DNA of 44,875 bases from a virus. Both the position numbers and the translations under genes were made by a program. The stretch is taken from the IMG/VR virus record IMGVR_UViG_3300046009_014020, positions 1 through 44,875 of that record. One strand, given 5' to 3'. This document shows positions 1 through 44,875 of the stretch, one piece after another; position 1 is the stretch's first letter; every line of letters begins with the position of its first letter. The notes under the pieces are model-generated. The model ran no database searches and was not told the origin of the DNA. It saw nothing but the letters and a program-made list of their open reading frames with translations.

Positions 1-1026
1 AGATACAATAATGATTTTGTTAATCAGATGACTCCAAAAGAGTGCGAATTTGGGTTCGCACACGAAGTATTACATAATGTATTTGATCATATGGCAAGAC
101 GCGAACACCGTGATCCAAATCTTGCAAATATTGCTGCCGATTATGCTGTTAATCAAATTTTGAAAGATGAGCGCATCGGTGAGTTTCCGAGCTTTATAAA
201 AGTCTTTCAAGATAACAAATATCGAGGTTGGAGTTTTGAACAGATCTATGATGATGTTGATGCTAATTCAATTAAGATCGATATCAATTCTCTCGGAGAA
301 CTTCTAGATGAACACCTCGATGGAGAAGGCGACGGCGACGGTGAGGATGGTTCAAAAGGACGTCCTCGACTTACTGCTGAAGAGAAAAAAGCAATTCGTG
401 ACGAGATAAAAGAAGCAATGGTAGCTGCTGCTCAAGCTGCGGGTGCAGGTAGGGTGCCTGCAGGTATTCGGCGTCTCATTTCAGATTTTACCGAACCTAA
501 AATGGATTGGCGTCAATTGCTTAGAATGAATATACAAAGTATCTTTAAAAGTAATTTTAGTTTTTCTAGACCAAATCGTAAAAGTCAACATTGTGGTGCT
601 ATTTTACCCGGTATGATGAACGACGAAACTATAGATATTTCAATCGGCATTGACATGAGCGGAAGTATTAGCAATACACAGGCAAACGACTTTCTAAGTG
701 AAATTAAAGGTATTATGGATGAATACAAAGATTTTAAATTAGATGTTTGGTGCTTTGATACAGAAGTCTATAACTATGCTAAGTTTACAGGCGATAATGC
801 AAATGATATCCAAGATTACAAAGTCCAAGGCGGTGGAGGCACTGATTTTACTGTAAACTTTGCATTTATGAAAAACGAAAATATTGTCCCTAAGAAGTTT
901 ATTATGTTTACAGATGGATACCCGGCAGACAGTTGGGGGGACGAGGATTATTGTGATACATTGTTTATTATTCACGGTAACGATTCAATTGTAGCCCCAT
1001 TTGGACAAACTGCATATTATAAATAA
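1..1026 (+). CDS. Metallopeptidase/VWA-domain protein, 5' partial
   Basis: The reading frame is open from base 1, so the true start lies outside the window; the first internal ATG is at 28. Numbering from that Met, a zinc-metallopeptidase motif HEVLH sits at residues 12-16. An acidic Gly/Asp linker follows at about 95-110. The C-terminal half is a von Willebrand A-like domain with MIDAS elements DMSGS at 209-213, then GGGGTDF and FTDG. This order matches the bacterial 'putative metallopeptidase plus VWA-like' family (DUF2201 type), which is often encoded beside a MoxR-type AAA+ ATPase. None is visible here, but the upstream side is cut. The likely role is a metal-dependent protein-remodelling or binding factor made by the phage; the substrate is unknown. 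The domain call is strong, the function is inference. Confidence 0.8.
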   Translation, partial: RYNNDFVNQMTPKECEFGFAHEVLHNVFDHMARREHRDPNLANIAADYAVNQILKDERIGEFPSFIKVFQDNKYRGWSFEQIYDDVDANSIKIDINSLGELLDEHLDGEGDGDGEDGSKGRPRLTAEEKKAIRDEIKEAMVAAAQAAGAGRVPAGIRRLISDFTEPKMDWRQLLRMNIQSIFKSNFSFSRPNRKSQHCGAILPGMMNDETIDISIGIDMSGSISNTQANDFLSEIKGIMDEYKDFKLDVWCFDTEVYNYAKFTGDNANDIQDYKVQGGGGTDFTVNFAFMKNENIVPKKFIMFTDGYPADSWGDEDYCDTLFIIHGNDSIVAPFGQTAYYK

Positions 1027-1037
1027 GTGTGTAGTTA

Positions 1038-1316
1038 ATGTCATTAAACAGAGGTGAAATCAATGCTTTAGGGGTTCTTGGTTTAAGAAAACTAAGTTTT
1101 ATGCCAGATCACTTTGCCAAGATTACTATTGATAAAAGTATTGATATTAAAATGTTAGAACATTGGATTAACTACAATTTAAATAGTAGATATTCAATTA
1201 CAACTGATTTGACAATGGAGTCTAATAAAATTGTAGAAATTCTAGAAATAGGTCTAGAAGATCCTAAAGAGATAACTATATTGACATTAGGTTGTCCATA
1301 TCTACATCAACAATAA
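1038..1316 (+). CDS. Hypothetical 92-aa protein
   Basis: This small ORF starts 11 nt after the VWA protein and runs in the same direction toward the folate genes, so it is probably co-transcribed. No clear Shine-Dalgarno precedes ATG 1038, which fits translational coupling. The protein is mixed in composition, with no signal peptide, membrane segment or cysteine pair. I recognise no family. Its reality is supported by tight packing and by the good Shine-Dalgarno of the next gene directly after its stop. Confidence 0.6.
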   Translation: MSLNRGEINALGVLGLRKLSFMPDHFAKITIDKSIDIKMLEHWINYNLNSRYSITTDLTMESNKIVEILEIGLEDPKEITILTLGCPYLHQQ

Positions 1317-1329
1317 AGGAAAAAAACAA

Positions 1330-1581
1330 ATGGAAAATACTGAACAAACACAAACATCAACTACACCAGAACTTAGTATTGCAGATTTACAAAATCTAAA
1401 AACATTAGTTGATATTGCAGTACGTAGAGGTGCATTTGCTGCAACAGAAATAAGTTCAATTGGTGCTGTTTATGATAGACTAAATGCATTTCTAGAATCT
1501 ATTCCAAAACCTACCTCTAAAGAAGAAGGAAAGGCCACACCACCAGAAATGGGAACTCCAGAAATCTCTGCAGCGGCCTAA
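1330..1581 (+). CDS. Hypothetical 83-aa protein, helical
   Basis: ATG 1330 is preceded by AAAGGA at a suitable distance (1315-1320), a good ribosome-binding site. The N-terminal 15 residues are Thr/Gln/Ser-rich and probably disordered. The middle (about 17-60) looks amphipathic helical, with LSIADLQNLKTLVDIAVRRG followed by a predicted second helix around YDRLNAFLES. The tail is Pro/Glu/Ala-rich. Similar short helical proteins with this IADLQNL...AVRRGAF pattern occur in marine T4-like phages as far as I recall, without a known function. Confidence 0.65.
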   Translation: MENTEQTQTSTTPELSIADLQNLKTLVDIAVRRGAFAATEISSIGAVYDRLNAFLESIPKPTSKEEGKATPPEMGTPEISAAA

Positions 1582-1593
1582 TAGGAGATAAAA

Positions 1594-2193
1594 ATGGCTT
1601 TGATAAAACATGTTGGTAAGATGAAAAATAATGGAGCCAAAGTTGCAGTAGTTTACAGAACTTTGCCAGGAGATGCTTATCACGCATTAGTAGTAGGTAC
1701 TAACTCACTTCAAGAAAGCTATCATGACTCATTAATGAGTACAATTCAAAGTGATAGTGGTCAGGCTGCAAATGAACTTGCAGATATTCTAGCTGTGAGA
1801 AAATTTCCAGACGGCAGCAATATGCTTGAATTTCTACATTTTAAAGGATATCTGAAAAAAGTTCCAACTGACGGTGTTTTAATGACCCCGACCGTAAACG
1901 ATAGCATTTCCTTAGATCAACTTAACCAGCTGTTAGCAGAACAAAAAGGAGTGAGTGTAGACGAATTGGCGATTACTAACGGAGTAAATCCAAATCCTAA
2001 AACTCATAAAGAGAATGAACCGAAAAGCGAACTAGCTGTCGAGGATGCAAAAAAAACTGACTCTATTGAAGAGTTAACTCCGGCTCAAATGAGAAGTAAA
2101 GCAGATTCACTTTTCAAACAGGCTCAATCTCTGCGTAAGCAGGCAGATCATTTAGATCCTCCTAAGAAAAAACAAAAAGCCGTAGCTTCTTAA
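1594..2193 (+). CDS. Conserved phage protein of unknown function, 199 aa
   Basis: A strong Shine-Dalgarno (TAGGAG, 1582-1587) precedes ATG 1594. The N-terminal about 115 residues form a compact alpha/beta-looking region with the patterns KNNGAKVAVVYRTLPGD and RKFPDGSNMLEFLH. A linker rich in Asn, Glu and Lys follows. The C-terminus (about 160-199) is a charged helix ending in a Lys-rich tail (PPKKKQK). The stop codon overlaps the next ATG (TAATG at 2191-2195), so it is translationally coupled to the dihydrofolate reductase gene. The general organisation recalls a small protein common in marine T4-like phages, but I can assign no function. Confidence 0.65.
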   Translation: MALIKHVGKMKNNGAKVAVVYRTLPGDAYHALVVGTNSLQESYHDSLMSTIQSDSGQAANELADILAVRKFPDGSNMLEFLHFKGYLKKVPTDGVLMTPTVNDSISLDQLNQLLAEQKGVSVDELAITNGVNPNPKTHKENEPKSELAVEDAKKTDSIEELTPAQMRSKADSLFKQAQSLRKQADHLDPPKKKQKAVAS

Positions 2194-2672
2194 TGCTAAA
2201 CTGTATTGTTGCAGTAGACCAAAATCAGGGCATTGGTTTTCAAAATACCATGCCCTGGCCTTTTTTAAAAGAAGATTTAAAATTTTTTAAAAACATTACT
2301 ACTAATAATGTAGTAGTAATGGGCAGTAATACATATAAATCAATAGGTAAAGCATTGCCTAATAGAATCAACATTGTAATTACAAAAAATATCTATTCAG
2401 ATGCTGATCATTTAATTCATGATCCAAATTTAGTTTTAAATTTCTGTAACACAAATTATCCTGATAAAGAAATTTTTATCATCGGCGGTAGTGCCGTATA
2501 TGAAACTTTTAAATTTTTAATCGATAGGTTCTATATAACAGAAATTGGAAACACTTTTACATGCGACAGATTTTTTGATTTAGATTATGTTAGAAATAAT
2601 TTTCCCAAAATAAAAACTCATTTTGAATATCATCAACCAATTCCATTTACGATAAAAGAATATAATCTATGA
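2193..2672 (+). CDS. folA: Dihydrofolate reductase
   Basis: The enzyme reduces dihydrofolate to tetrahydrofolate with NADPH, regenerating the cofactor consumed by thymidylate synthase. Its 159-aa length equals that of bacterial single-domain enzymes. Family signatures appear in order: IVAVDQNQGIG at the N-terminus; MPW at 20-22 followed by acidic D28, the proton-donor position (E. coli D27); MGSNTYKSIGKALPNR, the NADPH-binding loop and turn; and IFIIGGSAVY, the GG dinucleotide motif. The start overlaps the previous stop (TAATG) and the stop overlaps thyA by four bases (ATGA), so all three genes should be translated in series. T4 also encodes this enzyme (frd) beside its thymidylate synthase (td). 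Confidence 0.95.
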   Translation: MLNCIVAVDQNQGIGFQNTMPWPFLKEDLKFFKNITTNNVVVMGSNTYKSIGKALPNRINIVITKNIYSDADHLIHDPNLVLNFCNTNYPDKEIFIIGGSAVYETFKFLIDRFYITEIGNTFTCDRFFDLDYVRNNFPKIKTHFEYHQPIPFTIKEYNL

Positions 2673-3553
2673 AACATCCTGAATTTGCATATTTAGACTT
2701 ACTTAAAAATATTTTAGGTAATGGCAATGATCGATCGGATAGAACCGGTACCGGAACAATAAGTCTCTTTGGCGAACAACTTAAATTTAATTTACAGGAT
2801 GGATTTCCTGCTATTACAACTAAAAAATTAGCATGGAAAGCTTGTGTATCCGAACTTCTATGGTTTATAGAGGGAAGCGGGGATGAATTTAGATTACGAG
2901 AAATTCTTCATGGTCAACGATATATAGATAAAAAAACTATTTGGACAGATAATGCTACAGCACCCTACTGGACAAATAAAAATATACAAAGACATCCTGG
3001 AGATTTAGGAAGGATTTACGGGGTACAATGGAGAAGATGGCGTAAACCTCTAATTAGGATTAATAAAGTTGTCTTACAAAATCATGACCAATTACTAGAT
3101 CTAGTAGAAGGAATCAAAAAAGATCCATATGGGAGACGTCATATTATAACTGCGTGGAATCCTGGTGAGTTGGAGTTAATGGCATTACCCCCATGTCATA
3201 CTATGTGCCAATTTTACGTTAGTGATAACAAGTTGAGTTGTCACATGTATCAACGTAGTGCAGATATGTTTTTAGGAGTTCCATTTAATGTTGCTTCTTA
3301 TGCATTGTTTACACACATGCTAGCACAAGTATGTAATCTCGATGTAGGACAGTTAATCATATCCTTCGGTGATGCTCATATATATAAAAATCATGTCGAC
3401 CAAGTAAAAGAACAATTGAAAAGAAATCCTCTTCCTTTACCTAGTCTTAGACTAAATTCTAATATTGAAAAAATTACAGATTTTACAATGGATGATATTG
3501 AATTAATAAATTATACCTGTCACGATACTATAAAAGCTCAAATGGCAGTTTAA
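2669..3553 (+). CDS. thyA: Thymidylate synthase (ThyA type)
   Basis: The enzyme converts dUMP to dTMP using methylene-tetrahydrofolate, which supplies thymidine for phage DNA and makes the dihydrofolate that the upstream enzyme recycles. At 294 aa it is close to T4 Td. Recognisable elements are RTGTGT near the N-terminus (phosphate loop), GDLGRIYGVQWRRW, KDPYGRRHIITAWNP, the catalytic LPPCH with nucleophile C176, QRSADMFLGVPFN, and GDAHIYKNH. The ATG overlaps the dihydrofolate reductase stop (ATGA, 2669-2672). No intron interrupts it, unlike T4 td. The TAA stop (3551-3553) lies within a TTAA that also holds the stop of the opposing fibre gene. Confidence 0.97.
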   Translation: MKHPEFAYLDLLKNILGNGNDRSDRTGTGTISLFGEQLKFNLQDGFPAITTKKLAWKACVSELLWFIEGSGDEFRLREILHGQRYIDKKTIWTDNATAPYWTNKNIQRHPGDLGRIYGVQWRRWRKPLIRINKVVLQNHDQLLDLVEGIKKDPYGRRHIITAWNPGELELMALPPCHTMCQFYVSDNKLSCHMYQRSADMFLGVPFNVASYALFTHMLAQVCNLDVGQLIISFGDAHIYKNHVDQVKEQLKRNPLPLPSLRLNSNIEKITDFTMDDIELINYTCHDTIKAQMAV

Positions 3554-4782
3554 ATAACTAAAACTTCTATTGTACCCTCTGGTTTATAAAAATCTTCCAA
3601 AGCTTTAGCAAAAACTGACGAGTCTCTATCTTGATCTTTTGCTTGTTCTGCATATCCTTTTACAGAACTAGTAACCAATAAATCTCCTTTAGATATAGGA
3701 CCGATCACTTTACAAGGAACTCTACCTTTCAATGCAATATAAGGATGAGTTTCTTGATTTCCAGCATTTTCATTCATAGCAAAAGCAGGATTAGAAGATA
3801 CAACCCCTATTACTGAAACATTTGCTCTTACATCGGTTGTAGTAACTTCATTAGTGCCACCTATAACTAACACAGTTCCTATATCATATCTATCGTCAGC
3901 ATGATATCTTTCTGCTAAGTCTGCATATTGAGCACTTGTAGCTATCCCTCTAAACACATTTGTATAGATATCTCCATGACTAGTTCTTTGTACTATTGAA
4001 TATGCAATAGTAGAAGTCGAAGCAGTTGAATAATAGGAAATTAAATTTGTGCTTGTACTCGATCTTAATGACGGTGCTCCACCAGACAAAAGTTCAATAG
4101 CATAAGTTGCTGTAGTGGCCAAATCTGCCTTTTTAGCGTGAGAAGCTGTACCCCATAAGATAGTGTTTTCGTTTGTTGATTTTCCATTTGCATCAACATT
4201 CGAAAGTGTAATACCACGTTTAATTACAGGAAAAGTAGGACTCAAAATTGAAGTTGGATTAAATGATTGTTTACTAATAATTACTACCACTTCATTATCA
4301 ATTGTAGCCTGTGTAATCGGAGTTGTAACTGCAACATCTACTCCTGTAGATTCTTCACTGGGTATCCAAGTTGCTCTACCAGAAGCCGGATCAAAAGGTC
4401 CGACACTTTGAAATTGCGAACCATCAAATGCTTTTAATTGAAAGGCATTTTTATCCCACCATAAATCGCCTGTAACTAAAGCAGATGACGGTGGTGTATT
4501 TTCTTGTACAAAAATACTAGCAATACCTTTAAATGATCTTCCATCATAACTTACATTTAATCTACCATTTAATTTGTCAAACCAAAGTTGTCCTCTTATA
4601 GGCTTCTCAGGTTGTGTATCGTTTGAAAAATTCTCTAATAATTTAAGGAAGTTTTCATTAACAACCTGTCCATATCCGGAATAATTTCTTCCAACAAATG
4701 ATAAACTTGTAGAAACATCTAGACTAGCATCATCTACTCTGGCTAATCTTGTTCCATCGGTTTTAAATAAAATATATGGCAT
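3550..4782 (-). CDS. Tail fibre/virion protein, paralogue 4 of 4 in the cluster
   Basis: This 410-aa protein begins with the same module of about 125 residues as its three upstream neighbours: MPYILFKTDGT, then SLSFVGRNYSGYGQ, ENFLKLLENF, GQLWFD and GDLWWD. The C-terminal module starts at YADLAERYHADDRYDIGT, passes through GVVSSNPAFAMNE and YIALKGRVPCKV, and ends in hydrophobic EVLVI. That C-terminal module is shared with the next gene and is common in marine phage fibres. It may relate to trimerising or self-processing fibre tips, but this is unverified. The middle is Thr/Ser-rich beta-type sequence. An AGGT-type ribosome-binding site lies upstream. Its position at the end of the virion operon fits a distal adhesin. 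Confidence 0.75.
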   Translation of the reverse strand: MPYILFKTDGTRLARVDDASLDVSTSLSFVGRNYSGYGQVVNENFLKLLENFSNDTQPEKPIRGQLWFDKLNGRLNVSYDGRSFKGIASIFVQENTPPSSALVTGDLWWDKNAFQLKAFDGSQFQSVGPFDPASGRATWIPSEESTGVDVAVTTPITQATIDNEVVVIISKQSFNPTSILSPTFPVIKRGITLSNVDANGKSTNENTILWGTASHAKKADLATTATYAIELLSGGAPSLRSSTSTNLISYYSTASTSTIAYSIVQRTSHGDIYTNVFRGIATSAQYADLAERYHADDRYDIGTVLVIGGTNEVTTTDVRANVSVIGVVSSNPAFAMNENAGNQETHPYIALKGRVPCKVIGPISKGDLLVTSSVKGYAEQAKDQDRDSSVFAKALEDFYKPEGTIEVLVI

Positions 4783-4791
4783 CTTTTTTAC

Positions 4792-5808
4792 CTATAAAAT
4801 TAAAGCCTCAACTGTGTCACAACCTAAACTATCTGTAAGTGCTATTGCAAAAACTTCTATATGAGGATAGTTTACTCCAATTGCTTTGCCGTTATCTCCT
4901 GCAATTAGTCGTTGTCCTTTTGAGATTGAGCCGTCAACTTTAACCGGCACACGACCTTTTAGTGCAATATATGTTCCCTTATCCAAAGTTTCATTCATCA
5001 TAAATCCAGGTTTTAAACTGACTACACCTATAGCTCGTTTTCCAATAGAACTAGCAGTTACTTCTGCTTCTCCACCTATGACTACTACTGTTCCTTGATC
5101 GTATTCTTTATCTGTCAAATATTTTTCAGCTAAGTCTGCATATCTACTAGCTGTAGCAGTACCTACACCTAAATTAAAATATATATGACCACTCGAATCT
5201 CTTGCTACAACTTTAGAAGGTGTTGCTTCTGTGACAGTTCCTACATCAACTGAAATAGTGGTCGCAGTACTACCATTAAAATTAGAACCAAGAAGATAAC
5301 TACCAACATTTAAGTAATTAGATATAGTAGAGCTTATAGTAATATTGCTAGATCCGTCATACAATACCCCGTTTATTGTTGTAGCGGTAGTTAACCTGTT
5401 AGCGGTTAGACTAGCAACTCTCGGTCCACCTATTACAGTTAATGTTGAAGTATTTTTAATATAAAGTACTTCATTGCTAGTATCCCACCAAAAATCACCA
5501 GTATTCAAAGTTGGTGTAGATGTTGATAAAGTAAAATTAGGAATAGAATTCCACAGAGATCCATTATAAACATTTAACCGTAAAACCGTAGAATCTTTAT
5601 TAAACCATAATTGCCCGGCAAGCGGATTAGCAGGCTCAGAAGAAGACGCAAAATTCTCTAACATATGAACATTGTTAGTATTTTCATATTGCCCATAATT
5701 AATAACATTTTTACCTAACAGTGTTAAGCTGGTAAATGATGTATCTACCTGACCATCTTCTAGTCTTAGAAATAACGATCCATCACTTTTGTATATTGAA
5801 TATGGCAT
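4792..5808 (-). CDS. Tail fibre/virion protein, paralogue 3 of 4
   Basis: This 338-aa protein has the shared N-terminal module (MPYSIYKSDGS, LTLLGKNVINYGQ, GQLWFN, GDFWWD) and the YADLAEKY...GVVSLKPGFMMNE...YIALKGRVPVKV C-terminal module. The centre is a short Thr/Ser-rich stretch (about 130-200), so it is essentially the downstream gene with a different middle. A good AAGGGA Shine-Dalgarno lies just before the ATG, and the spacers on both sides are 9 nt. Virion-fibre identity is inferred from repeat architecture and position; no receptor-binding function can be read. Confidence 0.75.
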   Translation of the reverse strand: MPYSIYKSDGSLFLRLEDGQVDTSFTSLTLLGKNVINYGQYENTNNVHMLENFASSSEPANPLAGQLWFNKDSTVLRLNVYNGSLWNSIPNFTLSTSTPTLNTGDFWWDTSNEVLYIKNTSTLTVIGGPRVASLTANRLTTATTINGVLYDGSSNITISSTISNYLNVGSYLLGSNFNGSTATTISVDVGTVTEATPSKVVARDSSGHIYFNLGVGTATASRYADLAEKYLTDKEYDQGTVVVIGGEAEVTASSIGKRAIGVVSLKPGFMMNETLDKGTYIALKGRVPVKVDGSISKGQRLIAGDNGKAIGVNYPHIEVFAIALTDSLGCDTVEALIL

Positions 5809-5817
5809 ATTAATCCC

Positions 5818-6864
5818 TTAATTTGTCGTTGTGCTAATATAATTTATACCCGATGGTCCAAAAGTAGAAGTAGTATAATAATACGGTTGCCAACTTGCGT
5901 TTTGATGTGTCCCAACTGTTCTAAATACCCTTGCTTGATAACCAGTACGTGCAACTCCATTGATAACACTAAATTTGCAAAGTACTCTAGCCTGTGTACC
6001 TAATAATACACCTGTCATCACTGTACTAGTCGATGTTAATGTTGTAGCATTGACCGGATACATTTGATTTAAAATTTTAACAATTTCTGGATTTTGTTTC
6101 CCTGTAGCTGCATTTATTCCAGTTACAGGATCATAAGTTCCAGAAAAAGCTAAAACATCATTATTAGGAGCAGGACTAATTACATCTATATCAACTCCTA
6201 ATGACAGATAGCTGTTTGAAACTTTACCTTGAACATTTAAATCACCTGTTATTGTCAATCCTGAAACTACAGTAGATGTAGTTGCATTTGGAATAAATGT
6301 AGTTCTATCAGACGAATCCATTTCAAAAGGTAAATCTTGTCCGGTTTCATCAAAATATAACACACCGACTGAATTTCCATATGATCTAAGTAACAAAACT
6401 TCCTTAGCAGCACCGTCTTGATCATTGACCGTTGTTTCGGGTAATGTAAATCCAGAACTTCCAACATATGACGGAAACACCGGACCAACATTGTAGGTCA
6501 CAGTAGATGATACAATTTTCAGTTGTTTAGTAGAATCATCAAACCATAAATCACCTGACTGCAGATCACTAGGTTCTGTTGTACTAATTCTTACAGCACC
6601 TATAGTTTTAAATCCATTATCATATATTTTTAATCTTTTAGAAGTAGTATCATACCATAATTGTCCTGTTAATGGACTTCTAGGAGGATTACCTACAACA
6701 CTGGCAAAATTAGCCAATAATTTTACAAAGTTGTTGTTAAGATCCTGTCCGTAGGAAGGATAATTTCTTCCGATTAATGAAAGACTTGTTGTAGATTTAT
6801 CTACTTGCCCGTCGGCAAGTAGTAGTAAAACAGTCCCATCAGTATTTAAAATTGTATATGCCAT
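5818..6864 (-). CDS. Tail fibre/virion protein, paralogue 2 of 4
   Basis: This 348-aa protein shares the N-terminal module (MAYTILNTDGT, SLSLIGRNYPSYGQ, GQLWYD, GDLWFDD) but not the YADLAE C-terminal module. Its C-terminal half carries different beta-rich sequence ending in YYYTTSTFGPSGINYISTT. The cluster therefore combines one conserved attachment module with several exchangeable tips. It is separated by 1 nt from the gene upstream and by 9 nt from the one downstream, so it belongs to a single transcript. No strong Shine-Dalgarno is visible. Confidence 0.72.
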   Translation of the reverse strand: MAYTILNTDGTVLLLLADGQVDKSTTSLSLIGRNYPSYGQDLNNNFVKLLANFASVVGNPPRSPLTGQLWYDTTSKRLKIYDNGFKTIGAVRISTTEPSDLQSGDLWFDDSTKQLKIVSSTVTYNVGPVFPSYVGSSGFTLPETTVNDQDGAAKEVLLLRSYGNSVGVLYFDETGQDLPFEMDSSDRTTFIPNATTSTVVSGLTITGDLNVQGKVSNSYLSLGVDIDVISPAPNNDVLAFSGTYDPVTGINAATGKQNPEIVKILNQMYPVNATTLTSTSTVMTGVLLGTQARVLCKFSVINGVARTGYQARVFRTVGTHQNASWQPYYYTTSTFGPSGINYISTTTN

Positions 6865-6865
6865 A

Positions 6866-8851
6866 TTATAATTTTATGTAATAAGTTAGATAAGTTGCAG
6901 AACTAAATGATAATACTGTTCCGGCTGGTATTACATCAAGTGTTTGCAATGAAATTGTTACTGTAGAAGCTAAAATACCAGTAACCACGGTCTGATGTTT
7001 CAATGATGCTATACCTTCTACTAATAAATTAGTAACAATACTAGACGTAGAGCTAATACTAATAAACGTACTACCAGAAGATATTAAAGATGTAACTGTA
7101 GTTGCAACAATAGTATTTTTACTAATTAATGTCGAAGTAGTTAAATTTGGAACATTAAATTTACTAGGTCCCGAACTACCATAAATTGTTCCAATTAATT
7201 GAAATAATGGACCAGTGACTCCTGTGGTATCATACTCACTTCCATCACACTTTACCCAACCACCAGATAAAGTTGAAGTAGTTCCAATACCAAATGGCAT
7301 AATCATTCCTGTTGGAAATATACTACTTAAAAAATTATCTCTTGATATACGTTTGAGTGAATTATCGGTTGTTTCTAAAACTAATAAATTCAGTGAAGAT
7401 GTCGAAACTGTAATAGTAGTTTGAGCTGCTATTGCGTCAGGCATTAACGATGTTACGAATGTTGCTGTTGTCGATGTGCCATTATATAATACAGATGTTC
7501 CTGTAATCTGACCTATAATTCTAAATTGTGTAGATTGTTGTAATCCTCTTGCCAATCCATCAAAGGTTCCAACAAATACGGACCCTGTATTACCTACTAT
7601 ATCAGCATAAATTTGTTTAAAGCGTTTTCCAAATGTTCCTATGTTTTGAGTTGCATTATTTTGAGGGATAATATCCGCACCTACAAATAAAGTTCCAGTC
7701 AAAGTAGATGTACCGGCAACATTTATATTTCCGTTAGAGGTAATATTTTTACTTACTGATAATCCTCCAGCTATAGATGTTGCAATGGTTGCTGTAGAAC
7801 TTATTGTGAGAGTATTTGCAACTGTTAAATTTTGAGAAACTGTTGCAGATCCAGTTACAGCCATTAAGTTAGAGCTTACTTCTAGCACTGTAGATAGTGT
7901 TGTACCTTTTACCTTTAAAATTATTTTGCCATTTGAGGTATTATTCAACACAATTGCATCATTATCACCCTTATAAAATTGCACATAATTTGTATCAAGC
8001 AATGATTCTACATTATTAATTACAATCCCGTCTCTTCCTTGAGCAGTTAAAGTATTATTTGTTGATGGGGTAACAAATTTAATCATTCCAGTTACAATTT
8101 GCCCATAACCTGCTTGATCATTTTTACGCAAAAATACACTGGTTTCATAAACATTATCATCTAAATCTACTAGACCTTGGGCAGAAAGTGCTGGACCATT
8201 AAATATCGGAGTTGGTTCAGTATTGGCAACTACACTGGCTAAATTAACACCCGGACGTAAAGTTGTAAACCCATTAATAACAATTTTTGGAGTAAAACTT
8301 TCATTAGATACAATTGAAACTACTATACCATTAACTTTGTTTAAAATTACTTTTCTATCAACATTTGTTGTATCTTTAATTGTAACTGGTATTGCCCCTG
8401 TAGGCTCAGGACCTGCATCCCCAGGCCCTACTAGTGTCCATTGATTACTATTCCATATTTTAAGTTGATTAGCTGCGGTATCTACCCAAATATCCCCAAT
8501 TTTTAATCCTTGAGTTTGCGAATCTGCAGGATCATTTCCTTGCTGATATATACCATTAGCATTAGGCCATCTTGTAGCTGTGGCTGTGCCATCCATTATT
8601 TTCAATACTTTATTGTAGGGATCACTGGTATCATACCACAACTGCCCTTCAATAGGATTTTCTGGAGGTAAAGGACTAGCAAAGTTTTCTAGTAATCGTA
8701 CAAAATTTTCTGCAATTTTCAGACCATAATTAGGATAACCTTTACCAACTAAACTTAAACTGGTATCAACAGTATTAATTCCCGGAGGCATATCCGGAAC
8801 TGTAATTTTATCAAGTTTGGACGGATCTGAAAAACTAATAGTGTATGGCAT
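6866..8851 (-). CDS. Tail fibre protein with phage collar domain, paralogue 1 of 4
   Basis: At 661 aa this is the longest of the four paralogues. The shared N-terminal module is present (SLSLVGKGYPNYG, ENFVRLLENFASP, GQLWYD, GDIWVD). The middle has a beta-rich shaft with SIAGGLSVSKNITSNGNINV-type segments and IGTFGKRFKQIYAD. Near the C-terminus is a tail-collar signature: MIMPFG, GGWVKCDGSEYD, LFQLIGTIYG and KFNVPNL, matching the Phage Tail Collar family. This suggests a distal receptor-facing fibre related in its tip to T4 gp12-type proteins. The gene follows the 220-aa structural gene by 2 nt. Confidence 0.8.
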   Translation of the reverse strand: MPYTISFSDPSKLDKITVPDMPPGINTVDTSLSLVGKGYPNYGLKIAENFVRLLENFASPLPPENPIEGQLWYDTSDPYNKVLKIMDGTATATRWPNANGIYQQGNDPADSQTQGLKIGDIWVDTAANQLKIWNSNQWTLVGPGDAGPEPTGAIPVTIKDTTNVDRKVILNKVNGIVVSIVSNESFTPKIVINGFTTLRPGVNLASVVANTEPTPIFNGPALSAQGLVDLDDNVYETSVFLRKNDQAGYGQIVTGMIKFVTPSTNNTLTAQGRDGIVINNVESLLDTNYVQFYKGDNDAIVLNNTSNGKIILKVKGTTLSTVLEVSSNLMAVTGSATVSQNLTVANTLTISSTATIATSIAGGLSVSKNITSNGNINVAGTSTLTGTLFVGADIIPQNNATQNIGTFGKRFKQIYADIVGNTGSVFVGTFDGLARGLQQSTQFRIIGQITGTSVLYNGTSTTATFVTSLMPDAIAAQTTITVSTSSLNLLVLETTDNSLKRISRDNFLSSIFPTGMIMPFGIGTTSTLSGGWVKCDGSEYDTTGVTGPLFQLIGTIYGSSGPSKFNVPNLTTSTLISKNTIVATTVTSLISSGSTFISISSTSSIVTNLLVEGIASLKHQTVVTGILASTVTISLQTLDVIPAGTVLSFSSATYLTYYIKL

Positions 8852-8853
8852 GA

Positions 8854-9516
8854 TTATAATCCATTAGTAAGACTCTGAATTCTTACTGTATAGTCAATTT
8901 GAATTAATCTATTTAGAGATTTTTGAACAGGATGAAAAATGACATGTGTTAACAAATCTCCCTGACCTGGACCATCTAAACTGTATCCTCTTAATCCTAT
9001 TTCATCAAAAACAAACGAATCCTTACTATTTGTTGCATTATCAAATGCAGCCTGTCCTGCAGGTTCACCGAAATCTAATAAACAACTTACCAATACATCT
9101 GCGTAAGGAGTACCTGCAACATGTCTTACTTCCATAAAATTTCTAGTAGGATCTAAATCAGTCGGTAGTTTAGCATCTATAACTTTACTATATGTCTGAT
9201 TATATAAATTAGCACTTATTCCTACTGTATTAGGTGTTAGATATGTAATAATTCCAGTTTGATCTATCCTTGTTCCGCCATTGCCAAATGCCATCTCGGC
9301 AATTGTTCCAATCCCTTGATTACTAATTCCTCTTGCCAATGCTATGGCAAAATTTTCAAAATGAATAGCATTTCTTTTGTCAACAAAAATTTCTTTAGTT
9401 TTAGGATCAAATATTTTCAAGTGACCTTGAACACTTATTCCGATATTTTCGTTAGGTTTAGACTGCGGCATTTGGTCTATTTCTTTAATTTTTTTGTTTT
9501 GATCGTTAATTGTCAT
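8854..9516 (-). CDS. Virion structural protein, 220 aa, function unknown
   Basis: The N-terminal 20 residues are polar and followed by a beta-rich body with QGHLKIFDPKTKEIFVDKRN, GNGGTRID and FDEIGLRGY, ending in DYTVRIQSLTNGL. It is similar in style to small fibre-region proteins of marine T4-like phages. The start is uncertain: ATG 9514-9516 has no Shine-Dalgarno and lies exactly 5 nt from a GATAAATA late-promoter motif, so translation would be leaderless. The in-frame ATG at 9471 (Met16) is an alternative that would give a 40-nt leader. The position between the protease and the fibre paralogues supports a virion role. Confidence 0.65.
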   Translation of the reverse strand: MTINDQNKKIKEIDQMPQSKPNENIGISVQGHLKIFDPKTKEIFVDKRNAIHFENFAIALARGISNQGIGTIAEMAFGNGGTRIDQTGIITYLTPNTVGISANLYNQTYSKVIDAKLPTDLDPTRNFMEVRHVAGTPYADVLVSCLLDFGEPAGQAAFDNATNSKDSFVFDEIGLRGYSLDGPGQGDLLTHVIFHPVQKSLNRLIQIDYTVRIQSLTNGL

Positions 9517-9521
9517 AATGG

Positions 9522-9529
9522 TATTTATC
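9522..9529 (-). promoter_or_regulatory. Late promoter motif GATAAATA
   Basis: The minus-strand sequence GATAAATA matches the T4-type late element (TATAAATA; NATAAATA in marine relatives). It ends 5 nt before ATG 9516, which would put the transcription start at or next to the A of the ATG. Confidence 0.65.
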
Positions 9530-9547
9530 CATGATTTTTTCTATTCT

Positions 9548-11215
9548 TTATCTTCCAAATCTACTGATCGATGAACGAGGAAAAACTAAACCTTTACTAG
9601 GTCTAGATTTATTTGTATTTTTAGGATAAACTGCTCCCTCTTCTTTTCGCTCTTTAACCCATGCTAAAAATTTATTAGCTGCTCCTTGCAAACTGATATA
9701 ATCTGTATAACCTCCATTGGTGGCATAAATCTGTCCAGTCTTTGCATAGTTTATTACATAATCCCTGGCTTCACTCTGAGTCATTCTAGGATATAATTCT
9801 AACATACAGGCTAAGACACCGGCTACTTGGGGAGATGCCATACTTGTTCCGGGAATTTTGTTATAGTAATAATTACCGTATTGTTGTCGTTTTATATCTA
9901 AAACAGCCCCTCCAGTTAAATTTAACCAACTACTTAAAATTGCTGTTCCTGGGGCAAATAAGTCAACTCGAGGACCACAATTGCTGTAAGTTGCTTTTCT
10001 ATCATCAAGATAATTGTCTATTGCTCCAACACAAATAACATTTGGTGCAGCCGCGGGACTACTACCTCTATTATAATAATAAAAAATATTATCTATAAAA
10101 AAACGATTATCATAATCTAATCCATTTGGTACATCTATCTTAACAGATGCATTGCCGGCTGCACCTACAAATATTACTCCTTCGTTTTGAGCATCTACAA
10201 TATCAGAATCAATTGGAGTATATCTGCTCTGTACTTGAATATATCCAGAATAGGTACCGGATGTAATTAGAGGACCCATACCATAAGAATTAAGTTGAGC
10301 CACAGTAAATGGTCCAGTATATGTAGTTCCCCTATATTCTAACGAAGTAATTGATGCAGGTAATACATAATTTCTAAATCCAAAACTCATGTTTACTATG
10401 GTGGGTTTTTTAATGCCTGTGTTTGGGTTTACCGGTTTATTTTTATGGAATACTCTAATAAAATCAATCAAAAATGCAGATTGAGACGTTGTAAGATAAG
10501 CATATAAATTATAAATGGTTGATTTTTTAGCCCATCCTTGTCTATTACCAGATACAGTTCCGGCAACATGAGTTCCATGATTATTATTAGCTACTCTGGC
10601 TGGATCCAAATATGGTCCATAAACATATGAACCGGGAGAAGGTTCTCCATAAACTTCTTGATAATGTTGATTCCAATCATATTGAACAACTCTAGATCCC
10701 CCAGATCCATCTTGATTCTCTGCAAATTCGGGATGAGCAGAGTCAATAAATCCATCAACAATTACAACATCTACATCTTTTCCTTCATTTAAAATTTCAA
10801 ATGTAGGATACAATGCATTTGTCGACCAATTTGTTGTTCCAGGTATATAACCCCATCCTGTAACTTGTTGTCCTAACCAACATCTGTAAATACCCCAATT
10901 AAAATGAAAAGGATTAGGATTTAATTGTTTTGTAAATGCATTATCCGGATCTGTATATAGATGTGCTGGTTCTATAATCATTCCTGGTAAACCGGCAGCT
11001 AAAGTCACACTTTCAACACGAGAATCATTTCTTATCTGATTAGCTTCTTCATCAGTAAGATAATAATGTGTATTTCTGCTAACAGGCCTACGATGGGCTA
11101 AATCTACTGATCTATTAGGAATATACAAATTTCCACCAGGAGATTCCATATCTTGATAAAATTGATCAAGAAAATCGTAACTTTTGACAGTAACAATATA
11201 TTCTTGTAGATTCAT
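9548..11215 (-). CDS. Subtilisin-like serine protease (S8) with I9-like propeptide
   Basis: This 555-aa protein has a complete S8 triad: D154 in VIVDGFID, H213 in NNHGTHVAGTVSG and S458 in GTSMASPQVAGV, with the oxyanion Asn N355 in GAAGN. Residues 5-75 resemble an inhibitor-I9 propeptide (EYIVTV... then LTDEEANQIRNDSRVESV), so the enzyme probably matures by self-cleavage. There is no secretion signal, consistent with action in the host cytoplasm on virion proteins or as a virion-borne enzyme. The C-terminal 50 residues are basic. A GGAGAG Shine-Dalgarno precedes the ATG. It lies between the collagen-like fibre and smaller fibre proteins, so fibre maturation or digestion of host surface protein are both plausible. 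The family call is firm; the substrate is unknown. Confidence 0.92.
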   Translation of the reverse strand: MNLQEYIVTVKSYDFLDQFYQDMESPGGNLYIPNRSVDLAHRRPVSRNTHYYLTDEEANQIRNDSRVESVTLAAGLPGMIIEPAHLYTDPDNAFTKQLNPNPFHFNWGIYRCWLGQQVTGWGYIPGTTNWSTNALYPTFEILNEGKDVDVVIVDGFIDSAHPEFAENQDGSGGSRVVQYDWNQHYQEVYGEPSPGSYVYGPYLDPARVANNNHGTHVAGTVSGNRQGWAKKSTIYNLYAYLTTSQSAFLIDFIRVFHKNKPVNPNTGIKKPTIVNMSFGFRNYVLPASITSLEYRGTTYTGPFTVAQLNSYGMGPLITSGTYSGYIQVQSRYTPIDSDIVDAQNEGVIFVGAAGNASVKIDVPNGLDYDNRFFIDNIFYYYNRGSSPAAAPNVICVGAIDNYLDDRKATYSNCGPRVDLFAPGTAILSSWLNLTGGAVLDIKRQQYGNYYYNKIPGTSMASPQVAGVLACMLELYPRMTQSEARDYVINYAKTGQIYATNGGYTDYISLQGAANKFLAWVKERKEEGAVYPKNTNKSRPSKGLVFPRSSISRFGR

Positions 11216-11216
11216 A

Positions 11217-12431
11217 TTAACTCTCCAATTGTACCATCGTTAACGATACAGTGATAGATCTGCTGTCTGGACTAGTATTAGTAATTTTTAGATAGGTGCT
11301 GGTAGTTACAGGACTATCATTGTTAAATCCAATTATTGCCGGTGTAATCAGTTGCGTCAAACTTCCAGATGTGGTTATAACTTCAGCTATAACACCTGCT
11401 CCTAATGCTGGATCAACTCCAATTGACCGTGTTAGGTCAGCAGTTCGACTTGCTCCGTCAGAATAAATTACTACCCAAGATGCTGTACTTGTAACAATTT
11501 TTTGTAACGCATAAGTTTTAAATGTACCAACAAATGTAGTAGCACTTGTACCTGCTGACAAAATATTAGTAGATGTTGAAAAAGTCACTCTTGTACCTAG
11601 ACCTGGTCCAGAACCAGCAGCACCACTATATCCACTTGCACCTGAATAGCCACTTCCACTATATCCACTTAAACCAGAATATCCACTTAGACCAGAATAT
11701 CCGGACAACCCAGAATAACCACTAATACCAGAATATCCCGACAAACCAGAATATCCACTTAGACCAGAATATCCACTTAGACCAGAATATCCGCTGATAC
11801 CAGAATAACCACTGATACCAGAATAACCACTATCCCCCTGAGCAACAGCACTACCAGGCATTCCACTATATCCACTATACCCGCTATATCCTGCGCCGCT
11901 AACTCCACTATATCCGCTTAAACCAGAATATCCACTTAAACCACTAAAACCACTACCACCCGAGTATCCGCTAAATGCAACTTGACCCGGTAATCCACTG
12001 TAACCACTAAATCCACTATAACCTACACCGCTAAAACCACTAGTTCCACTGAAACCACTGCGGCCACTGAAACCACTGATTCCAGAAAACCCACTATCTC
12101 CTTGAGCTACAGCAGTTCCCGGTAATCCACTGTAACCGCTAAATCCACTGTATCCACTTATTCCGCTAAATCCACTTATTCCGCTAAATCCACTTATTCC
12201 GCTAAATCCCGAAATTCCTGAGTATCCACTATAACCTTGAGGACCACTAGGACCACTAGGACCAATCGGGCCAAATGGACCCATAGGACCACTAGGTCCA
12301 GATAATTGTGTACTCAATGAATTAATTAGGTTGTTATAATTTACCCGTCGTGTGAGTTGATCTTTTGTAACAATAAAAAACGTGTCACTGGTTGCTGTGC
12401 TGATAATTGGTAGTTGTGTAACTTGCGGCAT
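11217..12431 (-). CDS. Collagen-like tail fibre protein
   Basis: This 404-aa protein has three parts. Residues 1-44 are an N-terminal attachment segment (MPQVTQLPIISTATSDTFF). Residues about 45-273 are an uninterrupted-looking Gly-X-Y region. The last 130 residues are a beta-rich C-terminal head. The first Gly-X-Y triplets are proline-bearing (GPSGPMGPFGPIGPSGP). The rest are almost entirely Gly-(Tyr/Phe/Ile/Leu)-Ser, broken by short GLPGTAVAQGDSG-type inserts that recur twice. Collagen-like shafts form trimers in phage fibres, so the head is probably receptor-facing. An AAGGA Shine-Dalgarno precedes the ATG. The gene sits 1 nt after the giant structural gene. Confidence 0.85.
   Translation of the reverse strand: MPQVTQLPIISTATSDTFFIVTKDQLTRRVNYNNLINSLSTQLSGPSGPMGPFGPIGPSGPSGPQGYSGYSGISGFSGISGFSGISGFSGISGYSGFSGYSGLPGTAVAQGDSGFSGISGFSGRSGFSGTSGFSGVGYSGFSGYSGLPGQVAFSGYSGGSGFSGLSGYSGLSGYSGVSGAGYSGYSGYSGMPGSAVAQGDSGYSGISGYSGISGYSGLSGYSGLSGYSGLSGYSGISGYSGLSGYSGLSGYSGLSGYSGSGYSGASGYSGAAGSGPGLGTRVTFSTSTNILSAGTSATTFVGTFKTYALQKIVTSTASWVVIYSDGASRTADLTRSIGVDPALGAGVIAEVITTSGSLTQLITPAIIGFNNDSPVTTSTYLKITNTSPDSRSITVSLTMVQLES
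11610..12299 (-). repeat. Gly-X-Ser triplet-repeat tract in the collagen-like gene
   Basis: About 229 codons repeat Gly-X-Y, mostly as Gly-Tyr/Phe/Ile/Leu-Ser, giving a 9-nt period and frequent near-identical 18-nt units. Such a tract can expand and contract by slippage or recombination. Confidence 0.85.
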
Positions 12432-12432
12432 T

Positions 12433-15400
12433 TTATAATCCTTCTATTGGGTCATTATTTTCATCTGTTAATGCTATTCCACTTCCTAAAATTAATGAAC
12501 TAACTTGACCATAATATGACTGATTAGGAATTTCAGAAGGTCTACTCTGCAAAAATAGTGCAGGTGCAGTGGTGCTTTCTAATATAGACTTAGTCGAACT
12601 ATCAGTTATTTGATTATTCCAAAAATCGGAACTATCAAATACTTTTTGTGTTACAACTAATCTTACATTTTCCGTCAATCCATCTTTAATATTTAACGTA
12701 ATGTTTTGAACCAATAAGTTTCTATAATTTGATTCTAAATTTAAATTACCTACATAGTTATTATTAGCCAAACTATTATATATGGTCACATCATTAGCGG
12801 TTATAACTCCATCACCGTCGATATCATATAATAAGTCAACGGGTAAAGTACTGCTGACAATTTGACTGGCTGTGGTTGCATATAAATTGGCTGTATTTGT
12901 ATTAATACTTACGGTTATACTGAATTCTGGTTCATTGTAATCAAGTCCTTTGTATATCCAACCATTAATTGCGTTTTCTTCTGCCGATCCAGTATAAACC
13001 CAAATTTGATTTGTTGCTGTGACAATGTAAGCATCATTGATATTTTGTGTAATTGGTAATTCAGCAGTCGTAGCAGTAGTACCTAAAATGTTGGCTTCAA
13101 TACTATCAAATCCAAAATTATTGTTATGGGTAATAATTGCTGCTTTTCTTAATTTTCTTCCTCCATAATAAACTTCAATTTGATCAATTGGATTTATAGT
13201 AGAGGTAGTAGAGAGAATAATCCCTTTATTAGAAATTTGATCACCTGCTAAAGTCGCAGTCGTAATATAATCTACAGCACTGATATTAAATGTAGAAATT
13301 GTACTAGTTGTAATTAAAATTGTTTGTCTGTACAAATATTCATTAAATGGAATATTTTGATCAGGACTTTGATCTACTACTTTTGTGCCTATATTAAGAT
13401 TATAACTAGGCCCTGTACCCAGTGTAGACCTACGAAGTTGTTTTAGTACATTACCATTTATTTCAAAAAATTCTATTCTTTCTCTATCAATTAGAACTAC
13501 ACCGGGAATTTTTTTACTAATCAATGGCGGTGTTAGTATACTAGCATCATCCACATGTATTTCACTATCGGTGAAAAATAACGGTTTCGTTAATACTGCG
13601 GTGTTACGCTTCGACAGTCTCTTATAATGTGTTCTATTAAAAATATCACTAAAAATTCTATACCCTAAAGTTGTTTCGGATAATGGATTAGATAGTAAAG
13701 TTGTAATTACAACTGAATTTGCCGATGTCAAATGCCATTGGCCTGATAGCTCAACTGTGATTTCATCGTCTAGTACATGGAAATCTAAAGAATTTCTTAA
13801 CACAATCCCGTCAACTGTAACCCAAACATAATTACTGTTCGATATAGGTCTACTTACTTTAAATCTTCTATTAAGATTTCCTCTAAATGTTTCAGTTCTA
13901 ACAGCCATATCATCATGATTATTGAATGTAATAATCTTTAGAATTGAATTCGTAATAGGAGTTGTTAATCTCAAAATATTATTTTGTATATCAAATTCAG
14001 CAGCAGGAGTCGATCCAAAGGGTTTTCCTAATACTGCAATTACATCATTTAATTGTAATAGCCCCGGACGAATTGAAATTTTATTTGAAACATTGTTTAA
14101 GGTCCATTCTCCTGCATACAGCAACTCTCTGCCATTAAGATAAACTCTTACCAAATCAATTGAGTATGATGCAGGAGCACGAGATATATTATTATCTATG
14201 TCATAATCTAATACATTTAAGTCTGTCACTTCATAATAAGATATTATAGGAGGCTGCAATCTTCTATATCCACTACCGGTGTCCAATTCTACTATAATAT
14301 TTCCTGCTGCAGGTTCAATTAAACCAGGAGGTTTATCAACAATAAACTCTTGTACAATAGATGAAAGATCTACATTATAAATTTGCTCATAAAATTCATT
14401 AAAATATTTGTTTTCTGAACCAAAAAACCATGCTTGCACAGTGTTGACTCTATCCGGATCAAGATTATAAATTTTAGCAGCAGCACTATTGGGCGAAGCA
14501 TCACTAGTATCAAAAATATAACCTAGAGTACTTGTGTTCACTGTTGTTAATTTTGGTATTGCAACACCATTTACTGAGACATAAGCACTTTTGACTGTTA
14601 GTGTAGAATTAAAACTAACTAATTCAGCAGTAGTAGATCCATCTTCTACGACCTGAATATCTCTATCTAATACCCCTGCTTCAATATTTTCTCTGCCGCC
14701 ACCTATTGAAACAACCGTATACCCTAATTTTCCTTGAGTCGATTGTGGAGCAACAACTAATTTATTATTAGCCCAATCATAGGTAAAGTATTCAGAATCT
14801 TGAAATAATGATGAAATTGTTTCTACATAACTGAATATCTTATTATCATACGAAACAAAAATACTTGCAATATTAGGAGGTATAAATGCTAATGTTGCTG
14901 ATGTTAATACATTTGCATAAATGTCTATACTACCATTATACACTGTAGGAGCACCTTGATTAAATCTTGTATAGACATTAATTCCTATAGAATCATGAGC
15001 TTCCCCGGGTACTAGTTCCTCTGGAGCATAACTGGTAAATGGAGTAATAAATCCATCACCGTCTATAATGATTTCTTCAGGATTTACTCCTAGTGCACCG
15101 GACAATGTATTCGTTGTTGTATTCCACGACCCCCCATCTATTACTGTATCTAATAAACTAGAATTAGTTGAATATGTCCAAAATTCAACTGTTGCAGTAT
15201 TTGTTACGGTTGTAATGGTATTTTCTACCCCTGATATAATAATTGTACTAGTACTTAAAATATTTTGTGTAATAGTTGAACTGAATTTTACTCTATTAGT
15301 CGATGTATAAATTGCTATAACTTTTACATCTTTGTTAGGATTTAAAATTTGTGTATTAAACAGTGTTTGAGTATTTTGAAACTTTGTTGCACTTAATAAA

Positions 15401-18400
15401 TTTACAATCTGTCCAACTGCTACTCCACTTGTTGTAGAAAGAGATACTGTATCTGTCCCAAAAACTATAGGAGCAGATACTTCAATTTTTGTATAGTAGT
15501 CTATACCTTCTGCGTATACACTTTGCCCAAATGGAGAATAAGATACATCCCAATCAGTAGTATAATCAAATGGTAAACCCTGTAAACTTGTACCGGGATA
15601 TTCTATTCCAGACATTAATTGAGGTAAATCAGCACCTGGCATCCCAATATTTGGATGATACAGTTCAATTATTCGTTCAACTGCATCAAATAATTTGATG
15701 TTTTTATAATATCTGACTTCTAGAATTTGACCAAAAGATGGCACGAATTGAGTAAACACTATATCAGAAAATGATTTTTTATAACTATTATATTCCTGTT
15801 CATATTGTTCTATAACAAAATCAGCACCTAATACCAAATCTCCATCCAAAAAAGTGGAAACGGTAGTTTTATCATCATTAATAAACCAAGATAAAGTAAA
15901 TCTATTCGCACTACCGTCACAAACAAATCTATCTACAATTTGTTCATTATTTAAAATTTGTTGTTTTTTAATTCTATCAAATTTTATACCGATTGTATTA
16001 GTTCTAATTTTATTGTTTTCTAACTGTGCATATGTAACTGCAGGAACTAATTCTGTATCCCCCCCTCCTGTTAATACAACAAGAGGTGCAATTCTATATC
16101 CTGATCCTTTGTTAGTTAATTCAATTTTACTTATTTTACCAGAAGTAATATATGCAATTGCTTTTGCTCCAGAACCCGAATCACCAGGCTGCGTTACGAT
16201 AGTTACTTGAGGAGGAATTGTATATCCAGATCCCCCATCTCCAATTATAATTTCTCCTACTTCGAACAAATGATTATCATTCCAAGCCTTATATGGTTGT
16301 TCTAGTAACAATGGATTATCCGATTGAACTGTTTCAAATTTATTAGAGTTTTCATTGTAATAGCTTGGCAAATCAAAATCTGTAAAGAAACTATTAGATG
16401 GCTCAAAGACTTCATGACTTGCTGTGAAAGTTCTAATCTGAGAATGATAAGGTTTTACTTCTTTAAGATAAGCTTCATAATTAGTAGCATCTTGAAATTT
16501 ATATACTGGAATTTGTTGTAATTGTCCTGCATAATTTATTACATTAATAAACGAAGTTTTGAATGCCCAATCTAATAATTTTTGTTCAGTTAGTGCATAC
16601 TTTACTGCCTTAAAGAAAAATAAATTCCAATTAACTTTAAGTTCATTAATAAACAAATCTTCTTTTAGTGCTGTTAGAATATATCCTAGTTCTAAATCTG
16701 GAGTTTGATCATATAATGTTTGATCAAAACTGTTGTTCTGATCAAATCCTAGATCAGTATTAATCGAATCCCAAATTTTATTTGAAATTTGAATTGTGCC
16801 GGATTCACTATATACTAAGTCAAATCCCTTACCAAACGTACCTAATGTTTCGTTGGATTTTTTAACAATGATATATTTGCCTTTACCAGAATTTTTAACT
16901 TTAACATATTGTCCAGGAATCAAATCCTCCAAGCTATCCAATTCAAATACTTGATTGACAGTATATGTGTAATCAACAAATTCGTTATAGTCTGATGATT
17001 TCCAGTCTACGTAGTTCCAATACAAAGGTGTATTATATTTTTGAGTCTGTTTTCTTTCCCAATCTCTGTTTAAACTATTCCATTCAAACTTTGTCCATTT
17101 TCCATTGTACAAATTATCTGCTAGAACTATAACAGAATAAGGTCTTACAAAAAGATTAGGTACTTCAGCAAAGTTACTGCCCTTTTGTCTTATAGTAACA
17201 TTAATTATAGACCCATTTGAATCTATTTCGGAAGACAATTCTGCAGTAGTATCATTATCACCAATTATAATATTCGGTGCTATTTTATAACCGAATCCGG
17301 CATCTAAAATTGTAATACTTTCAATCTTTCCATTTAATATTGAACAAGACAACCTAGCCTGTCTTAAATATCTTGTATCTATTAAATTTAATCCTTCATT
17401 ATCCTCAACGACTTCATCAAATTGCCCTGTAAATTCATCTGGAGGATTTTCTTGTTTGTTCAAATTAACAAAACTATAGTTGTCTGTAATTTGATTTTCT
17501 AAAAGTATACTATTAGCAAATTCAGTTAATTCGCGTAGAGCCGACTTTCTATCTTTAAAAAGTGTTTGTCTCGGTCTAATACTAATACCATATCTAGTTC
17601 TCTCACTTAAGGCAGGATCAGGAATTATATTTCCTAAAGAATCTTTTCCTAAAAGACTATCAAATAATTTTTTATCATACAATACAGGAGGCATACTGGT
17701 TGCAGAACCTTCTTCTATTAATGCCCATTCTGTATGCTTAGGAATTTTGTTCTTTATAGTATCAAATGCCATGTTGAGATGTATTCTTTTATCAATTAAC
17801 AGTGGTCCAACATTTGATAATATTACTGCATCTTTACTGATTGGAGCCGCATATCTAATTCCATAAGTTGTAGGATCTGCTATAATATTTGCAACCTGAT
17901 ATGCACTTATTCTTCTATTTTTATTAGCTGGTACAGTAACTTTGTTTTTTACCCAGAAATAATAAACATTGGTAAAACTATTACTGACTGAATTGTAAAT
18001 TTGTTTTACAGAGATACAACTATTATCAACATATTTAGGCTGACCGCTTGCTCCTTCTGTTAATCCAACATTTGTGTCAGCAATTTCTAACCACTCTGAC
18101 GGCAAATAACTACTTCTTACCCATTCATAGACATCTATTGTAGCGCCCGGAAATGTAGATCCCCAATTATTTTTTCTATATGTGAGATCACCCTGCTCAT
18201 ACCATATATATTTTATGGTACTTAAATCCCACCATAATTCTCCTAAGTGCTCATCTAACCAACTTGTATCATTGTCTACAACTACTCCGGCAGTACCTAT
18301 GCTGTAAACAGCAGGGTCATAAGCAGATTTATATCGTATTTCTTGCTCTGCTATTCCGGCAATTTTACCTTTTACAGGATCTATAATATCTAGATAATCT

Positions 18401-21400
18401 AAAATAGTTTCATCAAAAGTATTAATTAATCTTGTTTTTTGGATAGTTTCAATATCTACTACATTTTCCGACGATCTATATATATCTAAATTATTTCTGT
18501 TTCTATCAATTTTATTATATTGATAAAATGAAGATGTTGATATAGTAGATAGACAAGGAGAACCAACGTACACAGTGTTATTATCTATAGCAATACTGTG
18601 ACCAAAATTAGTTCCTTCTAATTGTTCATTAAGAGGAGGCGAAAGTTCTGCAGAAAGCACAAATCTACTGCCATTGGCAATCTTATCATATAGATAAACA
18701 GTACCGAAATTTTCTACTACATCATAAAAAGATGTACTACTTGAATCGAAAGAAGTTACATTTGAGTCGAAAACAGTTGGAACATTATTATTTCTTCCGA
18801 TTGCGCTAATAGCTAATGTAGAAGTTGTAGCATTAATTTCTAATTCTTGACCAAAAAACAATCCAGCATTAGACACCGGATTAGAAATTACTGTAGAATA
18901 TGTAAATGTAGATCCATTCCTTACGAAAACTGAAACTTTGCCAAACGAATCATCCTCATTTTTAATAAAGGGCGTTCCTACAAATAGATATTCTGCGTCT
19001 TTACTAATCGCAACAGATTCTCCAAATCTAGAATTACTATTAACTGTAAATGATGTTGCAGTTAACTGATATCTAATCGGTGTATTAGAATCAATATCAA
19101 TAAACACTTCAACATAGTTTTCGCCCGGAGCAGATATTACAGTAAATTGGCCGTCTTCAGAACTGACTATATTGTAACCAAATTCGTCTCCTACAACCGG
19201 AGTTTGAGCAGTTAAACTACTAATATAGGTTGTAATTAATCCATTAGAACTTGTATTAATATTGTTTGTTGATAAAATAGTAGAGGTGTTATAAAACCTA
19301 ATTGAAGAATTTTTAGGAATATCGATAGGTAACAGAGAATTTATTGTAATATAACGTGTTATCGAGTCATCGTATATGGTCGAAACTTGAAAACCGCTTA
19401 ATACATCATTTAGTACACCCGGTACCCAAACTGTTTGACCCAATGCAATCGATGAAGTACTATCTATGTAAATTAAAGATGTTCCAACAGTAGCAGTCGA
19501 AACAACTGTATGTTTAGCGATAGGTAAAATATTTTGATAAAGATAAACTTTGCCACTATTAGTATTAGCTGTGCCAGGAGCACCTATAGCTAATAAATTA
19601 GTGGTTTCATTAACATTTATACTGGCACCAAATCTTTCATAAGACACATTTATCGGGCTTACCAAAATAATTTCTGCGTTATCCTTTAGAATAATAGGAT
19701 CAATACTAGAAATCTTTACAGCACCTGTATAAGTAGATGCTTGGATAGGAGCTACATCTAATGCATATCTCAATGTAGTCCCGGTTGTGGCTAAATTTCC
19801 TATAGCAGGAGCACCTGCATAAAGTAGTCCAAAATTTGTCCCAGCCAATTGCTTACTATTGTATGTTACCGAATAACCAAACTCAGTAATACCAGTCGAT
19901 GTATGATATTGATTGATTCCACTATTCAGTGAATATGAAAGATATCTAGATGATCCTTGCTCTTGTCTAATAAAAAGATATACTCTACCAGTATCTATTA
20001 TATTTGCAAATCCCGGAGAACCAACTAGTATCACATTACTCTTATCATTTTTATGTAATGAAAATCCGAATTTTTCATTAGGTAGTGTTATTCCTGACAA
20101 ATTCTTTTTAGTATTGTAGTTAAAAAACTTTCTATATACTTTCCAATCAAAACTACCATCTACAGATTGATTATCTATCCAAAAATTACTATTAATTTCT
20201 GCCTTAAGCATGTCTTTATCGTTAGGCAGTTGATCGAATGTTGCAAATCTAGCACTTGCAAATTTATAAAGTAATCCGGGTGACAGAAGTTCTTCATTTA
20301 GTATAGTAACCAAGGTACTATCTACTGTAATTTGATTTAGTCTTGGAATAGATCTTACAACATAAACACCATTTACCTGATCATTAAAGTTATTAATAAT
20401 AATAACTTCACCTACTTTTAAATTATGAAAGGTATCAGTTACAAACGTAATAGCAAGACCGGGAGCATTAACAAATACACCGACTATTTTTGAAGTCTGT
20501 ATTGTATATCTTAAAATATCCCAATCTCCATTAGACTTAAATCCTAACCAAAATATATCACCATTATTAATTGCTTGTGTGTTTGCTATGTCTAATAGAC
20601 TATTTTCATTATATGCTGTTGCAGTTATATCCTCAAAACTGACATAACCGGCAGTAGGAAATCTAAAAATATTAGTAGAGGTAGTTAAAAATGTTTCTAA
20701 AGGATTATAATCTTCTAATGTTATGAAGAAATTTGTTGAAGTAGAATAATAAATTAAATCAATAGGATTTATTGGTTTTTGATTAACAAAATTAATAACC
20801 TGAGGATTTTCTATAAATGTACCTTCCTCTAATCCTATTTCTAACTCTTCGTATGACGAGTACGATCCGTATTGTCCTAATCTTAAAGCCCATTCTTCAT
20901 TATAAGAAAGTTCTCCTTGAAGATTAAAAACGCTGGCTTTTGACATTTTAGAAATAGAATTTTTTGTTCCTTTTTCTTTTATAAATCCCTGATAAAATTT
21001 ATATTGACTTATAGGATTTATAAAAATGTTGTTCATATATACTCTAGGAGTATATCCAACTAAATGTTGTGCCATCTTTTGTTGTGCAGCATCAAAATTA
21101 TCTATGTCAATACTATAGAAATCTTCAAATTGATTTATTTTATATTCTAAATTAGGTAGTAAATCTTGTGTTGGTTTTTCATTTAGTAAAACCCAATTGT
21201 TAAAATCAAAAGTAGTTGATGCTGTAACATTTTGTTTAGCAGAGTAATAATTCCCGTTATATCTAACTGTATCTCCATAAAGATAAGTGGTGTATCTTTG
21301 CCAATCTCTTACTATAGCTGTATCAAAAAGAAATCCAGGGCTAAAATAATCTCCGTTCCAATCTTTTGTTCTAAATCCTATTAATTTTACTCTACGTTGT

Positions 21401-24400
21401 CTATAGCCAGTTTCAATTTCATATATTGTATCATTAAAAATTGTGGTATTATCAAATACCATAGCATGTTCTTTTTGTACAGAGCTTAATTGCGCAAAAT
21501 ATATACCTTCTGTAGTACCTATTGTTTGAATAGTACAAATTCCATCAATGCGATTTACATCCAATCCTTTAGGAGGAAATGGGGTTCCGTCTGCTTTAAG
21601 AATACTGTATTGATAAAAATTATCAAATATGTTATCTACAATACTATATGGATAAGTGAACTTTATTTTATTTGCAAAAGGACTTAAAGTAATAATACTA
21701 TTTTCTGCCCAATTTTGTGTTGTCCAATACAAAAATTCTTTAGCACTTAAATTAAAATCTACAATTTCGTTTAGATCACTGTTATAATCATCAAAAATAA
21801 ATCCTTGTTTTTCTAACCACTTACCATATCCGATTATTAAATCATATAATTCCTGAATAGACGAATATTCTGTGCCATAAGGAATCTGTATTTCGTCTGT
21901 AAAAAATCCGTTAGCTATCTGAACATTTACTCCACCTATGATTGGCAATCTATTCAAAATTTGAAAATTGTTAATATTAAAAGTTGATCCAGCTCTATGA
22001 CTTACTTTTACTCTATAATATTTTTGTTCATAAAATACAACCTGTCCCTGTCTGTAAAAATTACCTGCAATAGGTTCAACCGAAGTAGTAGTTTCAGAGT
22101 CAGTTAAATTAGTTTGACCACCGTCCTGAGAAGGTTCCCATCTTACAAAAGGTTCAGATATGCCTCCTACATTTATAGTAGGTGTAAGAGAATTACGTTT
22201 TGGAGAAAGTACGGTAAAATAAGGATAACTAGTGTCATAACCTTTTACAATAAAGTTTCCTTGAAATTTCTGTATTATAATTCCAGATATATTAGTTATT
22301 TTTATAGGATTGCTAGTGTTAAGTACAAGTTGATAATTTTCAGGTGGTAAAATTGCACCAGAACTTTTGCTAGAAGGATCTAATGCATCAATTACAATCT
22401 GTAGTTTATTTTTGCTAACAAATCCGCCAACTTTATGAAATAAATTAATATCGACAAATTTTAAATCATCTTCTAATTGATTTACATAATTACTTGTTCT
22501 TTGTAATCCATATTCTACTATATAAGAACTATATCCAGCAGTAATAATATCATTTCTACTATGAATTTCAGTATTTTTTAAATTTAAAAATTCATAATTA
22601 TCACCATAAGTCCATTGACCGGCTATATTTTTTTGTGTTCTGCTAGTATCATACATTAATGAACAATATTTTGCAGGTTTGGTTAATGCTAACAGTCTTT
22701 GTACTGCAAAAGGCCAATAGCTACTTTTTCTCCAAGAAGTTTCTGCTGGGCTGAAATCTCCAAATTTCCAATTCTGTCTTATATTAAATGGTTGTATTCT
22801 TGTAATTAAAGTATTAGGATCAACTAAATTTCCAAATTCATCTACCGGGATCATTTCAGATAACTTAGGTCTAGCATAAAGAATGTCAATACCTGCTCTA
22901 TCTCCATGTCTAATCAATCCCTGTTCTAGATCAGACCATAAAATATCATTACCAGATGTACAAGGTACCGGACCATATTGATCTTCCCACCAGTCTGGCT
23001 GTACAGTAAAACCTAACATTTCCCATGGATGAGTATTTGGTCTATCGGTATCATAAAAATATCTGTATAGAGCTCTCCAACTTCCATTAACTGGCATATC
23101 TAGAGCTTCAATATAACTATCCTTATAATTCCATGTGAAAGGTTCTGCTAAATCAAAACTTGTATTTTGAATATAATCTACATTGTAAAAAGATGACCAA
23201 CGAATAAAATCATTTGAAAGAATTTGATTTACTTCATCTAAAGAATATTCATTTGTTCTAAATGCTCCCGATAACACCGAATGAATATCAAATAGTTCAG
23301 ATCTATAATTTGTTTTTATATTATTAAAAATTCTTTTTTCGTATTCTAAAATAATTAAATCTCTGAAATCATTATATGCGACCTGAATACTTCCATCATG
23401 GCCTTGTATCACATAGGTAGGTTCTATATAAGAACTGTCTAAATATTTTTTTGGTTCATATTTAGGATAAAGACCTAATTTAGTAGGTGTGCTAGGTACA
23501 TATGAACCTTTAGTACTAAAATAATCTTCAACTCTTAATTGATCCCCTTTTTGCAATTCACATAATAATTCTATACTTGAATCGTTTACTAAAAATTGAT
23601 AATCTTTATCAATTAGTAGTTGTTCATTATTAAGATAAACCAGCACAGCTCTATATTGTGCCTTATTAGGATCAAAATCATCTGATATAGGATAGATTAC
23701 ATTTCTTGTATCTGACACAGTCCAAGTTCTAGTAGTACGATCTGTTGCGTATGGTAACATATCAGTATGAAACCATGAACTATTAATATCTTTATCTGCA
23801 TTAATCGAAGTTAAAATTATATCAAGTGCAGCAATTGGATCGTTTATATCACCTAATTCAGATATTTTTTTATATAAACTAAACTTAAATTGATTATATT
23901 GATCTGCTGCAAACTGTAAAGATTTGAATAAACTATGTTCTTTTATTGGTATATAAAAACTACTGAATGCTACAGAATTTGCATTAGAAATTAATCTAGT
24001 TCCGTATTTGTTTATATCTGGTAAATCGCGTGTATTATTACTACCAAAAGTTTGTCCTATAAATTCCGGATGACGATCAGTCATTGTTCTAAAATGATCA
24101 CTAATTTCTGTCAGTGTTAAAGAAGATATAGGACCATTTAGTGGATTATTTGTAAGATTTAAAGGGGTTTCATACTGTCCATCAACAGTCAAATTGTTTT
24201 TGTAAAAATAAATTTTGATAATAATGTTATCATCAATAGTAACAGGCTGTCTTGTAAATGTAACAGTTAATTTTTGTTGAGCGTAGAATGTATCATAATT
24301 TTCTTTTAGAATTTTGACATCATTAATATAAACATCAAAATCAAACTGCTCGCTTGTAGGATCTTCTATTGCGGTAATTTCAACTGAATTTGTTTCCGGT

Positions 24401-26352
24401 TGATAATTACCTATTTGTAAAATAGGAATATTATAATGAACAGATTCACTCCAACTGTTATGATAAGAATCATTATCATTAAATTTTACGTATGATATTT
24501 GTGTAGTTGTTGTAGTTACTTGATTGTTTTCAAATATAGAGATTATATCTGTATTAAAATAATTTTTAAATTTATAACTACCAACATTCGCAGTATTTTG
24601 ATATGATAGAGCAAACCCTAAAACTGAATCCGGTTGACCGGTTCCTTGCTCATACCCGAATATTTTTGATCCTTGAAAATCAGTTTCATAATCGGAGCTA
24701 CTATAACTGATACCATTTTTATCATAGAGATCAAATAGAGGAGGTTGATTTATATAGGTATGTTGTTGTGCAAATATCCACTCAGTTCCATTAAACCACC
24801 AACTTTTTCCTGCATAGGTCTGTCCTAGATTTGTAGCAAATACACTACCTATTTCCGGTATATGGTCGGCGGCGGGCTGTAATTCAATTTTGTAAAATCC
24901 ATCAATTAATACAAAATTTACCTTATAAATTCTACCTTTAACTAGTTCGTCTGTATCAGCATTAAAAACTATTCTATGACCCTGTTGCAGCAACACCCCA
25001 TCAATATGATAACCAGAAGATCCTTCTACAGTAGAAAATGCATCTTCAGTATCAGTATCTATTAGGTCAATATTTTGTGTACCAATTGATCCAAAATTAT
25101 AAAGTTGTAAATTTGCTCGAAATTCGATAATAGGTCTACGTGCTCTTTTATTAGAAGGAAACAAAGGTATACTATTATTTTGTTGTGCACTGGTTATAAT
25201 TATATCTTCATGTACCCATCTATTGTACCTCGACCACGAATTTAAATCTTTACTACCTCTATTGATTGTAACATATTCGGGATTTAATGGCAATTGTTTG
25301 AAATTATCAAATGGATATTCATCGAATTCATTTACATCAAAGTCATCATCAAATTGAGCAGATAAATTTTCTGAATTAATTAGTAAAAGATATTCAACTA
25401 ATGAGATCGAGTTTCCCACTCCTTCTACAAAATATTCTTTGCCTTTATAAGATTCAGGATAAACTTCTCCCTCGAATCGAATTTTCATACCATTACTAAG
25501 TTTCAAACCGGTACCTGAGGTATAAGATTTTTTTCCTAGTATTTCTTCTTCTACATTAATATATGCATCTTCAGTGGCCTGTTTAACAACAATAATTCCA
25601 TTAAGAAATCCAAAAGTATTGTTAGCATAATATAATGTGCTAGGTGTAGTTTCATCTACAGTAATTGATACTATTCCGTTTTTTGATCCGTTTCCTTGCA
25701 CTCCAATATTATATATATCATCCGATCCTGTAGTAGGAGCAGTTTTAATATAAAAGCCATATTCACTATTAATGCTAAAATTATAGGTATTACCCCTATA
25801 CAAAGTGATTACAGGATTAGCAGTAAAACCGTCAGGAGAAAAAATCCAGGCCGATTTTAATTCGTTGTCTACAATCGAATAGGTGCTAGATGAATTAAGC
25901 TGTTTACCTGTAATCGTGATCGTAGCTGGACCTGTAGGTAACCAATAATATTTTTGGAAATTTACAAATTTATCAAAATCTATATGAGGATTAAAAGAAT
26001 AAAATTCAGGAGAAAAAAGTCTATTGAGATTATTAACAAATCCTCCTTGAATAGATATTTCGTTGATTAAATCATCTAAAGCTTTAATTTGCTCTACATC
26101 TAAAACTTCATTTTTGATAACTAACGCAGGTTCTAATTGATATCTTGTTCTGAGAGGTAATACTTCAGAAATGTATACATCACTGGTGCTTTTATAAGTA
26201 GGTGTAAACTTACTACCAATAAAACCATCTAGTCGTTCTAATTGAGCAGGCTGTATGAGTTGGTCAATAGTGCTTGACAAAAATTTTGAATTTTTTTCTG
26301 TTTGTAAAAATTCTGGTAAAAGTTTGAGAGATTTAATAGGTTTCTTTGCCAT
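12433..26352 (-). CDS. Giant virion structural protein, 4639 aa
   Basis: This single uninterrupted frame of 13.9 kb takes up nearly a third of the window. The N-terminus (MAKKPIKSLKLLPEFLQTEK, then SPEFYSFNPHIDFDKFVNFQ and YYWLPTG) looks like the baseplate-proximal start of giant proteins found after gp6 in marine T4-like phages. Residues about 2090-2600 hold seven FG-GAP-like repeats, suggesting a beta-propeller. Regions about 3020-3065 and 3370-3430 carry GxGYxxxPxVxI repeats. A DIDGDGVITANDV calcium-loop motif lies near 4510. Much of the rest is Thr/Ser/Asn-rich beta sequence, consistent with a long fibre. It starts 2 nt after gp6, with GGAAG as a possible ribosome-binding site. A long tail fibre or baseplate-associated adhesin is the likely role; this is inferred from order and composition. 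Confidence 0.85.
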   Translation of the reverse strand: MAKKPIKSLKLLPEFLQTEKNSKFLSSTIDQLIQPAQLERLDGFIGSKFTPTYKSTSDVYISEVLPLRTRYQLEPALVIKNEVLDVEQIKALDDLINEISIQGGFVNNLNRLFSPEFYSFNPHIDFDKFVNFQKYYWLPTGPATITITGKQLNSSSTYSIVDNELKSAWIFSPDGFTANPVITLYRGNTYNFSINSEYGFYIKTAPTTGSDDIYNIGVQGNGSKNGIVSITVDETTPSTLYYANNTFGFLNGIIVVKQATEDAYINVEEEILGKKSYTSGTGLKLSNGMKIRFEGEVYPESYKGKEYFVEGVGNSISLVEYLLLINSENLSAQFDDDFDVNEFDEYPFDNFKQLPLNPEYVTINRGSKDLNSWSRYNRWVHEDIIITSAQQNNSIPLFPSNKRARRPIIEFRANLQLYNFGSIGTQNIDLIDTDTEDAFSTVEGSSGYHIDGVLLQQGHRIVFNADTDELVKGRIYKVNFVLIDGFYKIELQPAADHIPEIGSVFATNLGQTYAGKSWWFNGTEWIFAQQHTYINQPPLFDLYDKNGISYSSSDYETDFQGSKIFGYEQGTGQPDSVLGFALSYQNTANVGSYKFKNYFNTDIISIFENNQVTTTTTQISYVKFNDNDSYHNSWSESVHYNIPILQIGNYQPETNSVEITAIEDPTSEQFDFDVYINDVKILKENYDTFYAQQKLTVTFTRQPVTIDDNIIIKIYFYKNNLTVDGQYETPLNLTNNPLNGPISSLTLTEISDHFRTMTDRHPEFIGQTFGSNNTRDLPDINKYGTRLISNANSVAFSSFYIPIKEHSLFKSLQFAADQYNQFKFSLYKKISELGDINDPIAALDIILTSINADKDINSSWFHTDMLPYATDRTTRTWTVSDTRNVIYPISDDFDPNKAQYRAVLVYLNNEQLLIDKDYQFLVNDSSIELLCELQKGDQLRVEDYFSTKGSYVPSTPTKLGLYPKYEPKKYLDSSYIEPTYVIQGHDGSIQVAYNDFRDLIILEYEKRIFNNIKTNYRSELFDIHSVLSGAFRTNEYSLDEVNQILSNDFIRWSSFYNVDYIQNTSFDLAEPFTWNYKDSYIEALDMPVNGSWRALYRYFYDTDRPNTHPWEMLGFTVQPDWWEDQYGPVPCTSGNDILWSDLEQGLIRHGDRAGIDILYARPKLSEMIPVDEFGNLVDPNTLITRIQPFNIRQNWKFGDFSPAETSWRKSSYWPFAVQRLLALTKPAKYCSLMYDTSRTQKNIAGQWTYGDNYEFLNLKNTEIHSRNDIITAGYSSYIVEYGLQRTSNYVNQLEDDLKFVDINLFHKVGGFVSKNKLQIVIDALDPSSKSSGAILPPENYQLVLNTSNPIKITNISGIIIQKFQGNFIVKGYDTSYPYFTVLSPKRNSLTPTINVGGISEPFVRWEPSQDGGQTNLTDSETTTSVEPIAGNFYRQGQVVFYEQKYYRVKVSHRAGSTFNINNFQILNRLPIIGGVNVQIANGFFTDEIQIPYGTEYSSIQELYDLIIGYGKWLEKQGFIFDDYNSDLNEIVDFNLSAKEFLYWTTQNWAENSIITLSPFANKIKFTYPYSIVDNIFDNFYQYSILKADGTPFPPKGLDVNRIDGICTIQTIGTTEGIYFAQLSSVQKEHAMVFDNTTIFNDTIYEIETGYRQRRVKLIGFRTKDWNGDYFSPGFLFDTAIVRDWQRYTTYLYGDTVRYNGNYYSAKQNVTASTTFDFNNWVLLNEKPTQDLLPNLEYKINQFEDFYSIDIDNFDAAQQKMAQHLVGYTPRVYMNNIFINPISQYKFYQGFIKEKGTKNSISKMSKASVFNLQGELSYNEEWALRLGQYGSYSSYEELEIGLEEGTFIENPQVINFVNQKPINPIDLIYYSTSTNFFITLEDYNPLETFLTTSTNIFRFPTAGYVSFEDITATAYNENSLLDIANTQAINNGDIFWLGFKSNGDWDILRYTIQTSKIVGVFVNAPGLAITFVTDTFHNLKVGEVIIINNFNDQVNGVYVVRSIPRLNQITVDSTLVTILNEELLSPGLLYKFASARFATFDQLPNDKDMLKAEINSNFWIDNQSVDGSFDWKVYRKFFNYNTKKNLSGITLPNEKFGFSLHKNDKSNVILVGSPGFANIIDTGRVYLFIRQEQGSSRYLSYSLNSGINQYHTSTGITEFGYSVTYNSKQLAGTNFGLLYAGAPAIGNLATTGTTLRYALDVAPIQASTYTGAVKISSIDPIILKDNAEIILVSPINVSYERFGASINVNETTNLLAIGAPGTANTNSGKVYLYQNILPIAKHTVVSTATVGTSLIYIDSTSSIALGQTVWVPGVLNDVLSGFQVSTIYDDSITRYITINSLLPIDIPKNSSIRFYNTSTILSTNNINTSSNGLITTYISSLTAQTPVVGDEFGYNIVSSEDGQFTVISAPGENYVEVFIDIDSNTPIRYQLTATSFTVNSNSRFGESVAISKDAEYLFVGTPFIKNEDDSFGKVSVFVRNGSTFTYSTVISNPVSNAGLFFGQELEINATTSTLAISAIGRNNNVPTVFDSNVTSFDSSSTSFYDVVENFGTVYLYDKIANGSRFVLSAELSPPLNEQLEGTNFGHSIAIDNNTVYVGSPCLSTISTSSFYQYNKIDRNRNNLDIYRSSENVVDIETIQKTRLINTFDETILDYLDIIDPVKGKIAGIAEQEIRYKSAYDPAVYSIGTAGVVVDNDTSWLDEHLGELWWDLSTIKYIWYEQGDLTYRKNNWGSTFPGATIDVYEWVRSSYLPSEWLEIADTNVGLTEGASGQPKYVDNSCISVKQIYNSVSNSFTNVYYFWVKNKVTVPANKNRRISAYQVANIIADPTTYGIRYAAPISKDAVILSNVGPLLIDKRIHLNMAFDTIKNKIPKHTEWALIEEGSATSMPPVLYDKKLFDSLLGKDSLGNIIPDPALSERTRYGISIRPRQTLFKDRKSALRELTEFANSILLENQITDNYSFVNLNKQENPPDEFTGQFDEVVEDNEGLNLIDTRYLRQARLSCSILNGKIESITILDAGFGYKIAPNIIIGDNDTTAELSSEIDSNGSIINVTIRQKGSNFAEVPNLFVRPYSVIVLADNLYNGKWTKFEWNSLNRDWERKQTQKYNTPLYWNYVDWKSSDYNEFVDYTYTVNQVFELDSLEDLIPGQYVKVKNSGKGKYIIVKKSNETLGTFGKGFDLVYSESGTIQISNKIWDSINTDLGFDQNNSFDQTLYDQTPDLELGYILTALKEDLFINELKVNWNLFFFKAVKYALTEQKLLDWAFKTSFINVINYAGQLQQIPVYKFQDATNYEAYLKEVKPYHSQIRTFTASHEVFEPSNSFFTDFDLPSYYNENSNKFETVQSDNPLLLEQPYKAWNDNHLFEVGEIIIGDGGSGYTIPPQVTIVTQPGDSGSGAKAIAYITSGKISKIELTNKGSGYRIAPLVVLTGGGDTELVPAVTYAQLENNKIRTNTIGIKFDRIKKQQILNNEQIVDRFVCDGSANRFTLSWFINDDKTTVSTFLDGDLVLGADFVIEQYEQEYNSYKKSFSDIVFTQFVPSFGQILEVRYYKNIKLFDAVERIIELYHPNIGMPGADLPQLMSGIEYPGTSLQGLPFDYTTDWDVSYSPFGQSVYAEGIDYYTKIEVSAPIVFGTDTVSLSTTSGVAVGQIVNLLSATKFQNTQTLFNTQILNPNKDVKVIAIYTSTNRVKFSSTITQNILSTSTIIISGVENTITTVTNTATVEFWTYSTNSSLLDTVIDGGSWNTTTNTLSGALGVNPEEIIIDGDGFITPFTSYAPEELVPGEAHDSIGINVYTRFNQGAPTVYNGSIDIYANVLTSATLAFIPPNIASIFVSYDNKIFSYVETISSLFQDSEYFTYDWANNKLVVAPQSTQGKLGYTVVSIGGGRENIEAGVLDRDIQVVEDGSTTAELVSFNSTLTVKSAYVSVNGVAIPKLTTVNTSTLGYIFDTSDASPNSAAAKIYNLDPDRVNTVQAWFFGSENKYFNEFYEQIYNVDLSSIVQEFIVDKPPGLIEPAAGNIIVELDTGSGYRRLQPPIISYYEVTDLNVLDYDIDNNISRAPASYSIDLVRVYLNGRELLYAGEWTLNNVSNKISIRPGLLQLNDVIAVLGKPFGSTPAAEFDIQNNILRLTTPITNSILKIITFNNHDDMAVRTETFRGNLNRRFKVSRPISNSNYVWVTVDGIVLRNSLDFHVLDDEITVELSGQWHLTSANSVVITTLLSNPLSETTLGYRIFSDIFNRTHYKRLSKRNTAVLTKPLFFTDSEIHVDDASILTPPLISKKIPGVVLIDRERIEFFEINGNVLKQLRRSTLGTGPSYNLNIGTKVVDQSPDQNIPFNEYLYRQTILITTSTISTFNISAVDYITTATLAGDQISNKGIILSTTSTINPIDQIEVYYGGRKLRKAAIITHNNNFGFDSIEANILGTTATTAELPITQNINDAYIVTATNQIWVYTGSAEENAINGWIYKGLDYNEPEFSITVSINTNTANLYATTASQIVSSTLPVDLLYDIDGDGVITANDVTIYNSLANNNYVGNLNLESNYRNLLVQNITLNIKDGLTENVRLVVTQKVFDSSDFWNNQITDSSTKSILESTTAPALFLQSRPSEIPNQSYYGQVSSLILGSGIALTDENNDPIEGL

Positions 26353-26354
26353 TA

Positions 26355-29300
26355 TTAACTTCCACTATTTGTCAATATAGATGATGTTCTTAATTGAGCC
26401 GCAGTTATTCCATCAATGACTTCAATATCAGACACAGTAGCTCCGCTGATAAAAATTTCATTACTTAGACATGTTATTTCATATAAGCTGCCAAAATTAT
26501 TCACTCTAGGTACGATTACAAAATTTGTTATATTAGGTGTAAGTAAATTCATAACATAAGTTACTAATTCGCTAAAATAAAACGATTGTCCAAAATCCCA
26601 ATTTTCTAAAGCAAAAAACTGATTAATTGCATCTAAAATTTGAGATTTAATTTCATTATCACTAATAGGTATTGTTGAATTTCTTACTGCCTTGAATATA
26701 GCTTGTAAATTAATATCCGCCTTTGATCCAAATAATATTTTATATTTCACCGGTTGAAAAATTATTTCGTCACTAATAGTTTTTAATAATTCCAATTTTC
26801 CTCCAAAACTTTGTTCTAGTCCTTGGCTGGTAGGAGCAAGAGGTTCATTAGTTCCTACATTATCAAATAACCATGATCTGTAGGCGATGTCATATTCATT
26901 CGTAAGCAAATACACGTCAATTAAATTGCTCTTACTAGGATCTATACGTCTATCTTCACTGCTATTATGTTGATATTGAAACTTCAAGTTTTTACGTCCC
27001 GGGTAAGCATAATATTTGGGTTGATAGATAAATTCGGCGGTAGAAGTTGAATAACTTTTAACAACATCTAAACTTAAATCATAAAAATAGTATAGTTGAT
27101 TATCTATCGGTGATAACACATCGCTTTCAAACTGATATGGTAAAATAGTAGCAGTATTCATTACCCGATATCTAAGGCCGTCTGGTAAAGTTTCAAAATA
27201 GACAAAGTTAGTTGTACCTGTTCCTACTATTTCTGTAAAAGTATCAGGATTGTCTATCTGCCCAGAACTATTGTAATCATAAAAACTTACCTTAACTTTC
27301 TTTGGTTCTACATATCCATCAGGTTCAACTTTTGATCCGTCAATTTGCCAAAGATAATCTTCGCCTAGACTGCTATTGATATTATTATTTTGTGTATTGA
27401 TAGACAGTACAGTAATTTGATCTTTAACAACACTATCTGATGTAAAATCATAATTAATTGTACTTGGATCAACAAAGAAACTTGTCTGCTTTTCGCTTTC
27501 AAAAATGTAATCGGTTAATCTGTATCTTACCTTATAATTTTTTCCTGTCCATGTAAAACTAATAAGCCAACTAGCATCTTTACTCGAATTGGTCTTATCG
27601 CCCTGAAAAGACAAATCAAAAGGTCCTAAGATGTTTAAATTGGTATCTAATATAATATTCCATACTCTAGTATTTTGATTAAAACTTAATCCAAAATTTC
27701 TTTGATTAATACATAAATTTACTAATTCCGTTTCAAATGCAAATGAATATACATTTATGAATTTAGGGATAACTTCTATAGGAATACTTCCATCCGGAAT
27801 TATATCGCTTACTATTATTGGTCCCGTACCGTCATCTAATAAACCTAATCCTGAATTAGATCCATCCCCTATTACATTTACAATTTTAGTCCAAATGATT
27901 TTATTATCAGGATCCTGAAATTTAATTAAAGCACCAGGAGACACAAATTTTAAATTATCGGTTGTAAAACTTCCCACATTAGCAGGAGCATTGTTTATCG
28001 TTGAATAGAAATACCCTCTAGATTCACTAGAGACTCTATTAACTAATTTCCATAAAAGACTTAATTCAGAAAAAGACGGTCTCGAATAATTATCAAAATA
28101 AAAAGACCTCATGGAAGTAGAAGCCAGTATAGGTGCCAATCTCTGTTTTATTACTGCATAAACTTCATTTCTATTAGTAAATTCAAATTCAAAATTTTCT
28201 TCAACAGAATTCTTGTAAATTATACCATCATTCGCAAAAATATTTGTTTGACTATATTTTCCTGTCACATCACTTAGATCAAAATATTTGCTCAGTCCGC
28301 TAGTGGCTCTAGCAACACTTTTTACTTTTAATATATCATTACCCAATGTCAAAGGAGTTATATTGTAATCTTCAGCTGTGACCATCCTATTTTGAGTATA
28401 GTAAGCTTGAGGTGCTTTACTTTGTATACTATTATTGGATTCAGGTCCTGAACTGTTATTAACAGTATATTGTAAATTTAAAGTTAAACTTAAAGAATGA
28501 ATTTGTCCCGATTTATTCGCGTATGGAACATTTACAATTATTCCACTTAATTGTTCGGGTTTAATACTATAACTCAATCCATTACTTTGTCTATAAATTA
28601 AGACGAATTTTCCTTTAGGCAAATTGCCAAAAGCTCCGTCGGCGAAATTTAAATCTATCTGATCTCTATCTCGAGAAGTTACGCTATATATATTTCTTTC
28701 GTTGCGATCTACACTGTTGTAAATTATATTGTTTCCAGTAACAGCAGGAACTTTGGTCCATAATGTTCCGTAATTTCCGTTGCTATCTAATTGCCACAAC
28801 CAAACATCAGTATCGTTAATGTTTGGTGTATTAATACCTATAATTTCATTAGGTACAGGAGCATTAATTTCAAAATTAGCTAAACCTAATCTACCTTGTC
28901 TAAAATGTACAAAAAATCCTGTATTGATACTACCCGAACCTTGATTATCGTTTTTGTAAATTAAACTGAATGTATTTGCGGGTCTAGGTGGTTCTTCATA
29001 TATCGAAGTACTACCACTAAATGCACAAGAAGTTACCTCAAAATTCATGTTCGTACCGTTTATGTTTTTCAAAAAACTGTAAACCGGCACATCAGTATTA
29101 GTACTATTAAGTCGATATTGCTCAGTAAGAATTCCATCTATAGTATTTCTATCAAACGGTTTTCCAAATACTGCTACCCCTGTCATCGCTGAATTTAAAA
29201 CTGTTATGAATTGTTGATACCAACTGGGATTTGTTGGATCATTCCATGCGATTGTACTGTTAGATAAATTTATTCCATTAGCATCCAATACATTATCAGT

Positions 29301-29672
29301 TGTTGATAATGAGGTTATTTTTAAAAAACCGCTAGAAGGAGTATTACGTTTCGGTACATAGCTAATTAATTGTGCTAATCTTAAAATACTATCTCTTCTT
29401 TGCGCAGTCTCAAGAAAATTTTCTCGAGCATTTAAATCAATTCTGAAACTTAGATTTTGTCCAAGATATGCTAATAAATCAACCAAAGCTATGAATTCAC
29501 TGCTTTCAATAAAATCATTAAAATCTTCAGGATAATTTTCCTGAAGGTATTGAATCATTGTTCTACGTAAAGTTTCAAAATCGTAACTTTTGAAATCGGC
29601 ATTTCTAAAGCTTTGATAGATTTTAATCCAATCTTCTGCTACGAGTAATTTAGAATTTGTTGATGGAATCAT
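26355..29672 (-). CDS. 6: Baseplate wedge protein, gp6-like
   Basis: The protein is 1105 aa, well over T4 gp6 (about 660 aa). The N-terminus is highly characteristic of marine T4-like gp6: LVAEDWIKIYQSFRNADFKS, LRRTMIQYLQENYPEDFNDF, LVDLLAYLGQNLSFRID and NARENFLETAQRRDSILRLA. gp6 belongs to the J-like baseplate wedge family and forms the ring that ties neighbouring wedges together around the hub. The extra length is mostly in the middle, with beta-rich Thr/Ser/Asn sequence. The C-terminal part (ALENWDFGQSFYFSELVTYV) looks wedge-like again. An AATAAATA late-promoter motif lies 20 nt upstream of the ATG. The giant protein follows by 2 nt, which suggests the two assemble together. Confidence 0.9.
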   Translation of the reverse strand: MIPSTNSKLLVAEDWIKIYQSFRNADFKSYDFETLRRTMIQYLQENYPEDFNDFIESSEFIALVDLLAYLGQNLSFRIDLNARENFLETAQRRDSILRLAQLISYVPKRNTPSSGFLKITSLSTTDNVLDANGINLSNSTIAWNDPTNPSWYQQFITVLNSAMTGVAVFGKPFDRNTIDGILTEQYRLNSTNTDVPVYSFLKNINGTNMNFEVTSCAFSGSTSIYEEPPRPANTFSLIYKNDNQGSGSINTGFFVHFRQGRLGLANFEINAPVPNEIIGINTPNINDTDVWLWQLDSNGNYGTLWTKVPAVTGNNIIYNSVDRNERNIYSVTSRDRDQIDLNFADGAFGNLPKGKFVLIYRQSNGLSYSIKPEQLSGIIVNVPYANKSGQIHSLSLTLNLQYTVNNSSGPESNNSIQSKAPQAYYTQNRMVTAEDYNITPLTLGNDILKVKSVARATSGLSKYFDLSDVTGKYSQTNIFANDGIIYKNSVEENFEFEFTNRNEVYAVIKQRLAPILASTSMRSFYFDNYSRPSFSELSLLWKLVNRVSSESRGYFYSTINNAPANVGSFTTDNLKFVSPGALIKFQDPDNKIIWTKIVNVIGDGSNSGLGLLDDGTGPIIVSDIIPDGSIPIEVIPKFINVYSFAFETELVNLCINQRNFGLSFNQNTRVWNIILDTNLNILGPFDLSFQGDKTNSSKDASWLISFTWTGKNYKVRYRLTDYIFESEKQTSFFVDPSTINYDFTSDSVVKDQITVLSINTQNNNINSSLGEDYLWQIDGSKVEPDGYVEPKKVKVSFYDYNSSGQIDNPDTFTEIVGTGTTNFVYFETLPDGLRYRVMNTATILPYQFESDVLSPIDNQLYYFYDLSLDVVKSYSTSTAEFIYQPKYYAYPGRKNLKFQYQHNSSEDRRIDPSKSNLIDVYLLTNEYDIAYRSWLFDNVGTNEPLAPTSQGLEQSFGGKLELLKTISDEIIFQPVKYKILFGSKADINLQAIFKAVRNSTIPISDNEIKSQILDAINQFFALENWDFGQSFYFSELVTYVMNLLTPNITNFVIVPRVNNFGSLYEITCLSNEIFISGATVSDIEVIDGITAAQLRTSSILTNSGS

Positions 29673-29692
29673 AATATATAATCAATATACCA

Positions 29693-29700
29693 TATTTATT
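29693..29700 (-). promoter_or_regulatory. Late promoter motif AATAAATA before gp6
   Basis: The minus-strand AATAAATA lies 20 nt before the gp6 ATG, in the 48-nt gap between gp25 and gp6. It predicts a leader of about 15 nt. No Shine-Dalgarno is obvious in that leader. Confidence 0.65.
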
Positions 29701-29720
29701 TTTAAAATAATGTTGGTATA

Positions 29721-30158
29721 TTATTGTACCAACAATCCTAATTTTTGATCAAAAGCAATTCGCATATTGCCAGATTGATCGGTGTTTTTTAAGACTAAAG
29801 TTACATCCAAAATATAACCATTTTCATATTCTGTCAAGGTAATATCAGTAGGATAAACTCTAGGATCACTATTACAGATTTCTGTAATATCTTGATTCAA
29901 AGCTTCTCTAGTTTGTTCTGTTAAAGGTTCCATAAGTAAATCCCAAATTATGCTACCGAATGCAGGATTCATTAACCTTTCACCTTTTTTTGTATTAAAA
30001 TGATTTACAATATCTTGCTTCACTAATTCAAAATCGTATAATCTTCCTCCAGAATTTAAAGGGTTTACAGAACTGAAACCTTTATAAAAATGATCTTTCT
30101 TAACCGGTTGAAGATATGGTTTTTCTACTGGTTCAATTTCAATGTTCTTATAGGGCAT
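29721..30158 (-). CDS. 25: Baseplate wedge protein, gp25-like
   Basis: At 145 aa this is close to T4 gp25 (132 aa) and has the family core: DFELVKQDIVNHFNTKKGER, LMNPAFGSIIWDLLMEPL, then REALNQDITEICNSDPRVYP. This is the GPW/gp25 family, the conserved wedge component that nucleates the sheath-proximal baseplate in all contractile injection systems. Despite the historical name it has no lysozyme activity. No other Met is available near the N-terminus, so ATG 30158 is the only sensible start. It has no Shine-Dalgarno and lies 5 nt from a perfect TATAAATA late-promoter motif. It sits 20 nt downstream of the gp5-like gene. Confidence 0.93.
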   Translation of the reverse strand: MPYKNIEIEPVEKPYLQPVKKDHFYKGFSSVNPLNSGGRLYDFELVKQDIVNHFNTKKGERLMNPAFGSIIWDLLMEPLTEQTREALNQDITEICNSDPRVYPTDITLTEYENGYILDVTLVLKNTDQSGNMRIAFDQKLGLLVQ

Positions 30159-30163
30159 GAAAG

Positions 30164-30171
30164 TATTTATA
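30164..30171 (-). promoter_or_regulatory. Late promoter motif TATAAATA before gp25
   Basis: This is a perfect T4 late consensus on the minus strand, in the 20-nt gap between the gp5-like and gp25 genes. It ends 5 nt before ATG 30158, implying a leaderless gp25 transcript. Confidence 0.75.
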
Positions 30172-30178
30172 AGCTAAA

Positions 30179-32437
30179 TTATGGAGTAGAACCTACGCCA
30201 GTTGAAATAGGATTGCCCTGTCCATCAACTAATATACCACCTGCACCTGTACTTACAGCCGCACCACTTAATTGTGCATAAAAACATTCATAGAAGCCTC
30301 TTTTAGCAATGTATATATCCGGTGTACAAAATCCCACTGCTCTATATGCTGCTTCAAAATATCCAGGATCAGTTTGAGCTAACTTAACTCTATCTAAGAA
30401 ATATAATACGCTGACCTCTGCTGCTATTTTAGGAGTATTTAAAAGTTGAGGATTATCTACCAGTTCTATAGCACTTGATAATAGACCATTACTGAACATT
30501 TGAGAACTATAACGAGTATAATTAGCTCTGCCTGTAAGTTGAATATATCCTCTACCTATAAATTTTGCACCATCTCCAGCCTGTGTATTACCAAGCCCTT
30601 TGCCCTTTGCGGTTTGATAACCATACAAAAATTCAGGTAAACTATTGTTAGGATTACCGGCATATTGTTGAGCCAGTGCTGCGTTTCCTTTAAATACACT
30701 TGGAAATACCTGTAATAATCTATTTGCACTATAATTAAAACTTTCTTCTACGACTTTCCAGCGGCTTTCTCCACCTGCAATACCTAATAAAGCTGCTACA
30801 GCGTATGGACTAGTTAGTCCAAGATCTTGGCAAGCTTTCTTTAGAGCAGCAATGCCAGCTTGAGCACTACTATTATTAATATCTTTTGCGAATTTAGGAT
30901 CACAAGTTCCCGGAACTATACTAGATGAATTGGCAGTTTCTTGAAGACCTGAAGCAGGGTTATCGGCAATGCCTGAACTTGCTCTACTTTGTAAACTTTG
31001 ATCTGTAGCCGACGGAGAATATTTAGACGGATTTATATTTTCATGTTGATCCCAAGGCTCATGTGTAGGAACACGTTGCATGATACTGACAATATCGTTA
31101 GTTTTGTAAAAATTGCCGTTAGCCCATCCTTCTTCAACACTTCTATTAGGTAATTTATATGTGGAAATCAGTGGCGGTGCTGACACTGTTTCTGCAGCAG
31201 TAGCAGTCGGTCCATTCATATGAATTTGACTAGCAGTTTCTCTATATTGATCGCCAGCTTTTACATTAAACTGTTTCCCTGTTGTATGCATAGTATTATT
31301 TTCTGCAAATTGATTTATATCTTGAGAAACAGTTAATTTATAATCCTGTCCTACTAAAATTTCATTATCTTTTTTAACATGTAGTTTAGAATTTTCATCA
31401 ACAATTAAAAAATGGTGTCCTGCTACATTTGTTTCCATATTTTTTAAAGCTCTAATATTGATATTTCTACCAGCTTCTAAATTAATATCTCTGTCGGCTC
31501 TAAAGTTGAAATCATATTCGGTATGAATACTAACACTATCATTTGCAAATATATCAATCTTTCCATTACTAGTTAACTCTATCCAAGCCGAACCTTTACT
31601 ATTTGCAATATAAATTAAATCATGACTATTATGCATTAAAATTTGATGACCTGTTCTAGTACGTATTCTAACTAATTCATTTTGTCCATTGGCGTCACCG
31701 TCATCCATAACAAATGTAGATCCACCTAATCTACTAACTGGTGCTAATCTTTTCTCTTTATATCCTATTTGGCCTTTTCTAGCTCCCGAGCTTTTATCTA
31801 AAGGACCTGGGGTACTGATACCAAATACTTGACTAGGAATTTCTCGTCTTGCTCCGCTAGTTGTAACACCACGAATTGTATCTAATAACAATCCCTGAGC
31901 CAAAAGTCTATCTGCAAATGGATGAACAGGTTTTCCTGCTTTGTTAGGATTAGAATTATCAAGTGTAAAAGTTTGTTTATTATATTCTGCCACTGGAAGA
32001 AAATCAGTACCGTATTTTCTTTCTTGTTCAGGTGTCAAGACAACCTGTTTACTGGCTGCTAAACCAGGAACCATATGATTTTGATAAAGATCTTGAATAC
32101 AACCAAACCAGTATCCCTGATTAGGTTCACCTTCAATAAAAATTACCATAACCCTTGTACCAATATCCGGAGGAATCATCCACATACCATAACTTTTTTG
32201 AACATCATTGAAATCGCCACTGTTAGTTCCTTCAAACCTCAAACTAGTGACTCCATAAAATGGACTAAGATATTTGACTATAAAGGTTTGATTTTGCATA
32301 TCGATGTTGTTGACAACACCTTTTACCAATGACACTTCTAAGCCACCCATATAGGTAGGATCTAAGTGATTTGTTACTTCTGCAATGTATGGGCCCGGAG
32401 ACGGCAACTTTCCCGGTGATCTTTCTTCATTTGGCAT
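30179..32437 (-). CDS. 5: Baseplate hub/spike protein gp5-like with C-terminal GH19-type lytic domain
   Basis: The 752-aa protein starts with a gp5/VgrG-like OB-fold region (ATG 32437; YIAEVTNHLDPTYMGGLEVS, MWMIPPDIGTRVMVIFIEG). It continues with a needle-like beta-helix region of short repeats (DINLEAGRNINIRAL, GQDYKLTVSQDINQF, KQFNVKAGDQY). From about 510 to 725 it ends in a GH19-like lytic domain: GIAGGESRW with catalytic-position E557, FNYSANRLLQVFP, and GRGYIQLTGRANY at 628-640. T4 gp5 instead has its lysozyme between the OB fold and the helix. The protein would puncture the outer membrane and cut peptidoglycan. A weak AGAG ribosome-binding site is visible. Confidence 0.9.
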   Translation of the reverse strand: MPNEERSPGKLPSPGPYIAEVTNHLDPTYMGGLEVSLVKGVVNNIDMQNQTFIVKYLSPFYGVTSLRFEGTNSGDFNDVQKSYGMWMIPPDIGTRVMVIFIEGEPNQGYWFGCIQDLYQNHMVPGLAASKQVVLTPEQERKYGTDFLPVAEYNKQTFTLDNSNPNKAGKPVHPFADRLLAQGLLLDTIRGVTTSGARREIPSQVFGISTPGPLDKSSGARKGQIGYKEKRLAPVSRLGGSTFVMDDGDANGQNELVRIRTRTGHQILMHNSHDLIYIANSKGSAWIELTSNGKIDIFANDSVSIHTEYDFNFRADRDINLEAGRNINIRALKNMETNVAGHHFLIVDENSKLHVKKDNEILVGQDYKLTVSQDINQFAENNTMHTTGKQFNVKAGDQYRETASQIHMNGPTATAAETVSAPPLISTYKLPNRSVEEGWANGNFYKTNDIVSIMQRVPTHEPWDQHENINPSKYSPSATDQSLQSRASSGIADNPASGLQETANSSSIVPGTCDPKFAKDINNSSAQAGIAALKKACQDLGLTSPYAVAALLGIAGGESRWKVVEESFNYSANRLLQVFPSVFKGNAALAQQYAGNPNNSLPEFLYGYQTAKGKGLGNTQAGDGAKFIGRGYIQLTGRANYTRYSSQMFSNGLLSSAIELVDNPQLLNTPKIAAEVSVLYFLDRVKLAQTDPGYFEAAYRAVGFCTPDIYIAKRGFYECFYAQLSGAAVSTGAGGILVDGQGNPISTGVGSTP

Positions 32438-32446
32438 TTGATAACT

Positions 32447-35400
32447 CTATGTATTAAGTAATTTATCCAATGGACTAGGTCCTTGATTAAATTTAGTAAC
32501 TACAGATGTAGCAAGATTAGTTGTTTGAAATGAATTTCCTATTTTGTTTTGAATTGATTTCAAATTAGATTCAACTGAGCCTTCTATCGGAGAAACTGTG
32601 TTGATTAGATTTGAAGCTCCAGTTAATTTATTTCTTATTGCATTAACATCTAACGCATTCGTATCTCCCAGTCCAGCTTTTAATCCATCTGGCAATAAAG
32701 AAGACATACTGGCTAAATTTTGAAAAGCTGAAGATTCTTTTAGATCGTCATTCAAACTGCTTGGATTACTAACACCAAATGCATTTGCCAATTTTTGACT
32801 TCCTTGACTAGCTAATTCCTGTAAATATTTTTCATCATATTCAGGTGGAGGAGCAGTTCTATAAGGTGCAGTAGCAGGAAGATTTTGTAATTTATCCTTA
32901 GGAACATATTTCAACATCAAACCCCTACTGGTAGCCAAATCCAAATTTGCATCTTTTGGGATTTTTTTGGATAAGTCTGTTAGATCATTTAAAACTTTAC
33001 TTCTCATATTGTCGCTAAGTCCAGATAATTGAGAAGGATTTATTCCAAACTTAGCAGCAATAGCATTAGGATCACTGGGAACACCTGAGGTTAATCCTTG
33101 AATTTTTCCACCGACAGAAGAAATTAATCCAGAGACATTAGCACCTAATGATTTTACAGCAGAAATATCAGTAGGTAATAAACCCGATGCTACACCTGCA
33201 ACAGAAGAAAGACCGACTGATGCTTTTAAGTCTGTGGATTTTACATCTAAATTTAAACTAGACGAATTTCCTACAGAAACCGGAGTACCATCAGATGTTA
33301 CTACAGGATTACCATCAGAAGAGGTTAGAACATTAACACTATATTTTGCACCTTCACCTATTCCCGACCCTTCTACACCGATTTGATTTGCAATTGCATT
33401 TTGTTGTTTTACAATATTATCAGCTAAAGTTTCTGCAGAACTATTCGTAGGCAATACACTGTTTATAGCTGCTGAAGATTTAACCAATGCTGCTGCATTA
33501 CCTAAACCTGCGGATACTGCATCAAATAAACCAGATGTTTTCATTCTTATGCCAGCAGATAATTGATCTAAATTAATGGGATTATTAGCACCTAATACAG
33601 AATTAGCAGATCCTAATGCACCTAGTCCTTTTGCTGCTATACCACTAAATTGATTTAATAAATTTCCTACACCTCCTAGTCCTCCTTGTTGGCCTATAAA
33701 ATTACTTAAAAATCCAGGAAGTCCGGAACTAGGCAAACCCCTACCCAACGCAGTTGCAGCATTCACTGTAGAAATAGCTGTACCTCCTCTATTTTCTCCT
33801 AATGTAGTAGATTGTACAACTTGTGCCCCGGGTTTAGGTTCTTCGGAAGTAGCATCAGCTAAAACAGTCTCCTTAGTCTTACCTATAATTTGTCCAGGAT
33901 ATCTTACTATTTCTAATCGCTGTTTAAAGAAACCATCATTGAAAGTGTTATGTACTCTAATCACACGATATACACCACTAAATGGTAATTTTTCTGTTTC
34001 AAAATATAAAAGACCGCCTTTCTGTAATGGATTAATATCAACAGGATTTCTAAAATTTATAGTGATTAAAACTTCTCCCTGCATATGATCGGCTTCTCCG
34101 TCTGTGGTTGTGCCCGATAACTCACCAGGTTTAGGATTATAATTCCCAATACCACCCGTTACCAAAAAGAAAGGATCTCCTATTATTTCAATTTCGCCTG
34201 TTACCATACTAGCTTTAGAATCAATAATAGCATTATGCATATTTCTAGCTAATGTATAATAAGGGTCATTTGACATTTGCCCTGCATTGGCACCGTTCAT
34301 TATCACAGATTGTGAAACAGATCTTTGTGTAGGTGAGCCATTTTGATCCGTAGTTTCATTAACCATGTCGGTGCCTTTTAATCTTTCTCTGACATCGTTA
34401 GGTTGTGCAACAGAATCTCTAGCACCAGGTTGATCATTATTACCCATAGCAACTGGTATAGCTTCGAAAAATAATTTATTAAAAGATAATTTAAAATTTA
34501 TGACATCTACATTTTTTCCTGTATAGATATAATTGTATTCTCTTAAACTTAATGAGGTTATATCGGATGCATCAAACTTCTGTCCTTGAAGTGATGGGAT
34601 TCTTGTAAAATGTATTTTGTAAGGTAAAACATTGTAGGTATAAATTTGAAAAGGTTTTCTACTTACCGGATCTATAGTTTCTTTATTGGTTACATCTGCT
34701 TTGATCATGAAATAATCTATAAAACCATTACTATCTATTTTTTTCTCTCTAAGAATATTTTTTACGTATTCGCTATCTCTAATAACAGCAGCAATAATTT
34801 CATTTATATTTTGTCCATCTGAAAACTGTATCTGCGGTGGCGTTCCCGAATTTGGATGAAGTTTTATTTCGTCGGGGGCTGCATCACTTTGTCTAGGAGT
34901 TTGAGAAGGTTGTGATCTTCCAGGGTCGGGAAATTTGTAAATGGAATTGGTTTTAAGTATAGATGTTATATTACTTTTTCCTATTTCATTCGTTACATTT
35001 CTATTAAACCCATCTTCTCTAAGTGGAAAAAGAATTTCATATTCATCAAAATCTTTGGCTCCAACTTTAGCTAAATTCTCGTCATTTTTAATTTGTTCAT
35101 TTAAATTCGAAACAAAATTTTTCAAAACTTCTTCTACAGTATTACCTGCCATTGTAATAGGTCTTTTGAGTTTATTAGCCTGACCAAATGCAGAATCGCT
35201 GTATGGTATTGCCGAACAACTATAACGAGTACCTCTTTCACCTATTTCAACATCTATACCCGTAAACTTTATTGGAAAATATCTTGTGGTATTTTCAATA
35301 ATCTTAGGACTTTGGAAAGACACGGTATCATTATCAGGATAACCAATAAAGTCCATTTTTAATATGAAACTAGCTTCTGTATAATTAGGATATCCTGCTG

Positions 35401-35989
35401 CTACGGCAGATACATGCAAAGCTTCTATAAATCCATTAATACTGTAAGGTTCAAAAACTCTAAATCTAAATGCGGTGGGCAATGTTGTACCGCCTTCTTG
35501 ACTGAAGGCCATTGTAGTTTCGATTTCAACATTGTCTATATATAAATCAAATCTACCAGGACTCTTTTCGTTAAATGATTTAACTAACTCCTTACCAGTT
35601 ATATCATCTTTTGAAAATACATCTCTTTTTCTTTTTTTCCTTACCTTTTCTTTATTGTAGCCTGTTATTCGACCGCCCTCTCGAATAGGAACATCTTCAG
35701 TCTCCTCGACTTCATATTCTTCCTGTCCAGTAACTCTATCTACAGATGACACATCTGTAGAAATACCTTGGGTTCCTTTCCCTCCACTTTTCAATATGAT
35801 AAAATCTAAAGCACTTTGTCTATATAGATCCGGATTGTTAACAACTTCTTTTCTTAGTGCTGCCAAGGTAAAATTGTATGTATATGATCTATAGGAATTT
35901 AATACATTTTTTTTTGAAGATTGTACTACCTTTGGTCTATCATTTGTCGGAGTCGTTTCGGTTTTTCTTTGAACTCGAGAATCACTCAT
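32447..35989 (-). CDS. Probable baseplate hub/tail structural protein, 1180 aa
   Basis: The N-terminal 40 residues are charged and disordered-looking. A globular portion follows at about 40-730, with the patterns AFRFRVFEPYSINGFIEAL, NYTEASFILKMDFIGYPD and EVLITINFRNPVDINPLQKG. The C-terminal about 400 residues are low-complexity Ala/Gly/Ser/Leu-rich and probably helical or flexible. The gene lies between gp53 and the gp5-like spike, which in marine T4-like phages is where a large hub-associated protein is encoded. A hub role (gp27-like position) is inferred from order, not from sequence identity I can see. A good AGGAT Shine-Dalgarno precedes the ATG, and the gp53 stop is 1 nt upstream. Confidence 0.65.
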   Translation of the reverse strand: MSDSRVQRKTETTPTNDRPKVVQSSKKNVLNSYRSYTYNFTLAALRKEVVNNPDLYRQSALDFIILKSGGKGTQGISTDVSSVDRVTGQEEYEVEETEDVPIREGGRITGYNKEKVRKKRKRDVFSKDDITGKELVKSFNEKSPGRFDLYIDNVEIETTMAFSQEGGTTLPTAFRFRVFEPYSINGFIEALHVSAVAAGYPNYTEASFILKMDFIGYPDNDTVSFQSPKIIENTTRYFPIKFTGIDVEIGERGTRYSCSAIPYSDSAFGQANKLKRPITMAGNTVEEVLKNFVSNLNEQIKNDENLAKVGAKDFDEYEILFPLREDGFNRNVTNEIGKSNITSILKTNSIYKFPDPGRSQPSQTPRQSDAAPDEIKLHPNSGTPPQIQFSDGQNINEIIAAVIRDSEYVKNILREKKIDSNGFIDYFMIKADVTNKETIDPVSRKPFQIYTYNVLPYKIHFTRIPSLQGQKFDASDITSLSLREYNYIYTGKNVDVINFKLSFNKLFFEAIPVAMGNNDQPGARDSVAQPNDVRERLKGTDMVNETTDQNGSPTQRSVSQSVIMNGANAGQMSNDPYYTLARNMHNAIIDSKASMVTGEIEIIGDPFFLVTGGIGNYNPKPGELSGTTTDGEADHMQGEVLITINFRNPVDINPLQKGGLLYFETEKLPFSGVYRVIRVHNTFNDGFFKQRLEIVRYPGQIIGKTKETVLADATSEEPKPGAQVVQSTTLGENRGGTAISTVNAATALGRGLPSSGLPGFLSNFIGQQGGLGGVGNLLNQFSGIAAKGLGALGSANSVLGANNPINLDQLSAGIRMKTSGLFDAVSAGLGNAAALVKSSAAINSVLPTNSSAETLADNIVKQQNAIANQIGVEGSGIGEGAKYSVNVLTSSDGNPVVTSDGTPVSVGNSSSLNLDVKSTDLKASVGLSSVAGVASGLLPTDISAVKSLGANVSGLISSVGGKIQGLTSGVPSDPNAIAAKFGINPSQLSGLSDNMRSKVLNDLTDLSKKIPKDANLDLATSRGLMLKYVPKDKLQNLPATAPYRTAPPPEYDEKYLQELASQGSQKLANAFGVSNPSSLNDDLKESSAFQNLASMSSLLPDGLKAGLGDTNALDVNAIRNKLTGASNLINTVSPIEGSVESNLKSIQNKIGNSFQTTNLATSVVTKFNQGPSPLDKLLNT

Positions 35990-35990
35990 T

Positions 35991-36290
35991 TTACAATCCT
36001 AAAGCAGATCTTAATGTAGAAATTTTTGGCAAATAAATTTTAATTCCTGCTTCTAAATCAAACACAGGATCTTTTAATATATCTTTATTTCTAATAGCAA
36101 ATACCCACCATAAGTTTACATCATTATATAAATCAAAAGCTAATAGATCAGGCCTATATTCATAATTTTTTGTAACTTCAAACAATATATCATCTGCTTC
36201 TGATGGTATATTTCTATAAACCATCAGATCTAAATATCCATTTTCATCCCCAGTTTGAAAATAAGGACTTGTTCCCTTATAGGTTGCCAT
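35991..36290 (-). CDS. 53: Baseplate wedge protein, gp53-like
   Basis: This compact 99-aa protein has a recognisable gp53 core: YEYRPDLLAFDLYNDVNLWW, VFAIRNKDILKDPVFDLEAG and IKIYLP. T4 gp53 is about twice as long, so this is a minimal version with only the LysM-like core, as is usual in marine relatives. gp53 clamps neighbouring wedges around the hub. An AGGA Shine-Dalgarno is present, and the start codon overlaps the end of the upstream gene by one base. Neighbours on both sides are virion genes, which supports the call. Confidence 0.8.
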   Translation of the reverse strand: MATYKGTSPYFQTGDENGYLDLMVYRNIPSEADDILFEVTKNYEYRPDLLAFDLYNDVNLWWVFAIRNKDILKDPVFDLEAGIKIYLPKISTLRSALGL

Positions 36291-37540
36291 TATAAGTATC
36301 CTGCCTTTCTTACATACTTTTCATTTAACCATTGAGTAACATTAAATTTCTGAATTTCGTCTCGACTGTAAACAGGTAATAGACCAATCGATATGGTGCT
36401 TAAAATAGGTACTGCGGTTTTTTCATATAATGTATTGGCTAGACTCCCAGAACGTTTTCCCAATGTATAAAAATCCATATTTTCAGTGAGATCAATTTTA
36501 AAAGAATTTATTACTACGGGGACATTCTGTAACATGAAAGTACCATAGGCATCTAATCTGCATACCGGAGGCGGAGCCCCACTATCTGCATCGCCTGTAC
36601 TGCCTCCAAATCTCATTTTCGTAAGAGATCGAAGCAAATGAACTGTTGCAATATATACTATCGCTTCATTTTCATTCGATACACTAAACTTTCCAGAAAT
36701 ATTAATAGGAGTAACTTGACTATTTTTATAAAAATATTGAGTATAATTTGAGTGCAAAGGAGTCTGCATATTATATTCAGCTTTATGTTCATAGCTTATG
36801 CTAGGCTGATATGGAAATATGATACCTCCAAATTCTCCTAATACTCCATCTTTATTACCGGGACCTTTGGTATATAGTGTCAGATAGTTTTTAGGTACAC
36901 GAATTTTAACTCGCATATCTTGAGGTTGTTGCTCACCTGCCATATTTTTAAATGTAACGTTAACCGGATTAGGTTTAGGAGGCATTGCTCCTACTGGTAA
37001 TGGAATTGTTCTTCCTAATGAATTAGTTCCTTGCCCTACAGTATTATTATTTCCGGTATCATAAGAAGTTTGACTATCTACATTAGAAGTGTCAGCCGTA
37101 GAAGGCGCTACAGTAGAAGAATTTTCTAATTTATTTTCTGTATTCTCAGCAGAAGCATCTTTATTAGTTGTATTAGTACCGGCATCAATTTGTCTCTCAG
37201 TTTCTCTTAATAGATCTCTTAATCGTATGAAGTCATTATTAGTCGCTTTATTATCTCTGTTTCTTACAATACGTTCTTCTCGAGCTTCCTCTATTTCTGC
37301 CGGATCTGTTAACGTTTGAAATTCTGCATTAAGTTTTTGCGCATATTCTGAAAATTTTGGATTAAACTCATTTTTAAGTGCAGTCCACTCAGCTGTAATT
37401 TGATCGTATTGCTCCCGTGCATCAGGAGAGTTTGGATTTATTGCATTTAATCTGGGTTCTAACTCAGCAGCTTTACCCGAAGCAAAATTTCTAATTTCTA
37501 CGAATTCATTGCTTAATCTTTTATAAGTTTCTAACGACAT
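36290..37540 (-). CDS. Tail/baseplate structural protein, 416 aa
   Basis: Start ATG 37540 is preferred because GAGGA lies 8-12 nt upstream; an in-frame TTG at 37570 lacks such a site. Residues about 1-110 are helical and charged (EELRLRDLLRETERQI-like). Residues 115-200 are Asn/Thr/Ser-rich linker. The C-terminal half is a globular domain with KIRVPKNYLTLYTKGPGNK, GIIFPYQPSISYEHKAEYN, NISGKFSVSNENEA and APPPVCRLDAYGTFMLQNVP. This domain is common in virion proteins of marine T4-like phages; a tail-tube-initiator-like role is possible but not shown. It is the first gene of the minus-strand virion operon. Confidence 0.65.
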   Translation of the reverse strand: MSLETYKRLSNEFVEIRNFASGKAAELEPRLNAINPNSPDAREQYDQITAEWTALKNEFNPKFSEYAQKLNAEFQTLTDPAEIEEAREERIVRNRDNKATNNDFIRLRDLLRETERQIDAGTNTTNKDASAENTENKLENSSTVAPSTADTSNVDSQTSYDTGNNNTVGQGTNSLGRTIPLPVGAMPPKPNPVNVTFKNMAGEQQPQDMRVKIRVPKNYLTLYTKGPGNKDGVLGEFGGIIFPYQPSISYEHKAEYNMQTPLHSNYTQYFYKNSQVTPINISGKFSVSNENEAIVYIATVHLLRSLTKMRFGGSTGDADSGAPPPVCRLDAYGTFMLQNVPVVINSFKIDLTENMDFYTLGKRSGSLANTLYEKTAVPILSTISIGLLPVYSRDEIQKFNVTQWLNEKYVRKAGYL

Positions 37541-37560
37541 AAATAAATCCTCTATACCAA

Positions 37561-37568
37561 TATTTACC
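37561..37568 (-). promoter_or_regulatory. Near-consensus late promoter GGTAAATA for the virion operon
   Basis: The minus-strand GGTAAATA differs from NATAAATA at one base and lies 20 nt before the preferred ATG 37540, the same spacing as at gp6. The predicted leader would contain the GAGGA ribosome-binding site. Confidence 0.45.
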
Positions 37569-37576
37569 AATAAATA
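37569..37576 (+). promoter_or_regulatory. Late promoter motif AATAAATA upstream of gp55
   Basis: The plus-strand AATAAATA lies about 23 nt upstream of the sigma70-like -35 element of the gp55 promoter. It could give late re-expression of gp55, or it may be chance in A+T-rich sequence. Confidence 0.4.
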
Positions 37577-37598
37577 AAGTGCGTAGATTATTCAAAGG

Positions 37599-37626
37599 TT
37601 GACACTGTGTCATTTTCTGTTACAAT
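37599..37626 (+). promoter_or_regulatory. Sigma70-type promoter of gp55
   Basis: TTGACA (37599-37604), a 16-nt spacer and TACAAT (37621-37626) form a near-ideal host-type promoter. Transcription would start around 37633, about 18 nt before the gp55 ATG. The -35 element overlaps a 13-bp palindrome at 37600-37612. Confidence 0.75.
37600..37612. promoter_or_regulatory. 13-bp palindrome overlapping the gp55 -35 element
   Basis: TGACACTGTGTCA is a perfect inverted repeat around a central T. Its placement over the -35 element is typical of an operator; the binding protein is unknown. Confidence 0.5.
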
Positions 37627-37650
37627 ATTCAAAAGGATAACAATAATAAG

Positions 37651-38559
37651 ATGACTGATATACTTACAAGAAAAATAAAATACCTAAACAATCGAGATTT
37701 ATTAGCAGAGATACACAAAAGCAAATGTTCATACTCAAGTTTCAGTAAACAAGAATATTCACAACACGATATAATTTTACCAAGTTTAGACAAGATCAAT
37801 ATAAGAACCGTTGCCGAAGCTAGAAGAAACCGTGCTAAAAGAATAGGCATGTTAAGCTTTTTAGACGCAAGATCTAAAGGTGACAAAAAAATAAAATTAG
37901 CAGATATAACCCCGGACTACAAATCTATTCTAAAAACTGATATTGTAATTAGAATAATGACATTCGATCATATTCCATTAGCCCCAGGACGTAAAAAAAC
38001 AACTAAAACCAGAGCCGATGTTCATGAAAAAGTTAACTTTCCTCCATTCCAACATTGGAAATTTAATGATCAAGATGAATTAATATGTGTAGGTAAAAGT
38101 CATTGGCAAGGTGGGATTAAAACTGGCAAATTTAATAAAGATCACGGAAGAATTACCGAAAATTTAGGTCGAATGTTTATTAAATTAAGTGAACGATACG
38201 CTCAAAGATCTAATTGGAGAGGCTACACCTATATCGACGAAATGAAAGGGCAAGCTATTTTACAATTAAGTCAAATCGGATTACAATTCGATGAATCTAA
38301 ATCTGAAAATCCGTTCGCCTATTATACGGCAGCAGTAACAAATTCATTTACAAGAATTTTAAATTTAGAAAAAAAGAACCAAAATATACGTGATGATTTG
38401 TTAGAAGAAGCAGGACTAACTCCGAGCTTGACCAGACAAAACAGTCACGAGTACGCCGAAGAAATTGCTAGACAGGCCGAATTATATAAAAATATACGTA
38501 TGCCCAAAAGCGATGAAATTGACCAAAGTGAAGAAGATTTAGAAGAAAAAGATTCTTGA
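37651..38559 (+). CDS. 55: Late-transcription sigma factor, gp55-like, with long N-terminal insertion
   Basis: gp55 redirects host RNA polymerase to phage late promoters. The C-terminal part has the gp55 core: GRMFIKLSERYAQRSNWRGY, IDEMKGQAILQLSQIGLQFD, then ENPFAYYTAAVTNSFTRIL and NLEKKNQNIRDDLLEE (about 173-253). The first residues (KYLNNRDLLAEIHKSK, 10-25) also match the start of T4 gp55, but about 145 extra residues lie between the two parts. The protein is 302 aa against 185 in T4. The acidic C-terminus (QSEEDLEEKDS) lacks the hydrophobic DFL-type clamp-binding tail of T4. A sigma70-like promoter and a late motif precede it; AGGA lies 13 nt from the ATG. Confidence 0.85.
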   Translation: MTDILTRKIKYLNNRDLLAEIHKSKCSYSSFSKQEYSQHDIILPSLDKINIRTVAEARRNRAKRIGMLSFLDARSKGDKKIKLADITPDYKSILKTDIVIRIMTFDHIPLAPGRKKTTKTRADVHEKVNFPPFQHWKFNDQDELICVGKSHWQGGIKTGKFNKDHGRITENLGRMFIKLSERYAQRSNWRGYTYIDEMKGQAILQLSQIGLQFDESKSENPFAYYTAAVTNSFTRILNLEKKNQNIRDDLLEEAGLTPSLTRQNSHEYAEEIARQAELYKNIRMPKSDEIDQSEEDLEEKDS

Positions 38560-38584
38560 CTTTAGGTTTTCAGCCCTGTAAAAT
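38556..38584 (+). promoter_or_regulatory. Sigma70-type promoter of gp47/gp46
   Basis: TTGACT (38556-38561), a 17-nt spacer and TAAAAT (38579-38584) match the host consensus at 5 of 6 positions each with ideal spacing. The -35 element contains the gp55 TGA stop. The start would fall near 38591, just before the gp47 Shine-Dalgarno. Confidence 0.7.
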
Positions 38585-38592
38585 TTTACAGG
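38575..38592. repeat. 18-bp perfect palindrome over the gp47 -10 and ribosome-binding site
   Basis: CCTGTAAAATTTTACAGG is a perfect inverted repeat. Its left arm covers the -10 element and its right arm includes the first bases of the gp47 AGGAG. In read-through RNA from gp55 it would fold and mask that site; in RNA starting near 38591 the left arm is absent. Confidence 0.75.
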
Positions 38593-38605
38593 AGAAACTT
38601 AATCG

Positions 38606-39619
38606 ATGCCTTTATTTAAAAAAGTTGCAGTTTTTACAGATCTACATGTAGGTCTAAAATCAAATTCCACTACACATCTTAAGGATTGTGAAGAATTTAT
38701 AGATTGGTTTATTGACCAAGCTATTGAAAATAATTGCGAAACTTGTATCTTTATGGGCGACTGGAGTCATAACAGAAACAATTTAAATTTAGTTACACTT
38801 AATACTTCGATACAACTTTTAGAAAAATTAGGTCGATCATTTAAACAGTTTTTTTGGTTTCCAGGTAATCACGATCTCTTTTATAAAGATAAACGCGATG
38901 TTCATTCTAGTAATTTCGGAAGACACATTCCCGGTGTCGTTGTAGTTGAAAAAGTAAACACCATAGATGATGTTACGTTAGTACCTTGGCTAGTAGGAGA
39001 TGAATGGAAAACTATTAGTCAGATTAAGAGCAGATATATGTTCGGTCATTTCGAACTTCCGCTTTTCTATATGAATGCTATGATCCAAATGCCGGATCAC
39101 GGCGAACTACAAGCAGAACATTTTATCCATCAAGATTATGTATTCAGCGGACACTTTCATAAAAGACAATCAAGAGGTAAGATTCATTATATAGGAAATG
39201 CCTTTCCCCATAATTTTTCCGATACATGGGACGATAATAGAGGTATGATGATCTTAGAATGGGGAGGTGAACCACAATACATAAATTGGCCCGATGCTCC
39301 AAAATTTAGAACATTGAAACTAAGTGAACTGATTGATCGAAAAAATGAAATTATGAAATCTAAAATGTATCTTAAAGTAAACTTAGATATAGATATCAGC
39401 TTTGAAGAGGCAAATTTAATTAAAGAAACATTTATTAACGAATATAATATTAGAGAGATAAGCCTTATTCAAGATAAAACTAATTTAGAAGGCGGTACTG
39501 ATGATAATAATGATCAAAGATTTGAAAGTGTTGATCAAATAGTTACCGAACAACTAGTTAATATAGATAGCAAAGAATTTGATAAACAAATTTTACTAGA
39601 AATTTACAATAATATCTGA
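38606..39619 (+). CDS. 47: Recombination nuclease subunit, gp47-like (SbcD/Mre11 family)
   Basis: This 337-aa calcineurin-like phosphoesterase has all the metal-site motifs: DLH (D12, H14), GDWSH (D52), GNHD (87-90) and GHFHK (H183, H185). In T4 the gp46/gp47 complex processes double-strand ends for recombination-dependent replication and helps degrade host DNA. The gene has an AGGAG Shine-Dalgarno at 38590-38594, 11 nt before the ATG, that is embedded in an 18-bp palindrome. Its stop overlaps the gp46 start by one base (TGATG). A sigma70-like promoter ends just upstream, with its -35 element overlapping the gp55 stop codon. Confidence 0.95.
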   Translation: MPLFKKVAVFTDLHVGLKSNSTTHLKDCEEFIDWFIDQAIENNCETCIFMGDWSHNRNNLNLVTLNTSIQLLEKLGRSFKQFFWFPGNHDLFYKDKRDVHSSNFGRHIPGVVVVEKVNTIDDVTLVPWLVGDEWKTISQIKSRYMFGHFELPLFYMNAMIQMPDHGELQAEHFIHQDYVFSGHFHKRQSRGKIHYIGNAFPHNFSDTWDDNRGMMILEWGGEPQYINWPDAPKFRTLKLSELIDRKNEIMKSKMYLKVNLDIDISFEEANLIKETFINEYNIREISLIQDKTNLEGGTDDNNDQRFESVDQIVTEQLVNIDSKEFDKQILLEIYNNI

Positions 39620-41400
39620 TGTTTAAAATTAAAACTGTTACTGCAAAAAATTTCCTTTCAATAGGTAATCAAACACAAGGGGTTGATTTTAGTAAAGAGC
39701 ATCTCACATTGGTGCTAGGCGAGAACGTAGACCTTGGCGGAGATGATACTGGCAGCAGAAACGGTGTCGGTAAAACCGCAATACTAAATGCACTATCATA
39801 TGCACTATACGGTCAGGCATTAACTAATATCAAAAAAGAAAACTTAATTAATAAAACCAACGGTAGAAATATGTTGGTCACTGCTGAATTTGAAACAAAT
39901 GGTAATAGATATAAAATAGAACGAGGTCGCAAACCTAATTTATTAAAATTATTTGTTAATAGTACAGAACTGAAACTGGATAACGAAGACGAAAGTCAAG
40001 GCGACAGTAGAGAAACTCAAAAAGTGATCGAAGATCTTTTAAACATGAGTCATACTATGTTTAAACATCTAGTTGCCTTGAATACCTATAGTGAACCTTT
40101 TCTTAGTATGAAAGCCGCAGATCAAAGAGAAGTTATTGAACAATTGCTTGGAATTACTCTTTTATCAGAAAAGGCAGATACTCTTAAAACACTGATCAAA
40201 GATACAAAAGATAAAATTCAATCAGAAGCAGCTACTATTGAAGCTATAAAAACAGCTAATGATAATGTTCAAAAAAGTATAGATAGTCTTCAATTAAAAA
40301 GTTCCGCTTGGGAAACAAAACATCAACAAGAATTAGAAAACTTCGGTAAGGCTATTCTTAACTTAGAATCAGTCGATATAGTTTCAGAACTTCAAGCTCA
40401 TACTGATTTAAAAATATGGGACGATAATGATCTTAAGATTAGAAATCTTAACAAACAAAAAGCTACTATAGAATCAGCACTACATCAAAATGATAAAACT
40501 GTTGAGAAATATCTAAAAGAATTAACTAAACTGAATGATAAAAAATGTCCTGCATGTGAACAAGAACTCCACGATCATAAGCACGACGAGATGGTAGAAA
40601 ATTTAAAAAAACAAGAATTAGAATTTAAAAAATATCGTACCAAACTACTAAATGAACTAAAAGAAATAAATTTAGAACTAGAAGAAATCGGCGAATTACC
40701 TAAAAAACCAAAAACATTTTATGAGACCCAAGCAGAAGCACTGGGACATAAAAATAATTTAGAAAATTTAGAAAAAGCATTGATGCAGAAAGCAGAAGAG
40801 ACTAATCCCTATCAAGAACAAATTGAAGAACTAAAGAAAACAGCAATCAAAGCAATAGATTGGACCAATGTAAATAATTTAACAAAGACTAAAGATCATC
40901 AAGAATTTCTTCATAAACTATTAACAAACAAAGATAGTTTTATTAGGAAAAAAATAATTGACCAAAATTTAGCATACTTAAACAAACGGCTTAGTTACTA
41001 TATTGAAAAAATGGGCTTGCCTCATTCTGTATTATTTCAAAATGATTTAACAGTCGAAATTACACAATTGGGACAAGATTTAGATTTTGACAATCTAAGT
41101 AGAGGAGAAAGAAATAGATTAATACTTTCATTGAGTTTTGCTTTTCGAGATGTTTGGGAAGGACTTTATCAAAATATTAATTTATTGTTCATAGATGAAC
41201 TCATGGATGCAGGTATGGATTCAGCTGGTGTTGAAGCAGGATTAGCTGTGTTGAAAAAGATGTCTAGAGAAAGAAATAAAAATGTTTATCTAATTAGTCA
41301 TAAAGATGAACTTGTAGGTAGAGTAAATCATGTATTACGAGTTATAAAAGAAAACGGATTTACTAGTTTTGCTAATGATTTAGAATATGTCGAACAGTGA
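39619..41400 (+). CDS. 46: Recombination nuclease ATPase subunit, gp46-like (SbcC/Rad50 family)
   Basis: The 593-aa protein has the Rad50 layout. The Walker A-type GSRNGVGKT is at 45-53. Coiled-coil arms with dense Lys/Glu run from about 170 to 440. A zinc-hook CPAC is at C310/C313. The ABC signature LSRGE is at about 493-497. Walker B is NLLFIDE with D526/E527, and a switch His lies in YLISHKDE. It works with gp47 on DNA ends. The arms are short, as in phage gp46 generally. The start is fixed by the TGATG overlap with gp47. The last 14 nt overlap the next gene. Confidence 0.95.
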   Translation: MFKIKTVTAKNFLSIGNQTQGVDFSKEHLTLVLGENVDLGGDDTGSRNGVGKTAILNALSYALYGQALTNIKKENLINKTNGRNMLVTAEFETNGNRYKIERGRKPNLLKLFVNSTELKLDNEDESQGDSRETQKVIEDLLNMSHTMFKHLVALNTYSEPFLSMKAADQREVIEQLLGITLLSEKADTLKTLIKDTKDKIQSEAATIEAIKTANDNVQKSIDSLQLKSSAWETKHQQELENFGKAILNLESVDIVSELQAHTDLKIWDDNDLKIRNLNKQKATIESALHQNDKTVEKYLKELTKLNDKKCPACEQELHDHKHDEMVENLKKQELEFKKYRTKLLNELKEINLELEEIGELPKKPKTFYETQAEALGHKNNLENLEKALMQKAEETNPYQEQIEELKKTAIKAIDWTNVNNLTKTKDHQEFLHKLLTNKDSFIRKKIIDQNLAYLNKRLSYYIEKMGLPHSVLFQNDLTVEITQLGQDLDFDNLSRGERNRLILSLSFAFRDVWEGLYQNINLLFIDELMDAGMDSAGVEAGLAVLKKMSRERNKNVYLISHKDELVGRVNHVLRVIKENGFTSFANDLEYVEQ

Positions 41401-41701
41401 ATTACAAAAATTTCAAGCTGAATATTCTAAATTTATAGAAAATCTAGCTCAATTACACAATTACAATATGGTAATGGCACGTACTCCATATAATATAGAA
41501 GTTGTGAGAAGAGTCAAAGAAGCATTAAGAAATATTCACAAATCTGCTGCATCAATGAAAAGGTTAGCTAAATTAGTTTACAAAGAAGGCAGAGTAAATC
41601 AAGCAGAACTAATGAAAAAAATTCGAGAAGAAAGAGCACTAAAAAAATTACAAGGGAAAAAACGTAATGTCAACAACACAGCAAATAAAAGATCAATTTG
41701 A
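41387..41701 (+). CDS. Small basic helical protein, 104 aa, unknown
   Basis: The start ATG is inside the end of gp46 (overlap 14 nt) and the 3' end overlaps the next gene by 35 nt, so it is tightly packed. The sequence is predicted helical throughout, with Lys/Arg-rich segments VRRVKEALRNIHK and EERALKKLQGKKRN, giving a strongly basic C-terminus. No enzyme motif is present. A DNA-binding or recombination-accessory role would fit position and charge but is only inference. Confidence 0.6.
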   Translation: MSNSELQKFQAEYSKFIENLAQLHNYNMVMARTPYNIEVVRRVKEALRNIHKSAASMKRLAKLVYKEGRVNQAELMKKIREERALKKLQGKKRNVNNTANKRSI

Positions 41702-41864
41702 AAATTTTTTAAAAGAAGATACCAAATTTGTAGAAGGTAATAGTGCTGCAGGAACAAGAGCACGTAAAGCTTTAGCAGAAATTGGTAAATTGATTAAACA
41801 ACGTAGAAACGAAATCACAACTGAAAAGAACCAAAGAAAAGAAGCAAAGGCCTCAAACAAATAA
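41667..41864 (+). CDS. Hc1/histone H1-like small basic protein, 65 aa
   Basis: The 65 aa read as two helices, with the central pattern VEGNSAAGTRARKALAEIGK followed by LIKQRRNEI. This closely recalls the Hc1 (histone H1-like nucleoprotein) family, where a GNKAAGTRARKALxEIxKLxxxxRxEI signature is typical. The tail is Lys/Glu/Ala-rich. A DNA-compacting or nucleoid-interacting role is plausible for a phage. The start overlaps the preceding gene by 35 nt. The family assignment is by eye. Confidence 0.6.
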   Translation: MSTTQQIKDQFENFLKEDTKFVEGNSAAGTRARKALAEIGKLIKQRRNEITTEKNQRKEAKASNK

Positions 41865-41865
41865 T

Positions 41866-42285
41866 ATGACATGGTTATATCAAGATAAACAAATTGATAC
41901 TCTTCCAGATGACTGTATAGGATTTGTTTACCTTATAACCAATTTAGAAAATGGTAAAAAATACATAGGCAAAAAATTAGCAAAGTTTAGTAAAACGACC
42001 TACAAGACTGTAAAGTTAAAGAACGGCAAAAAGAAAAGACAAAAAATCAAATCAAAAATAGACTCAGACTGGCAAACATATTGGTCAAGTTCAGAGGAAT
42101 TAAGATCTGATGTTGCAGAAATAGGCGAGGCTAATTTTAAGAGAGAGATTTTGAGATATTGTAATTCGAAAAATGAATTATCATATTATGAAGCGAAATA
42201 TCAATTCGAGTATGATGTTTTATTAAATGAAAATCTATGGTACAACGGATGGATATCGGTAAAGGTAAGAAAATTCAAACTGTAA
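41866..42285 (+). CDS. GIY-YIG nuclease-like protein, 139 aa
   Basis: The GIY-YIG core is FVYLITNLENGKKYIGKK (about 20-37), in which VYL and YIG occupy the two family positions. A Lys-rich loop follows, then DWQTYWSSSEELRSDV, NFKREIL and the conserved-looking Glu in YYEAKYQ. The C-terminus (ENLWYNGWISVKVRKFKL) has the expected end of this subfamily, so the gene looks intact rather than split. Members occur in T4-like marine phages as stand-alone putative nucleases. ATG 41872 is not needed; 41866 is in frame right after the Hc1-like stop. A late-promoter motif overlaps its stop codon. Confidence 0.75.
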   Translation: MTWLYQDKQIDTLPDDCIGFVYLITNLENGKKYIGKKLAKFSKTTYKTVKLKNGKKKRQKIKSKIDSDWQTYWSSSEELRSDVAEIGEANFKREILRYCNSKNELSYYEAKYQFEYDVLLNENLWYNGWISVKVRKFKL

Positions 42286-42291
42286 TAAATA
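42284..42291 (+). promoter_or_regulatory. Late promoter motif AATAAATA before the homing endonuclease
   Basis: The plus-strand AATAAATA overlaps the stop codon of the 139-aa GIY-YIG gene. It predicts an RNA starting near 42297 with a leader of about 57 nt ahead of the homing endonuclease ATG, possibly running on into the structured region. Confidence 0.55.
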
Positions 42292-42353
42292 ATATTGCGA
42301 GTCGCGATGTTGACGCATCCACCCGCTCTAACAGTTTACAAGGAACTATCAGC

Positions 42354-42923
42354 ATGAATATTTATAATACTGAAAAGTGTTATGTCTACTGGTTGCATTT
42401 ATCCGAACACAAAGACATCCATTCTCAAGGGTACGTAGGTGTTTCTATTGATCCGACACAGCGGCTGTGGGAACATAAAAATGCTGCTAAAAAGGGTATA
42501 CATCACAACAAGTATTTAGAAAGAATTATCAATAAACACGAAGTAATTCAATCTATTATATTTACTGGTGATTCTGATGCCTGTTATACTTATGAAGAAG
42601 AGGTTCGACCTACAAAAAATATAGGTTGGAATTTGAATAAAGGCGGATTTTGTCCCCCATCAAATAAAGGTAAAAAGTTTTCACCAGAACATTGTGCTAA
42701 CATTACAAAAGGTAAATTGGGTAAAACAAGACCACCTGTTTCAGAAGAAACTAGACAAAAAATATCTAAATCAAATACCGGTAGAATTTTATCTAACGAT
42801 ACTATACAAAAAATTAAAGAAAAACGAAAAAAACAAATCTTCACACAAGAAACTAGAAAAAATTATCATTATCACATCAAGGCAATATACCCGGAAACGC
42901 GAAAACAATACAAACACCATTAG
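42354..42923 (+). CDS. Free-standing GIY-YIG homing endonuclease with NUMOD3 repeats
   Basis: Start ATG 42354 is chosen because AAGGA lies 10-14 nt upstream; the frame is open further up to ATG 42237 but that region overlaps the preceding gene and lacks a site. The 189-aa product has a GIY-YIG domain (CYVYWLHL, GYVGVS, QRLWEHK with the catalytic-type Arg, EEEVRPTKNIGWNLNKGG with the Glu). NUMOD3-type DNA-binding repeats follow: NKGKKFSPEHCANITKGKLG, SEETRQKISKSNTGR and a third weaker copy. The organisation matches T4 Seg/I-TevI relatives. It is not inside any recognisable interrupted gene. Likely mobile between related phages. Confidence 0.88.
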   Translation: MNIYNTEKCYVYWLHLSEHKDIHSQGYVGVSIDPTQRLWEHKNAAKKGIHHNKYLERIINKHEVIQSIIFTGDSDACYTYEEEVRPTKNIGWNLNKGGFCPPSNKGKKFSPEHCANITKGKLGKTRPPVSEETRQKISKSNTGRILSNDTIQKIKEKRKKQIFTQETRKNYHYHIKAIYPETRKQYKHH

Positions 42924-42929
42924 GCATTT

Positions 42930-43484
42930 TTACCTCTATACACAAGGCAGCAATTGCACATAATCTATCAGGCTTCAAAATAAGAAAACTTTTACAGACT
43001 AATCTTGACTTTAGATTAGTCTAAACATGGCTCACATATATTAAAATCTTAGGCTCATAAATTCGGTATCGGCTAGTGTAGGCTAATTTCATACACCTCT
43101 ATACCTGGACCTTGTGTCGCAGGGATGAGTAAAACTCTCGCCGTTGAGAGTGCTCAACCACTACCCAAATGGATGAAGATCGCTTGTAAGTCCTGCGATT
43201 TGGTTGTTTGAAAAGAATTGAACAGGCGAAATGAGGGGAGATAAACCCCACGTTACTATATAAGATAACGTTTGTATAGTGACCGCCGTCAGATTAAGAC
43301 ATAGCTCGAGGTACAGGCTGACCGCCTCTGTAATGCTATAACGTTATGTGAAAGGTACAACTCAGATGAAAACTTTCATTTCTTAGCCCAGTAGGGCTAA
43401 GTGTGACCGATTAATCTAGATGAATTATAGAAAGAAAAATTGCTCTGAGTCTTTAGACGAAAGAGCAGGGCGATGCTTCGCCCT
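42930..43484 (+). ncRNA. Candidate large structured RNA (no coding content)
   Basis: This stretch has no convincing gene yet holds many perfect or near-perfect stems: 42996-43005/43013-43022 (10 bp, loop 7), 43117-43124/43191-43198 (8 bp with one G-U), 43134-43139/43146-43151 (6 bp), 43235-43238/43246-43249, 43252-43261/43274-43283 (10 bp with two G-U), 43308-43311/43325-43328, 43382-43389/43394-43401 (8 bp, AGTA loop), 43441-43446/43462-43467 and 43468-43473/43478-43483 (6 bp, TGCT loop). It is less A+T-rich than the genes around it. I could not match it to group I intron, tmRNA, RNase P or tRNA. The strand is assumed plus because its neighbours are plus; ends are approximate. Confidence 0.6.
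43467..43484 (+). terminator. Hairpin at the 3' end of the structured region
   Basis: AGGGCGA and TCGCCCT pair around a TGCT loop, followed by TAATAATAAAT. The stem is strong but the T-run is poor, so termination is possible rather than likely; it may simply be the last stem of the RNA. Confidence 0.4.
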
Positions 43485-43488
43485 TAAT

Positions 43489-43496
43489 AATAAATA
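43489..43496 (+). promoter_or_regulatory. Late promoter motif AATAAATA before the 136-aa gene
   Basis: The plus-strand AATAAATA lies 22 nt before ATG 43519, close to the 20-nt spacing seen at gp6, and just after the last hairpin of the structured region. Confidence 0.6.
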
Positions 43497-43518
43497 TATT
43501 ATTCATCCGGATTTAAAA

Positions 43519-43929
43519 ATGAATTTAAATGACATTGAACAAAATTTAAATGAGCAAAATAATTCTTCTTTGCGCTCAAAGCTCGGGAGATTAAGAGATC
43601 AATTTAAAAAAGGATACGAAATTGGGAGTAAGGTAGGTGCAGGGAAAATGGGTCTGTTAGATGTTTTATTTCCCTCAACAGAATTACAGGATCCTACTTC
43701 CCCTGTTACGGCTCCTGTAATCAATGATTTAGGTGAAATTATCAAAAACATGACCCCATATCAGCGCAAACGATTGTTGGTCATTTTAAAAAGAATGGTT
43801 GAAGAAGATAGCAGGAATAAAAACAGAACGTCTTCGACAAATAGGTCAACTTCTAGTAGTACATCTACATTTTCAAATCCTGTAGTCACAGTAGAAGGAT
43901 GGAGTAATTTTTTAAATATAAAACTTTAA
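43519..43929 (+). CDS. Hypothetical protein, 136 aa, probably late
   Basis: The frame is open from ATG 43420, but 43441-43484 folds into two perfect hairpins and an AATAAATA late motif sits at 43489-43496, so ATG 43519 (22 nt after the motif) is preferred. From there the product is charged and helical (MNLNDIEQNLNEQNNSSLRS, KLGRLRDQFKKGYEIGSKVG), with LGEIIKNMTPYQRKRLLVIL, a Ser/Thr-rich linker and a hydrophobic end. No Shine-Dalgarno is evident. I recognise no family; a small virion or assembly protein is possible given the late motif. The stop shares TTAA with the opposing gene. Confidence 0.6.
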   Translation: MNLNDIEQNLNEQNNSSLRSKLGRLRDQFKKGYEIGSKVGAGKMGLLDVLFPSTELQDPTSPVTAPVINDLGEIIKNMTPYQRKRLLVILKRMVEEDSRNKNRTSSTNRSTSSSTSTFSNPVVTVEGWSNFLNIKL

Positions 43930-44144
43930 AAAAAAGGTAAACCACTTTCTTTAGTGGTTTTAAGGTTTTCTTCAACTATTTTACTTATAATTTCTCTTTC
44001 TTCAAATGTTAGATCTAACATTTGATGATAAGTTATACTACCTCGCATGTACCAACATAATTTAAAAAGTTCTTGTTTTATGGCTTTTGTATCTGTTTCA
44101 TGAGTATTGATTATTTTTTCAATTTCTTGTATTGAAAGATACAA
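43926..44144 (-). CDS. Small tail-assembly-type protein, 72 aa
   Basis: The short protein contains KLCWYMRGSITYHQMLDLTF and ends ENLKTTKESGLPFF, a pattern I associate with the small protein encoded beside the gp26-like hub gene in marine T4-like phages, where it is annotated as baseplate-hub assembly (gp51 position). It lies 5 nt after that hub gene on the same strand, which supports a translationally linked pair. Its own sequence gives no catalytic motif. Its 3' end overlaps a terminator-like hairpin. Confidence 0.6.
   Translation of the reverse strand: MYLSIQEIEKIINTHETDTKAIKQELFKLCWYMRGSITYHQMLDLTFEEREIISKIVEENLKTTKESGLPFF
43928..43961. terminator. Bidirectional terminator between convergent genes
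   Basis: AAACCACT (43939-43946) pairs with AGTGGTTT (43953-43960) around TTCTTT. On the plus strand the stem runs into T's; on the minus strand it is followed by ACC and eight T's (A's at 43928-43935). It overlaps the last codons of the 72-aa gene. Confidence 0.7.
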
Positions 44145-44149
44145 AAGCC

Positions 44150-44875
44150 TTACACGAAAAAATTAGATGCATCAAACACCAAAGGAACTTCTATTGTATC
44201 TCCTTGAACACCTAAGTTTCTCATTTCTTCTGTAACATCTACAGTAATTGGTTTCAAAATATTCTTTTCTTTTAAAATATCTAAGTGATTTTGAATAACA
44301 TTGAATATTTCTTTATCAACATTTTCTATAAATTCTTTGATAAATTTTGGATTTTCTGTACTACCTGCACTGCTGTCTATTCTATATATACTATTGGAAA
44401 CAAGATTAATCGTAACAGAATTCAGTTTGGCAAAGCTTTCTTGAAAAGCTTTAATTTTATTTTCTTCACTGAAAGAGTCGTCGTTGGCAATCTGTATTAT
44501 TTTTTGTGTTTCAAATGTTTGTAATGCCGATTCGGTTATGTTTTTATATGTAATAGGCTTTACATATACAGTAAGATTTTCATTTATAGGAATAACCGGT
44601 TCCCAAGTAATTTGAGCTGTTAATCGATCCATTATATTTCTAAGATCGACTTCGTAATCGACATTATAGTCATCGGAAATACTTATAGGAAAATTCATCT
44701 TTTCTCCATATGTAGCTATCCTTATGGCTATTAAAATATAATCAACATCTATAGAAGGTATTGCCCATGCATTTTTTATATTAGGGACACAGTTTTGTAT
44801 CACATCGACTACTGCTTGACCATTCATTAATGCATCAGGTACTTTTAAAATCAGTTCGTCCTTGGCTGTCATCGA
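44150..44875 (-). CDS. 26: Baseplate hub protein, gp26-like (T4 baseplate family), 5' partial
   Basis: The frame runs off the right edge; ATG 44872 is probably internal, since relatives carry about 50 further N-terminal residues before the TAKDELILKVPDALMNGQ segment. Next come VVDVIQNCVPNIKNAWAIPS and DVDYILIAIRIATYGEKM, which are typical of the T4 baseplate (gp26) family. The remainder has an acidic/hydrophobic C-terminal half ending in ASNFFV. gp26 takes part in hub assembly. It is followed after 5 nt by the 72-aa assembly-type gene. The family call rests on these segments only. Confidence 0.8.
   Translation of the reverse strand, partial: SMTAKDELILKVPDALMNGQAVVDVIQNCVPNIKNAWAIPSIDVDYILIAIRIATYGEKMNFPISISDDYNVDYEVDLRNIMDRLTAQITWEPVIPINENLTVYVKPITYKNITESALQTFETQKIIQIANDDSFSEENKIKAFQESFAKLNSVTINLVSNSIYRIDSSAGSTENPKFIKEFIENVDKEIFNVIQNHLDILKEKNILKPITVDVTEEMRNLGVQGDTIEVPLVFDASNFFV

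Follow-up and report, generated by a model that had tools for sequence, protein, structure and literature searches.

The window, that is, the whole 44,875-base stretch of viral DNA analysed here, encodes an intact S8A subtilase immediately behind a collagen-like fibre gene. The C-terminal domain (CTD) of this fibre recurs across many loci of aquatic phages, and in nearly all of the loci that we scanned the gene following it encodes either a subtilase (S8) or a protein of one other family, termed ADH. On balance we lean towards a reading in which the S8 protein is an active zymogen carried at the fibre end by the CTD, where it would cut host surface proteins during adsorption. The argument draws on the following features of the window:

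9548..11215, minus strand: S8A subtilase, 555 aa (complete ATG ORF; PF00082, triad alignment, structure model)
10994..11215, minus strand: N-terminal domain of the subtilase, residues 1-74, I9-like propeptide by predicted topology (model, homologue conservation)
10901..10993, minus strand: low-confidence linker, residues 75-105 (pLDDT <50 in the model)
11217..12431, minus strand: collagen-like fibre protein, 404 aa, the cognate partner gene of S8 (Pfam Collagen, E 1.3e-28; GXY runs)
11217..11612, minus strand: CTD-A, proposed protease socket (phrog_15343/phrog_9627, alignment, model, gene pairing)

The preliminary description had reported a complete subtilisin-like protease at this locus, with the residues D154/H213/S458 and N355 all present. 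Both statements were borne out. The 555-residue frame opens with ATG and matches PF00082 (Peptidase_S8) with an E-value of 2.4e-32 and 112.9 bits, against a Pfam cut-off of 21.8 bits; it is the sole S8 match within the record. phrog_9158, a PHROGs family of unassigned function, covers residues 4-550 (E 9e-102), and the matches returned for the protein by Pfam and PHROGs comprise only S8, phrog_9158, a protease family and a tail-fibre family. D154, H213 and S458 form the catalytic triad and N355 is the oxyanion Asn, arranged in the S8A order and accompanied by a GTSMA-type serine motif. In an alignment of 35 homologues, which includes the window protein and spans about 25-50% identity to it, H213, N355 and S458 are found in 35/35 and D154 in 34/35, the exception being S-CAM1, which has no alignment at that site. 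Among a further 53 distinct complete S8 proteins, collected from the CTD side, the Asp and His are present in 53/53 and the Asn and Ser in 52/53, the single exception being the truncated 346-aa ORF of locus L124. Such constancy of triad and oxyanion residues at about 25-50% identity predicts a working enzyme whose activity is probably under selection, and the intact frame together with the conserved residues rules out a chance or broken ORF.

The fold agrees with this assignment. Proteinase K is the best sequence match among solved structures (E 6.8e-14). The structure modelled from 14 homologues (mean pLDDT 69.6, pTM 0.79) aligns from residue 103 to about residue 525 with 5wsl, aqualysin and proteinase K at Z 31-34; for the catalytic part, the comparison with keratinase 5wsl gives Z 33.8 and rmsd 2.3 over 270 aligned residues, and that with aqualysin 4dzt gives Z 33.4 and rmsd 2.4 over 266. 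Taken together, profile, residues and fold confirm that the window protein is an intact S8A subtilase.

Residues 4-72 are modelled as strand-helix-strand-strand-helix-strand (pLDDT about 67-88 by ten-residue block), an order which we take to be the I9 propeptide topology. The N-terminal domain is kept in homologues, and 51 of the 53 complete proteins carry an SRNT motif or a close form of it. An I9 propeptide is common among S8A subtilases, though not universal. The Pfam I9 profile gave no match even at E<=10 in the 14 members scanned, and a PDB profile search found no I9 structure. The I9-like propeptide proposed in the preliminary description is therefore supported by fold topology and not by a Pfam I9 or PDB profile match; residues 1-74 are taken as a putative I9-like propeptide from topology and position. 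The linker at residues 75-105 is the probable region of propeptide cleavage. By crude hydropathy, the N-terminus contains no strongly hydrophobic stretch and no evident signal sequence.

The window protein shares with the secreted subtilases of the proteinase K/aqualysin type the triad, the GTSMA motif, the catalytic fold and the predicted I9-like N-terminal topology. Unlike them, it has no signal peptide by the same crude hydropathy and is encoded in a tail-fibre cluster beside a fibre gene, and its relatives carry long insertions and extra domains.

On the same strand, the S8 gene is flanked upstream by the collagen-like fibre gene, with the S8 start 1 bp downstream of the fibre stop, and downstream by tail-collar and fibre-like genes, so its earlier placement inside a fibre operon holds. 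The GXY runs of the fibre lie between residues 45 and 261. The collagen stretch (window 11650-12300, minus strand) consists mostly of GYS, GFS, GIS and GLS with little proline, which is unusual for a collagen-like helix. Directly upstream of the fibre gene lies an ORF of 4,639 aa (12433-26352, minus strand), which has relatives in the same place in related contigs such as L002, L003 and L009 and no match in NCBIfam. Four fibre-like genes in a row at 3550-8851 (minus strand) share an N-terminal phrog_14394 match; two of the four share C-terminal matches to phrog_6427 and phrog_22593, and there is a sub-threshold match to Peptidase_G2 (IMC autoprocessing) in 4792-5808.

The CTD comprises the last ~125 residues of the fibre and is conserved across loci, whereas the N-terminal part of the fibre differs: some of the stalks preceding S8 are collagen-like as in the window, and most are not. 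The CTD is modelled as an all-beta domain of eight main strands (mean pLDDT 92.1), which suggests a jelly-roll-type fold. The best Foldseek match of the model is a viral turret protein (E 7e-4), and the best match in a second look is a phage cement protein (Z 7.7, rmsd 3.2, 102 aligned). A subtilase beta-domain, that of Tk-SP, also appears in the second-look list (Z 7.0, rmsd 3.2, 94 aligned) and is a lead only. Since Z values under 8 may reflect only a common arrangement, we assigned the CTD to no family.

We examined the pairing of CTD and S8 from both sides, using a CTD-A profile built from 16 genes upstream of S8 and a CTD-B profile built from P-SSM2, S-SCSM1 and S-T4. Among the 35 S8 ORFs, three have no upstream ORF in their stretch. 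The upstream neighbour of the other 32 is a CTD-A gene in 25 cases, a CTD-B gene in three (P-SSM2, S-SCSM1 and S-T4), another S8 gene in three and neither in one (S-TIM54). Conservation of position in relatives, which the preliminary description had suggested checking, is therefore seen in 28 of 32, with S8 behind a CTD-A or CTD-B gene. From the CTD side, a scan of viral contigs with S8-adjacent CTDs as query (best 80 of 580 confirmed matches) gave S8 as the next gene in 74 cases and ADH in six. The corresponding scan with ADH-adjacent CTDs (best 80 of 566 confirmed matches) gave ADH in 78, another gene in one and a cut contig end in one, and a scan of bacterial contigs gave six loci, all in metagenome-assembled bins, with S8 next in 6/6. 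Over the three scans together, the next ORF could be read behind 165 CTD genes; it is S8 in 80 and ADH in 84, which makes 164. A stricter S8-core profile recognizes 77 of the 80 S8 ORFs that follow a CTD; the remaining three are cut short or weak.

The shares of S8 and ADH in these scans are biased and carry little meaning: the queries had been built from genes adjacent to S8 or to ADH, matches beyond the best 80 of 580 and of 566 were dropped, and many of the contigs are almost identical to one another. What counts is that a third passenger class behind the CTD is nearly lacking. CTD-B genes within the scan sets are followed by S8 in 11/11 cases. Viewed from S8 in these sets, the gene follows CTD-A in 77 cases, CTD-B in 11, another S8 in three and nothing in one (the ORF fragment in L124), and in four the contig is open on the 5' side. 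Contrary to the pairing rule, weak CTD-like matches in the cyanosiphoviruses S-CRES1, S-CBS2 and PSS2 have other genes next. Two phages combine both passengers: ACG-2014i carries the CTD at two sites, of which one precedes an ADH gene and the other, judged by position, precedes S8, and S-SCSM1 has a CTD-B/S8 pair (gp145/gp144) and a CTD-A/ADH pair (gp141/gp140).

The passengers themselves vary. ADH members occupy the place of S8 behind the CTD in L041 (6353-8179), L042 (6305-8602), L043 (6379-8349) and L048 (8369-10699); these four proteins of 608-776 aa have no match at all in Pfam. The ADH of Sf-CH1b includes a stretch that was judged plastocyanin-like by eye; this stretch matches the last part of the S8 PHROG profile. 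Among the proteases, S-SCSM1 S8 carries Laminin_G_3 domains, L002 has a YHYH domain C-terminal of the protease, L078 and L091 have a plastocyanin-like domain in that position, and in L019 to L022 several hundred residues are inserted close to query residue 300. Tandem S8 genes, each with long insertions in the catalytic domain, are found in L019 (5274-11305) and L021 (5090-10479). In S-BM3 (L041 1-3391), another annotated S8 peptidase lies inside a very large ORF, two small genes upstream of the CTD fibre gene.

We then asked which part of the fibre the passenger follows, using a tree of 141 distinct CTDs (129 columns) that came from a quick search and has many unresolved forks. On this tree the passenger type changes 3 times. 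The stalk cluster, defined on the first 60 residues of the fibre by single linkage, which lumps stalks together, changes 10 times among the S8-type rows. As judged from these changes, the CTD is tied more closely to the following gene than to the stalk of its own fibre.

The module appears to cross phage lineages. The preliminary description had drawn a comparison with T4, which proved loose, as the core genes of the window are nearest to those of PA5oct, Phosso and Atu_ph07. The SbcC-like gp46 is nearest PA5oct-like Pseudomonas jumbo phages (50.5%), the late sigma factor is nearest PA5oct-like phages (43.5%) and the baseplate wedge protein is nearest Phosso and Atu_ph07 (36%). The late sigma factor and the gp47/gp46 genes lie at 37651-41400 on the plus strand. 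Judged by the late sigma factor and gp46, the window probably represents part of a jumbo myovirus, and its identification as a T4-like cyanophage was dropped, with all three of these proteins nearest jumbo phages. The S8 protein, in turn, is nearest Synechococcus phages: 44.7% identical to that of Sf-FR1 and 26% to that of Phosso, which sits elsewhere, behind a 119-aa ORF by annotation. When 20 chosen contigs with the CTD module, all of them fragments, were compared with the window baseplate protein, nine gave a strong match (E 3.4e-115 or lower), five only a weak one (best E 5e-10 to 7e-9) and six none. The CTD module is thus spread over at least two phage lineages, as would be expected if it had been exchanged between them.

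Subtilases have been noted in cyanophages before. A tblastn search with the S8 protein against 50,697 phage records gave 52 records with a match, 44 of them named Synechococcus, Prochlorococcus or cyanophage, and several of the matching cyanophage records are annotated 'subtilisin-like serine protease' or 'peptidase'. The S8 proteins of S-CREM1, S-H38, Sf-FR1 and S-WAM2 are 34-45% identical to the window protein over nearly the full length and have CTD-A upstream in all four. By comparison, P-SSM2 S8, whose gene is noted as PF00082, matches by tblastn only at residues 190-490 (34%) and has CTD-B as its partner. These cyanophage carriers infect Synechococcus or Prochlorococcus, whereas the core genes of the window are nearest jumbo phages. 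The closest published statement that we found concerns an S8 peptidase gene cluster in P-HM1/P-HM2 (PMC3037559). Given these annotations and this cluster, an S8 gene among fibre genes is not new. The CTD-S8 pair itself did not turn up among the titles and abstract openings listed by our searches of the open-access literature, a silence that counts for little; the pairing may be undescribed in print.

Evidence from virions comes from S-SCSM1, whose S8 is a divergent relative of the window protein (33% identity over residues 187-491). Mass spectrometry of CsCl-purified S-SCSM1 virions detected 45 proteins (PMC9602691). In the genome record, gp145, gp144, gp141 and gp140 are all tagged 'virion protein'. 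We counted 47 such tags by eye (16, 14, 0, 12 and 5 per stretch, lowest coordinates first), so the tags do not correspond exactly to the 45 detected proteins. The tagged genes include NMNAT, which is discussed as an unexpected virion protein in the same study (PMC9602691), and several classical structural genes are untagged. The tags therefore most likely mark detection in virions, though the numbers differ by two. For the closer relative S-CREM1, 14 virion proteins were identified by mass spectrometry (PMC9964418), a set that may or may not include the peptidase. For PSS2, a term search in the main text of the virion paper gave no hit. The presence of S8 in virions is thus indirectly supported, through the record tags of one relative.

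Based on these observations, we propose that S8 would be transcribed and translated together with the upstream fibre gene. The zymogen would fold with its N-terminal I9-like domain and bind the CTD at the end of the fibre trimer; processing in the linker would then release the N-terminal domain, and the enzyme would ride on the virion. On the host, the protease would cut a surface protein during adsorption, so that the receptor may be reached more easily. The physical mounting, the co-translation, the release of the zymogen and the substrate are elements that we infer. ADH can fill the place of S8 behind the CTD, which suggests that the CTD may serve as a socket for interchangeable tips. This organization resembles that of T2-type phages and Salmonella phage S16, in which the gene for gp38, a protein with a poly-glycine II sandwich, lies directly after the fibre gene, just as the S8 gene of the window directly follows its fibre gene; the likeness seen here is one of gene order. 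The gp37-gp38 tip of these phages is a separate tip protein on the end of a trimeric fibre, and gp38, unlike S8, is a glycine-rich receptor-binding protein and not an enzyme (PMC12892980). A hub peptidase of A-1(L) was rejected as a different enzyme located in the baseplate hub.

The preliminary description had offered two roles for the protease: it might process fibres, or it might be borne on the virion and act on host surface protein. The latter is now the better supported, by the S-SCSM1 tag, by the occurrence of both S8 and ADH in the CTD slot and by the lectin-like or other extra domains. Under the former, S8 would act during assembly, much as prohead proteases act in heads, by cutting the CTD fibre next to it or other fibre proteins, and its presence in the particle would be incidental. 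The constant adjacency of S8 to one fibre gene speaks for such a maturation role, and proteases of this kind may remain detectable in particles, as illustrated by the prohead core protein protease found in S-CREM2 virions. Like the T4 gp21-type prohead protease, the window S8 is a phage serine protease encoded among structural genes; the gp21-type enzyme is S77-type (PMC7824862), and the S8 protein has no match to the prohead protease family in the Pfam and PHROGs scans. However, the CTD also occurs with ADH, including the four members lacking a Pfam match, which argues that the CTD needs no cutting by S8, and a surface role agrees better with the lectin-like, YHYH and plastocyanin-like domains that some proteases carry. 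We therefore regard maturation as unlikely.

Alternatively, the protease may act in the infected cell or at lysis and lie among the fibre genes through late transcription only, consistent with a protein that is made in the cytoplasm and, by crude hydropathy, has an N-terminus without strong hydrophobicity. We give this little credence, as S8 is paired with one domain across gene contexts and phage lineages and its S-SCSM1 relative is tagged as a virion protein. A purely structural role, with the S8 fold serving as a binding tip and catalysis unimportant, would be in keeping with the ADH proteins, which hold the same position elsewhere with no protease match, and with the large insertions inside the catalytic domain of some relatives. 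Triad and oxyanion residues that are nearly invariant across very divergent members argue against it, and we find it very improbable.

Beyond the window, the preferred reading of a fibre-borne subtilase extends to a broader proposal, which we hold tentatively and find slightly easier to doubt than to accept. In aquatic myoviruses of separate lineages, a small jelly-roll socket on many unrelated stalks would receive a subtilase zymogen in some phages and an adhesin-like protein in others, the subtilase would trim host surface proteins, and the module would pass as a unit between jumbo phages and cyanophages. Phage fibre tips are known to act by binding or by degrading polysaccharides. A fibre-mounted protease, if true, would represent a different way past a surface layer made of protein. 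With the pairing rule, the fibre tips of uncultured phages can be found and named, the gene behind the CTD being the passenger, and cyanophage genes now annotated 'hypothetical' or 'peptidase' become the subject of a claim that may be tested in existing isolates.
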